Below are positions 1 through 64,000 of a DNA stretch of 64,000 nt, piece after piece. Under the pieces are notes generated by a model, which was not told where the DNA came from, ran no database searches, and was given only the letters and a program-made list of their open reading frames with translations. The translations under genes were made by a program, and so were the position numbers. Source of the DNA: Corallium rubrum (taxonomy: Eukaryota > Cnidaria > Anthozoa > Scleralcyonacea > Coralliidae); NCBI GenBank assembly GCA_964035015.1, contig OZ036007.1:14636282-14700281 (forward strand). The letters run 5' to 3'. Position 1 is the stretch's first letter. The number at the start of each line of letters is the position of its first letter.

Positions 1-448
1 ACATGATCGAGGAATCATATTATTAAAACAGTTTAATAGGCACCTTGATATAAGCGTCTGTAATTATTGTTTGTTTTTGCTATCAGTTTCTGGTGCTTTA
101 TAGGTCGTGACACAAGTTTTTCCTCAGCCACTGCTTTATTATTTTGAAATAAAACATTGCTTTGGAAAGTGGTCAATAATAGAAAAACTACATTCATAAA
201 AGTGATAAAACAGGATGTAAAGGAGGCCAGGAGGGCAAGGGTGTTTATATTTCTATACAAAAACAGATCAGGTGCTTATTTTAATCAGGGGGCGGGCGGT
301 TATTTATGTATATTTAATGTATTAAAAGCGGGCGAGGGGGCGTTGCGTTTAGGTATTTCTAGTTTACACGTAAGAAGAAAACAACTACACCTGGGTAATT
401 ACACTCAATATATAACTTGATTAACGTTTTGAGAAAAAGAATCGGTTT
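1..448. other. No recognisable feature
   Basis: AT-rich sequence with only short open frames of biased composition. I see no domain, RNA or clear repeat structure. Confidence 0.5.
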
Positions 449-715
449 ACGCCAGCTCTGAAATATCATTTAAATCCCAAGTCAAAACATATTTATTTAA
501 GGAAGCTTTCTGCTGTTGATCCATTCTTTTATCATATTTGTACCATTAGTAGTAGTAGTATTTTCTTTTTAACCATTCTTCATATTTGTAATTTAGATTA
601 TTAACATATATGTAATTAGTTCTTTTCTTTTAAACTTTGTAAACGCATCGAGACGTATGTAAAATGCGTACTAAAAACTGTTATTATTATATTATATACG
701 ATTTCAAAACTATTT
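449..715 (+). repeat. LINE 3'-end remnant
   Basis: A short frame at about 448-511 reads FKSQVKTYLFKEAF, the C-terminal signature seen in many CR1/L2-type retrotransposon ORF2 proteins. It is followed by a 3' tail with a 'cgcatcgagacgt...aaatgcgt' block and a TTATTATTATA end. The rest of the element is missing, which fits a 5'-truncated insertion. Family assignment is from motif memory only. Confidence 0.4.
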
Positions 716-1590
716 ATTAAACCTAAATAAAAACGTTGTGGCTTTAATATGCCAAAACAGTCACTTAAAAATTAAACAGTTTTTAATCTTCATCGTCACT
801 TTCTATAGTGACACATCGACGTTTCTCATGCATGGACGTTAAAGTTCATCGCGGTCTGACGAAGATTTGGAAATTACAACCTTCAACGTTGTGTACGCCA
901 GAGAAGAACGAAGGATTCTTCGATCAATAAAGACTATTGAAAGTTAAATAAATGAAAATACATACCATCTCGCCGCCATTGAAAGTCGCCTGTCGTAAGC
1001 GATAACCCGCAACGCTTGTGCCCGCCCCAGCCTGTACCCGCCCTCGCCCCGGAAACAAGACGTCTAGAATTACACATGTCGCCATGAATTCTTCTCGATT
1101 TTTCTGCTTTAAACGCACTTCTTTCAAACCTACCTGACACTATGCACAAGAATGATAATGTAGAGTTCTCCAAATGAAAACACGAGAATCGCAGAGCTAA
1201 AATTCGCTCTCAAATCCGTCGAAGAAGCGGTAAAATACGGCTTTGAGTATCCGTGGAACCGATTGTCTGTGCAGTTCCAGAAGTCGTTATGTCAGGCGGA
1301 AATTGTTGCCCAATTATCAACCAACTTTCGGAGCCTTTTGTTTTCGTGATGATATATTGAATCATGCGTTGGCTGACAGTGAAAATATTGTGCTTGGAAA
1401 AGAGGATTCTATCACCCGAAACATCTTATGCCGTGTTAAACAATTTCAGGTTTGAAAGAAGTGCGTTCAGAGCAGAAAAATCGAGAAGAATTCATGGCGA
1501 CATGTGTAATTCTAGACGTCTTGTTTCCGTCCTTTCCTTCTTTAGGTAAGGCGAGGGCGGGTTATCGCTTGCGACAGGCGACTTTCAATA

Positions 1591-2705
1591 GGTAGGTAGG
1601 TAGGTAGGTAGGTAGGTAAAACTTTATTTTACTACGCTAACCCCTACAGCAATACATAGCTGATTTCCAAGGGGGGCGTAGTTTTTAAAAAAAATCAGAT
1701 TACATAATCAATTAAGAATTAGTTACAAATACAAAACACTAGAATTACAACATGCAGAATAATTAGAGTTACAAATACAAAATACAAATAAAAATACAAA
1801 TATCGTAGGTTGAGGAAATATAGAGTTTCATTATATACATAGCGAAAGAAATAAATCATTGACTTATTTGGCCAGGTGTTATAAGATTGGTTTTAAAGGC
1901 AGCAAGCGATTACTTATTTCGTAAATTATCTGAGAGGCTATTCCACAGTTTCGCCCCTCTATAACTAAGACTCTTTTTAAGATAGTCAGTCTTAGGTTGG
2001 GGCAAATAGAGTTTTGTGGAAGAACCTCTCAAGTTGTAATGCCGAGAGGAAGGCGTTTCTTGAAAAATGTCAGATAATCGTTTGCGTGCTAGATCATGAG
2101 TTATTTTATACATCTGGCTTGCTACAAACTGAGTCCTTCGTTCCTTTAAAGGCTTCCATTGGAGCTCAGCTAGAGCAAGTTCAGACTGTCCATGTTCATT
2201 TTTACGACCCATGATTATTCTAGCAGCCCTATTTTGTAATTTCTGTAAACGATCAGAAAGTGTCAAATTAATAGTGTCCCAAACTTCACAACAATAATCA
2301 AAATGCGGTAAAACTAGTGCATTGTAGGCACATATTAACGTGTTGTGATCAACATGGGATTTTAGTTTTCTGACCGCCCCAATTCCGGATGAGATCTTTG
2401 TGGAGATTTCTTCAATTTGCTTATTCCAAGATAAAACCTCATCAATATAGACCCCAAGTGCCTTTGTTTCTTTTACCCTTTTAATTGGTATGTCACCGAC
2501 AGACACTTTGGGAGCGAGAAATAAGTTATTGATATTATATCTAGATCCGATTAATAAGTGTTCAGTTTTGACAAGATTTAGAGATAATTTATTTGCAGAG
2601 AGCCATTGTTTAACATTTGAAAGGTCATGATTGATGGCCACCTCTGCATCAGAAATTGTTTCGCCTGAGGCAGTTAATGTTGGATCGTCAGCAAACATCT
2701 TGCCG
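1591..2705 (-). mobile_element. 5'-truncated non-LTR retrotransposon
   Basis: The insertion starts with a (GGTA)n run at 1591-1617, which is the 3' tail of a minus-strand element. About 290 bp of 3' UTR follow, then the end of a reverse-transcriptase ORF. The 5' truncation near 2705 falls inside the reverse transcriptase. It sits in the right arm of a foldback repeat, so it is younger than that repeat. Confidence 0.75.
1910..2698 (-). pseudogene. Non-LTR reverse transcriptase, C-terminal fragment
   Basis: This 262-residue frame begins with FADD, the catalytic motif C of non-LTR reverse transcriptases. It then runs through the thumb and C-terminal region: 'LGVYIDEVLSWNKQI', 'LVLPHFDYCCEVW' and 'RLQKLQNRAARII' are hallmarks of CR1/Rex/L2-like ORF2 proteins. 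The endonuclease and the rest of the RT palm are absent because the element is 5' truncated. The frame itself is open to its end, so the insertion is fairly recent. It would have copied its own RNA by target-primed reverse transcription. Confidence 0.8.
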
Positions 2706-2884
2706 ACGAATACTCCAGACTGTCTGGTAAATCGTCACAATGGCGGCGAGGTCGTACGTATTTTCAGCTATTTATTTAACTTTCAATAGTCTTTATTGAT
2801 TTGTATTGTGTATAGTTTACTTTTTACAACAATTTATTTAAAATAAGCCAAATAGTTCGCCTGGGTTTCCTGTGTAGGTAACTA

Positions 2885-3150
2885 CCCTTATGAAAATTAC
2901 ACACGTGGTTACATGTGACTCACATGTGACTCACATGTGCCCCACATGTGACCACGTATGACCACATGTGACCACATGTGACCACATGTGAGGAGTTCAT
3001 TCCCACATGTGCCCCACATGTGAGGAGTTCATTTCCACATGTGACCCACAAGTGGCCGCATGTGACCACATGTGACCCCATGTAGGTCACACGTGAGATT
3101 TTTTCACTCCCACATGTGAGTATTTATATTCACATGTGACATGTTTTCAA
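2885..3150 (+). repeat. Subterminal CACATGTG palindrome array (copy 1, left)
   Basis: I count twelve exact CACATGTG palindromes in about 260 bp, plus variants such as CACGTG-containing and CACAAGTG forms. They are separated by short AC/CC spacers and repeated 'aggagttcatt' blocks. Arrays of this sort at transposon ends are usually protein-binding sites. Confidence 0.85.
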
Positions 3151-3429
3151 ATGTTAAAGGTATCTGCTATAACGTGAAACATGGTTTCACATAAGAGAAA
3201 CATTTTTTTTTGTTCTAGGAAACAAGTGACTACATCAATCATGCTAAGTTCTATGTATTTAGATTGATATTTGTTACATACAGGTGCAATGCAATTTAAT
3301 AGCCTGCCTCGTGAACTGAAAGAGATACAATCCTTAACGGTTTTTCTCAAAGTTTCAAAGAGTTCTTAAATTGACTGTTTAAAACACTGAGATTTATAGT
3401 TAATTTAATTAATATATATGTATATGTAT

Positions 3430-3600
3430 AGGTTAGATGATGAACTCGAGTGTGTTCTATGGGATATAGTGCCGAGCATAGATAGAAAGCCACGAGGGCC
3501 GCAGGCCGAGTGGCTTTCTATCTATGCGAGGACACTATATCCCATGGGACACGAGAGTTCATTATCTAACCGACGTAGAATATGATCATACCCCACTCAG
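3430..3600. repeat. Short hairpin (foldback) repeat
   Basis: Arms around 'agatagaaagccac' and 'gtggctttctatct' flank a 'gagggccgcaggccgag' loop. An outer 'gatatagtg/cactatatc' pair extends the stem. Similar hairpins with a CGAG...CGAG loop recur at 9860, 23980 and 61080. Confidence 0.65.
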
Positions 3601-3621
3601 CTAATTCTGTGGAAGAATCTA

Positions 3622-4070
3622 TATTCTATGTTTCTGGCAGAAAATGTATGCTTTTATTGGGTTAGAAAGAACAGATTTTTTTCGTTGTTGTTGATGTTTG
3701 CATTATTTTTTGGTTATGAATATCTTCTAGTGAGTTTATGTAACTAATTAGTATGCTCTATACACTCATTAGTATGCTCTATATAGAGCATACTAATGAG
3801 TATATAGAGCATACTAATTAGTTACATAAACTCACTAGTGAATACTATGTTTCTGGCAGAAAATGTATGCTTTTATTGTGTTAGAAAGAACAGATTTTTT
3901 CCGTTGTTGTTGATGTTTGCATTATTTTTTGGTTATGAATATCTTCTAGTGAGTTTATGTAACTAATTAGTATGCTCTATACACTCATTAGTATGCTCTA
4001 TATAGAGCATACTAATGAGTATATAGAACATACTAATTTGTTACATGAACTCACTAGTGAATACTATGGA
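3622..4070. repeat. Two-unit tandem duplication with internal palindromes
   Basis: A unit of about 216 bp beginning near 'ctatgtttctggcagaaaatg' is present twice in tandem. Each unit contains a palindrome built from 'agtatgctctata' and its complement, with 'gagtttatgtaactaattag' as the outer arm. Confidence 0.7.
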
Positions 4071-4199
4071 ATATAGAGCATGAAAATTCTGGGCGCTGAT
4101 TGGCTGAGTGGGTATGATCATATTCTAAATATATATATATATATATCTATATATCAATATATCTATATATCTATATATTTATATATCTATATATATATA

Positions 4200-5612
<1,413 letters not shown>

Positions 5613-6085
5613 CATATACAAACCACGCAAATGGTTTGAAGCGGAGTGTAGTAAACTGTATGAGAATTTAAACAAAAAAGTTGACTAAATATATCTGCAA
5701 GGTTTAAATACCATCCACTTTTGAATTTGGTCTTTGAATTTATTTTTCATTAATGAAATATTGTATACAAAATGATTACGTTTTATGATGTTGCAATGAT
5801 TTGCATTTGTGAAAGTAAAACCTTTTTATTAGGTTTTAAAGACATTAATAAAAAGCCGCAAACTAAAAATATTTTGGTATTTGACTATTTGCCTCATAGG
5901 ATCTATATTTCAAATATTGTATTGGGGTTCATAGGCATTTCAAATAAAAAGGATTGCTATTGATTAAATTATTTAAAATTTCAAAATGAAGTGTTGGCTT
6001 AGTATTCTACAGCATTGAAGATACCCTCATTTCAGAGTCAATTTGACATGTGCTAAATATTTATTATGTTTTTATCCTGTTTTAG

Positions 6086-6375
6086 ACATACCAGAACTTC
6101 TCAGTAAAGCTCTGCAATCAAGTTCTTTTCACAATCAGTTAAACGGTAATCGACAAGTTTTAAAAACATTAAAAAGCACTCCAGAAAATAAAGAAAATGG
6201 ATAGCGGCTTTTTTAAAGCCTTCAAAAATCCTGCTCGATGCCAAGAAACAAAGAATCGACGTCGAAAACACCAAAACAGTCATCATGTGATGTAAATATG
6301 AGATCTGATTTGGAAAGCAATGAAGATGAGGATGACCAACCAAGAGAATGTGCATCACAAGTCCCAACTTTATTG
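6086..6375 (+). pseudogene. Possible upstream exon of the BEN gene
   Basis: A segment between a TTTTAG acceptor and a GTAAG donor ends in an acidic stretch (SNEDEDDQPRE). That is typical of the linker before a DNA-binding domain. All frames contain stops, so if it was an exon it is now broken. Copy 2 of the element lacks this region. Confidence 0.3.
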
Positions 6376-7396
6376 GTAAGTTTCATTGACACTGTATAGC
6401 CATAGGCATTCTTGTACAGTATATACAGTATTTACATACATGTACAGTACCGCTCGCTTATATCTTAACACATTTTTGCATATCATAGGTGTATGATACG
6501 CATATGACACTTGTATGATACGCGTGAATGTTTGGTCTTTGTATAAATACATTTACAAACAAGAAAACATTTCACTAGCAACGTTTTGTGAGTATGACCT
6601 CACATGTACAGTAGCATGTAGTACATTCATCTGAGTGGTCTCTGGTCATCGAAAGAAGTGAGAGTTAGTTGCTACACTACAGTCAGTGACTGTACATAGC
6701 ATACAAATAACTCTTAATTCAGAAATATTTGCGAACTAGATATGTACAGTGTAAATATATCAAGAATATATGTTCCTCATGGTCAGTGAAACTGTCTGTA
6801 AATCATGTCGTGAAATCGATGTAGTTTTAAGAATGATCCATCCCTGACAAATCTGATGGAGACACCAGCATGCCCAAATAATGCCCGCTACTTTTTAATT
6901 TTTTTTATTTTGCATTGTTTTATTTAAATCATCTGTTATAAACAGGGAGGTTTAGATTAGTTCAAGTGAAGTTTTCCCTCAAACTCATCCTGTAATTAGT
7001 GGTGCCTGCTTCTCACTAGCCAATCAGAGGACAAGTTTGAGAAACATACTGGAACTTGTACTAAATCTAAGCCTCCCTATATATCCATGGTTGCATACTC
7101 AGGGGATTTTAAATTTTCTAGTCACATTAATTTGGCATTTTTCTAGTGAGAATGAGACATTCCAGCACATGTTTGCTAGTTGTTTCAAAAGTAGTGAGGT
7201 TAAGACCCATGACAACTGCATTGCTATACACCTTATGCCAAAATGATGGAACTATTTTCTTAGACTGTACACACTATTCTGTTGTTACTACTCTGTCAAA
7301 ATAGTCCATATTATTAAATTTTATTGAACATTTGATTGTTTTGGTGCATATTTCACTTTTATGTTAGTTAAAACTTGTCTCAAATCTCTATTTTAG

Positions 7397-7866
7397 AACT
7401 TTATTGACCCAGTTCAAATGGCTGAGATTCATCGTTCAACCAACCACAAGAGGATGACATCAAATTTGATGACAGCTGTATTTGGGAGGAAGGTTATGGC
7501 AGAATCATCTGTCACGGGAAGAGGCAAAGATAGTCGTCCTCCCTTGGACCGCACAAAGGTGGAATTGATAATAGGTCAGTGTCTTACAGTATATGGGCTT
7601 ACACTGTACTCTCTTAGTGTGTTAACCAGTGATGCTGACAAAGTGAAAGAGTGTGAAAGCTGATAGATATATTAATAATAAATTATTCACGTTTATAAAT
7701 TTAATTCATACAGAAATTGATACTGTTGTTTTTAATATTTCTAGCCTTTGTCCTCAAGAAATTTCCGGTAGTGTCGGAATTTGTCATTAAAGCAACGATG
7801 GTACAGAAGTGCAAAGACCAAAGGCATGCGCTGGAAGGCAGAAAACAAAAAGTTGAGAAGGAATAA
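7397..7866 (+). CDS. BEN-domain protein, last two exons (copy 1)
   Basis: Exon one (7397-7574) ends at a GT donor. Exon two (7745-7866) starts after TTTCTAG and ends in TAA. The spliced reading gives about 98 residues with the BEN-domain pattern: 'MTSNLMTAVFGRKVMAES', then 'PPLDRTKVELII', then 'FVLKKFPVVSEFVIKATM..KC'. BEN domains are alpha-helical DNA-binding or protein-interaction modules found in chromatin regulators and some viruses. The same two exons occur in copy 2 with very few changes, so coding sequence may have been under constraint. The 5' exons are uncertain. Lying inside a TIR element, it is a plausible element-encoded DNA-binding protein. Confidence 0.65.
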
Positions 7867-8274
7867 TATACTTGATAGAACTTAAACTTTCATTACTATG
7901 TTAACTTTATGAAAGAACTAAACTTGTAATTGGCAGCAAAGTAAAAAGGTGGTGAACTGCTTAGATTTCAATAATGAAATACTAGCTCATGTTTCGATCA
8001 AAACCCACATTTTACTCTGGTGCCTGATGAAGGGTGCCATTCAAAATGTCAGTATTTCACTGTTAAAAATATTGGCAGTTCACTGCCTATTTACTTTGTG
8101 AAATACTATTTTAAACTTGCATATACAGTATTAGTGTAACATTGTTCAGTTAATTATTTGACTTTGTGTCAATAGGTGATTATTTATTAATAGTACAGTA
8201 TTTATAATAAAATTTAATAACTTTGATCATTGCAAAATCTCATTTTTCATTTCGGTTTTTGACCACTATTGCAA

Positions 8275-8450
8275 TTCTCACATGTGGTCACTTTTCTGAC
8301 AATATCACATGTGGCCACATGTGACCGAATTCACATGTGACCGAATTCACATGTGACCCAATTCACATGTGACAATACCACATGTGACGGTTCCAAATTC
8401 ACATGTGGTAAATTCACATGTGAGATTGACATGTGGAATTTTCATAAGGG
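8275..8450 (+). repeat. Subterminal CACATGTG array (copy 1, right)
   Basis: About eight CACATGTG or close variants alternate with 'gaattc' spacers and end in the inverted terminus TTTTCATAAGGG. The array mirrors the left end but is shorter. Confidence 0.8.
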
Positions 8451-9119
8451 TACCGGTTCGAGTAGACTTGACTGCGTTACTCAACGGATTTAAATGGCCA
8501 TTGGCAGACACTAGGATATCTCTCGAAACTCGACTATAACAGCTAGAGACATTTGCTCCTTCTGTTGTTTTTCTCCAGCAGATTCCCCTTATGAAAATTA
8601 CACACGTGGTCACATGTGACTCACATGTGACTCACACGTGCCCCACATGTGACCACGTGTGACCACATGTGACCACATGTGACCACATGTTACCACATGT
8701 GAGGAGTTCATTCCCACGTGTGCCCCACATGTGAGGAGTTCATTCCCACATGTGACCCACAAGTGGCCACATGTGACCCACAAGTGACCACATGTGACCT
8801 CATGTGGGTCACACGTGAGATTTTTTCACTCCCACATGTGAGTATTTATATTCACATGTGACATGTTTTCAAATGTTAAAGGTATCTGCTATAATGTGAA
8901 ACATGGTTTCACATAAGAGAAACATTTTTTTGTTCTAGGAAACAAGTGACTACATCAATCATGCTAAGTTCTATGTATTTAGATTGATATTTGTTACATA
9001 CAGGTGCAATGCAATTTAATAGCCTGCCTCGTGAACTGAAAGAGATACAATCCTGAACGGTTTTTCTCAAGGTTTCAAAGAGTTCTTGACTGTTTAAAAC
9101 ACTGAGATTTATAGTTAAT

Positions 9120-9290
9120 TTAATTAATATTTATATATATATATATATATATATAAATATTAATTAAATTGACTATAAATCTCAGTATTTTAAACAGTCA
9201 AGAACTGTTTGAAACCTTGAGAAAAACCGTTCAGGATTCTATCTCTTTCAGTTCACGAGGCAGGCTATTAAATTGCATTGCGCCTGTATG

Positions 9291-9349
<59 letters not shown>

Positions 9350-9439
9350 GAGAATTGACTGTAACAAAGTGGTTACAGAACTTGTCAATGGTTTTAGAGC
9401 GCTCACATGTCACATAGAGCAAGTCTACCGAATAAATAA

Positions 9440-9500
<61 letters not shown>
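9120..9500. repeat. TA-rich hairpin and inverted repeat
   Basis: The sequence 9010-9130 recurs inverted at 9160-9290, centred on a TA tract at 9131-9166. Further TA tracts lie at 9294-9347 and 9443-9498. No coding content. Confidence 0.75.
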
Positions 9501-9502
<2 letters not shown>

Positions 9503-9778
9503 TGGTTGTATCCTATGTTACAAAGATAAGAAGATAAAATTTATTTATTCATAAAAACTACAAATTTGTTTCGAAAGCACTCTTACGAGCGCTCTCTCAT
9601 CAGGTAAAAGGTACACCAGCTAACGTAGGCCTTATATACCGTCATGTATGACGTATATTCATCAACAGGTGCTTGGTTGCGTGACGGCATGTGCTAGACA
9701 ATTCATTTCTACTGTTTAATGTGCATATATGTGGTTTGCATATAATAAAAAATTTCTCTGTTATGCACAAGTTGCATC

Positions 9779-9780
<2 letters not shown>
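9490..9780 (-). mobile_element. Penelope-like 3' fragment (PLE-C)
   Basis: On the minus strand a short frame reads [16 protein letters not shown] and then a CRHATK motif. This resembles the C-terminal tail of Penelope-type RT/GIY-YIG proteins. A 3' UTR holding a hammerhead motif follows. It is flanked by TA microsatellites on both sides. The block also occurs, more decayed, at 4200-4461. Confidence 0.55.
9558..9604 (-). ncRNA. Hammerhead ribozyme motif with intact core
   Basis: Read on the minus strand: CUGAUGA, then a 10-bp stem II closed by a GUAA tetraloop (GAGAGCGCUC/GAGUGCUUUC with GU wobbles), then GAAA, then ACAAAUUUGU as stem III, then A-G at the expected cleavage position. All core nucleotides fit the hammerhead consensus. 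Stem I pairing is weak at two base pairs. Penelope-like elements are known to carry such ribozymes. Confidence 0.7.

Positions 9781-9850
<70 letters not shown>
9781..9850. repeat. TA microsatellite
   Basis: Uninterrupted TA dinucleotides adjoin the PLE fragment. Confidence 0.95.
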
Positions 9851-9854
<4 letters not shown>

Positions 9855-9965
9855 CAATTAGATTATGAGCTCGAAATTTCTATGAGTGAATAGTTGACGA
9901 GAGCGGAGCTCGAGTCAACTATCATCTCATAGAAATTGATCGAGAGCGAATAATCTAATTGTTTT
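9851..9965. repeat. Hairpin (foldback) repeat
   Basis: Arms 'caattagattat..gctcg' and 'cgagagcgaataatctaattg', with an inner 'aatttctatgag/ctcatagaaatt' pair and a central 'agagcggagctcgag' loop. Confidence 0.65.
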
Positions 9966-12199
9966 AGTAGAAACTAACTTGTGTACCTTAGCTCTTCCAA
10001 ATTATTTCAAAAAACGAAGCATAACCATTGTTTCTGTGTGAAAACCAAGGCAAAACAATCTTTCACTCCTCGTGTCCTCATTTTTAATTTTTTTTTTATT
10101 TTGCATTGTTTTATTTAAATCATCTGTTATAAATAGCGAGGTTTAGATTAGTTCAAATGAAGTTTTCCCTCAAACTCATCCTGTAATTAGTGGTGCATGC
10201 TTCCCACTAGCCAATCAGAGGACAAGTTTGAGAAACATACTGGAACTTGTACTAAATCTAAGCCTCCCTATATGTCCATGGTTGCATACTCAGGGGATTT
10301 TAAATTTTCTAGTCACATTAATTTGGCATTTTTCTAGTGAGAATGAGAAATTCCAGCACATGTTTGCTAGTTGTTTCAAAAGTAGTGAGGTTAAGACCTA
10401 TGACAACTGCATTGCTATACACCTTATGTCAAAATGATGGAACTATTTTCTTAGACTGTACTGTACATACTATTCTGTTGTTACTACTCTGTCAAAATGG
10501 TCCATATTATTAAATTTTATTGAACATTTGATTATTTTGGTGCATATTTCACTTTTATGTTAGTTAAAACTTGTCTCAAATCTCTATTTTAGGACTTTAT
10601 TGACCCAGTTCAAATGGCTGAGATTCATCGTTCAACCAACCACAAGAGGATGACATCAAATTTGATGACAGCTGTATTTGGGAGAAAGGTTATGGCAGAA
10701 TCATCTGTCACGGGAAGAGGCAAAGATAGTCGTCCTCCCTTGGACCGCACAAAGGTGGAATTGATAATAGGTCAGTGTCTTACAGTATATGGGCTTACAC
10801 TGTACTCTCTTAGTGTGTTAACCAGTGATGCTGACAAAGTGAAAGAGTGTGAAAGCTGATAGATATATTAATAATAAATTATTCATGTTTATAAATTTAA
10901 TTCATACAGAAATTGATACTGTTGTTTTTAATATTTCTAGCCTTTGTCCTCAAGAAATTTCCGACAGTGTCGGAATTTGTCATTAAAGCAACGATGGCAC
11001 AGAAGTGCAAAGACCAAAGGCATGCGCTGGAAGGCAGAAAACAAAAAGTTGAGAAGGAATAATATACTTGATAGAACTTAAACTTTCATTACTATGTTAA
11101 CTTTATGAAAGAACTAAACTTGTAATTGGCAGCAAAGTAAAAAGGTGGTGAACTGCCTAGATTTTCAATAATGAAATACTAGCTCATGTTTCGATCAAAA
11201 CCCACATTTTACTCTGGTGCCTGATGAAGGGCGCCATTCAAAATGTCACTATTTCACTGTTAAAAATATTGGCAGTTCACTGCCTATTTACTTTGTGAAA
11301 TACTTTTTTAAACTTGCATATACAGTATTAGTGTAACATTGTTCAGTTAATTATTTGACTTTGTGCCAATAGGTGATTATTTATTAATAGTACAGTATTT
11401 ATAATAAAATTTAATGACTTTGATCATTGCAAAATCTCATTTTTCATTTCGGTTTTGAGCACTATTGCAATTTTCACATGTGGTCACTTTTCTGACAATA
11501 TCACATGTGGCCACATGTGACGCACACATGTGACCGAATTCACATGTGACCGAATTCACATGTGACCGAATTCACATGTGACAATACCACATGTGACGGT
11601 TGCAAATTCACATGTGGTAAATTCACATGTGAGATTGACATGTGGAATTTTCATAAGGGTCATGAGAGGGGCTTTCATATACCAAATATTGTCGTCTGGT
11701 CTTCGCTTGTGTTTGACAGCGAGAAAAAACGGTGCCTCGGGGTTATTAATCTCCATTGGACGGTGGCTTCTAACCTTCTTAAAGAATTTGCCTGGACATC
11801 TTTCACTGCTGGTCGCATACGCTTTGGGCTGGAAAGCTCGCTGGTGACCTTGCTCTTGACCGATTCTGGTGTTCGTACATCTTTCACCAACCCAAACTAG
11901 CATTTCTTGCCAGTCGTGTACAGTTTGTAGCTCCACGTCGCCCCAGAAAAGTTTTCTGCTTTCATCTCTGGCTCAGTAGTCTAAAACCAAAGTGCAAAGA
12001 CAGGAACCACCAAATCGTTCTCTGCAGAATTTCTGGGCTTCCATCACCAAATTCACCGGATTTAAACAACTTGTCTTCCTCGGCGTCATCGAGAGCTCTA
12101 GTGGCTTGTTACCCTTCCCTTTGCTTACCAATAACTTTCGCCGAGCTGTGAGAACCTTTCTCGACTTGTTAAATTCTTTATCTTTGAGGATGTTACCTG

Positions 12200-13825
12200 C
12201 ACTGTAAATTTCAGGGGGTAAAAATTACCCCAAAATGCGAGGGCAAAAGGTTTTCCACAGAACACCACGTTTTTTGGGAGGAAAATTTCATTTAATTTAA
12301 AAAAGGGGTAATTTTTATCCCGCAATTCCGGAGTAATTTTTACTCCTAAATGTGGGGTGAAAATTAAGGGTAAAAACAAGGGGGGGGGGAATTGAATAAC
12401 CTCAGCCTTCTGTTTATTACTTTTTTTTAGGAACCTTAATCTTCCCCAAGGGGTCACCCATCCAAGTACTAACTCTAACCTTACGGGCTTACCTTACTTT
12501 GCATTGGTTTGTTTACGTTACCACTGCGCCAACCTGCCTCTTCATATTTATTACTGAAATTTACGATATACAGTATAACTGGGTTTTTCCTTTAATATTA
12601 CATTGTTAATAAGTTCATATTTTCTTTACTTTTTTAACACACTATTTTACAACGTTTCACGACATTTGTGATATCTTCCAAAGGGTTTCAGTAAAAAAAA
12701 CCCACTTGTGTCGCCTAGTGTGACAGATCAAAAACATTTCCAAACATTTCAAAGATCCTGTGAATTTTTGTTTATGCTTTTTTACATTAGTTTTGTCACA
12801 TTGACCATGTGATCAGTTTATAGCCTGTCAGTTTCATATCATACCACGAAAAAAACAAAATAACGTATTTCGATAACAGTTTATAAAACACTGTTGTAGG
12901 CCAAAAAATGTACAAACATTTGTTTACTTCCGAATTTCCAGCAAAATGGAAAAAGAAACTAAATCGGAAATATATCACAACGTTATTGAGAACGAAATTC
13001 AGAGTAAGACAACCCTGTTAGGTCTGTCTTGTCTCCTGAGCTTTGATACACAGACAATGCGGAATAATACTATAGCTTCAATTAAGTTCAATATAATATA
13101 AGCAACAAAATAACTGTCTTAACTTTTGTCGAGCCAAATAATAAAGAAGCTAAATTCTTTTGTTTAAACTTTTTCGCATTATTTTTTAACAAGAAAAGTG
13201 TAAAATCATTCAAAGTAATTCATTTCGATAACAACCCAACACACATTGTCGTGGAGCAAAAAATATAGGAAATAACACTTCTTTACTGACCCCAACTTAA
13301 ACAACTAGCTACAACAACATTATTCAAAACCAAATCCAGAGTAATTTGAGTTTTGTTAGCAGCGTTATAGGTTCACTTTTGGCATTGAGATGCTTGATAC
13401 ACAGACAGAGTTTAAAACTTACCGAAGAAACCTTTAGGTCTATTTCAATCTGTTAAACAATCTTCAGCTTAATTTTTAAGTGTTATACACATTTGTGTGG
13501 AAAAGCTCTTCAACAAAACTGCAAAAAGTTACCTACATATGCTTTCATTTTAACGATAATTGTAGTTTAAGTCTTTATGGAAAAATTTTCCATTTTCAAA
13601 AACATTGTCTTGCAGTATCGGTTAACCCCTACGTTGGGGGAAATTTTTACCCCCACTATTATTTACTCTCACATGGGGGTAAATATTACCCACCATATAA
13701 GTTACCCACCAAAATGGGGGTAGATATTTTACCCCTAGACAATTTTACCAATTAATATATAGGGATATATATTCACCCTTTGTTAAGGGGTAAATTTTAC
13801 CTTTTTAACCCCGAAATTTACAGTG
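12200..13825. mobile_element. CACTG-ended DNA element with GGGGTAA-type subterminal repeats
   Basis: The ends are CACTGTAAATTTC and its complement, flanked by TG on both sides (12198-12199 and 13826-13827). Both subterminal regions hold many short palindromic units of the form GGGGTAAAAATTACCCC. CACTG ends with a 2-bp duplication fit the EnSpm/CACTA superfamily, but no transposase is visible, so it looks non-autonomous. It is inserted in the DUF3504 pseudogene. Confidence 0.65.
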
Positions 13826-13985
13826 TGGGGTTTTCAGTATGCTTCTCTGGTAGCTACTCAGAATATTTGGTTCGTATTCGCTTCCGTCTTGTTTATTGAC
13901 GTTCATAGCTAAGAACTTTTGAAAAATGTCTGACCTCGTTCTTTTTATAGTGTTTTGTGCCTTTTGACTTGTTAAAAAGGCCTGT

Positions 13986-14219
13986 ATTTCTTCTTGACTG
14001 TTTTGTTTCGTTTCGTCTCGTCTCGTCGCGTCTCGTTTCGTTTCGTTTCGTTTCGTTTCGTTTCGTTTCGTTTCGTTTCGTTTCGTTTCGTTTCGTTTCG
14101 TTTCGTTTTGTTTTGTTTTGTTTTGTTTTGTTTTGTTTTGTTTTGTTTTGTTTTGTTTTGTTTTGTTTTGTTTTGTTTTGTTTTGTTTTGTTTTGTTTTG
14201 TTTTGTTTTGTTTTGTTTC
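13986..14219. repeat. (TTTCG)n/(TTTTG)n pentanucleotide microsatellite
   Basis: A run of TTTCG units converts midway to TTTTG units. It is open in several frames and forms the KTKQN run of the DUF3504 frame. Confidence 0.95.
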
Positions 14220-14251
14220 AGGCTGTTCGTAGCGAAAAGTTGCATTTTCAT

Positions 14252-16058
14252 CTGTTTCGTCGTCAGGACAACAAAATTCGCTTGAAGAATGATCTTCCTT
14301 GTCTATTTCTTCGTTTGTAGTCAGTAAATAAAGTGTTACAGTATTTATAATACATTTTCTTTTTTTGTAAAAAAATTAATATGCAATTTTTCGATGTAAA
14401 ATTTTTTGAAATTTCCGCCGGGAAAAACAACATCCGGAACAACAGTCCAGATAAGGATTGGTCCGGATAGGCATTTCTACGGACCGTGCGTTAACCAATC
14501 AGAATTCAGAATATGGGACTAAAAGTATTCGTTCTTTTTGTTTTGCAACTAGGCGCGCTTTCCAATTTACAAGGTCATATCCTACGTCATAGTCTTTATC
14601 TATATACTTTGGAAAACCCGTGGGAAAACACAGTATCACAGTATATGAACCAGCGCCACTTTTCGTGTTCTGTGACGTAGCTACTATCAGAAATTTAAGT
14701 AGTTCACTGTGATTGGTCATCTTTGAAATGAAGTCTACTACACGAAATTTAATTGGTTAATATCGACGGTTTCCGTTTCAAATATTTTGTTGTTTACACG
14801 CCAGCAAATTATAAAGCCAACGGACCTTTGTCTCATCCGCTAGAATGCATTAAGCAAGGATTAAAGTGAGTTCGTTAAGATTTTCACAGGCTTTATAGCC
14901 AGCATATATTGCTGTTTGAAAATGATCAAACGGTTAGAAAAGATGCGGGAACCGAACGAAGTCTTAAATCGAATCAAACATCACAGCTGTGATATACGAT
15001 ACTTTATTATTTTAGTCTGCTCTTTATGCATCTTTACTTTGCTGCCTGTTGGTGTTCGTTTTTGCTTTATTTATACCTTTCTCCAAGGCTTCGAATGTCT
15101 TATTAAACGAACTTTCTCTTTTTTCTCGTCGTGGTTAGTAAATATAGTCAAGATATCATTAGTTGCCACGAGTATTGCTGAATTGTAAAAAATCAGAATA
15201 AATTATAGAACACGCAATTTGGCGCTGATGCACAGACGCTACTTGGCGCCTTCTTTTTCGCCCGCGAGTGTCTGTGACGCAGGCTAAGTGGATCCAGAAT
15301 GGACTTACAATCCCATGCCTCAAATGTATCGACTATCGCGTTCCATTTTATCAACTGACTAGTTTAACTGTGTAAATGTAGAGCCTCCTAGAATTCATCA
15401 TTAAAGTTGCCGTACTCGACCTTAAGGTGGCTTCCTACAGGTTCTACATGATTCTTAACTATATTAATGTTACTATGGCAAAAATAGGAAATCCCTTAAT
15501 ATTTTTTTATATATTTTTTATTAGTCGTGAGCGGGCGGAATCCTAGGCATTCCTGCAATTTGATTGGCTACGTGAGCGGGCAGTTTTTACGATATCTGAC
15601 CGCGGTCCAAAAAGTTATTTTTTTGCATTCTGTCATTTAAAATTGATAGATTTTCATGACTATTTCGCTTGCCACAGAAAAAATATGTTCAACAGAGAGA
15701 TACGGGAATGAAATGAGTTTTATTATCCAAATGGTTTTGACAACTTCATGTGTAAACAGCTGTTGGAAAATTGTAGTCGCAACACTATTCACAGATATAG
15801 TTTTAGTTCTCTTTAGTCGCCATCACAATTCACAAAATTAAGTAGCTCACGTTTGTCGAAGATACTCTGTCACACACTGGTACGGCTATCAACTATATAC
15901 TTATTACATATTTTTATGGATTATATCTAATTATACCCGTATTTCTGGCATACAAGTGACGTCTCCATCCCTAATCCCCGAGCCCGGTGAGGGTGCTAAT
16001 CTCGACACGCGTGGAGTACACGCGAAATTACACGCAAGTGGGAAAGAAATTCTGCGAG
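14252..16058. other. Unassigned sequence
   Basis: Mixed-composition sequence. The frame 14916-15188 has a hydrophobic middle but no recognisable family. Near 15530-15580 the string 'gtgagcgggc' occurs twice. I see no gene I can support. Confidence 0.4.
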
Positions 16059-16059
16059 A

Positions 16060-16060
16060 T

Positions 16061-16121
<61 letters not shown>
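16060..16121. repeat. TA microsatellite
   Basis: Pure TA dinucleotide tract. Confidence 0.95.
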
Positions 16122-16128
<7 letters not shown>

Positions 16129-16584
16129 CAACAAATCCGCAACTTTCGCAGTTCGGAATTCGAATAGTAGGGTTACTGGTAGACCGAAAACGACACTGTG
16201 TCCTGAAACTGGCCGAAGCCTGTAAAGAAATATGCTCTCGTGTATTCTACTTAACTCGAGGGAGAACGATGAAGAAATCAGTTTGAAACAAACGGCTTTT
16301 TAGATCTTGAAGAGAACTGAATGATGCCTGGTCATGGAGAAACCGAAAGAAACCGAACGAGAAAAACAATCTGAATTCTGAAAAGAGTATAGACTGAATT
16401 GGCAGTGTTTGTAGGAGATTCATATTTACCAGTTTAGCTGAGTCTTGAAAAAGAAAATCATGCAATATAAATAATATTCTTGTCTACGGTTGTCTTTGGA
16501 CGCTAGGACGTGGCAGTGTGTCTTTTCTTGGCCACTATTATCTATTTTGAATGAAAATTTGTTATTTGGTTCATCTCGTTGTTA

Positions 16585-17150
16585 GGACTATAGTTTTAGT
16601 CTTAGGACTATAGTCTTAGGACTATAATCATAGTCTTAGGACTATAGTCTTAGGACTATAATCTTAGTATTAGGACTATATATAGTCTTAGGACTATATA
16701 TAATCTTAGTCTTGGGACTATAGTCTTAGGACTATAATCTTAGTCTTAGGACTATAGTCTTAGGACTATAATCTTAGTCATAGGACTATAGTCTTAGGAC
16801 TATAATCTTAGCTTTAGACTTAGTCTTAGTCTTAGGACTATAGTCTTAGGACTATAATCTTAGTCTTAGGACTATATATAGTCTTAGGACTATAGGCCTA
16901 ATCTTAGTCTTAGGACTATAGTCTTGGTCTGAAGACTATAGCCTTTGGACTATAGTCTTATAAATTTAGTCTTGGACTATAGTCTTATAAATTTAGTCTT
17001 AGGACTATAGTCTTATAAATTTAGCCTTAGGACTATAGTCTATAAATTTAGTCTTAGGACTATAGTCTTATAAATTTAGTCTTAGGACTATAGTCTTATA
17101 AATTTAGTCTTAGGACTATAGTCTTAGACTTAGGACCATAGTCTTAATTA
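16585..17150. repeat. 14-bp-class minisatellite (ggactatagtctta)
   Basis: Variants of 'aggactatagtctta' and 'aggactataatctta' repeat for about 560 bp. A later sub-array inserts 'taaattta' between units. Each unit contains the near-palindrome GACTATAGTC. Confidence 0.9.
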
Positions 17151-18959
17151 GTTTAGGGGTATAGTTTCTTTTTTAATATTGACTTTGTATGCTCTTTTGG
17201 TGTGTCAATACTTAATACTACATGCAGTAGCCTACATGACTACAGCTGGATGAACTTTGCCAATGAATTTTCTTTGATGTTATACTGGTTTGTTTCTCTC
17301 TTTCTATTCAAAATTTTTTGGGCTGTTAATTTTATTATTACATAGACTAAATAAAAAACTATAATACAGGTAGACTTAAATACAAAAAAAATCCCAACCA
17401 AAACCAGAAAGTGTGTGTGTGGTGGTGGGGGTGGTTTACAAAAATGTATATATTAAAAGTGGGTGAGGGGTTGTTGCGATCATGTATTTCTAGTAGAATA
17501 GTCATCATACATGTACTTAAAATATTTGACACAGCGTTAATTTTAAAAGAAACGTGGGGAAAATTGTGACAAAGCAAAATTTACGAGAGATATTTATAAA
17601 GAAAACAGTTTAAAACGGTAGGGAAAATATACATAAACTTGTGAACACAGCATTTTGAATCACTAAATGAAACTATACAGAAGTATATATAAAAAATCAT
17701 ATCAAGATTAAGATAGAAAAGCTGAAACCTTTTGACACTAAACTGTCTTTCTTCTGTTATCCAACCGCTATACTCAACAAAACGTTAACCGCTACAAGTC
17801 TTTACCTTTTAGTAAAACATTTTCCACATGCCAACCTCATTGTCTCATGTCCTTGAAACTTGAAATTACAAATGGCTTACTACAAGGATTTTCGTCTTCA
17901 AACTCGAAGACCACACTTTCAATTTTCATGCAGTCAGCCAAATATTGAAAGCGACTTTCCAAGCGAACAGCCAAAAACGAGCAAGCGACAAAGAAGAACG
18001 ACGAAGAATCGTTATCAACTAAACTTTAGAAACACTTGGACTGTACTTTGGCTTCCCTTCGTAACTAGATCTTCAAGTTTTGAATGTTTTTTTATCACAA
18101 AAAAGGTTCCAAGCTTCCTGTCAGACTGCATGTCGGCAATTGTTTACTGTCGAACGATAAACTTTGGACTTTTGAATATCACGTGAACGTCATCTCGATT
18201 ACGCAACTTAATTCAATTATAATTAATTTAATTTATCTAATTATGTAACAAAAAAATAAATACGGCCTTTTTAAGACCTCGGGGAAATATTTTTCTATGC
18301 GCACCTCCCAGCCGGTAAATAACATATATATTTTTTTTTCTGCTCTTTCTTAAGTTTCCTTTGGTGAATTTTTTAAACTTTGCAGCCTTGAGGAAATTGC
18401 TTCAAGAAACATTTGGTGCAAAATAATGTGAGATTAATCAGATAGTTTTGTCAATATCACCAAATTTAATGTTTTCAACATTAAGCAAAATTTGTCCGAT
18501 AGAATATTTTTTAAGAAAAATAGTAGAAAGATATACGTTTCTTCTTAAACGGTGCAAATTCTAAAACAAAATTCACCAAAAAAATCGCAAGATATCTGCG
18601 TTTATTCTTGGGCGTTTTTACGCGTGCTGACGACATAAAATTTCCGGATTATCAGGGAATTTCCCACCGAATTAGCAATCAACTTACGCGCGGTTATAAA
18701 ACCATACGGAACCATCTTAAGGTATCCTGTATCCACTAGAGGAGAATCACTGGGGGACACCGGCTACGGAGGCTGATGTACTTACCAACATTTTCACCCG
18801 TTAGGCTCGACGTCTCAAAAACTTTAGCGTGTATTTCTAAAAGGGTAAAACAAAGCTCCTGTTAAAAAGCTTGATAGATCAACTAGAAATCGTAGCAATA
18901 GACGAACCAGGCGGAAAGCGTAATCTTGTCAGGAATATTAAAGCCCAGCATATAATTTT
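17151..18959. other. Unassigned sequence
   Basis: One 108-codon frame at 17860-18186 is basic in its middle (KTSKRQRRTTKNR), but I recognise no domain in it. The rest is AT-rich and lacks features I can support. Confidence 0.4.
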
Positions 18960-19013
18960 AAAAAGACCTATATTAAAAGAGACATGAGTTATTTCAATTT
19001 TTTTTATTAAAAC

Positions 19014-19048
19014 TAACGTTTTGTTGCTAATCCTGCAGCATCTTCAGA
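19014..19048 (-). ncRNA. Degenerate Penelope hammerhead motif
   Basis: On the minus strand CUGAAGA is followed by a short stem (UGCU...AGCA) and then CAAAAC where GAAAC is expected. The architecture matches the intact motifs at 55068-55299, but the second core box is mutated. Confidence 0.5.
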
Positions 19049-19238
19049 GTGAATAATTATTTACAAGGTTATCTCGACTTATATGCTAATCTATTTACAA
19101 TAACAGGAAATGAGTAACTGAGAGATTGGTAGAAGTGACAGTGAATAAATTACAGTGTGAGGTAACAGGTATGATAGATTGTTTTCAGTTGTGTGTCAAA
19201 ACAAGAAGATAAATATAAAGAAGAAACGTGTATATAAA

Positions 19239-19690
19239 TCAAAATAAGGTTAAAGGAAGAGAACTGATTTTAGCGTTGAGTGAAGGATTTAACTTATTAA
19301 TAAGCAGACTTTCTCTGAGAAGGAGTTCAAAATTGGAAGAAGAAGAGCTTAGAATAGAAAAATCTGTTAAAGAAACAGCTAGGGTGGCCAGTTTTTTTGT
19401 GGTGTGCTAAAACTCCAGTCCAGGAACTCAAAGAAAGAGGCTTTCCCGTGTAAGCAGAAACTCCCATGTGTTCAGAAGCACGCGTGTGTAAATGGCGAGT
19501 GGTTCACCAACATACAATGACTCACAGTCATGACACTTAAATTTATAAACTGCGCGTGATCTTAAAGCAAAAGGAATTTGATCTTTGAAACGGAAAAAAC
19601 TTGAAAGGCGTCTAATAGGTTTAAAAACAACCCGAAGTTGAATTTGTGGAAAAGCAGAAGAAAAGAGCTTAACCATTTGTTGGCGAAAGT
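19239..19690 (-). pseudogene. PLE-B RT thumb end and GIY-YIG endonuclease
   Basis: The minus-strand reading starts mid-protein at the insertion point and runs 'LFSSAFPQIQLRVVFKP', 'RRLSSFFRFKDQIP' and 'VYKFKCHDCESLYVGE', the start of the Penelope-type GIY-YIG domain. A frame change follows near 19540. The end is recognisable in another frame as 'ESLLINKLNPSLNAK..LPLTLF', followed by TGA at 19239. Penelope proteins join a reverse transcriptase to this endonuclease, which nicks the target. At least one frameshift and the 33-kb insertion inactivate it. Confidence 0.75.
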
Positions 19691-19907
19691 AGTATAGGAC
19701 TTGGGGGCACTGGCGCATTTTTTTTTTTTTGCCAAAAACAGCCTCAAAGAGTTGGAATTCGACGGGGAGGGTCGTTTGAAAGGGTAAATTGTTTTTTTTC
19801 TAAATTTTAAAGTATAAGCAGACGGGAAAATGGGTTTTAAAAAGTACAGAAGATTTTTCCCCTCCCGAAATGCTTGACTGTCCCATTAAAACACTTCATA
19901 GGAGGAT
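19691..19907 (+). repeat. Left arm of Polinton-terminus element
   Basis: It starts AGTATAGGACTTGGGGG, identical to the Polinton termini, and continues with about 200 bp resembling the outer Polinton TIR before ending in 'aggaggat'. The reverse complement of this arm lies at 45297-45357 plus 52509-52635. Counting an extra GT/AC at the ends, the flanks give TGGCGAAA and TGGCGAAT, an 8-bp target duplication with one mismatch. Confidence 0.7.
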
Positions 19908-20062
19908 ATATTACCAGGGTTAAGTCACGTTGGCCTGAAAAACAGAGAAAAATCTTCTCGACGTTTCGAACGAAGGCCCTTCGTCAGGAGAAATTAGTAA
20001 ACAACTCACATGTGGTCACGCGTATTTATAGCAGAGCTACAATGGGAATCACGTGAACACAT
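19908..20062 (-). repeat. PLE-A terminal repeat, 3' copy
   Basis: 155 bp, nearly identical to 28335-28489. It contains the hammerhead motif at 19960-19987. It ends at the centre of the palindromic Polinton-terminus element. Confidence 0.8.
19960..19987 (-). ncRNA. Hammerhead motif in PLE-A repeat (3' copy)
   Basis: On the minus strand: CUGACGA, one unpaired A, a 4-bp stem GGGC/GUUC with loop CUUC, then GAAACGUC. This is the short-stem hammerhead layout reported for Penelope-like elements. Confidence 0.6.
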
Positions 20063-20242
20063 GTAAGCCAATAAAAACAAAGTAAACAAATAAATTAATA
20101 TGTAATTTTAGCCTGTGTGCAGGTGCTGACCCAATTTGTGAGTCAGCTACCTGCAAATAGGCAAAGAAACAGGTTATAAATTACTATTTAAATCATCAGA
20201 AAAAGGTTAAGAAAAAGGTGTGGAATATGGTGGTGGAGTGAG

Positions 20243-20458
20243 CTAAATGAAAGAGAATCGCTCATTGAGGCCGTGAGGGTGAATGGTACCAAGTTTGTAA
20301 ATGAGACGCATTTCCTGTTTACGACGAGTATCGTTACAACCTGTAATGGGCTGAATGGCACAGATTTTCATGTTGGAAAAGGAGTGGTTGGCACTGTTGA
20401 AGTGCCTGGCAACAGGTTTGTTTTGCACATTGTATTTGACATCACGAAGGTGTTCAAC
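20243..20458 (-). pseudogene. PLE-A GIY-YIG endonuclease, C-terminal part
   Basis: The minus-strand frame reads 'VEHLRDVKYNVQNKPVARHF', then 'HSFSNMKICAIQPI' and 'RKQEMRLIYKLGTIHPHGLN'. This is the characteristic second half of the Penelope GIY-YIG domain. It ends normally at 20243. Its N-terminal side is cut at 20459 by a foldback element with CAGTGTTGCCAA ends. The first half of the domain is not found on the far side, so sequence has been lost. Confidence 0.75.
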
Positions 20459-22327
20459 CAGTGTTGCCAACCTTGGGATTTTATCCCAAGATCTTGGGAT
20501 TTTTTGAAGGAGTTGGGATTTTTTTGGGATTTTTTTCTCAGGGATTCAACCTTGGGATTTTTCTTGGGATTTTTCCAGAGCAAACAGTTTCGGTTTTAAA
20601 AAGCTGATTTCAATGTTAATCGTATTTTTTAAAAATTTACTAGATCATACTCAGTGATCTTACTCCACTAGCCTTAGCCAGCCCCTGCGTTCTTTACGTA
20701 TGCGTTTGATTTAGACAAGATGAAGTACTCTATTCAAATGAAGTATCACTGATACAGTGGGCTCAGATTGCTATATGTGTGAAACACATGTGAAACCATA
20801 GAGATCATATAAATACTAGAGTGGGCATCCAATCCTAATTTCAGCCAACCACAGGTAACCAATTGAAGGCTGCCATCTTGGATAAATTGGTTGGCAAAAC
20901 AATGATGCCCGGATGAAATCTGTTGGGTCCAGGCCTTTTTTCTGTATCCGAAGCTAATTTTACATTTCTTGTTTATCTCGCCACATTTTTTTATGGAAAA
21001 AGAAGGTGGAAAACTCACGAACTACGTATTGTTAAAATACATCGTGTACGTATGTTGTCACAAATTTCATAAGCTTTTGTTTCATATATAGTTGAAGTTT
21101 CTTCGTTATCTGTAGCGTTTTAAAACGTTCAAAATGTTCACACCTTTGTTCGTCAAATGATGACAAATGGACTTATCACAAGTGCTTAGATTTTTGGCTA
21201 TTGTTTTTAAAATACTTATCGCACAACCTTGAGCAATATATCAAACAGAACATATTGTAAAATTCAATTTCTGGTAGAACTTTTAAGTTCTTATCTGAAC
21301 CAGAAGTGTTCTAAAATTGTGAAAACATTTGTCATTTTGATCTGGCCTGGGTGAAGTTGGTCAATGTGGGAAGCCGTTTGTTTTGTCTTTTGCAGTTTTG
21401 GTGTTTGCTTTTATCTATAACTTTTGGAATACTTTAGGTATGAACTTTAGATATATCTTAAACAAAATCTAATTCAAATGTGAAAGCGTGGAAAAGTGTC
21501 TAGCTTTTTAGTTGAAGCATAAGAAGTTTTAGTTGCGAATTAATTGCCAAAACTGCAAAAGACAAAACAAACGGCTTCCCACATTGACCAACTTCACCCA
21601 GGCCAGATCAAAATGACAAATGTTTTCACCATTTTAGAACACTTCTGGTTCAGATAAGAACTTAAAAGTTCTACCAGAAATTGAATTTTACAATATGTTC
21701 TGTTTGATATATTGCTCAAGGTTGTGCGATAAGTATTTTAAAAACAATAGCCAAAATTCTAAGCACTTGTGATAAGTCCATTTGTCATCATTTGACGAAC
21801 AAAGGTGCGAACATTTTGAACGTTTTAAAACGCTACAGATAACGAAGAAACTTCAACTATATATGAAACAAAAGCTTATAAAATTTGTGACAACATACGT
21901 ACACGATGTATTTTAACAATACGTAGTTCGTGAGTTTTCCACCTTCTTTTTCCATAAATAAATGTGGCAAGATAAACAAGAAATGTAAAATTAGCTTCGG
22001 ATACAGAAAAAAGGCCTGGAACCAAGAAATTTCATCCGGGCATCATTGTTTTGCCAACCAATTTATCCAAGATGGCAGCCTTCAATTGGTTACCCGATTT
22101 ATCCCCCAATGCCCCCTCTAGTTTATATATGATCTCTATGTGTGAAACATGATGCCAATGGCAACGAAAAAAATTTGGAACATGCATATCAAACGGCGAT
22201 AGAGACCTGGGAAATAGTCAGTAAATGAAGCTGTTGAACCTTGGGATTTTTTGGTAAAAAATAGGGAATCTTGGGATATTTTCAGACCTTTACTGGGATT
22301 TTTACGAAACTTGACTTGGCAACACTG
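20459..22327. mobile_element. 1.87-kb foldback element, CAGTGTTGCCAA termini
   Basis: Both termini read CAGTGTTGCCAA (inverted), with subterminal 'cttgggatttt' repeats. The inner arms, about 20750-21480 and 21560-22135, are almost perfect reverse complements, so the element is essentially one giant hairpin with its centre near 21520. The ends resemble hAT-type TIRs. I see no matching 8-bp flanks, so one side may have been rearranged after insertion. Confidence 0.8.
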
Positions 22328-22985
22328 ATCTCATCGCGCCACGTTTTGAAATTCATTTGTGATGGTGGTGGATTCAAGCAATAGAAACTCTTGGTATTAA
22401 AGGACTTCTTGTTTGCGAAGAGATCAGGCAGACTATCTTCACCGAAGTAACATGTTTTTCTTACGGAGAGATGTAACTAAAAGCCATCAAAATCCAGTTG
22501 AACCAAGATAGTGCAAGAAGCTTCTTATAAATACTCTCGGCAAGAGCACTCTAGAGGTAAATACTCATCAGAGATTTAATAGTATTTATCGTTTGTTTTC
22601 TATTGTCCTACCTATTGTAATGTGAAATTTTCTCTGGCTCTCGTCAAATTTCCTGTTTGATTGTCCAATACAAACCATCTTATACTGAAGTTAATAGTGT
22701 AGTTGAAGTCAATGTTTATTACAGTAAGTCATCATCTTTTGTCGTCAACATGGCGGCTGGAATCTCTTCTCATTTCAGGCAATTGTAGTTCCTAACAAAC
22801 TCTCAAATCCTTCTTTCTTCTTTGCCATTCTTTAGTCACCGTTGCTTTCATGATAAGGGTTATCATATGTAAAACCAAAGCATTCAAATATTGAGGTCAA
22901 AGTTATTTGTGATTAGTGTGTTTTCACTAGCAGAATTCATGATCATTCTAAAATAATTGTTGGTGACAGACTATTACAGTATGTT
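22328..22985. other. Unassigned sequence
   Basis: No recognisable coding or repeat structure. Confidence 0.4.
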
Positions 22986-23632
22986 TTGTGTGTGTGTGTG
23001 TGTGTGTTTGTTTGTTTGTTTGTTTGTTTGTTTGTTTGTTTGTTTGTTTGTTTGTTTGTTTGTTTGTTTGTTTGTTTGTTTGTTTGTTTGTTTGTTTGTT
23101 TGTTTGTTTGTTTGTTTGTTTGTTTGTTTGTTTGTTTGTTTGTTTGTTTGTTTGTTTGTTTGTTTGTTTGTTTGTTTGTTTGTTTGTTTGTTTGTTTGTT
23201 TGTTTGTTTGTTTGTTTGTTTGTTTGTTTGTTTGTTTGTTTGTTTGTTTGTTTGTTTGTTTGTTTGTTTGTTTGTTTGTTTGTTTGTTTGTTTGTTTGTT
23301 TGTTTGTTTGTTTGTTTGTTTGTTTGTTTGTTTGTTTGTTTGTTTGTTTGTTTGTTTGTTTGTTTGTTTGTTTGTTTGTTTGTTTGTTTGTTTGTTTGTT
23401 TGTTTGTTTGTTTGTTTGTTTGTTTGTTTGTTTGTTTGTTTGTTTGTTTGTTTGTTTGTTTGTTTGTTTGTTTGTTTGTTTGTTTGTTTGTTTGTTTGTT
23501 TGTTTGTTTGTTTGTTTGTTTGTTTGTTTGTTTGTTTGTTTGTTTGTTTGTTTGTTTGTTTGTTTGTTTGTTTGTTTGTTTGTTTGTTTGTTTGTTTGTT
23601 TGTTTGTTTGTTTGTTTGTTTGTTTGCTTATT
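22986..23632. repeat. (GT)n then (TTTG)n microsatellite
   Basis: A short GT tract followed by about 620 bp of uninterrupted TTTG. It produces stop-free CLFV frames that are not genes. Confidence 0.95.
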
Positions 23633-23974
23633 TATTTATTTTATTTTCTAGTGCATCTATAGGGGAAAGTTACCTTGTTCAGTTGTGTTCAAGCATTCAA
23701 CATGATGTTATTGGTAAGTAAATTTCTTACATATAGAGCTTAATTCATATACTAGTAATTTATTCATTGACTAAATGACATAGTGGTCTATGGTTGATAT
23801 GTCAAAATAATAATAACAGGTCATATATTGGTCTGACTGTATGTGTTTTTGAAAGTTACAATGATGTCGTATACTGAGATTTTTGATACATCAGGATTTT
23901 ATATTATACATTTTCAGGCTTTTTGGTATATATATAATCCGGAGAACACTTACCTACTATATATATATATATGT

Positions 23975-24045
23975 ATAGGTTATCACATGAGGGACGAGGT
24001 GATATCAGTTTTATCGCTCGAGGGATGATATTGTTATTGTCACGA

Positions 24046-24088
<43 letters not shown>

Positions 24089-24122
24089 TAATAAAAGTAG
24101 TGTGCTGCGTAGGCAGTGTTGG

Positions 24123-24180
<58 letters not shown>
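23975..24180. repeat. Hairpin plus two TA tracts
   Basis: A short CGAG-type hairpin at 23980-24050 is followed by TA tracts near 24050-24084 and 24127-24175. Confidence 0.7.
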
Positions 24181-24181
<1 letters not shown>

Positions 24182-24239
24182 TAAAGGTTCTTCTCCGAGC
24201 ACTTGAACAAAGCCATACTGGGTAAACAGAAAAGTTGTT

Positions 24240-24310
24240 TGACCACGGCTGGATTCGAACCCATGACCTTCGGTTTACTAGTCCGCTCTACCAACTGAGC
24301 TATGCGGTCA
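24240..24310 (-). tRNA. tRNA-like sequence, probably a SINE head (AGU-like anticodon)
   Basis: The minus strand folds with a 7-bp acceptor stem (UGACCGC/GUGGUCA with one wobble), a perfect D stem GCUC/GAGC and a GUUCGAAUC T-loop (B box). The anticodon loop reads CUAGUAA. The T stem and anticodon stem have mismatches, so this is more likely a tRNA-derived SINE or pseudogene than a working tRNA. Confidence 0.5.
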
Positions 24311-25429
24311 ACGCCGGAGAAAGTTGAGGAAATGGGATTTAAATACTGAATATATATATATATAATATATATATATATCCTTGATATACTAAGAAACGCA
24401 AATCTATCGCACTTATTATCACCAGTGTGATAAATAAGACTCAAACTGGTATAATACTAATAATATTGGTATAAACTTATTAGTATGCAGATACTGCATA
24501 TTCCTTATACATTAATTACTGAACATCCCTATATTTTAATATTCGTCTTCAAAATTACAAGAATTTTGCTAGGGAAGTAGAATTTTATGTTCAAATTGTT
24601 TGTTCAGTAACTGCAATCTTGTAGTTAGGAAGAATGTACGAGTATGTGACCTTTGGAAGGAACCTTACTCTTTACCCTGGAAAGCTAGTCAGCTAGTATA
24701 GGTCATTACGGAGAGCCCATCTGTGATACAGTATATGATGGAAGGTAGTCCTAAATATTTTTTGTACATAAAGTTTAATATTGAAATACTAGTAACTTAA
24801 ATTACACTCCAGATGATTTTACTCTCTAAAGGGGAGGTAGCAATGGCATTGGGTCAAATGATTAATTTACCCATTCCTGCTTGAGCCAGCCAAAAATGTC
24901 CCCTTTATTGTTTTACTCTGTTTATCAGCAGATGATTCCTCAGACAGTCTATTGTAGGCACCATTGGGTAACTTAATGGCAATGAACATTTAGACATGCA
25001 AACAAAGATCACAAAAAAATCAAAATTTTAGTTTGTGATGTTCTGACTAATAAAAATACTTACAGGCAATTAAAATAACCAGAAGAACATATACTTTTGT
25101 ATAACAATGTATTACTAATTCTGGCAAAACACAAATTTTATAGCATCACCCCCCATCTTGTTTTAATACTGTGCCCAATTACTGTAACTTGGGGGTTAGT
25201 GATACCACAAGCTGGGTACAAATACAGTATTATAAATTTACATAAATTCACTGATAGCTGAGTGTTTTCCATTGAAAGTGTATTGTAAGCATATACTTAA
25301 TGCTTGTAAGCATATACTTAATTCCATTGTAAGCATATACTTAATGTTTTGTCTTTTTAAGGGAACTTTGGTTATATTGTATAAACTTGTAAATAGCATA
25401 ACAGTAATTTCTTAGTTTTTAATGTTTAG
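24311..25429. other. Unassigned AT-rich sequence
   Basis: A short direct repeat of 'gtaagcatatacttaat' occurs three times near 25280-25345. Nothing else is recognisable. Confidence 0.4.
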
Positions 25430-25498
25430 TTCTTTCTATTTAGTGTACTGCGCATTTGATCATAATGTTATGCAAAAGTGCGCAATATAAATGTCTAA

Positions 25499-25546
<48 letters not shown>
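25430..25546 (+). repeat. Retroelement 3' tail with (ATT)n
   Basis: The string 'gtgcgcaatataaatgtcta' directly precedes an ATT trinucleotide run. This combination is common at the 3' ends of LINE/SINE insertions. Confidence 0.5.
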
Positions 25547-26095
25547 GTAATTCAAAACAATATTCACTAAAAGTAATCTTCAGTTGTACCCAGCTTGTAA
25601 CATCAGATGCATATGAAAAAATTGTCAAAGGTGGCAGATGATAAGATTGTCGTTTTTGCAGTATCAACAGTTTACCACTTTTTTTTCATTTGATATTGCC
25701 CAATATATTATATTTTACACTGCCTGTGCACCTCTTAGAGCAATTCTAATGCTTTTCTTTTTTCTTATATCAGAATGATGAATCAATTGATGAATTCGCT
25801 TGACCTAATTCATATTGCTGCAGAGGGGATGATTATCTGCTTTCATTATTGGTTGGTAGCTGCTATATTTTTAATATGGAGTACCCTTCCTGGTCAAGGA
25901 ACATGTTTTTGTATATTGAAACAATATTATTGATGGACAATTGTAACAATTTGAAGAAAAGACGAGCTATCAACAAATGTTTAAAAGAACTTAGTTTAGT
26001 TTAAAATTATTAAAGTTTTTTATGCATGTCTATTTTATGCACCTAATCAGCCAAGATTGTTTAACTTTATTTAATTACTTTTTTTTTAATTGCAT

Positions 26096-26290
26096 ACGAT
26101 TTCACCTCACTTTTGACAACAATTTCTGAAGTTCATTCGGATATTCACCAGTTTATTTCAACTTACGCGTTTGATTAGGTATTGAATTCCATGTAGCCAA
26201 TGAAATGCATCAGTTCAAATGAACTTGCGAACATCCGAACGAACTTGCGAATATTCGAACGCACTTTTGTCAAAAGTGATGTGAAATCGT
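26096..26290. mobile_element. Short foldback MITE
   Basis: The ends ACGATTTCACCTCACTTTTG and its complement (one mismatch) enclose about 195 bp containing inverted 'gaacttgcgaa' motifs. No coding potential. Confidence 0.6.
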
Positions 26291-26329
26291 CTGTAAATAT
26301 CTTAAAATTTGTAAATAATAAGTGCAAGT

Positions 26330-26793
26330 CAAATTAACCCCCAAAAAGTACTAATGTAGTTAAGTATATGTAGTTATATTTACTTTTAAATTCTAGTAAA
26401 ATAATTGTGGTTAAATTTACCACAAAAGTGCAGTTATTTTATGTAGTTAAAATTACTACAAAAGTGTGATTAAATCAATGTAGTTAAAATTGCTACAAAA
26501 GTGTGGTTAAATAAATGCAGTTAAAATTACTACAAAAGTGTGGTTAAATAAATGTAGTTAAAATTACTACAAAAGTGTGGTTAAATAATGTAGTTAAAAT
26601 TACTACGAAAGTGTGGTTAAATAAATGTAGTTAAAATTACTACAAAAGTGTGGTTAAATAAATGTAGTTAAAATTACTACAAAAGTGTGGTTAAATAAAT
26701 GTAGTTAAAATTACTACAAAAATTGTAGTTGTTCTGAACCTTTTTTTTTAACTACGTTTTTGTAGTTAAATTAACTACTTTCAAATAACAGTG
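26330..26793. repeat. GTAGTTAAAATTACTAC satellite with CACTG terminus
   Basis: About ten units of 'gtagttaaaattactacaaa' with 'gtgtggttaaataaat' spacers end at 26793 in a CACTGTTATTTG terminus (minus orientation). That terminus cuts the PLE-A reverse transcriptase. The architecture parallels the CACTG element at 12200. I could not find the other terminus. Confidence 0.6.
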
Positions 26794-28269
26794 TAACTCA
26801 GCCAGGCGTAACAAAGTAGTGGTCGATGGCTCCCGAGTTGTGCGTTGATCAAAGAAATATTTAAGTGCTTGAAGACCATCGTGATGCGGGATGACAGTGT
26901 AAAGTGATTTGACATCCATGGTGAAGATGAAATGATGTGAACACTGAAAACTAATGCGCTCACAAATTTTCAGAGCATGTTTGGTGTCCTTGATGTAAGA
27001 AGGTAAATTCTTAACCAAGGGCGCCATGATGTGGTCAAGGTAGGATGAAATGGCTTGGGTAGGGCAACCACAAGCAGACACTATAGGTCTACCTGGGTTG
27101 TTGGGTTTGTGAATTTTGGGAAGGAAGTACATGACAGGTGTGCGTGGAGTGGTGGTTAGGAGATTGCTTGCTGTATCAGGCAATTCCCCAGTGGTGATGA
27201 GGTTGTTGATGGATCGAATGGTGGTGTTGTGTTGGGATGTCAAATCACCATCAACTCTGCTGTAAAAAGCAGTGTCGTTTAGTTGCCTTTGAGCCTCTTC
27301 GCGGTACAAATCAGCTCTCCAGACAACCAAAGCACCACCTTTGTCAGCAGGTTTGATGACAATATCATTCCGGCTACGCAATGATTTTAAAGCACTTAAT
27401 TCACTAGAGCTGAGATTAGATGGCCTTTTGGGCCTAAAAGGTGGGAGCTGATCTATATCATGTCGACATTGTCGAATGAAAAGATCAAGGGAGCCAAATT
27501 GGCCTTCCGGAGGAGACCAGGAAGATTTTTTAGGATTAGCAGCCTCAAAAACATCCTTTTGTCGGATGGAGGAATTATTGTGAAAATGTGCCTTAAGTCT
27601 TAGTCTTCTAAAGAAAGTTTCGGTGTCCTCCTTCACTGAGAAGGAGTCTATGGGCCCAGGGTTGGGAACAAATTTGAGACCTTTCGCAAGGACAGATCTC
27701 TCAGGGTCAGACAAGGGCAAATCAGGAGGAATCGTGACCACTAAATTGCCATTACTGGTGGAGTTAGTGTGGTTAGAATTCGAAACGGGACGAGGGCCTA
27801 CAAGAGTGTTGAATTTCGAAGTTTTACTCGCCTTGAGAAACGTGTAAAATTTCGAGTTCAACGAGCGAATAAACTGGGTGATGCCTGAATATATGACGGT
27901 AGGACAAACGTTAGAGAGGTTTGTCTTAACGTTCAAAATATCAGAATCAATTTGGTTGACATGTTGGGACATAGAGTGAATGGTAATACGCATAAGACGA
28001 CGACTGTGTTTATAACAAGCCGCCATGACACTTCTAGCCACGTGTTGTGAGTTAAAATAATTAAAATTAAAAGAAGATTTAAAACCATTGGGCACTACAT
28101 TGTGGTGTAGGCAACGGCTTAAGAAAGAAATGTGATTACAGAAGCGTGTTTTATTAAGAATTAAATCGAAAAAGCGGAGAGAAGGTTTGGCGATAGATGA
28201 TGAAAATAGTGAAATATAACATACCATTTCGTTACGAAGTTTACGGTTTAAATTTTTACGGTTTACCAT
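26794..28269 (-). pseudogene. PLE-A reverse transcriptase, N-terminal half
   Basis: An open frame of about 490 codons. Recognisable Penelope RT blocks are 'IVIKPADKGGALVVW', 'YFLPKIHKPNNPGRPIVS', 'GCPTQAISSYLDHIM' and 'FTMDVKSLYTVIPH', the last being motif A with its catalytic aspartate. The frame breaks after 'LLRLAEL', where a CACTG-ended repeat begins, so the second catalytic motif (YxDD), the thumb and the endonuclease linker are missing. The N-terminal region is long and low-complexity. Penelope RTs are telomerase-like enzymes coupled to GIY-YIG endonucleases. Confidence 0.85.
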
Positions 28270-28334
28270 TGTCGCTGTATGTTGGTATACAGTTAAAAGC
28301 TTCTAGGACAGCGTCGGCCACGGTTGAAATCCAA

Positions 28335-28489
28335 ATATTACCAGGGTTAAGTCACGTTGGCCTGAAAAACAGAGAAAAATCTTCTCGACGTTTCGAGCGA
28401 AGGCCCTTCGTCAGGAGAAATTAGTAAACAACTCACATGTGGTCACGCGTATTTATAGCAGAGCTACAATGGGAATCACGTGAACACAT
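28335..28489 (-). repeat. PLE-A terminal repeat, 5' copy
   Basis: 155 bp, matching 19908-20062. It is truncated or ends exactly at the Polinton boundary. Confidence 0.8.
28387..28414 (-). ncRNA. Hammerhead motif in PLE-A repeat (5' copy)
   Basis: Same layout as at 19960-19987, but stem II is better paired (GGGC/GCUC with loop CUUC). CUGACGA and GAAACGUC are both intact. Confidence 0.6.
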
Positions 28490-29160
28490 AGTATAGGACT
28501 TGGGGGTGCCGGCGCATTTTTTTTTTTTTTGCCAAAAACAGCCTCAAAATGTTGGAATTTAACGGGAAAGGATGTTTGAAAGGGGTAACTCTTTTTTTCC
28601 ACTTTTCAGAGTATAAGCAGACGGGAAAATGGGTTTTGAGGGATACGGAAAATTTTGTCGGTGTCAAAACACTCATATTGTTGGATTTAATATGAAAAAC
28701 ACAGCCGGTCTTTTGCAGGTGGTGATACGAAAATGTGGTTAGAGCAGGCGACTTATTCAGTCACATTATGTGCAGGTGGTAAGGGAGACGGCCAATCATC
28801 TTTTAACCCATAAATTAGAGTTTTGGTTTTAGTTTTGGTTTTGGTTTTGGTTCTGGTTTTTGACATGGAGTTTAGTTGGTTTCCGGTTTATGTTCAACTA
28901 CTTTTGTTTTATGTTGGTACACATGTTTTCCCACGGTTATACCACCAGATAACAGTCCGAGACATGGTATATACGCGTGATCATGGCCACAACTTTACCA
29001 ACGTCATTCTTTAACAGTTTATCTTTTTGTAATTCATTGTCTAGCGCCTCAGAGCTTTCTACAGCGTCCAAACCACCGAGAACATTGGAGAATCTACTGA
29101 TCAGCATATCAGTCAGGAATTCGTTAGCTCTTTCCATTCTTCTGGCCTCGTATTCAGCGT
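28490..29160 (+). repeat. Polinton left terminal inverted repeat
   Basis: 671 bp, matching the reverse complement of 44621-45296. It includes a short GGTTTT-rich run near 28818-28860 and, on the minus strand, a truncated duplicate (28937-29160) of the 3' part of the gene at 44323-44910. Confidence 0.9.
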
Positions 29161-29515
29161 CTTTTGCCGGCTACAATCGGCTTTTCTCAGCTGTAATCGG
29201 CTTTTACCGGCTACAATCGGCTTTTGCCGGCTACAATCGGTTTCTGCTGACTACAATCGGCTTTTGTCAGCTGTAATCGGTTTCCGATAGCACAATCGGT
29301 TTCCGATAGCACAATCGGTTTCCGATGACTACAATCGGTTTCCGATGACTACAATCGGTTTCTGTTGACTACAATCGGCTTTTGTCAGCTGTAATCGGCT
29401 TTTGCCGGCTACAATCGGCTTTTTGTCAGCTACAATCGGTTTCTGTTGGCTACAATCGGCTTTTGTCAGCTACACTCGGTTTCTGTTGGCTACAATCAGC
29501 TTCTGGGCTGTCTTG
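29161..29515. repeat. 20-bp minisatellite (ctacaatcggcttttgccgg)
   Basis: About 17 variant units of 'ctacaatcggcttttgccgg' lie directly inside the left TIR. Units alternate between 'ggcttttg' and 'ggtttc' forms. Confidence 0.85.
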
Positions 29516-29543
29516 TTTACTGTAGACTAATTGTCGGTTCTGA

Positions 29544-32500
29544 TTAAATATTCTTATGTCCATACGCGTAGGAACTAATCCCGTCTTCCAGCAAGTATCT
29601 TTTATCATCAAAGCATGAGAGTGATATTTTATTAGTTTCATAACTACCCAGCTTATGTTTTACGCTTCGGATTGCTTTCATTTTCTGAAACACTTGTTTT
29701 TTACCAGATAGTGTGTCTTTGTAGTTCTCATGTCTAATTTGTTTCTTCGTAACACTCTTTTTGATTCCCTTCGCGGTTTTGCCACCTGTTCCGTTGTCTT
29801 TTAAATACGAATACATTTTACTTCTGAGACCAACGAACTCAACTATAGGAACGCCAGCCGCTTCGTCCTTCATCTTCCTAATAACCTTTTTGTTCGACTT
29901 GTTGTGATACGGCGAGTTTTCTGGATAATCTGAGTTGTCAAAAATATTTTTATCAGCCCAGAAGTCTTTGTAAACGTCTTCCGCCTCAATCTCATATGTC
30001 AGGCTGTCCGTATCTGTAAACAACAACTTAGCATTATTTTTATATTTCTTTAACACATAGTTGTAATGGAAATCATACATTAAGGTTTTCGATAGATCCA
30101 AAATACACGAAGGCGTTCCTGGCGGCGGTTCTCTTCACCGTGTTGAAGTCGATATACTGCTTCAGCCAAGCCAACTGATTGAACAACAAAACCCAGTGAA
30201 CTTTCTTCACCCTCATCCCAAGTCTGACGTACAGCTGTAGGTTTCTGTAGTGGACGACATACCTTTCCTTCCCCATCAAATTAGTTACCAGCTTACTGAC
30301 ACCACCAACGCTAACGCCGAACTTTTCCTTAATCTTAAAACAATACTCCGACAGCATATCTTCCCGTATTTCCATTTTTTCGGGGGTTAATGGGTAGTCG
30401 TTGTGTAGATCGTGGAGTTCAGAGGGATATTCAAGATCGACCTCAAGTATCATTCCAGTTCGACCATCTTCAGGGAGTTTCCCCAGGTCCAGGTTTTTCA
30501 ATTCAGCTTCACTCACCCATTTAAATCCACCAGTTGGGAGGCACTGACTCATGGCCCAACCATACAGATTGTTGGCGTCCAGATACATTATATACTTCAC
30601 AGCCTCGTCCTCACTATACCCTCTCATATATGGGTTGTTGGCTTTTCCATATCTGTTAGCTATGTAACTGACACCACCCCTCATTCCTTTCTCAATGAAC
30701 TGGAACATGTCGACGTCAGTCATTAGCTCCAACGTAATCCCAGTCATTTTCAGCATAGCGTCCCAGGCCAGTCCAGGTGAGGTGAAGTAGTGGCAGGGGT
30801 CCAGCTTGTAGTACTGAACACAAGTCTTTCTAAAGTTCTCAAAGACGTCAGCTAACAGCAGAACATTCGATTTCAGATACACGTCATGATAATCCCCCAT
30901 CGTTCTCATCTCAAACTCTCTCAAAACCCCCAAAGCATGGGAATACTGTTTATCGGTTATCGGTTCGTCATTAAGAATGCTGTAGAACTCATCCTTCGGT
31001 GGTAACCCAGTTTCCTCAAACCGATTGAAGCTATCCATGTAGTCATAAGGATAAACACCTTTTGTCCTCATAAGATACGATCGATCACCGAATTCCTCAG
31101 CTGTGTACCTGAACGACCCAGGCGGTAAGTTCCCAACCAGCCTGTCCAATGAGCTACTCATGAACTGAAGACTGTCCAGAAATACAAGGTTTTTACCTAA
31201 CATGAAGGCCATGTACTTTTTCATATTATTCGGTATGACATTAATCTTCTGCCCGAACTTCCCAATCTCACCCATGATGAGATGACTATCATAACCCCTC
31301 AGGTTGTGTAAGATGACTGGTATCTTATCAGTTAATCTATAATTTCTGTTACAAAGCTGATGGGCCGATCCTCGATACTTTCCCGTCACATGACAATGGT
31401 CCCGGACCCTAACATCCCTCTCCCCATACTCCAGACCACAGATGTGGCACTTTATAGCGTCTCTAAAGTCCGCTATATCAGAATCAGTCAGAACCATACC
31501 CTGATTGAAGTGCTCTTTCCGAACACCCTTACAGTACTCCACTTCTTCCAACATCTTTCCGATAAATTTGTTGACAGCACCAGGACCTCTATACACCTGA
31601 ACAGGTTTGCTGTATCTGTCGTCATAACAACAGACAACCTTATACCCATAACCACAATCAGCATGTCTCTGATACTTCTCCATGTACGGTCTCTTATCTT
31701 TCTCCTCTTGGTCTGACCCCAACACCTTCGGTTTGTCGACCTTTTCCGTGATCGCCTCGAAGTCAGCGTACACAACAACACGGAACATTTAACTGTTTGT
31801 GGAAATTACCATACTTCAACGCGTTCTTACCGGGGTCAGGCATCCTAACAGCCTGTTTACCGTTTACACTGATACACCCAGTCTGATGTTTCCCCAAAAC
31901 CTCCGTTGAGGTGAAACATTGTAGGCAGTAAACACAGTAGTGTTTTCTCTCCCTGTGTTTTGTTCTGTTGTACATAAACCTATCAAAGTCCTTGATGAGG
32001 ACGTAATGTTTGTTGCCCCCGTTGGTTATAATCAGTAGGTTCATGAGGTCGGTGAACCTTTCCTCTGAGACGTAAACCGGAAAGGTTAACCCGTCTTCGT
32101 AACCAAAGACGTTGATACGTATCTCATTCTGTTTCTCCACCCGGTTGTACTGTTTCTGACTCACTGGAAAGTTGATTCCACTATAGTTCAGGTCGTCAAT
32201 GTGGTACTTTGTGACCGGTACTTTGTGACCCTTTGTGGGTCTTTTGGGACGGGAAACTTATGAGCCAGATGACACCACATAAAACACCTATCATCATTAT
32301 TCTTAACGTTGATCAACCCCTTCCGACTATTCTTCAGCTCCTTAGGGAGGTCGATGTAAGACGAGCCTTCCAGTGGACTGTACACAGTCAGATTAACGTA
32401 GTGACCGTCTACTGAGTTTACTGTCCAGCCAGATCCCTCGCTTATCCACCGGGCTATCCTAACCACCACCTCCTCATTCGCGACGTCAACGTCCTGACCG

Positions 32501-32844
32501 ATCTCATTACCGTTGATTATAGTCTTGATGTGGCTGTTGAAGTGAGCCGTCTTATAAGTTCTCCCGCCAGACACCTCCTTCTCAAGCGTTACAACCAGCG
32601 TTTCGGCGAACTTAAACCCCCTCATCTGAACCAGTTCCCGACGTAGTAACCGTACCACGTCATTCCTAAGAGCATTTACTTGTTCCAATGGGTACTGACT
32701 TACCACAGCACAACTGAACGACTTGGTTTTACCCCTCAGGGCTCTGTCTAACTGATTTATGTCGTAACCAATTAGTCTCTCGTAGAGACGGGGGTTTTCG
32801 TCGGAATAGTCGTCGTCCTGGTGGATCATGACATCTGGATCCAT
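29544..32844 (-). pseudogene. Protein-primed DNA polymerase B (Polinton), broken
   Basis: Minus-strand gene in four pieces. The N-terminal region (32844-32188) has the conserved 'GLINVKNNDDRCFMWC' block. A 14-bp tandem duplication at 32203-32230 shifts the frame into 32164-31763, which has zinc-knuckle-like 'CVYCLQCF'. A second shift near 31775 leads to the main part (31788-30073). That part has exonuclease motifs YADFEA, HNLRGYDSH and YHDVYLKSNVLLLAD, and polymerase motif A 'YLDANNLYGWAM'. The last piece (30101-29544) has motif C TDTDS and the 'GGKTAKGIKK' region. Between the last two pieces the motif B region is deleted (roughly 70-80 residues by family comparison). The enzyme would replicate the element from a terminal protein. 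This copy cannot. Confidence 0.92.
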
Positions 32845-33463
32845 CGTTATAACAGGGGTGATCACATTCCGTTAGGTGTCGTCCCGACCACTCGGTGTAG
32901 AACTTGTCCAAAGTCTGCCCCCAACCAAGTTCTTTATACACAATCCCAAACAGATTGTTATCGAATAGGCCCTTCGTTTTCCCCTTTTTAAGATCCTTTA
33001 GGTTACCCAGTAACTTAATCCCTCTTCTTGAGCACAATCTGATGATGTAATAATTGTATCTGGATAAGTTACGACCTTTTATCAGACCCTTACTGTCCAT
33101 CACTTGGAGAACTTTGGAAAAGTCGGCTAAAACAATATCAACGGCTGTATCCCTGACAACTCTGGTGAGTCTCTTTCTCATCCAATGATTTCTCGAATGC
33201 TCACTTCTATGACCAACAGCCGCCCGATATCTCCCGACAACATATCCATATTCTGTGTCACCACATCCTGGACAGGAGAACATCTCGGTGTTCACCTGTA
33301 CACGAAATCCGGAACAATCCCCACACCACAGTTTCGTACTACATCTGGGTGGATCCCAGGTCGGGGGTGTTAACTCAATCCCCATCTGCTTACAGACCCA
33401 TTCAACGCTTGAAGACGGTAAATCCTTCAGCCCTTTCGGTAAATCGGACCAGGAAACAGACAT
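32729..33463 (-). CDS. Zinc-ribbon protein, possibly VLTF3-like
   Basis: A 244-codon frame upstream of the polymerase. Residues about 40-70 form a four-cysteine zinc ribbon (CGDC ... CPGCG). A helical region follows with 'SRYNYYIIRLCSRRGIKLL' and 'FDNNLFGIVYKELGWG'. The arrangement recalls the VLTF3-type late transcription factors of large DNA viruses and their Polinton relatives, but I rate this only as possible. The last 115 bp overlap the polymerase start in another frame, and the true end may be earlier. The start ATG is preceded by TTAGTTATA, as in other genes of the element. Confidence 0.5.
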   Translation of the reverse strand: MSVSWSDLPKGLKDLPSSSVEWVCKQMGIELTPPTWDPPRCSTKLWCGDCSGFRVQVNTEMFSCPGCGDTEYGYVVGRYRAAVGHRSEHSRNHWMRKRLTRVVRDTAVDIVLADFSKVLQVMDSKGLIKGRNLSRYNYYIIRLCSRRGIKLLGNLKDLKKGKTKGLFDNNLFGIVYKELGWGQTLDKFYTEWSGRHLTECDHPCYNDGSRCHDPPGRRLFRRKPPSLRETNWLRHKSVRQSPEG

Positions 33464-33472
33464 TATAACTAA
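33464..33472 (-). promoter_or_regulatory. Start-proximal motif TTAGTTATA
   Basis: It directly abuts the ATG of the zinc-ribbon gene and belongs to the shared TTAGT(G)TATA set. Confidence 0.5.
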
Positions 33473-33508
33473 ACCCTAACAGATCCCCTTAACCCCTACA
33501 AAACAAAC

Positions 33509-33913
33509 CTAGACATCAGATACCCCAACCAGACCAACAGACCCGATAAACAGGGTCTGATACTCTTTCATCTCACCCGATGGTTTGTAATAGTGAGACA
33601 ACTCAGGCTTTGGCTGGGACAACCCAACGGCCTCAACCTGCCCTAACCTATCCTTCAGCAGATCCAGAGCGTGGTTCGTTGTGTTGATGTCAGCGTTGGC
33701 GTCAGACAGTTCCTGTCTCAACCTCTGTATCCTATCCTTTCTATCCACCTCACTCTCATACCATTTCTCCTTCGCTTTAGCCAGCTGCTCAAGGGCGTGG
33801 TTGTGTCTCTTAATCTCAGCCTCATATCCGGTGTGATTAAACTTTGAAAACAGGAATCCAGCGCCCGCGAAGGCCAGGGCGTTAAACAGTCCACCAGCAA
33901 CTACACTAGCCAT
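33509..33913 (-). CDS. Polinton small membrane/coiled-coil protein
   Basis: 134 residues. The N-terminus (residues 3-24, 'SVVAGGLFNALAFAGAGFLF') is a hydrophobic, probably membrane-inserting segment. Residues about 30-100 are a charged heptad-like helix rich in E, K, R and Q, likely a coiled coil. Small proteins of this plan recur next to polymerase in cnidarian Polintons, but their function is unknown to me. The frame is intact, so a membrane or virion role is possible. The start is supported by the adjacent TATA-rich motif. Confidence 0.65.
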   Translation of the reverse strand: MASVVAGGLFNALAFAGAGFLFSKFNHTGYEAEIKRHNHALEQLAKAKEKWYESEVDRKDRIQRLRQELSDANADINTTNHALDLLKDRLGQVEAVGLSQPKPELSHYYKPSGEMKEYQTLFIGSVGLVGVSDV

Positions 33914-33926
33914 ATATATATAACTA
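33914..33926 (-). promoter_or_regulatory. Start-proximal motif TAGTTATATATAT
   Basis: It abuts the ATG of the gene at 33509-33913. Confidence 0.45.
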
Positions 33927-33946
33927 GAGATAATACATCCTTTCCG

Positions 33947-34342
33947 TTATAAGTATTTTGTGATAATAGAATGGATAATAGACCTATGCCAAAATGGAAT
34001 CCTGAGTAGCTCATGACCGTTGTCCCTGGCATACTCGTCTTTCATCCGATCGTGTTCCTTCTGTACCCTAAAGCGTCTCTCTGCCTCTTCCTGGGTCAAC
34101 TTACCAGACCAAGTGGAAGGGTGAAAATGTTGTTCACCATCATACTCAATCAGTATGAAAACGCCATCACTAAGAGGTATCGCGAAGTCATACCTCAAAA
34201 TGCCACCACCCAACCCCACTAACCCCTTAAAAGTCTTCTCCCTAACCGCCTCAACTCCATTAGCGCGTAAAGCGTTCTGTACATCTCTCTCTCCCCCAGA
34301 CATAGGGGGCAGCCAACGTGTCCCGACCTCCATAATAACCAT
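33947..34342 (-). CDS. PD-(D/E)XK/Vsr-like nuclease
   Basis: 131 residues, intact. The core 'LRYDFAIPLSDGVFILIEYD', continued by GEQH, has the D...(E/D)xx pattern of restriction-endonuclease-like folds: an aspartate after a strand (RYDF), then IEYDGEQH. A helix and 'HELLRIPFWHRS' close the fold, as in Vsr or DUF559-type nucleases. Such enzymes cut or repair DNA. In a Polinton it may process replication intermediates or act on host DNA, which is inference. A second possible start is the internal methionine at residue 4. It lies in the minus-strand cluster with 21-33 bp spacings. Confidence 0.6.
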   Translation of the reverse strand: MVIMEVGTRWLPPMSGGERDVQNALRANGVEAVREKTFKGLVGLGGGILRYDFAIPLSDGVFILIEYDGEQHFHPSTWSGKLTQEEAERRFRVQKEHDRMKDEYARDNGHELLRIPFWHRSIIHSIITKYL

Positions 34343-34363
34343 CGGGTATGGAACTCCCTTAGG

Positions 34364-34603
34364 CTACTTAGGTTTTGAAAAAGGGTCAACCGGTAGGTGC
34401 CCTTTTGACTGAGCATACTTAATCCCAACTGTACTAATCCCAACGGCTAGAGCTAGCTTGACGGCACCCTTTACAGACTCAGGGGTACCCAAAGGTTCCC
34501 TTAACACCTTCTTCGAAACCATAGAAATCACCACAGCTAAGCTTGTAATCAGGAGAGCGTCGTAGAGCTCGTTCAGCAGTTCTTTTCGGTCGGTGGTTGA
34601 CAT
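34364..34603 (-). CDS. Two-TM Polinton membrane protein
   Basis: The likely start is the ATG at 34601-34603 (MSTTDRK), because TTAGTATA lies directly before it. An upstream ATG at 34627 is the alternative. About 79 residues with two hydrophobic segments ('ALLITSLAVVISMV' and 'VKLALAVGISTVGIKYA') and a proline-rich end. Similar two-TM proteins recur in cnidarian Polintons. No function is known to me. Confidence 0.6.
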   Translation of the reverse strand: MSTTDRKELLNELYDALLITSLAVVISMVSKKVLREPLGTPESVKGAVKLALAVGISTVGIKYAQSKGHLPVDPFSKPK

Positions 34604-34611
34604 TATACTAA
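34604..34611 (-). promoter_or_regulatory. Start-proximal motif TTAGTATA
   Basis: It abuts the ATG at 34603 and argues for that start over the upstream one. Confidence 0.5.
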
Positions 34612-34619
34612 CACATATT

Positions 34620-35008
34620 TCATTCATCGAAGGTGTCTAAAACCGGGGAAGTCCGGACGGGGTTCTGTGGCTCGGATTTCACCACAGTTCCTTCCATTAC
34701 CTTCTCCTCCTCAACGGTTTTCAGCCTCCGAACCTCCCTTCTCTCCTGTCTCATAGTGTAATAAAGTGACGCCCCACCGATAATCAATCCAACGGTTCCA
34801 ATTATGTAGCCATAATAGGCTGACCGACCCCCACCGACCCCGAAGTCAACCGCCAACCGCTCCCGGGCTTTCCTCTCCTTGGCTGCCTTCGATATCTGAG
34901 CCAGTCGTTTACCAGCAGCCACCCGTTTTGGATCCTTAACTCTCTCCGTCTTGACCACCGATGTTATTTTAGGACTTCCAGGGTTTTCTCAGATGTTTCG
35001 TCAGCCAT
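34620..35008 (-). pseudogene. Single-TM basic protein, one-base frameshift
   Basis: The frame from about 34958 encodes a lysine/arginine-rich helix ('KDPKRVAAGKRLAQISKAAK') followed by one transmembrane segment ('YYGYIIGTVGLIIGGASLYY') and a charged tail. The natural start is probably the ATG at 35006-35008, preceded by TTAGTGTATAG. It is separated from the frame by one extra base in an A-run at 34984-34987. The plan (basic N-terminal region, TM anchor) is shared by cnidarian Polinton proteins of unknown role. A DNA- or capsid-tethering function is speculation. Confidence 0.55.
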
Positions 35009-35019
35009 CTATACACTAA
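35009..35019 (-). promoter_or_regulatory. Start-proximal motif TTAGTGTATAG
   Basis: It abuts the ATG at 35008 and is nearly identical to the motif at 39083-39092. Confidence 0.55.
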
Positions 35020-35061
35020 CCTATATCCCATCTGTAGGGAATCTGTGAGGTTGTCTGTCAG

Positions 35062-35304
35062 TTAATCTGTGGGGTCGTCTGTAGGAGTCTGTGAGGAATC
35101 CGCGAGGTCACCGGGAGGAATCTCTGAGGCTGTTTGTAGGGAGTCTGTGAGGTCATCTGTAGGAATCTCTGAGACTGTCTTTAGGGAATCTGTCAACTGA
35201 TTTGTAGGGATCTCTGGGGAGTCTACGACTGTCGGCCAATAAACAACAGATTCAGTTACGTAGTACTCTCCCCTAAGGTTTCTTCTAAAACAATGTCTCA
35301 TCAC
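35062..35304 (-). CDS. Short protein with acidic tandem repeats
   Basis: 80 residues. After 'MMRHCFRRNLRGEYYVTESV' the frame is built of about three 15-residue repeats such as 'DSLKTVSEIPTDDLT'. They reflect a 45-bp DNA tandem repeat at about 35050-35200. No family recognised. It may be a low-complexity tail of a lost gene. Confidence 0.35.
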   Translation of the reverse strand: MMRHCFRRNLRGEYYVTESVVYWPTVVDSPEIPTNQLTDSLKTVSEIPTDDLTDSLQTASEIPPGDLADSSQTPTDDPTD

Positions 35305-35415
35305 CCCGATAGCTCTTCTGAGGGCGTGGAAGATAATCAGTATGGGTCGTCTGAGTCTCTTGGAATCTTCATATAAAATACAGGAGGTCTAAGTCTATAC
35401 CATGAGCCTGGAGTA
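35305..35415. promoter_or_regulatory. Divergent intergenic region with TATAAAA
   Basis: The region separates a minus-strand gene from the plus-strand kinase gene. 'catataaaatac' lies about 45 bp before the kinase ATG and is a TATA-box candidate. An upstream ATG at 35401 opens only a five-codon frame ending near the kinase start. Confidence 0.35.
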
Positions 35416-36159
35416 ATGAACAACCCAAAGTTCGGTGCTCGACTGATCGCCCTCGACGGAAACATCGGTGTGGGAAAGACAACGTTCGTGAAACCATTCG
35501 CTAGGAGAAATGGTTACCATCTCATCGAAGAGCCAGTTGAAGACAATCCATACCTCGAAAGGTTTTACGCTGACCCCGGGAGATGGACGTATGAGATGGA
35601 GACCTGGTTCCTCGGTGAGAGAATCGACGCCTACCTGAGAGCTCTGGAGTTAATCAACGAGGGGGAGAATGTGATTATAGAGCGAACACATCACAGCTGT
35701 CTGGTTTTCACTAAGAACTGTTGGCGTAATGGGTGGATAACCAGCAAACAGTTCTGTGAGTATTCCCAGGTCTTCCACTCACTAAACAATCTACTCCCAA
35801 CCCCTGACGCTCTACTATTGCTAGAAGCCTCAGTTGACACTTGTCACGGCCAAATGCTCAGGAGAGGTCGGGAATGTGAAGCCGGTGTGACTAAGGACTA
35901 TCTCAGGTGTATACAAAGGTATATGGGGGAGATGACTGAGGACATAGCCCTTAAGGGAACTAAGGTGATTACCCTCGATTGGGAAGACTTCGGTCCGGAT
36001 GAATCGGAGGTACTCGGTACCCTCAATGGAATCCCTAATGGATTTCACGGTTGGATGGCTCGTGTGGGTGACCGAGACGTCTACATACCAGAGATAGTCA
36101 GAACCGTTACCCAGGCCCGGCAGGCTCAGGTGAGTCGTAAGTCCTGTGATACCGTGTGA
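35416..36159 (+). CDS. Deoxynucleoside kinase (dNK/TK2-dGK family)
   Basis: 247 residues, intact. The P-loop GNIGVGKTT is at residues 15-23 and EEP at 38-40 (substrate-site glutamate region). ERT in 'ERTHHSCLVF' near residue 92 takes the place of the family's DRS/ERS motif. The arginine-rich LID 'LRRGRECEAGVTKDYL' is near residue 150. The enzyme phosphorylates deoxynucleosides to monophosphates and so feeds dNTP pools. It lies inside the Polinton between minus-strand replication genes and the capsid cluster. Its 3' end overlaps the convergent gene at 36107. Viral kinases of this type support DNA synthesis in resting cells. I do not know it as a standard Polinton gene, so it looks like an acquired accessory. 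Substrate specificity cannot be read here. Confidence 0.85.
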   Translation: MNNPKFGARLIALDGNIGVGKTTFVKPFARRNGYHLIEEPVEDNPYLERFYADPGRWTYEMETWFLGERIDAYLRALELINEGENVIIERTHHSCLVFTKNCWRNGWITSKQFCEYSQVFHSLNNLLPTPDALLLLEASVDTCHGQMLRRGRECEAGVTKDYLRCIQRYMGEMTEDIALKGTKVITLDWEDFGPDESEVLGTLNGIPNGFHGWMARVGDRDVYIPEIVRTVTQARQAQVSRKSCDTV

Positions 36160-36619
36160 CCATACTGTCGAAATGTGGACAGACCTCAGTCACAATGTCG
36201 TCGAGTACACGAACGTCGGATAGGAAGATACTTTCGTCATAGGAAGCTCCACGTAGGAAGCTTCTGATTTGTGTCAGAACCTTGTGATAGTTGATATGAG
36301 CGAATTCATAGTTCTCCAGTCTGCCAGGCATTCCCGACTTGGTCATATATCCCTGAATCAGGACACCAGGACCGGCTATGGTTCCGAGGATCAGTGGGTT
36401 AGCTGTAACACCACCGGCTATTCCCCCAATCACAGTCAACCCAATACTGACCGTCTCGAGGATCATCTTCAGTCTCTTCAGTCGAGTGTGTTTCCACTTG
36501 TAACAAGTCGCTAGCTTATGGTAATACGAGTAGAGTCGGGTTAGTTCGTCTACCTCAGCTGGTTGGAGGTTTTTACCAATGTGGTTGAAGCTAATAACGC
36601 TTTTTCTTTTTCTTCTCAT
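36107..36619 (-). CDS. Two-TM protein, SLATT-like layout
   Basis: 170 residues. It has an N-terminal basic helical part ('RLYSYYHKLATCYKWKHTR'), then two adjoining hydrophobic helices ('SIGLTVIGGIAGGVTANPLI' and 'LGTIAGPGVLIQGYM'), then a soluble helix 'INYHKVLTQIRSFLRGASYD' and an acidic/aromatic end. The order of helix, two TM and long helix resembles SLATT-fold effectors, but also other two-TM proteins. Homologues occur in cnidarian Polintons, so it is element-borne. Function unknown: candidates are membrane permeabilisation or a virion membrane component. It overlaps the 3' end of the kinase gene by about 50 bp on the opposite strand. Confidence 0.55.
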   Translation of the reverse strand: MRRKRKSVISFNHIGKNLQPAEVDELTRLYSYYHKLATCYKWKHTRLKRLKMILETVSIGLTVIGGIAGGVTANPLILGTIAGPGVLIQGYMTKSGMPGRLENYEFAHINYHKVLTQIRSFLRGASYDESIFLSDVRVLDDIVTEVCPHFDSMVTRYHRTYDSPEPAGPG

Positions 36620-36624
36620 TCTAA

Positions 36625-37410
36625 TTACAGGACATATTCAACCATGGTCCTGTTACAAATCTTTTCAATCTCAGGATCCCCCAGATGACCCTCTACGACT
36701 TTCATACCGTAAAAGTTGATGTCTGACTAATACTTTTTAAAACTGTTTAGCCCGAAGACATCCATATAAGATGTTCCTATGTGATCGATGTTACTGATAA
36801 AAAATGAATCTTTCAGTATTTCACCATTTATCCTGACGTGTGACACTCTAAGTCCAGATAGCCAGTGGGCAGATATCAGAATCTTCTTCCCAATGAACTT
36901 CGCTGGAATTGTGCACTCGTGAATCCTATGTGGTGACGACCCATCTATAAACAGTTTGTCATTCACCCCAGCTATAAACCCAATGCTTTTGCCGAGACTG
37001 TTGTCATTATTGGAAACAATCATTTCCCAGGTACCCGACGCCGGTCTCACACTGTTTCTCTTTACCACAACGAAAACTGAAACATCGGTGAACATGAGTC
37101 TGGGTATGCTAACGTGGAAGCCCGTTCTTATCGTCGTCTCAGGGTAAAGGAAGTGATGGTCGCCAGCAGTGTTAAGCTGTGGGTTGATACTAGGGGGTTT
37201 CCAAAACATGGTTGAGTTGATCCTGGTCTCACCGTCCCTGTCTTCTATGTAATCAACAAAGGGAGGTAACTTGGAGATCGCGTTTTTACTGGCCCTGGTT
37301 ACGTTTAAATCGAAGATAACTCTGTGGTCATGAGCCTTCATGTGAGCTTTCAGTTTGTCGTTGAGTTGTTTCTTGGTGATTGGTCTGTCGTAACCATAAA
37401 ACAGACTCAT
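36625..37410 (-). pseudogene. Fibre-like protein with LamG/ConA-type domain, in-frame TAG
   Basis: After an N-terminal 'YGYDRPITKKQLNDKLK' and a linker, residues about 100-225 look like a beta-sandwich lectin: 'SVFVVVKRN', 'IGFIAGVNDKLFIDG' and 'VSHVRINGEIL'. A TAG at 36727-36729 interrupts the frame. The same frame continues for 33 codons ('HLGDPEIEKIC...MVEYVL') to TAA at 36625, a typical end for these domains. Such proteins are likely receptor-binding or virion-surface fibres of Polintons, which is inference. The start is supported by CTATAGTAT next to the ATG. Confidence 0.6.
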
Positions 37411-37419
37411 ATACTATAG
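37411..37419 (-). promoter_or_regulatory. Start-proximal motif CTATAGTAT
   Basis: It overlaps the ATG of the fibre gene and is a variant of the shared set. Confidence 0.4.
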
Positions 37420-37458
37420 AACGTATTTACTGAACAGATACCCAGACGTGACTGTTAA

Positions 37459-37530
37459 TTACAGGTCATATTCAACCATAACCTCCTTACAAATCCTCCC
37501 GATCTCGGGTTCCCCCAGACGACCCTCAGA
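37459..37530 (-). pseudogene. C-terminal fragment of a second fibre gene
   Basis: The 24 codons reading 'SEGRLGEPEIGRICKEVMVE' parallel the end of the fibre gene at 36625-36720. They abut the truncated 5' end of the integrase. This marks a deletion junction that removed most of a second fibre gene and the integrase N-terminus. Confidence 0.6.
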
Positions 37531-38199
37531 TACAGATGGACTTGGTTGATATGGGGAAGTACAAGAACCAGAACAAAGGGTATTACTGGATTTTGACAGC
37601 TGTTGAGATTCTGAGTAGGTACGCTTTCGCCATCCCCGTTTACAGGAAGGACACGGGAAACATGACTGAGGCTGTGGCTGAGCTGCTGAAACAGTTCAGA
37701 GACCGATTTGGTGACTACCCCGACCTGGCTCAGTTTGACGACGGAAAGGAGTTTTATAACGTTGGTGTGAAGGACTTACTGAAGAAACGTGGTGTTGAGT
37801 ACTTCAGTACGTTTTCGGACAGGAAAGCAGCAGTCGTCGAACGATTTAACAGAACACTTAAGACTGCTATGTGGAAGTATTTCTACACCAAGGGGACTTA
37901 TAGGTGGATTGATGTCCTGGACGACCTCGTTGAGGGTTATAACAACACAAAACACAGTGTCGTTATGCTGAAGCCCAAGGACGTAAATAAATCAAACGAG
38001 AATCAGGTTTGGAATACGTTGTTCGGTCATCATTTTGGTGATCACCCCTTACCCAAGTTCCGGGTTGGAGACACTGTAAGGGTGTCAAAGTATAAGAGTA
38101 TATTTACGAAGGGTTATGAAGGTAACTTCACTGAGGAAATCTTTAGGATAGTGAAGGTCATCCGTGGTGATCCAAACGTTTACGAGATAGAGGACGCTG
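37531..38199 (+). pseudogene. Polinton integrase, catalytic core without N- and C-termini
   Basis: The retroviral-type DDE core is clear: first aspartate in 'MDLVDMGKYKNQNKGYYWIL', second in 'AQFDDGKEF', glutamate in 'AAVVERFNRTLK'. An SH3-like 'FRVGDTVRVSKYKSIFTKGY' region follows. The zinc-binding N-terminal domain is missing, since the upstream sequence is a fibre-gene fragment. The C-terminal chromodomain lies 0.6 kb away on the opposite strand (38804-39022) because of an inversion. The open frame runs on to 38240 through unrelated sequence. The protein would insert the element into chromosomes. This copy is inactive. Confidence 0.9.
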
Positions 38200-38789
38200 A
38201 GCCCTTACGGATTTCAGCTTTCGACTCAATGTCTGTGTAGTGCTGTACGCTTCCTTTCAGACTCTGTTCAGAGGTTATCGGAAGGGTACCAATCAGATTA
38301 CTCCTCCTCCCATTGTCCAGACTTTTCTCACTCTCAACAGCGTCACACGAGATCCTGACATACCTCAAACCTCTGTTGATGTCCACTTGGTTTGGACTGT
38401 TAGTCCACCCACCACCACCAGCAGTTATCACATCGTTCTCATTAAACCCCAAAAGAAGACCCATCTTCCCAAGTTTCAGCTTTTCCGACGTTTTAACTTT
38501 AGAAGTTCCGTTGTAAACATTCTTTCCGAACTCAACCGTCCCACCAGACCCCCCGGCCAGAATCTTAACGAACCGTTCCCAACGCGTCAAAGTCGAGATA
38601 ACCTTCAGGAGCGGATACCTTCATACTGTCGAACGACACCGAATCGTTCAGACCTGACACCACATTGTTATAGTTCCAGTATACCGTCGCTTTCTTCAGC
38701 ATTATTTGTGGTTTCGGATTTATCACCATGATAGGTTGTTCGAAGTAGACAGTCTTCTCACCGTTTTCAATGAACAATGTTAACCTCAT
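38199..38789 (-). pseudogene. Minor capsid protein, inverted and cut
   Basis: Two overlapping minus-strand frames belong to one gene. 38789-38565 ('MRLTLFIENGEKTVYFEQ' to 'EGYLDFDAL') and 38590-38199 ('LGKMGLLLGFNENDV', 'VDINRGLRYVRISCD' and 'GTLPITSEQSLKGSV') are joined by a one-base shift near 38575. The gene matches the conserved minor capsid (penton-type, jelly-roll) protein of cnidarian Polintons as I know it. Its last ~20 codons are not here but on the plus strand at about 39025-39086. So the segment containing this gene has flipped. Confidence 0.65.
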
Positions 38790-38803
38790 CCTCAGAGTAT
38801 ATA

Positions 38804-39019
38804 TTAACCCAGGTTTTGTACGTCACTTTCAGGTATCCATGAGTTGTGTTTACTGTCATAACCCAACCACTTGACCAACACCATCTTCCTTCCCGCGACT
38901 TTCTTCCTCCTCAATACCTTCTCCACCCTATAAACGTCATCCTTCTTATCCACCGGCGATAGCTCTTCCTCATAAAACTTTCCGATAATCGGTTCACCCA
39001 CCTTTATGGTTCGTGGAAA
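38804..39019 (-). pseudogene. Integrase chromodomain, displaced by inversion
   Basis: The frame reads 'EPIIGKFYEEELSPVDKKDD', then 'VYRVEKVLRRKKVAGRKMVL' and 'VKWLGYDSKHNSWIPESDV'. This is a chromodomain with the aromatic and W-x-P positions conserved. In Polinton integrases it is the C-terminal domain. Here it sits on the opposite strand from the catalytic core. It ends 15 bp upstream of the minor capsid start, as expected if integrase and capsid genes were originally tandem. Confidence 0.85.
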
Positions 39020-39024
39020 CAATG

Positions 39025-39086
39025 ATCAGTCAGTAGGTCGACCGGTTGGGATCGGAGCTGTTCTGCTTGAGTTGTACATAGGTTAG
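39025..39086 (+). pseudogene. Minor capsid C-terminal tail, left behind by the inversion
   Basis: A plus-strand reading 'GRPVGIGAVLLELYIG' followed by TAG at 39084-39086. It resembles the usual capsid-gene end and lacks any upstream start. The stop codon lies inside the TTAGTGTATA motif of the next gene, so the two genes were packed end to end. Confidence 0.6.
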
Positions 39087-39092
39087 TGTATA
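39083..39092 (+). promoter_or_regulatory. Start-proximal motif TTAGTGTATA
   Basis: It directly precedes the ATG at 39093 and is nearly identical to the motif before the gene starting at 35008. Confidence 0.55.
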
Positions 39093-42000
39093 ATGGCTGA
39101 GGGAGAAGTCAACATCGAAATGGGTGAGCGTGGTGAAGGTAGAGAGAGAGAAGATGGTATCGGCGAGGCAAGTTTCATAGATGATAACAATGAGGACTCC
39201 GAATCGGACCACCTCATATTTGAACCTTCTGACCGTGTGACCCGTATTGAGGATGGGGTGCCCGACATTGGTAGTGATGCTGGGTCAATGAGAAGGTCTG
39301 TCACATATGATAAAAAGAAGGCCTTCCGCGAGGCATTAGGGATTGTAAGAAGTAAAGAAGATGGTGATGCATCTAATGAGTTGATAGAATGGACCGAGTT
39401 CAGATTTAACGAAAAATGTGGTCTCGTCAACGGATTGTGGTTTCATGATGTACTGGCCAAAGTGTCTGATGGTGACGGGACTAGGTACAGTGATAACAAA
39501 TTAGAAAAGGTACAAGGGTATGTTCAGGGGCGGATTTAATATACGTCAAACACGTCAAGCGACTAGGGTAAAAAAATCTGAGATGTGAAAATTTAAGGGT
39601 TTCTTCTGATTTTCCAATTTTTAACGTATTTGGCAAGATACGATTTATTCTTTGCTGGAGAATAATTTCATAATTTCTAGAGCCCTCGTCAGACGCCGCG
39701 CAAGTTATTCTGTGGCGACCTGTGGCCGCTATCGGCCCCGTAGCCTGCAAAGCAGGCTTAGCTTAGTACTACAACCGTATAAGAGGTAACTATGGCGGGA
39801 AGTGGTCACGGACCGGCACGTTTATCCACGTCAAAATGGCCGAAATACGTCGGAATCATGAGCGCTGATTGGTCAAAGCCAATGGAATTACGTCGGAAGT
39901 GAATGCAATTACGTCGGAAGTAAATTTTTTTAACGCAGGCTAGATTTTGATTGGCTAGAAACTAAATCTTGGTCGCAATCCGCCGCATGAAGCTGTATCT
40001 TGCAGCATCTTGCATGAAGCTTCCGATCCGAGAGGATAGCACAAGCTTGGATTTTTGAAGACAAATCGCAATAGATTTGTCACAATAACTCATCGTTATT
40101 ACTCTTCAGAGCGCTCTGCACACGTTCTAAGACGTTTGTCGAAGCCATGACATCAAAGCCCGCTTGTAATCTCTGTTCATGCTGCGAAGTTTAGTGTAAA
40201 ATCCTTATACAAGGATGGAAAGAAGACCCAACACACGAAGGCGGACAAGCTAGAGTATAAAGCCATATGTCGCTCTAAGGTAAGCTTATAGGTACAGTAG
40301 TTCGTCAATATGGATTCAATATCGATGTTATTCTGCTGTCATCTTTGTTGATATCCGTTCCATATTAGCATAATCTGCGTTGAGCACATGAACACACTGG
40401 TATAAATCAATGCTATTAAATGCTTCATGTAGTACTATAAACACTACTTAGATCGTGTTTCACTAGATACTCACTAGTATGTGTTTCACTAGATACTCAC
40501 TAGTATGTCATAATCATGATGCAGAGTCAGATTGCCCTTCCACAGTAGTTTACATAATACATTCGTCCTCGGTTCATATTTCAAGCCAGTTAATTGTCTA
40601 ATATATAACATACAGACAGTATTATAAGTAATGACATATAACTTTTAATTAAACATATATATAAGTAATAAGATTTGGGCCTGGGGAAACAGACCAAAAG
40701 CTAAGCAATAAATATGTACATGACATTTCTACAAATTTCCATGCATTATCGTTATACATCAAGTAAAGCATTCCTCTCACATGTGGCTATTATGAAATTT
40801 TAATCTGATAATTACACTGGACAGGAATTGAACTTGGGTTGTTGGTGCCTGAAAACCAGACAGCTCATAGTAACATGGGATAGTAGGGGGATGGGTAGTG
40901 GCATATTAGATGGGGGTTAGAATGATTGGGATGATGTAGAGAATTGAGCTCCTCTATGTCTATGTCCATGTCCATGTCCATGTAATGTCCATTATGGTGA
41001 TTAACAAAAGCTTCTCCTGACTCCTACTAACCAGACATTGTCTGCTTGGGTTGAGGTTTAAAAGGCAAGTATCAGGCATTTGAAAGCCAGACAGCTCTGG
41101 GTCACCTTGCTCTGGGTTATGCAGAATGTTAAATTCAGCTAGACCTTCACTTGTGTGTTGGTCAGGCTGTCCATGTTGGATTCACTGACTGAAACAATGT
41201 AACTGGTGTTTCCTAGGTATGCTGATGAACTTTGACATTGAGCGAAACAGCCAACTTTTTCATATTAGAATGTGACCACATATAGCTCTACTGTTTATTG
41301 GATTTCCCCACCCTTATTCCTGGAAAAACTTAGCCTTACACACTTGCAAACTATCACAAGGTTTCTAAGACAACAAGAAAATTTTAAATGTTTTAAAACA
41401 TGTTTTTAATGGACATTTTATCAATTTGATCCAATTTAAATAAAACGTTTCTAGAAAATGATAAAATGTCCATTAAAAACATGTTCTAAAACATTTAAAA
41501 TTTTGCTCGAATGTGCTGTCAGAATGCAGGAAATGCCATTTCAGAGATCCAAATTTCAAAAATTTTCCAGGGGGGGGGGGGCATGCCCTGGACCCCCTTT
41601 AAATATGGGCCCACAGCAACTTTGACTAAGGTATCAAAATTCCTAGATCCGCCCCTGGTATGTTGACCGTTTCAAAGAACTGTTAGAGGAAGCCAGAACC
41701 GAACATCACAATACGGCTGAGGGAGCGGTTGAGGAAATCAGTGTTAACCCAGTACTTTCTGAGAAAGTGGTGGCTAATATACTCTCACGATCCAGCTCAG
41801 CGATCAACGGTTGGGTTGAAGAAATGGAGGAAGAAGCGCAAGAACAGGTGAGAAAAATATTTATATCTGAACAGGAAGTAAGAGAAATCTCTGGGGTAGT
41901 CAACATACATGGTGAAGATACGGACATAATTGATTATCTTGAAATAGAAGCCGACAACTACAGAACGAAAGCGGATAATGAAGCCGACCCTCTTAAAAAA

Positions 42001-42454
42001 ACAGTTCTACGACGTCATAAAAATGGTGGAGTTAAAGGCAGACAGTATAAGAATCAGGATTAATGAAAGACCTGAACACACAGAAGCCATGTCTATTTTA
42101 AGCGATGAGGTGGAGAATAGTGACCTGAATAGGTTAGAAAAGTTTAAGAAATGGGCTAAGAAAAATATGGTTGGTCTGTCTGCTATAGCCATCACCATAG
42201 CTGGGATCATAACCACAATAGTTGTAGCCGCTAGAAATGCTGTCTCTGGGGGAGCAAAAGCCGTTGGTAGTTTCGCTAAGGCACTCGCTAACCTGGGTAA
42301 GAAGCTGGGACCTCTGTTAGCACCACTGTTCAGCCTAGTAGCACAGGTTCTGACTTGGGGAGCAAAAGGGATAGTATGGTTAGCCAACAATCTGTGGGTT
42401 TTAGCCATAGCTATGACGTGGTTACTGTATGACTACTGGAAAAACAGAAAATAA
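39093..42454 (+). pseudogene. Polinton membrane-associated virion protein, interrupted by hAT-like element
   Basis: Part one, 39093-39524, has an acidic N-terminus, then 'SVTYDKKKAFREALGIVR' and 'WTEFRFNEKCGLVNGLW'. A 2.1-kb element splits the codon series at 39524/41665. Part two (41665-42061) is helical and acidic. One extra A in the run at 41995-42001 shifts the frame into 41978-42454. The end has strongly hydrophobic helices ('LSAIAITIAGIITTIVVAAR', 'FSLVAQVLTWGAKGIVWLA' and 'LWVLAIAMTWLLYDYW'). The family recurs between minor and major capsid genes of cnidarian Polintons. A membrane-interacting internal virion protein is plausible. I know of no experimental function. Confidence 0.65.
39525..41656. 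mobile_element. hAT-like non-autonomous element
   Basis: The ends are CAGGGGCGGAT and ATCCGCCCCT, typical hAT termini. The exact 8-bp flank GGTATGTT occurs at 39517-39524 and 41657-41664. Removing it restores the reading frame of the host gene. The inside has no transposase. It contains an inverted pair around 41390-41510 ('gttttaaaacatgtttttaat' type arms) and unassigned sequence. Confidence 0.85.
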
Positions 42455-42462
42455 AATCTGTT

Positions 42463-42471
42463 ATGTAGTAT
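42463..42471 (+). promoter_or_regulatory. Start-proximal motif ATGTAGTAT before the major capsid gene
   Basis: It overlaps the ATG at 42472 and is a variant of the shared AGTATA-type motif. Confidence 0.4.
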
Positions 42472-43712
42472 ATGACCAACAGAAGTCAGACAGAGCTGTT
42501 ACCTGGATTCAGACGAGCGAAGATGTCGGAAATCAAGGGAAGCAGAACAAGACATACGATCACCATGAATCCCAACAAAGTCAACCCTGGTGAGGACCTT
42601 TACGTCGACATACCAAAGCTAAAACCTGATAGCTGTTTGGTCCCGGGTAGTTTTCATCTACTGTTCGACTTCAAGAACGCTAATACCAAGTCGTGGTTCC
42701 TAAACAATCTCTCCAGGCTTCTGGTTGGGAGGTTGGTTGTCAAGCTAGCCGGCGAAACTGTTTACGACAATACAGGTGAAAGTGTCTTCGGTGTGTACAG
42801 GGATCTCTGGCTACCGAAGAGTGTAAGGGATCAGATGGTTGGATATGGAATTGGTTCAGAAAATCTGAGAAAGTTGATGTCTAAGGACGACAGTGGGGCT
42901 TCCCCTGGGGACGCTGAGAAGGTGGCTGACGCTTTGATGCTCCAATCCATGGGACAAAACTCAAAGTAAAACTGAATAAAATCCTCGAGGACCACGGACT
43001 CTACGCCCTCTTTGAAATGTACAACAACTTCCGCTACATCATTACATTACCAAAGGCCTCTGACATTATGGTGGCCCAGTCAAGTGAATCTGTTGACGGG
43101 TACACACTGGAAAACCTCGAACTGGAGTATGAGACGATTGATAACACCGACATCGCCAGTGAAATAACCTCGCTATACACGGTTGGCCGATCGTTGTCCT
43201 ATGAACACGTGACGCTGATGAAGTCAACTGAATGGGCGGCTGGATCAACCCTGATCAACGAACACATTAACCTTCCACGGAAGTCCATGAAAGGTATCGT
43301 AATGATGTTCACAAATAAAACCCGGACTGATAGTGAGGAATACGTCTACCCAAACATTGAAAGTGTTAAGCTAACAATCGAGGGTGTACCCAACGCCGTC
43401 TTCAGTCAGGGGATCCCAAAAAGTCGGTTCTATGACGAAGCTAAAAGACTGTTTGGTGGAAAGGAAAACACAGATCAGTTTATGACAATCCGGAAGTTCT
43501 ATAAGGACGCCTTCGTCCTGGCGATTGACTTGAGAAGTATTGAGGACCGCGGCAGTGTTGGGACCGGGAAAAGAATCGTTAATACACAGTCTGGGGTCCT
43601 GATTGAGATTACCAAAAAGGTGACTGTGGCTGATGTAGTCTGTCGGATCTTTGTGCTGAGTGATGGCTTGGTGAACATGGTAAACAAACACCTAAAATCA
43701 ATTCAGTATTAA
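42472..43712 (+). pseudogene. Major capsid protein (double jelly-roll), frameshifted
   Basis: Part one (42472-42969) starts 'MTNRSQTELLPGFRRAKMSE' and contains the first jelly-roll strands ('KVNPGEDLYVDIPKL' and 'LLVGRLVVKLAGETVYDNT'). A frame change near 42945-42975 leads into part two, which reads on as 'MYNNFRYIITLPKASDIMV', 'PRKSMKGIVMMFTNKT', 'VKLTIEGVPNAVFSQG' and 'FVLAIDLRS'. The total is about 410 codons, ending in TAA just before the ATPase ATG. It is the hexon-type capsid protein that defines Polintons as virus-like. Apart from the single shift the gene is well preserved, suggesting recent inactivation. Confidence 0.88.
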
Positions 43713-44318
43713 ATGGATCATCCATTCAATATGTTGGTCGTTGGTATGACAGCTTGTGGGAAAACCTGGTATCTTCTGAAGATGTTAGAAGATGAATACT
43801 TCGGGTTCTTCGACTACATCGTTCTGCTCTGTCCAACGTTCAGCTGGAACGAAACCTATAGTACCTGGAAATACACCTCCGAGCCGGACTTCATCGCTGT
43901 GGATTGTAGTCAGGACGACGTTGAAATTGTACTAGAATATATTGTTAGGATATTCAGAGGTTCCAAAACATTGATAGTCCTCGACGACTGTGCTAGTGGA
44001 CAACCCATAAAAAAAACCCAGAACAAGTGAGTTGGTTAAATTAGCCTTCAGGCACTACAATCCGTCACTATCGTAATCACACAACAGCTAACAGCTATCA
44101 CAAAACCTTATAGGGAGAATATTAGTAAGTTGGTAACGTTCTACAATCCCAACAAAACCGATATGAAGGTCATCACTGATGACTACCTAGGTGGTTTAGA
44201 CCGTGATGAGGTTATGGAGGTAACTAAAAAGTTAAAAGAGAACAAATACGTTAGGCTTGAGATTATGTTAAGACATCCGTACGCGTATAAGGTGGTTATC
44301 CCAAAATCTGGTCTATAG
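43713..44318 (+). pseudogene. FtsK/HerA (A32-type) DNA-packaging ATPase, frameshifted
   Basis: It starts directly after the capsid stop (AGTATTAA-ATG). Walker A is GMTACGKT at residues 11-18 and Walker B is LIVLDD followed by CASG near residue 90. The frame is lost around 44010-44130 in an A-rich stretch and the next ~100 bp. It resumes as 'LVTFYNPNKTDMKVITDDYL' to 'RHPYAYKVVIPKSGL' and a stop at 44318. The family pumps DNA into preformed capsids. At least two indels inactivate it. The order of major capsid then ATPase fits the virion module. Confidence 0.88.
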
Positions 44319-44322
44319 TAAG

Positions 44323-44910
44323 ATGGCTGAAAGGAAAACTAAAGCGGTAAAAGCTGGAAAAAAATTCAAGGTATCTGCTGGGGAACCAGTCGAGACATCT
44401 GTTGGGGAACTAGAAACGGAAATACCTACTGAAATCCCCAACCTCGTCGATGAGCTCGTCAATGATCTAAAAAAGACTGAGGAAACCAGCCCAACACCTC
44501 CACCAACCGATGACACCAATAAGAAGAGAAGTGAGCTGATAAAATTATCAGAGGATGGTGAGGTAACTCAGTCAGTCAGCTACATCAAAAAAGCGACGGT
44601 AAAGGTTGTGGATAAGCTATACGCTGAATACGAGGACAGAAGAATGGAAAGAGCTAACGAATTGCTGACTGATATGCTGATCAGTAGATTCTCCAATGTT
44701 CTCGGTGGCTTGGACGCTGTAGAAAGCTCTGAGGCGCTAGACAATGAATTACAAAAAGATAAACTGTTAAAGAGTGACGTTGGTAAAGTTGTGGCCATGA
44801 TCACGCCGTATATACCATGTCTCGGACTGTTATCTGGTGGTGTAACCGTGGGAAAACATGTGTACCAACATAAAACAAAAGTAGTTGAACATAAACCGGA
44901 AACCAACTAA
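44323..44910 (+). CDS. Polinton conserved protein of unknown function
   Basis: 195 residues, intact. The N-terminal ~25 residues are lysine-rich, followed by a proline/acidic linker ('EETSPTPPPTDD'), then a helical domain ('VVDKLYAEYEDRRMERANEL', 'LISRFSNVLGGLDAVES' and 'VGKVVAMITPYIPCLGLLSG'). The C-terminus is amphipathic/hydrophobic and may contact membrane. The family recurs downstream of the ATPase in cnidarian Polintons. From about 44621 onward the gene lies inside the right TIR, so its 3' third is duplicated, with a frameshift, at the left end of the element. The start is preceded by CTATAGTAAG. Confidence 0.7.
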   Translation: MAERKTKAVKAGKKFKVSAGEPVETSVGELETEIPTEIPNLVDELVNDLKKTEETSPTPPPTDDTNKKRSELIKLSEDGEVTQSVSYIKKATVKVVDKLYAEYEDRRMERANELLTDMLISRFSNVLGGLDAVESSEALDNELQKDKLLKSDVGKVVAMITPYIPCLGLLSGGVTVGKHVYQHKTKVVEHKPETN

Positions 44911-45296
44911 ACTCCATGTCAAAAACCAGAACCAAAACCAAAACCAAAACCAAAACCAAAACCAAAACCAAAACCAAAACCAAAACCAAAACTAAAACCA
45001 AAACTCTAACCACCTGCACATAATGTGACTGAATAAGTCGCCTGCTCTAACCACATTTTCGCATCACCACCTGCAAAAGACCGGCTGTGTTTTTCATATT
45101 AAATCCAACAATATGAGTGTTTTGACACCGACAAAATTTTCCGTATCCCTCAAAAGCCATTTTCCCGTCTGCTTATCTGAAAAGTGGAAAAAAAGAGTTA
45201 CCCCTTTCAAACATCCTTTCCCGTTAAATTCCAACATTTTGAGGCTGTTTTTGGCAAAAAAAAATAAAATGCGCCGGCACCCCCAAGTCCTATACT
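44621..45296 (-). repeat. Polinton right terminal inverted repeat
   Basis: 676 bp, the reverse complement of 28490-29160 apart from scattered changes and a longer CCAAAAC run. The inner boundary falls inside the gene at 44323-44910. Confidence 0.9.
44925..45006. repeat. (CCAAAA)n-type repeat in the right TIR
   Basis: About a dozen 'ccaaaa' units with minor variants. The left TIR has only five or six, so the tract length differs between the two ends of one element. Confidence 0.9.
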
Positions 45297-45357
45297 ATCC
45301 TCCTATGAAGTGTTTTAATGGGACAGGCAAGCATTTCGGGAGGGGAAAAATCTTCTG
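45297..45357 (-). repeat. Right arm of Polinton-terminus element, inner part
   Basis: It is the reverse complement of 19846-19907. It begins at the palindrome centre (atcctcct) and stops where the Harbinger-type element is inserted. Its outer continuation is 52509-52635. Confidence 0.8.
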
Positions 45358-45817
45358 GGGCCGGTTGTATAAAAAAGTGATTAACTTAATCATGATTAAG
45401 AAGTTAACCAGTGATTAACTTCTTAATCATGATTAGTTAATCACCCGGCAAAATTGCGTTGTATAAAGGGTGATTAGTCGGGTGATTAACTAACAACTTT
45501 TTAACTCTCCAACGGGTGATTAAAATGTGATTAGCATAATTAACATAAATTAGCGGAGGTGTCATGTGATGTTTTGGAACACCGTAGCCATGTTTTGGAA
45601 CCTTGCGACTGGCGTTCTTTTGAGATTTAAGGATGGAAAATAGTTCGCATGACATGGTAAAAGGAGATATTATTTTTGAAATATGCAGTGATTCTTTTGA
45701 TGTATGATTGTGTGCACTGGAACAGTTCGATATTAAATTTTGGCTGGATGATGATGCCGCCATGATGGATGAATGATGATGATATGCTACTTCAGACACT
45801 ACTTGAATACTTATGAA

Positions 45818-45888
45818 ATGAATCGCGATCGAAGTGATGAAACAGATGGGAAAAGGAAAAAGATTCAAACAAGCAGTTTACAAACAAG
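45818..45888 (+). CDS. Possible first exon of a Harbinger accessory protein
   Basis: An ATG opens a basic 23-codon stretch ('MNRDRSDETDGKRKKIQTSS') ending at AAG|GTAGGT, a good donor. PIF/Harbinger elements usually encode a Myb/SANT-like partner of the transposase. Nothing downstream could be assigned. Confidence 0.2.
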
Positions 45889-47499
45889 GTAGGTTTAGAG
45901 AAATCATTTTGATTCAAACAATAATGATTTTAACAATGTAAAACGGAGTGAATGAGTTATAAATATCTTTGTTTACTTTCTAATCAATACATATGGTGGA
46001 CAAAGCTCTCCTTTGCAGCTGGTTCTTGTGCTTTTGTGGTTAAAATTATGCTCGTTCTTTGTAAGCATTTATCATAGCTTGTAATTTGCTCAAATCTTTC
46101 ATTTTGCTTTGGATTGCAATCACCTTCTTGTCATACCACTCTCTTGTTTCTTTAATCACTGCATACGAATTAGTAGCATTTTATAATAGTACTGTGGCTG
46201 TGCTCTGACTGCCTAGTAATTGTGGATTTGCTTGGGTCTTCTCAAGAAGGTTCAACCTAGAGGATGGCATAACAGCATCCTCCTGCTGCCATGAGAATGA
46301 CAGAATTCTTTTTTGCTCTACTTCTTCAAACTTCTATTTTTTTGTCTTACATGTACTGTGTTGGGCCTGCAGTATGTAATTATATCTATGTTGGTAATTG
46401 CAATGTCTACCTGGCAAGTGTAATAAAAATATAATGGTAATTAATAAAATACAGTAAAAACCCACTAACAAGAACCTACATTTTACCAAATCATCCTGGG
46501 ATAGGTTCTTATATTCTTATATATTCTTATATAAATAAATTCTTAATTTCTGCTGAGGTTCTTAATAGTGGTAGGCTCTTGTTAGCGGGTTTTTACTGTA
46601 ACATAAGGTAGATAAGGATAGCTTTCGATCAGTTTTCCAAGCAGTGAACTGGTAGGTGACTGATTTGAATAAACAAGAACAGCATTAGTGAACAGCATTT
46701 TGATTTTATCTCATTAGTAGTAAACCTGTTTAGAAGCTCCGTGTCATTGTAAAGAAACAGCAGGGAAACTGTTTTGGTGACTAACAGCAAGATAACAAGT
46801 CATGAGATATTGTACTTGCATAATTTCTAATATTAACATTAGTTATACATACATATACAAAATAAACCAGTAATAATTTTTTGTAACTTCATGCTTGAAC
46901 TAGACTTTTGTGATGAGGATGGTTTTCATTTATCTCACAGTAACTAAGGATGCAAAACAAGCCCGTCAATGGTATAGCAAGACGAGCATCAAGAAATGAA
47001 CTAAGGAATGGTTTGGTGAGCCACATACTATTAAGAGCCTAAGCAGGAATGACTTACCAGAAAACTACATGCCAAGTGTTGGATTTACTTTCCCAGTTGT
47101 TGCAGTCTGTTTTTTTATTTATTTATAATTATAAACTAAATATCTATTATATAAAATAAAATGGTTTTTTGATCTAGCTGCCACTATTCATATCAATCTG
47201 ACATGTGTGATTACTGTAAAAGCTCTTAAGCTCCCCCCCTACAAGGTCAAAAATTAAGAAAACCTGGGTGGGGCTTGATAGTGCTTTTACAATATTCATA
47301 ATACTCTTGTATGTGTTGATTATTATTATACACATTGAAGTTTACTGCAGCTGTATTTTTTAAATAATGAACATTGCATGGAAGCTTTGAACATCAACTT
47401 TACTTTTCATGCACTTAAAATAAATTTAATATTTCCATACATCCATGTCTTATTCTCAGTGTGTATTATAGGAATGAATACATGTTCAATAAATGACAA
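45889..47499. other. Harbinger interior, no gene assigned
   Basis: Mostly unassigned. It contains a mariner-like MITE at 46452-46598 and a possible small inverted-repeat element near 47216-47293 ('actgtaaaagc/gtgcttttac'). Confidence 0.4.
46452..46598. mobile_element. Short TA-flanked MITE
   Basis: The ends are CAGTAAAAACCC(A/G)CTAACA and its complement, extending about 30 bp with few mismatches, with TA on both sides. This fits a Tc1/mariner-type MITE. Confidence 0.75.
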
Positions 47500-50400
47500 T
47501 TCAAGGAGGGATGGAGGGATGGAGGGATGTGAGCGCCTGTCATGGCTGCCGGTCTAATTTACTTGCTCTCCAAAGTTTTTATAATTTTAGCTTTCTTCGA
47601 TAAAACGGTGATAAGTGTTTCATCGTCTAACGTTTGTGAAGATTATTACTTGAAGATTATCGAAGGATTGGATGGTGATGGATTGATTTTAACTTGTTAC
47701 GAACATGAATATATTCTGCCTGGTAGTCGTGTTGTTATAAAGAGACAATCTAAAATCACAATACAACGTATCCCTCGCCTTGGTTAAACAGTCTAAACAT
47801 GGTTCTACGTGCCTGGTGCTACCATCTAAGCTTTTTATTATGGATCTTACGGTTCACGTCGATATTTCCCCGAACCCTGGACCAGAGTACCAACAAAGAA
47901 ATGTTTCTGTGCACAAAGAATCCGATAACCTTCATCTATCTTCAATATCACGCTTCGCTCGGTATTCGCGATCAGAACTGCTTTCGATAAAGCGGTTTGC
48001 TCCTAATCGTATACCCTACAACCTTGTAGTATTTCTAAAGGATAATAGTTTGATTCGGACGAGAGGTATCAGAGCTGGTGTACGCGTACGTTTACGCACC
48101 GCGAATAATTCAACAAACAACCTTCAGAAAATCGAAGTGGCGAAGAGTCGACGTCCATCTTCAAATTATTATAAACCAGATAAACCTATAGAAAGATGCC
48201 TGGTCAGAATCCCATGCCTGTCAGAGAAAATTATACCTTATAGATCTGCATTTGCTGTCCCTAAATTTATGTTTATAAACATCTGCAGTTTAACAAAAAC
48301 CAAGAATCAGGTTAGAGCTGCGGTAGCATTGGAGGCTGATTTTAATAATAATGATATCGACGTGTGTGTTGTTTCAGAAACCCACCTTAAACCGGATATT
48401 TCAGATGCTGTGGTAAATATCCCAAACTATTCGATCTATAGAAGAGACAGAAATTGGTTGGGGAAGGATACAAGGAGTAAAGGAGGGGTCGCGATATATA
48501 TTAGGAATAATCTAAAAGTTGTTGATATTTATCGTTCAACAGAATACGAATTAATTTGTCTAACACTGTTGTTGCCTTCAGGCCACCGGATGTTAGCGTG
48601 CGGCATTTACAACCCACCAAAGCATAAATATCGAGAATCTGACTTAATGAATTATCTTATAAATATTGTTGATGACACGTTAGACAAATACCCCGATACT
48701 GTCATTGTATGTGGTGGAGACCTGAATCAACTCGACGTAGATCAACTGCATGCTCTTTCCGGCTGGGATGTTTTGGTTGATTTTCCTACCAGAGGGGATG
48801 CATGTCTGGATAATTGTTTAACTAATCGTCCAGATTTATTTGGCAAGTGTCATTCCATCCAAACACTGATGAGAACTGATCATAAAGGCGTTATATTACC
48901 AGCGGGATGTAAGTTAAAGCCAATTCGCCGTAAAATTCATATACGTGATCGCAGAGAACACCGGAAAGTGGCGTTATATAAAGCACTTGAGGATGAAACA
49001 TGGGACGATGTGTTAGAAGAGACTGGAATAGATCAAGCGGTAAATTTACTAGAACAGAAAATTAAAAGTCATATGAACAGATGCATGCCATTAAGAACTG
49101 TTTCCATGTCGTCTCGTGACCCAGTATGGATGACTCCCCTGGTTAAGTATATGCTCAAGACTAAGGCCAAAATTTCCAATTTAAATAAAGACCGACTAAC
49201 AACAATTAATAAAAGAATATCAGAGGTGATTAGTGAAAACAGAAGAAACGCTCTTGCAGCCGCATTGGGAAGTCGTGGATGGTGGAAGGGGGTTGATAAA
49301 ATCTCGCAGCGAAAATCATATTCGTATAATGTGACATTAGATAACAAATCACTGGAGGAGCTGAATAATTATTTTGGAGAGCTGTGCTCCGATCATGCGT
49401 ATAAAAAGCCAGAAGCTATTTACATTGGTAGTGAGATGGAGATTCCTGAGATCACTGAGGAAAAGGTTTGGAACTCATTGAGAAAGTTAAAAAGAACTGC
49501 AAGTGGACCCGACAACCTTCCTTACTGGATATGGAAAGATCACGCAGGAATTTTGACCCCCATTATAACTAGAGTCTGGAATCTATCAATATCTACACAC
49601 ACCTGGCCACTAACCTGGAAGCGAGCTAATATTAACCCTATCCCTAAAGTAGACTTACCTAGTGAAAACAACGAGTACCGGGGGATAAATATAACTCCAG
49701 TAATAGCCAGAGCTTTTGAGAGAGTGGTATATCGTAACTGTGCTAAAGATAAGGTGGAGGAGAATCTGAGCTCAACTCAATTTGCGTATAGGGATGGTGG
49801 CAACTGTACACATGCTTTATTAACAATTCAACACAAAGTATGTAGTTATCTCGATAACCCCAAGTGTAAAGCTGTGCGACTATTTGCCATGGATTTCAGC
49901 AAAGCTTTTGACTCCGTCAAACATAACCTGCTCGCTACTAAACTCAAAGAACTGCCACTAAACCCTTACATTATTAACTGGTACATCAATTTTCTTGAAG
50001 GAAGACAACAGAGAATTTTCCATAATGATTTTGCAGGAGACTGGAAGGCAGTAAATAAGGGAACTACACAGGGGAGCGTTAGTGGCCCTTTTCTGTTTAA
50101 CATTTTTCTTAATGATTTAGAAATCAACCAAAGCAGTGAAGATGCCCTATATAAATATGCCGATGACTCAACCATAATATCGCCAGTCTGGAATGAAAAG
50201 GATTGCTCACAGGACCTTGTCTCTCAGTTTATGGACTGGACAAATTCAAATTCGATGTCTTGTAATCCTAGTAAATGTAAAGAACCAACTTTTTGTACGA
50301 AAGGAAAAAAGGAAACTTATCCTACTATCTCGAACATTCCACAATGCGAAGCTCTTCCTATACTAGGTGTTACCTTTCAGCATGATTGTAAGTTTACCTC

Positions 50401-50940
50401 TCATGTAAAAAATAAGTTAGTTAAGGCAAACAGAGGTCCTTATATACTAAGAGTATTGCGTAAGGAAGGTTGTAGCCAAACAGAAATTGACCATCTTTTT
50501 AACAGCATTGTGTTACCTAACATCACTTATGGCCTATCAGTATATGGTGCAGCTGATTCTGAATTGTCAACAATTCAGTGCTTCTTAGATCGTTGCCATA
50601 AACGCAAATATACCTCGAAACGTGTGATGGTACGCAACCTTATGGAAAACCAAGATAAAAAGATAATCAAGAAGGTATCCTCGCTGAGTAATCATCCACT
50701 TCATCATCTAATGCCACAAGTTAAACTAACTAAATACAACTTAAGAAATAAGTCAAGTCAACGCCCAAAGATAAACACTAACCGTTTTATGAACACTTTT
50801 ATTAACCGAGTACATTTTAAATATAATATAATGCTTTAAAATATCTTGAACTTTTTTACAATTGTAACATAGGATATGTTCTTTTTACCCTATGATTTTA
50901 TAAATAAAGACCTTTGAATAAAGACCTTTGAATACTTTTT
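47500..50940 (+). mobile_element. Nearly full-length non-LTR retrotransposon
   Basis: A 'ggagggat' repeat leads into the first ATG at 47542. The main ORF ends at 50839. The 3' end carries a repeated 'aataaagacctttg' and then leaves element sequence near 50940. It lies inside the Harbinger-type element, so it is one of the youngest insertions here. Confidence 0.8.
47542..50839 (+). CDS. Non-LTR retrotransposon endonuclease/reverse transcriptase
   Basis: A 1019-codon frame (47780-50839) is open throughout. An 82-codon frame (47542-47787) ahead of it is offset by one register and is probably the true N-terminus. The sequence '[10 protein letters not shown]' near the start resembles the NPGP class of N-terminal peptides. 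The apurinic-type endonuclease spans about residues 160-380 ('[12 protein letters not shown]', 'GGDLNQLD' and 'RTDHKGVI'). Reverse-transcriptase motifs are '[14 protein letters not shown]' (A), '[18 protein letters not shown]' (B) and 'YADDSTI' (C). This fits the CR1/jockey-like group. It nicks target DNA and reverse-transcribes its RNA in place. Apart from the early frame offset, all key residues are present. Confidence 0.88.
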
Positions 50941-51796
50941 ATACTGTAAAAATTTGTATAATTCTGAATCTGGGTTTTTATTATCAATTTTTATCATTAC
51001 TAGTCATTGTGAATTGTCATTGTGTGTCACTGTACATTGTACAGTCTTTTATATAGTGCAGTCATGAAAATACTGTATATTTTACCCACATTGCTTTAAC
51101 TTTTATTGGTATTTGTAATAATGTATTTGTGCACCTGCTGGTTGTATCTGCTTTCCTGCCTGGTTGCTGGATTGAGATAGGGAGTCATCAAGTAAGGATG
51201 ACAGGCATATCCACTATCTCCCAGCAACAAGCCATTGTGCTTAGGGTGTGCTCTCCTGCATCAAATGTCCTCCCCAACATTGATGTTCGGAATATAAAAG
51301 AATTGTGAATGGAACCAGGCCCACGTTGCCACTACATTGGTTAGCCTACCTATATTTTTCAATTAAATATATCATTTCTTAAATAACGTGCTTGGGTATT
51401 AATATATTTTTATTATTTCTTCTTTTACATGCTAGACTATTTATGCCCTCGTATGGGGTTCACATAACCTGGGGTTGACATACCGGTATAGGTATAGATC
51501 ATACAAAAACACTGGCAAAATTTCCTACTCTATTTAAATTATTTTTACTTTAACTTGTGTCCAAAAAAGGTTATGATCAAGGGGTTATATGCTATAGAGT
51601 ATTTGGTTTGTGTCAGGGGTGGGGCATAGGAACGGGTTTCCCCTCCCATCAATTCAGTGCAGTAAATAGGTACATATTAGCGTTTTAAAATATAATTACT
51701 TAAATATTGTTTAATTCAATTTTGTATAATTTTAATTTACTTTTGTCATCATGAATTACTTGCACGTTGATACTATGAAATCCCTTCCGGTTAACA
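50941..51796. other. Harbinger interior, unassigned
   Basis: AT-rich. The stretch near 51180-51300 ('catcaagtaaggatgacagg', 'tatctcccagcaacaagcc') could be a decayed transposase exon, but I cannot support that. Confidence 0.35.
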
Positions 51797-52011
51797 TAAG
51801 CCATGTTTACACTGCAAGCCATGGCCTGGCCCAGGGTAAATGTGTCGTGTTTACACTGGCATAAGCCTGGCCAAGGCCAAAGCATAGGCCAACAAAAGAA
51901 GCAAGCCCAGATATTCTGGCCTAGGCCAACCCAGGACGTGTTTACACTGCCAAAAAGTAGGCCAAAGTTAGGCCAAGGCCAGGCCAAGACTTGCAGTGTA
52001 AATACGGCTTA
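51797..52011. mobile_element. GGCC-rich foldback MITE
   Basis: The ends TAAGCC(A/G)T(G/A)TTTACACTGCAAG are inverted. The interior is built of 'ggcctggccaaggcc' palindromic blocks and repeats of 'gtttacactg'. It lies just downstream of the transposase exon. Confidence 0.7.
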
Positions 52012-52094
52012 TATAATGAGCTTCATTAGCCACAGGACCCTGGACTCGAACATGCGTTGCCTTCTACCAAACCAATAACACAAGGAGAAGCAGC

Positions 52095-52286
52095 CAAGAG
52101 CTGTTCCTCTGCAGAAATTGAATGGTTACGGTGGGATATTGGCTGGATTTCCTCTGCTATTAGTGCTGCTATAAAACGTATGGAGTCTTTTCTAAACCGT
52201 AGAAACTCATCTGAAAGCTCTTCGGAATTAACATAACGATTTAAATACTCGAGGTAAGCGATTTCTTCGTCGAAATTCAGCGTCAT
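52095..52286 (-). pseudogene. PIF/Harbinger transposase, N-terminal exon remnant
   Basis: On the minus strand the frame reads 'EFLRFRKDSIRFIAALIAEE' and then 'HRNHSISAEEQLLAA'. This matches the conserved N-terminal region of HARBI1-type transposases, where a helix-turn-helix precedes the DDE core. After LLAA the family pattern stops. It may end at an intron donor or a deletion. No DDE exons were found in the element, so it is probably non-autonomous now. Confidence 0.65.
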
Positions 52287-52508
52287 AAAGGAAGTGCCTT
52301 AGTATGGCCGCCATATTAAACTTTTCTTAATCATAGTTAAGAAAGTTAATCACACTTCGGACCACGATTAACTTTAACGACATTTTAATCATGATTAGCG
52401 CTAATCACTTTTTTATACAACGGGTTTAATCACCTTGTTAACTTTAATCACTATTTAATCACAAAACGGGTGATTAAATAGTGATTAAGAGTTTTATACA
52501 ACCGGCCC

Positions 52509-52635
52509 CTGTACTTTTTAAAACCCATTTTCCCGTCTGCTTATACTTTAAAATTTAGAAAAAAACAGTTTACCCTTTCAAACGACCCTCCCCGTCGAAT
52601 TCCAACTCTTTGAGGCTGTTTTTGGAAAAAATACT
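52509..52635 (-). repeat. Right arm of Polinton-terminus element, outer part
   Basis: It is the reverse complement of about 19691-19845, but about 29 bp next to the terminus are deleted. It ends in ATACT at 52635, where PLE-B sequence resumes. Confidence 0.75.
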
Positions 52636-53095
52636 ACTGGCGAATTTGAAGGGAGTGTTGACCGGTAAACGGAAGTGTAAATAAAATGATACGTTTGGGT
52701 GCTGTGGTTGTTTTAGACGCTGGACAAAAAATTTTGTCAAGAAATTTGCGAATACAACTATCTAAAAATTTGATAGGATAACCATTTTGAAGCATGATAC
52801 TCTTAAATTTCTCTAGTTCCTCGTGAAAAATTGTCTAGGAGGACGAAATGTTAAAATAACGAAAAAGTAAAGTCATTACTAAGCCCTTTTTATATACAAG
52901 TGGTAGGAAACTTTCAAAATTTGTGAAAAGCCCAGTAAACGTTGGTTTACGATAAACGGAAGTTACAAATTTGCCATTCAAGCGTTGAATTTGGATGTCA
53001 AGAAAGGAAAGTGAGTTATTGTTTTCAATTTCATGTGTAAATTGGACACTGGGATGTCGTAACTAGAAATGTCGCTATTCTTGACATATGTTTAA
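52636..53095 (-). pseudogene. PLE-B reverse transcriptase, C-terminal part
   Basis: The minus-strand reading gives 'FLDIQIQRLNGKFVTSVYRK' followed by PTFTGLF, then 'LEKFKSIMLQNGYPIKFLD' and 'ILFTLPFTGQHSLQI', the thumb region of Penelope RTs. One in-frame stop lies near 52860. It breaks at 52636, and the next residues of the family are found at 19690. The RT fingers and palm are not found beyond 53095, so the element is also 5' truncated. Confidence 0.8.
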
Positions 53096-53339
53096 TTATC
53101 ACAACATGTACGTAATAATTATATCAGGGTTTGGAGAATAGCTTTCCCGCTTAGTATAGTTATAACTGCTTAATCGTATATATACTTGTAATCGTGAGCT
53201 TTGTGACTGATACACAACTCTATAATAACTACAAGTAATGCAAGTAATATTTTGCATTTCACTCGATTGAACTGCATGTTGTGTGGAATTTTGTTGTAAA
53301 AATATATACATTTTAAGACCAAACTGAATCATCAACGCT

Positions 53340-53535
53340 TCTCGGCTATATAGAAATCGAACCCGTGACACTGCGATTCTAGTGCAGGCCGTTGCCAGCA
53401 TTATCTCGGTATTACCATGATTAAATATACACAATTCGTTACTAAGCTTTTGACAACGACCTCCGTAGCTCAGTGGTCAGAGCACTGCACTAGAATCGCA
53501 GGATCGCGAGTTCGATTCCTAGCCGGAAGGCCATA
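53340..53535. tRNA. Inverted pair of tRNA-like sequences (SINE-type)
   Basis: Plus strand 53461-53531 has a good D arm (GCUC/GAGC), a CUAGAAU anticodon loop (AGA) and a GUUCGAUUC B box, but mismatched acceptor and T stems and no serine-type long arm. A related copy lies inverted at about 53345-53405 with the same 'gcactagaatcgca' anticodon region. The poor stems argue for tRNA-derived SINE heads rather than tRNA genes. Confidence 0.45.
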
Positions 53536-53856
53536 ATGTTATATTTCGCAACTATAGTCCTGGTTTAGTCTTAAAATGTATATATTCTTAAACTCCGAGT
53601 AATCCAACCGCCGCTTGAAGTGGCTAGGCTAACAATGTTATCAAATAAAATGTTCTTACCATCTGCATAGTCAGTAGTAGTGTGATAGTCAACCCTTCTT
53701 TCTCTTCTGTCTTTTCTTATTAAATCTATTTTTGTTCCGCATAAATATATTTTACAATGCTAAACAAGGAATAGAAAAAACACTTGTTACAGAGGTTTAG
53801 ACGTACTCAGTCTTATCACCACTGAATAGATCTGATTCCCATCAAGTAGCCTCTCC

Positions 53857-54285
<429 letters not shown>

Positions 54286-55067
54286 TATATGTCGAAATAC
54301 TAAAAAGCTAATGACAATACTGATGCATAAGGTATTAAATAACAGAGCACCCTCATACTTACGAGACCATTTTAACATATCTAACTTAGTTAATAGCTAT
54401 GCAATACGGAACAGAAAAATGTTACTCGTCTAACCAAAACCACTCAGAGTTTTTGAAGACGACGTTTGCTTATAGGGACGCACAACTTTAAAATCACGCA
54501 CGCGACCATTGATTAACCCTTACGTAATCGTTAGTAAAAACTGGCCACCCATAACAGGTGGGCAATTTGTTTGCATATGCGCGGCAAGAATGTGTGGATT
54601 TCGCGTGGGTTCGTGAAACGCGCGAGATGCTATATTCAATGTCGAATTAATCAACCCAGCAGTTCAATTGCCAACCAAAAATTTAATAAAATCACGGTCT
54701 GAAAATAATGCGAACGTCTAGTTTTTGAGATATTTTTGCATTTCTGCTTTATTTGCCATTCGAATTTCGCCACAGACAACGGCTGAAAATGACGGTCCCC
54801 CAGAACTACACAAAAACCTCGGTGTGTGATATACATTAGTTCGAAAAAAATATGTAGAAATAATAGTCAAAGGGTGTTTTCAAAAGTCGCCACTGACAAA
54901 ACAAGTGTAGTTTTTTGTCAATCTTCAAACCTACTATATTCTGCTTGCGCCGACCAATAAACATCAACTGGTTAAAAAGATTATTGCCCAGTAAATTATT
55001 CTTAAAAGAGGCATTGTTGAATTCAAACAAGAAACCAATAATCAAACATATTAAATTTTATTGAACT

Positions 55068-55099
55068 GACGTTTCGTTACTGTCCAGTAATATCTTCAG
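55068..55099 (-). ncRNA. Hammerhead motif, left arm of palindrome
   Basis: On the minus strand: CUGAAGA, then a UUACUG...CAGUAA stem, then CGAAACGUC. The core boxes are intact. Confidence 0.6.
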
Positions 55100-55267
55100 A
55101 GTGAAGGGAGTAATTTACAGCGGTTGATTATAAATAACTTAACTGATACATAACTAGGTGGTGAAAGATGTGACAGAAAATACTAATGAGGCGTCACATC
55201 TTTCACCACCTAGTTATGTATCAGTTAAGTTATTTATAATCAACCGCTGTAAATTATTCCCTTCACT

Positions 55268-55299
55268 CTGAAGATGTTACTGGACAGTAACGAAACGTC
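55268..55299 (+). ncRNA. Hammerhead motif, right arm of palindrome
   Basis: CUGAAGA, one unpaired U, GUUACU/AGUAAC stem with loop GGAC, then GAAACGUC. This is the best-formed short hammerhead of this type in the window. Confidence 0.62.
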
Positions 55300-55399
55300 A
55301 GTTCAATAAAATTTAATATGTTTGATTATTGGTTTCTTGTTTGAATTCAACAATGCCTCTTTTAAGAATAATTTGCTGGGCAATAATCTTTTTAACCAG

Positions 55400-56343
55400 A
55401 CTTCGATTTCCGCCTGGTGCCTCGATTTTAAACATAAACTGCGTTAAAGCTATTTTAAAATTAATGCGAACGGCTAGATGTTCGTTCGTCAAAGAGGATG
55501 GTTAACAGTCTGGTTCACAGGCCTCTCTATTTTAACGTCGAGCGGCAGGCCGAAATTGTGAGAGGCCTGGAATAAAATGTTTAGCTTGCCCCAAATCTGG
55601 CCCCGAAACTGGCCCCAAATTATCCAGGTACCAGCCCGCTGTAACACACACCCCGGGCTGCACAATTTTTTTTAACATCATATAGCAAGGTTGGTCTACT
55701 GCCGAAACGTAAAATTAGCATATTTTGATTTGTATTACACTACTTTTATAATAAAGCAATACTCTCGTATGTAACAACCTTTTAACGCAGTATAAAATTA
55801 AACTTACTCGTTTGCTGCTCTTAAGAAGAAGTTTGTTTTCTTTCAATTTTGAGAAGAATTTCAGCTCCAGCAGGATCATGATGGATAAAGATGAATCATT
55901 TCCCGCTAGTCCTCTCGCTCGATCCCTATTCTGTGACGTCACCAAAATAAGTTATCGAGAGAAAAAGAGGACTAGGAACTAGTCTGGATGGTTAATTGCT
56001 GTTTTCGTTGAAAATAGAGTAATTCAATTTACGTCATGTTTACTTAACGGGTCGTGAATATATTAAGTACTGTTTAATAAACGAGCAGGAGTGTTTTATC
56101 AGATATAATAAATTCAGATAATATAAATTAGATAATATTATAATGATGATTTTATCAGATAATATAAATTCGTGACAATTCGTGACGACGAGTGGTTGTG
56201 CACGACCACTGCTCTTTGGTTCCATTGAGATCTGGGCCCCTTTCTTCCGGTTTTGGACGTGACACGCTAAGCATCATTCTTTCCATCAAGAGAATTTTCA
56301 GCGGAAACCTCATCGTAGATCTTGGTCGTTAGTTTTCAAGCTC
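55400..56343. other. Unassigned sequence
   Basis: No recognised gene. A short direct repeat of 'atcagataatataaatt' occurs near 56098-56172. Confidence 0.4.
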
Positions 56344-56757
56344 GTGCACCCAATCACACGCAAGCAAACAAAACACGCTAAAGCCGCTTACGAAGCGGAT
56401 AACTTTTCGACTGCCCAAACGACAATTGTGTCTGTTAAAGTACAGTGGAGAAGCAAAACAGCCACTCGCATTTTGCCCAAGGATCTTTGCTCTATTGGCA
56501 TAATGCTGTGTAGAGGGCCATACACACAAATCGCGCGCGCAGCTTGGCGCTGTGAAAAGGTCAGAGCAAAAACTGTCGTTTTGTATCTGAAGGAGATCAA
56601 CCGAGAGTGTTGGAATATGTGCTCTAAGAAGAGTCCCAGCATTTTGCGCAAAACGAGCAAAGAAGACATTGTGAACTTTTCATTGACAAAACTCGACCAA
56701 GAATTAAAGGAAAGAACCCCACTGCTCAGGAGTGTCATCTTCTATTCGTTCCTTTAA
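56344..56757 (+). CDS. Cnidarian-type repeat-family protein fragment
   Basis: A 137-codon open frame. 'VKVQWRSKTATRILPKDLCS', 'GIMLCRGPYTQIARAAWRCE' and 'CSKKSPSILRKTSKEDIVNF' continued by 'SLTKLDQELKERTPLL' match a multi-copy protein family I associate with cnidarian (and perhaps sponge) genomes. Its function is not known to me. The family pattern stops near 'LLRSV', so the real exon may end at a splice site before the stop. It could be a host gene exon or a member of an unrecognised mobile family. No neighbouring exons were found. Confidence 0.5.
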   Translation: MHPITRKQTKHAKAAYEADNFSTAQTTIVSVKVQWRSKTATRILPKDLCSIGIMLCRGPYTQIARAAWRCEKVRAKTVVLYLKEINRECWNMCSKKSPSILRKTSKEDIVNFSLTKLDQELKERTPLLRSVIFYSFL

Positions 56758-57979
56758 AGAATGCTTTAATTGCCTTAACTTGGTCTTCGAAAAGGCTATC
56801 AATTTGAAAAAAATGACAAACGAGTCGCAGAACACATTACATTCACCCATTTAACTTTATATAACATCTAATTTTATAAGTGCTCGATCTAATTTAGCGA
56901 ATTCGTGATAAATTGCATACTTTCTGTGGAAAATCTACGTGACCAGAATAAGCTTTTGGCCTCCAATGCGCAGACGCTTATAGGGATTCAATTACTCAAG
57001 CTTCGGACATACAAGCGTCTGCACGCAGGCTAACACTCTAACTGATAAGTTAGACTTAAGCATGATTAGTCTTAATTTATTTAAGTCTGTAATGTTTAAT
57101 TACTATTTCACTGCCTTGGAGAAAATGTATGACTGTGAAGATCCACGTACATTTAAGACGATCTGTCCAAGATGCAACAACTCACGGAGCCTATTAGGCC
57201 CAATAAACGGTTGTTATGAACTGTAATTATTATTTTATTGACAATTTTCTATATTTATTGTTTTCATTCTTCTGTGGGCCCGCAGTAATTGACCATGCTG
57301 TTGCGGATACCCAGCCATCTTCTTTTTAGTGTTATTATTTTCAGTATTTATGTACATAATTAGATGGCAAAGCTAATAAAATAAAAAATAAAAAAATAAA
57401 GACACGAGGCGAAGCCGAGTGTTTTTATATCTGATAAAACACGAACTGCGAGTTTATTGAACGGCTTCAAAAACGACGAACCACTTGGTAAGTTCATTGG
57501 CGTATTAAGTTTGAAAAATAACCTTATCTAAGCCGAGAAAATCAAAGCTAAAGTTTACGTAAATCAGGAGGTATCTTTATCACATATAAAGACACTGATT
57601 AAACTTTAATTTCTTTTGAATTTTCCTCATGAATTATTAATGAGTTTTTGAAGCTAAACTCAAAACCGGAATTTATCTTCAAGATTTTCTTGAGAATCAT
57701 TTTGACAAAACAGTCAAAACATCAGGACCACTCAAATTAGCAATTTATTACCACTGTTCGAGCTTAGAAACGTTCAAAGACCGCGCATAACAGCTCTATT
57801 GCTGTGCTTGACGTGTTGACAGTTTGTTTACATAACTTTAACTTAGCAATCTTGAATACCCAAACGACTCCATTGTTATGCTTGCGCATTGTTATGCTTA
57901 TACGTTTACGAGCTTGGTGTAATGTAACAGACGTTCGGTGGACGTTCGTCAAGCTCAATTACTCAGAAAAGATTTCTGA
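56758..57979. other. Unassigned sequence
   Basis: AT-rich. An 'agacgct/agcgtct' inverted pair near 56970-57025 and an A/T-rich tail near 57380-57400 suggest old repeats. No gene supported. Confidence 0.4.
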
Positions 57980-58052
57980 GACCCCAGACAGGATTCGAAC
58001 CTGTAACCTTCTAATGACCGGTTGGACGCTCTAACCATTGAGCCACTGAGGC
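57980..58052 (-). tRNA. tRNA-like gene, GGU anticodon, C33
   Basis: The minus strand folds into a 72-nt cloverleaf plus discriminator. The acceptor stem is fully paired (GCCUCAG/CUGGGGU with wobbles), the D stem is perfect (GCUC/GAGC) and the T stem is perfect (ACAGG/CCUGU around UUCGAAU). The anticodon stem has one mismatch. Loop CCGGUCA gives a GGU (Thr) anticodon but has C instead of the universal U33. The A and B boxes look intact. It could be a tRNA-Thr pseudogene or a tRNA-derived SINE head. Confidence 0.55.
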
Positions 58053-58375
58053 TCAGATGGTGAGCTAAGGTTGCAAACTCCTAGTCATATGTCCTTCTAT
58101 GTGATAGCGTTTGCATATGAGATGTTGTTAAAGTAACATGATAAGTTGTACGTATACATGCAGTGCATGTGAAAAATATCGCGTCACCCACGAATGGGTG
58201 GGGTATTAAACACCAACGGCCTTTCAAAATTTAGAATATCAGTTTCAAACTGCCAACTGCGATACTTTGTCTAAATTTGATTTTGTTATGCCAGTCTAGT
58301 TTAGTAATTTCAATGCTACTCCTTTACAAACAAATAACAAAATGAACTTATTTTACTGATAAACACTCTACTGAG

Positions 58376-58377
<2 letters not shown>

Positions 58378-58466
<89 letters not shown>
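58378..58466. repeat. TA microsatellite
   Basis: Pure TA tract directly before the gypsy protease frame. Confidence 0.95.
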
Positions 58467-58468
<2 letters not shown>

Positions 58469-58475
58469 AAGCCAA

Positions 58476-58847
58476 TTGCCCAGATCGACCACAGGGAAAC
58501 GACAATCAATTAACGCGGTGGGTCGGGAGCCAGTTGAGAACACCACGACCCTGGAAAATGACAATGTCAGAAAAATTAAGAAGAATTCAAACGCAGAATC
58601 AGCTTTATTTGTAACTGGCCTTATTGGGCGACTGAGAGTGGACATTTTAGTAGATACTGGATCAGCCGTAACTCTGTTGCACAAGAATATTTGGGTTAAA
58701 TTGCGTCGCTCACTTCATCCGGGACCTACAGTGGTCACAGCCAATGGAAGTCCTTTGAGAATAATTGGAAGACATACAGTTGCAATAGAAGTAGCTGGAA
58801 TGAAAACTGTGCATCCAATGCTAGTTGTGGATGTAACTAGGAGTTGA
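58476..58847 (+). pseudogene. Gypsy retropepsin-type protease
   Basis: 'RLRVDILVDTGSAVTLLHKN' holds the catalytic DTGS. 'TANGSPLRIIGRH' and 'VHPMLVVDVT' follow, as in aspartic retropepsins that cut the polyprotein. The frame is lost just after this. The next recognisable codons are in another register. Confidence 0.8.
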
Positions 58848-59007
58848 GCTTTTGAGCAAGCATGAATTTGTGGCCAAACTTGGAAGAAAAGAACTGCGTA
58901 CCAAGAAAAGTAGAGAGTCTACTCCGTTAATCGTAAAGAAACCACGTGAGATATGTGTATGCCGAGTGGCTCTAGCGAAAACCGTCGTCGTATGAGGCAG
59001 ACATGAG

Positions 59008-59355
59008 ATGATTATTTCAGCAAAGGTCAAGCATTCCCGTGAGGAGGGGTATCCCGTAGACATTCCAGGAATCGATGAGCCTACGATATCCTTCAAGAAG
59101 CAACCCTACATATCTCTTGCCCGCACAATTGTACAGCCAAGAGAAAATAAAGTGGCAGTTAGAGTGGTAAATATGTCTCCAACACCAGTAACATTGTACA
59201 AGAATACGAAAGTTGGCGTACTCAATCCACTTAACGAAGACGGTCGAGAGAAAGAAGAAAATTACTACGAAATTCTGGAGGTGGACGTGGATCAAGATCG
59301 GGGAGAAAGAACAAGTCCAAAACCAGTGAAGCGAAACCAAAGAACTGCTCCGTAA
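59008..59355 (+). pseudogene. Gypsy protease-RT linker
   Basis: 'NKVAVRVVNMSPTPVTLYKN' and 'TKVGVLNPLNED' are typical of the segment between protease and RT in metazoan gypsy elements. It is followed by frame breaks. Confidence 0.6.
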
Positions 59356-59499
59356 CACGACCAACTTCGACGAAAACGAGAAAGAGAAAATACGTATTTT
59401 CAACAGGACAAGGTGATATCGAACGTATCAACAAAATCCGTCACAAAATCAACACTGGAGACCAGGGGCCCATCCGCCAAGCACCATGTCGCTTACCAT

Positions 59500-60112
59500 A
59501 ACACTGTAGAAAAGAAGTGGAAACCATGCTGGAGACTACGATGGAACGGGAAGTGATTCGCTCGTCGTTTAGTCCATGGGCAGCCCCAGTGTACTTGTGA
59601 AGAAGAACGATGAGACACGTTTCTGTGTAGACTACAGAGGATTGAATGACGTCACAGCGAAAGACGCCTACCCATGATACATTAGACGCCCTTGCCGGAG
59701 CAAAGATAATTAGCACTTTAGATTTAACAAGTGGCTACTAGCAAGTTTGGTTTATGTAACGTACCGAGTACCTTTCAGCGTTTGATGGAGTTTGTCTTAA
59801 CTGGGCTGCAGGGGTCGATATGCCTTATTACTATCTACTTGGACGACGTGATCATCTTCAGCGAAACCTTCGGCGAACATATGCACCGACTGGAAGAAGT
59901 GTTTCAACGCCTACGGGATACTGGTTTGAAGCGAAAGCCAAAGAAGTGCAAATCAGAAATGCAGACGGAAGTGGCATACCTAGGCCATATGGTATCCGAA
60001 GATGGCGTGTTAACCGACCCTGCGAAGACAGAGAATATAGTCGAGTGGCCAGCTCCATTTAATGTCAGCGAACTACGCCGTTTCCTTAGACTTGCTTCGT
60101 ACTTGGTTTATC
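59500..60112 (+). pseudogene. Gypsy reverse transcriptase
   Basis: Early motifs survive in scattered frames near 59590-59740 ('RFCVDYRGLNDVT' region). 59731-60112 reads 'KFGLCNVPSTFQRLMEFVL', then the YLDD catalytic motif in 'IYLDDVIIFSE', then 'AYLGHMVSEDGV' and 'LRRFLRLASY'. Sequence corresponding to motif A is damaged. The frame is cut by the repeat insertion beginning near 60126. Confidence 0.85.
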
Positions 60113-60317
60113 GAGAATTTTGCTAACCTTTTATTTATTTTTTTTTATTTTCTTATTTTATTCTACAAGATTTGCCAAACAATACACACATACACATAAT
60201 CAAGAAATATAAAGGAAGTAAATAGCGATATAAGGTAAATACAAAGGCAGGGACTGACCACAGAGATAAAATCTCCAATAACGCGGTCCCAATAAATAAA
60301 AAAAATAAATAATTAAA

Positions 60318-60424
60318 TAAACAGACAAACAGACAAACAAACAAACAAACAAACAAACAAACAAACAAACAAACAAACAAACAAACAAACAAACAAACAA
60401 ACAAACAAACAAACAAACAAACAA
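60318..60424. repeat. (CAAA)n microsatellite
   Basis: CAAA units, complementary to the TTTG array at 23007. Confidence 0.95.
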
Positions 60425-60465
60425 AAACATTAATAAATAAATGAATAATTGGATAAATAAATAAG

Positions 60466-60990
60466 TTTATTATATACATGACAAAATTACTGCAATCTGA
60501 TTGGCTACGAGGAGTGCAATTATATCGTTAATTGCACTCTATGGAGTGCAAATTAATGTTACCATGGTAACAGTGGTAAAAAATAAAATTCAAAATAGCG
60601 GCGTATTTTCAAATTGAAAGATTTTGACTTTTCCAACGACTTGTGGAACACTTTCAACTGAAAATTTCATGTAAACATTTGAAGATCAATACAGGTAACA
60701 TCTGCTCACCATAAGTGAAACTGTTTGTTGTCCAGTTGCAACGAAACAAGATGTTTTCAAACGCGCGAATTACTACGAAGCGTACGACAAGGATTGACAC
60801 TTCAGGTAATTGTAAATTGGTTTTGAAGTTTGTGATTACTTATAGTTGCCAGAAAGAAAAATTAATTCACTGCTTTGAATAACGTTTAAAGATTGTCTGT
60901 GGTTGTATGGCCAATAAACATTCAAATTAAGACAAAAATTTTTGACTGTAATTAAGATAGATATCGTAATTTTGTCATGCATATAATAAA
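60466..60990. mobile_element. MITE with 25-bp TIRs
   Basis: The ends TTTATTATAT(A/G)CATGACAA are inverted over 25 bp with one mismatch. The interior has inverted 'attgcactc' motifs and no coding sequence. Confidence 0.7.
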
Positions 60991-60994
60991 CAAG

Positions 60995-61156
60995 TAATCA
61001 TATGATTTTGCTCATGCAATTAATGATTTTACACTACTCGTGATATTTGAAAATTGAGCCAAATTGCACTCGCCTACGGCTCGTGCAATTTCGGATCAAT
61101 TTTCAAATATCACTCGTAGTGTAAAATCATTAATTGCACTCGCTATCATATGATTA
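60995..61156. repeat. Hairpin (foldback) repeat
   Basis: The arms run from 'taatcatatga' to its complement, with inner 'gattttacactac' and 'atatttgaaaattga' pairs and a 'ctcgcctacggctcg' loop. Confidence 0.8.
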
Positions 61157-61186
61157 CCTATACAAATAAATAAATAAATAATCTCA

Positions 61187-61229
<43 letters not shown>

Positions 61230-61317
61230 AAGAGTAAATAAATATAAAAATAATAGGTAAAGACATAAGTAACAAAGTAAATAAAAAGGTAAATAAATAA
61301 ATAAATATTTATTTATG

Positions 61318-61795
61318 TATTTAGCAGCACCTTTACAAAGGCCGACGGAAAAAGGAAAACCTTTCCGCTGGAGCAAATCATGCGATGAAGCGTTTGCTAG
61401 TCTGAAACGGAAACAGTCTTGTTCACCCACAGTAGCATACCCACGGTTCGATCAGGAATTCATCCTTGACACTGATGCCAGCGACTTTAGAATTAGTGAA
61501 GTTTTCCCCCAAGTACAAGAGGGCCAAGAACGGGTCATCTGCTACGTTAGCCTACACTAACAGAAAGCGAACGTCGATACTCAACGACGAGAAAAGAGTT
61601 CTTAGCGGTGGTTAAATTCAAAAAGCATTTTCGTCATTTCTTATACGGAAGATCGTTCACTATCCGTACCGACCACAACGCTCTGAAATAGTTAAAGTCG
61701 TTTAAACAACCCCAGGGTCAAGTAGCCCGGTGGTTGGAGCAGCTAGCCGAGTTCGACTCCGTTGTACAACAGACGGATGATCCCGAAGAACTCCG
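61318..61795 (+). pseudogene. Gypsy RNase H
   Basis: 61318-61560 reads 'PLQRPTEKGKPFRWSKSCDE', 'AFASLKR' and 'FILDTDASDFRISEVFPQ', the RNase H start with its catalytic aspartate. A frame change then leads to 'ESERRYSTTRKEFLAVV' and 'FTIRTDHNAL'-type sequence up to about 61795. RNase H removes the RNA strand during reverse transcription. Confidence 0.8.
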
Positions 61796-61863
61796 GTGAA
61801 GACTGTGGAAAATCAAGTTGAATCGGTGGAGCTTGGAGAAAATTCTAGAAGCCCCGAGTCGAC

Positions 61864-62187
61864 TTGGCAGCCAAGGATGAACAGCGACGAGACCCTACAA
61901 TCAGTCAAATCATCAACATCATGGGAAGCAGTCGAACAGCCCGAAGTCTTTGGGCAGAATTGGAAAGATTGGAGCTACAAGATGACATCTTACATCGTCA
62001 ATGGGAAACAGAAGATGGAAAAGCATCTAAACTGCAATTAGTCATCGCTCGTTTGTTTGTACCCACGGTCCTCGAACAGCTGAACAACAGCCGTTCTGGT
62101 GGTCATCTAGGTATAACTAGAACAGTAGCAAGAGCCCGAGACAGATTTTACTGGCATGGTCTATACAGCAATGTGGAATCGTGGTGA
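61864..62187 (+). pseudogene. Gypsy integrase zinc-binding region
   Basis: 'SRSGGHLGITRTVARARDRF' and 'YWHGLYSNVESW' represent the HHCC zinc domain of gypsy integrases. The domain then meets a stop before the paired cysteines (CKDCG near 62195). Confidence 0.75.
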
Positions 62188-62244
62188 AAATCCTGTAAGG
62201 ATTGTGGGACGAGGAATGACTCACAACGGAGAAGGCGCCCACCC

Positions 62245-62748
62245 TTGAATCCCAGCAAAATTGGATATCCTGGCGAAAGAATGGCAATGGATATCGTGGG
62301 TCATTTTCCAGTAACAGAACGTGGGAACAAATACATACTGGTCGTATGTGATTATTTTACTAAGTGGACAGAAAAAATTCCAATTTCCAATCAAGAAGCA
62401 CAGACAGGGGCGAGAGTTCTTGCAAGCGAAGTCATCTGCAGATATGGTGCTCCGGTGCAACTACATGCGGATCAAGGACGGAATTTTGTGTCAACTCAGA
62501 TGAAAGAGCTCTGCGATTTACTGGAAACCAAGAAGACGAGGACAACTCCATATCATCCCAAGCCCGATGGACTCGTGGAGCGATTTAATAGGACACTGGA
62601 GGCTATGCTGTCTAAATACCTGTCTGAAAATCAACGGGACTGGGATACCCGTTTGCGATTTATGTTAGCTTATCGATCGAACGTTCATGAGTCCACTAAA
62701 CACAGCCTGTTCTTCATGACGTTCGGGAGAGGCACGTTTGCCTACTGA
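62245..62748 (+). pseudogene. Gypsy integrase catalytic core
   Basis: The DDE triad is readable: D in 'MAMDIVGHFPVTERGNKYIL', D in 'HADQGRNFVS', E in 'GLVERFNRTLEAMLSKYLSE'. The core ends near 'FGRGTF', where the frame is lost. The chromodomain-like or C-terminal part continues in pieces to about 63120 ('VGCKRKVVHFNRLKHY'). Confidence 0.85.
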
Positions 62749-62802
62749 TTTAATGTTTGGCGATGGGAGACAGACAGCTCCTCTGAGACAACAGACAACT
62801 AC

Positions 62803-63120
62803 GTGGCCCATCTTCGTGAGGTTTTAGAAGATGCTTATCAACAAGTTCGAGACAGATTGGAAAGAGTTCAGAAACGTCAAAAGTATTATTACGACCTGAA
62901 GACTTCGGGAACTCGTTCTCAGTTGGCGATCAGGTGTGGATGTACCAAGTCTGTACAGCGAGAAGTTATTCTAAGAAGCTTCATTGACCATGGACAGGCC
63001 CCTACCGAATAACAAAGAAGATTTCTGACGTAGTCTACCGAATCCAGGGTGAAGTTGGTTGTAAAAGGAAAGTCGTCCATTTTAATCGGCTTAAGCATTA
63101 CAATGCCGATAATGTATATT
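62803..63120 (+). pseudogene. Gypsy integrase C-terminal region
   Basis: 'EVLEDAYQQVRDRLERVQKR' and 'QKYYYD' are the usual helix after the integrase core. The remainder, in shifted frames, ends in a short domain before the polypurine tract. Confidence 0.65.
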
Positions 63121-63233
63121 GAGTACTGTTAACTGTTTTACTGTTCATAAGATTGTTAAATTATTATAAAATTGTTGTTAAATATATTTATTGTCGGACA
63201 CGAGGACGTGTCCCTCTTTTTAGAGGGGAGCAG

Positions 63234-63447
63234 TGTAGCGTAGCATTAATAAAAGAAATAGTTTGCGACGCTAGTTGGTTTGTATATACGAAATACCACG
63301 AAGACAAACAAGGACGTTGCAATGGCATGATAGTGTCATTGAAAGAGAGACAATTGTGATCAGGCTGGAGGATTAGCTTATCTGCTTTTATACCATTGTT
63401 TAACTATTAAATATACCTTTAAAAACGTGTTGTTGTGCCACGTTACA
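63234..63447 (+). repeat. Gypsy 3' LTR
   Basis: It starts TGTAGCGTAG and ends CACGTTACA (TG...CA), directly after the purine tract at 63221-63233. No second copy was found in the window. Confidence 0.75.
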
Positions 63448-63517
63448 CTTTTATGAATAGGACTGGGATGAAGGGAAGGGAAGGGAAGAAGGACTGGGCT
63501 TGAAGACCACAGAAGAG

Positions 63518-64000
63518 ATGAGGCTGTTAACGATTCATAAAGAGAATTTCATCAGCGTCGTAGCAAGCAAGGCAAAAGAAGTGGTAGACAAGTATACAGA
63601 GGTCTTCGATAATAAATTGGGAAAACTACCAGAAATAGTACATCTCGAAATGGACCGGAATTACAAGCTTCAGTGAGAGAGCGATTGAAAGCGGAGCTGC
63701 AACAATTAGATAAGCTGGGAGTCATCACACCCGTCGATGAGCCAACCGAGTAAGTAAGCTAGGTTGTTGTGAGTGCGCATATGCATTGACCCCAATGCCA
63801 CTGAGGCGTTGAGAGAGAGAGATCAAATTCCCGTCATATATGATCTGTTACCTGATTTGTCAGAAGCTCGCGTAATTTCTAAGGTCGACCGGGTACCCGG
63901 ATTTTGGCATCTAGAATTAGATGAGGAGTCAAGCAGATTAACGATGTTTTCTACCCCATACGGGAGGTTTCGTTGGCTAAGCCTGCCTTTTGATCTAAAC
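63518..64000 (+). pseudogene. Second Ty3/gypsy fragment (RT start), runs off the window
   Basis: 'VVDKYTEVFDNKLGKLPEIV', then 'LKAELQQLDKLGVITPVDEP' and, in another frame, 'SKVDRVPGFWHLELDEESSR' with 'FSTPYGRFRWLSLPF' are the N-terminal half of a gypsy RT including motif A. There is a stop near 63676 and a frame break near 63755. It differs from the upstream gypsy and lies directly after its LTR. Confidence 0.8.

What the first reader, a model, noticed from the sequence alone, without database searches (positions are those of the whole stretch)
38199..39025. An internal inversion splits integrase and minor capsid genes of the Polinton
The integrase core is on the plus strand and stops at 'YEIEDAEP'. 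Its chromodomain is on the minus strand at 38804-39019. The minor capsid gene is on the minus strand, but its last codons are on the plus strand just beyond the right edge. One flip of about 0.8 kb explains all four observations. This could be an ordinary rearrangement, an assembly error, or an invertible segment that toggles integrase and capsid production.
Basis: partly seen in the sequence, partly recalled or inferred. Interest (0 to 1): 0.85.

Follow-up and report, generated by a model that had tools for sequence, protein, structure and literature searches.

The report
Private inversion in a dead Polinton
One decayed copy of a virus-like transposon carries a real 0.8-kb inversion that cuts two of its genes; the other copies compared lack it, so it looks like ordinary damage rather than a genetic switch.

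Summary
The refined inverted segment is 38202-38998, 797 bp. In the window's own 474-Mb genome 39 of 39 other listed copies (91-95% identical) are unflipped. A probe across the left joint matches end to end only here; the other 40 rows stop at the joint. Thirty-seven of 39 copies hold 16 extra bp at the right joint, so DNA was lost. No inverted similarity above shuffles flanks the edges. Turning the segment back would not restore function: the integrase lacks its N-terminal ~76 residues, ORF M has a frameshift, polB is in pieces, and a transposon sits in the next gene. Best reading: one break-repair inversion in a dead copy. A toggle is not supported. An assembly error is unlikely (the segment differs by about 5% or more from every listed copy), but no reads were seen. 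That ORF M is a minor capsid gene rests on gene order; sequence and fold tests did not show it.

The parts
28490..45296 (.). Polinton (Maverick) copy, whole extent between terminal inverted repeats
   Evidence: TIRs, polB, integrase and A32-like ATPase pieces
28490..29160 (+). left terminal inverted repeat
   Evidence: 20 substitutions in 657 aligned bases (3.0%) and 8 gap events against the right one; flanks ACACAT and ATCCTC, no target site duplication
44621..45296 (-). right terminal inverted repeat
37527..38201 (+). integrase catalytic core, open reading frame
   Evidence: 74-78% identical to the ten best-scoring relatives; rve; N-terminal ~76 residues not found in the window, present upstream in 6 of 7 other copies
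38202..38998 (-). inverted segment, 797 bp (edges ambiguous by 1 bp)
   Evidence: relatives and 39 of 39 other listed copies
38804..38998 (-). integrase C-terminal piece with chromodomain
   Evidence: Pfam Chromo 1.2e-11; relatives' match mostly starts here
38202..38789 (-). ORF M, gene after the integrase (position of the minor capsid gene in Polinton relatives); frame changes near 38590
   Evidence: identity as minor capsid not shown
39000..39086 (+). last codons of ORF M left outside the inversion
   Evidence: right-flank DNA lies next to the M end of the segment in 39 of 39 other listed copies, with 16 extra bp between in 37
37456..37527 (-). repeat (81% to 36622-36693) that ends where the truncated integrase starts: second break
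39525..41657 (.). 2,133-bp DNA transposon in the next Polinton gene
   Evidence: 14-bp terminal inverted repeats CAGGGGCGGAT.. and perfect 7-bp target duplication GTATGTT
29544..33463 (-). DNA polymerase B region broken over several reading frames
   Evidence: long stop-to-stop segments lie in three frames; DNA_pol_B_2 in one piece
43713..44030 (+). packaging ATPase fragment, 105 aa
   Evidence: Pox_A32 E 5e-7

Best explanation
This is one inactive copy of a multi-copy Polinton family in an unnamed 474-Mb genome. Two double-strand breaks about 0.8 kb apart, one in the integrase gene at the start of its C-terminal part and one near the end of the next gene, were repaired by end joining with the middle piece turned round and about 16 bp lost at one joint. 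It happened once, most likely after insertion, and is part of general decay. Shown: the inversion, its edges, its absence from the other listed copies, the missing bases at the right joint, the further lesions. Inferred: breaks and end joining as the mechanism, the single event, and the timing.
For: Of the 39 other listed copies, 39 have both flanks in the opposite orientation to the segment (on the table). The left-joint probe matches end to end only in the window; 40 other rows cover one half each. No inverted similarity above letter shuffles at the window's edges (fraction of shuffles reaching the score 0.93, 0.65, 0.22, 0.29) or in 7 unflipped copies (0.105-0.86). 16 bp extra at the right joint in 37 of 39 copies. 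Further damage: integrase N-terminus absent from the window but directly upstream in 6 of 7 copies, a frameshift in ORF M that 7 of 7 copies lack, a transposon with perfect TSD in the next gene, polB in pieces, TIRs 3.0% apart.
Against: Only 40 of 520 and 40 of 789 first-look candidates were scored, so a poorly matching flipped copy could be missed. No reads were seen, so an assembly join and a flip that varies between individuals remain open. The right-joint probe never got an answer. Integrase core and chromodomain piece are still open frames, so decay there is light. One fetched copy of 7 (L019) also lacks a recognisable integrase N-terminus and has another arrangement upstream, so the second break may not be wholly peculiar to this copy.
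Confidence: 0.9

Rival explanations
1. An invertible segment that toggles integrase and capsid production.
For: The integrase joint is clean: zero net residues against 83 of 95 relatives.
Against: No inverted similarity above shuffles at the edges; 39 of 39 other listed copies in one orientation; left joint unique among scored rows; bases missing at the right joint; both genes have other lesions. No serine or tyrosine recombinase domain was listed for the 20 window ORFs scanned with Pfam; not every ORF was scanned.
Confidence: 0.02
2. An assembly or library artefact: the segment was placed the wrong way round.
For: The family is repetitive, and repeats invite errors; no reads were available.
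Against: Assemblers tend to flip a piece between inverted repeats (recalled), and none was found at these edges. The segment is at most 95% identical to any listed copy, so it was not borrowed from one of them. The contig is 15.4 Mb long. A base loss at one joint fits repair.
Confidence: 0.06
3. A flipped lineage that transposed, so other flipped copies exist in this genome or in relatives.
For: Not all first-look candidates were scored (40 of 789).
Against: A copy matching the probe across the joint should outrank the half matches that filled the list.
Confidence: 0.02

Closest known systems
Polinton/Maverick elements (polintoviruses; Krupovic et al. 2014, PMC4028283, passages seen)
   Same: Length 16.8 kb, terminal inverted repeats, family B polymerase, RVE integrase with chromodomain, packaging ATPase
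   Different: This copy is broken: inversion, truncated integrase, frameshifts, a nested transposon, no target duplication; capsid genes not confirmed by sequence
Polinton contigs in bacterial bins, L001-L008
   Same: Integrase core and chromodomain on one strand; in L002-L008 a gene downstream on the same strand ends in a shared motif and was aligned as the minor-capsid candidate
   Different: Integrase only 34-43% identical to the query alignment's first sequence; their downstream gene shows no significant match to ORF M
Invertible DNA switches of bacteria and phages (recalled, no call)
   Same: A short segment in reversed orientation that splits genes
   Different: No inverted repeats found at the edges, no dedicated recombinase seen, every other listed copy in the same unflipped orientation, DNA lost at a joint

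Membership tests
Polinton/Maverick | 15-20 kb, with terminal inverted repeats | tested here: met
   28490-45296, TIR about 670 bp; size range from PMC4028283 (passage); TIRs as a defining trait recalled
Polinton/Maverick | family B DNA polymerase | tested here: met
   DNA_pol_B_2 E 1.8e-10 in 30073-31788, gene broken
Polinton/Maverick | RVE integrase, here with chromodomain | tested here: met
   split by the inversion; the rve match alone is just under Pfam's cut-off
Polinton/Maverick | packaging ATPase | tested here: met
   Pox_A32 5e-7 in a 105-aa fragment
Polinton/Maverick | cysteine protease | not tested
   named in PMC4028283 (passage); not looked for beyond the ORFs scanned
[quoted passage not shown]
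   hhalign probabilities 0.4-1.5%; ORF M models at pLDDT 37
Polinton/Maverick | 5-6 bp target site duplication | tested here: not met
   ACACAT against ATCCTC; TSD length from PMC8547959 (passage). Later rearrangement can remove it; it does not outweigh the genes
Invertible DNA switch | inverted repeats or recombinase sites at both edges | tested here: not met
   (inverted similarity only; unknown recombinase sites cannot be seen this way)
Invertible DNA switch | both orientations present among copies | tested here: not met
   39 of 39 other listed copies in one orientation
Invertible DNA switch | both orientations present at this locus among individuals | not testable with these tools
   no reads held
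Invertible DNA switch | genes intact in at least one orientation | tested here: not met
   integrase lacks its N-terminus, ORF M has a frameshift inside the segment

The most novel reading that the evidence does not exclude
The family has a rare, sequence-independent process (for example during its own replication or integration) that inverts short internal segments, and this locus is one caught example.
Probability: 0.03. Interest if true: 0.5.

Novelty: new member of a known kind. Interest (0 to 1): 0.12.

Why it matters
It shows how a Polinton copy decays by structural change and gives a caution: strand-switched genes in a repetitive element should be checked against the other copies in the same genome before a switch is proposed. 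The unflipped copies answer a question that the window alone could not.

Tried and rejected
Relatives in viral contigs: five scans found no confirmed relative. Protein searches for ORF M found none. Minor capsid identity by hhalign, PDB sequences (two hits, E 0.003 to a gp41 construct over 27 residues and E 0.36, neither taken as meaningful) and AlphaFold (pLDDT 37.5 and 37.4) gave nothing usable; no fold search was run on such models. Gene X (36727-37410) against the minor-capsid candidates also gave nothing. My first reading, from the window alone, that both joints were exact with no bases lost was wrong for the right joint: other copies hold 16 extra bp there. Literature: 'Polinton' with inversion, integrase and chromodomain gave one paper, on Drosophila virilis transposons (listing and start of abstract only); 'Maverick', 'Polinton', 'invertible', 'integrase' gave none; the listings (10 of 14 shown; 10 of 282 shown) held no title about an invertible Polinton segment. 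Two papers were seen as passages; none was read whole.

Full report
What was claimed.

The element. Terminal inverted repeats at 28490-29160 and 44621-45296 bound 16.8 kb with polymerase B, integrase, chromodomain and A32-like ATPase pieces. The repeats differ by 20 substitutions in 657 aligned bases and 8 gap events, and the bases outside them do not form a target duplication.

The observation. The integrase ORF 37536-38240 found 2591 relatives at E<=0.001, of which 120 are listed. In the first BLAST of the pieces the commonest end of the core match was residue 222 (62 of 120) and the commonest start of the chromodomain match was residue 10 of that piece (64 of the 93 with both pieces). With pieces cut at those points, 120 of 120 relatives matched the core end and 95 of 120 the chromodomain; 95 of 95 are collinear, and 83 of 95 have no residue gained or lost at the joint (the other 12 differ by -4 to +5). 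The last 45 residues of the 25 without a chromodomain match are printed; many end near the joint or run on in another frame. None of the 120 contains a 4-letter word of the window's antisense tails on either side of the joint, so none is flipped there. Loci from bacterial bins that carry Polinton contigs, L001-L008, have both pieces on one strand, 7 of 8 with zero net change; five further loci match the core only. So the mixed orientation is real and not chance; the edges are 38201|38202 and 38998|38999, with one base of ambiguity.

Other copies in the same genome. The window lies in a 474-Mb assembly. The table lists 39 other places that match the segment, at 91-95% identity, from 40 scored of 520 first-look candidates. 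In 39 of 39 both flanks lie on the strand opposite to the segment, that is, unflipped. The left flank abuts the segment with 1 bp overlap in 33 of 39 (the rest between -4 and +4); the right flank is separated by 16 bp in 37 of 39 (8 and 28 in the others). A 120-base probe across the left joint matched end to end only in the window; the 40 other rows stop at the joint within two bases (40 scored of 789 candidates). The right joint could not be probed. The flip is thus private to this copy as far as the scored candidates show, and it went with a loss of about 16 bp.

Edges. Around the joints, inverted similarity is not above letter shuffles in the window nor in 7 unflipped copies. This speaks against recombination between inverted repeats; it fits two breaks and end joining. 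That mechanism is inferred.

State of the copy. The match to other copies starts at 37527 in 5 of 7 fetched copies and at 37532 in one; the seventh, L019, lacks 37527-37997 and has part of gene X upstream. In 6 of 7 the integrase N-terminus lies directly upstream (not in L019), while a search of the window with 55 relatives' N-terminal pieces found no convincing match other than the stretch from 37527 on, with a weak extension to 37488. At that break a 72-bp repeat ends (37456-37527, 81% to 36622-36693). ORF M has a frameshift absent from 7 of 7 copies. A 2,133-bp transposon with a perfect 7-bp duplication interrupts the next gene. The polymerase region lies in pieces over three frames. Turning the segment round would leave both genes broken, so a switch has nothing to switch. 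I did not turn it round in any script.

What ORF M is. In fetched copies it is 239-240 codons stop to stop in 6 of 7 (190 in one) and follows the integrase; the two frames overlap by 16 bases in 5 of 7. In bin loci L002-L008 a gene downstream of the integrase on the same strand ends in a shared motif and was taken as the minor-capsid candidate, which with the published penton gene (PMC4028283, passages) is the basis for the label. Direct tests failed: no relatives, hhalign 1.5% and 1.0%, models of pLDDT 37.

Assembly error. The segment is at most 95% identical to any listed copy, the contig is 15.4 Mb long, and no inverted repeats were found at the edges, so a misplacement is unlikely; only reads can exclude it.

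Verdict. A real but ordinary, private, inactivating inversion in a decayed Polinton copy. Interest is low. The switch reading is kept at 2%.

Noticed in passing
35416-36159 (+): Deoxynucleoside kinase gene (Pfam dNK E 3e-37) inside the Polinton; a literature search for Polinton with deoxynucleoside kinase listed one paper, on algal viruses.
   Followed up: partly
39525-41657: 2.1-kb DNA transposon, no ORF over 100 codons wholly inside it, with CAGGGGCGGAT ends (hAT-like, recalled) and 7-bp target duplication GTATGTT in a Polinton gene.
   Followed up: yes
28335-28489: The 155 bp left of the Polinton are 99% identical to 19908-20062 and end exactly at the terminal repeat; no target duplication is present.
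   Followed up: partly
62071-62760 (+): A second, distant integrase-like stretch, about 22-29% identical to the relatives' integrases.
   Followed up: no
29135-29522: Array of about 20-bp units (CTACAATCGG..) next to the left terminal repeat.
   Followed up: no
L001-L008: Polinton contigs sit in bacterial genome bins (for example an Escarpia endosymbiont, Ignavibacteria, Planktothrix), probably eukaryotic contamination.
   Followed up: partly
36622-37527 (-): Two related 3' gene ends 834 bp apart, as if a tandem gene pair had lost one body together with the integrase N-terminus.
   Followed up: partly
39000-39300: Downstream of the right joint the listed copies differ: some match over about 300 bp, others stop roughly 40 to 160 bp in, as if two groups existed.
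   Followed up: no
G000:C161:77199-77379: One other copy seems to carry a short duplication at the same integrase joint: two left-flank matches with a 35-bp piece of the segment between them, all unflipped.
   Followed up: no
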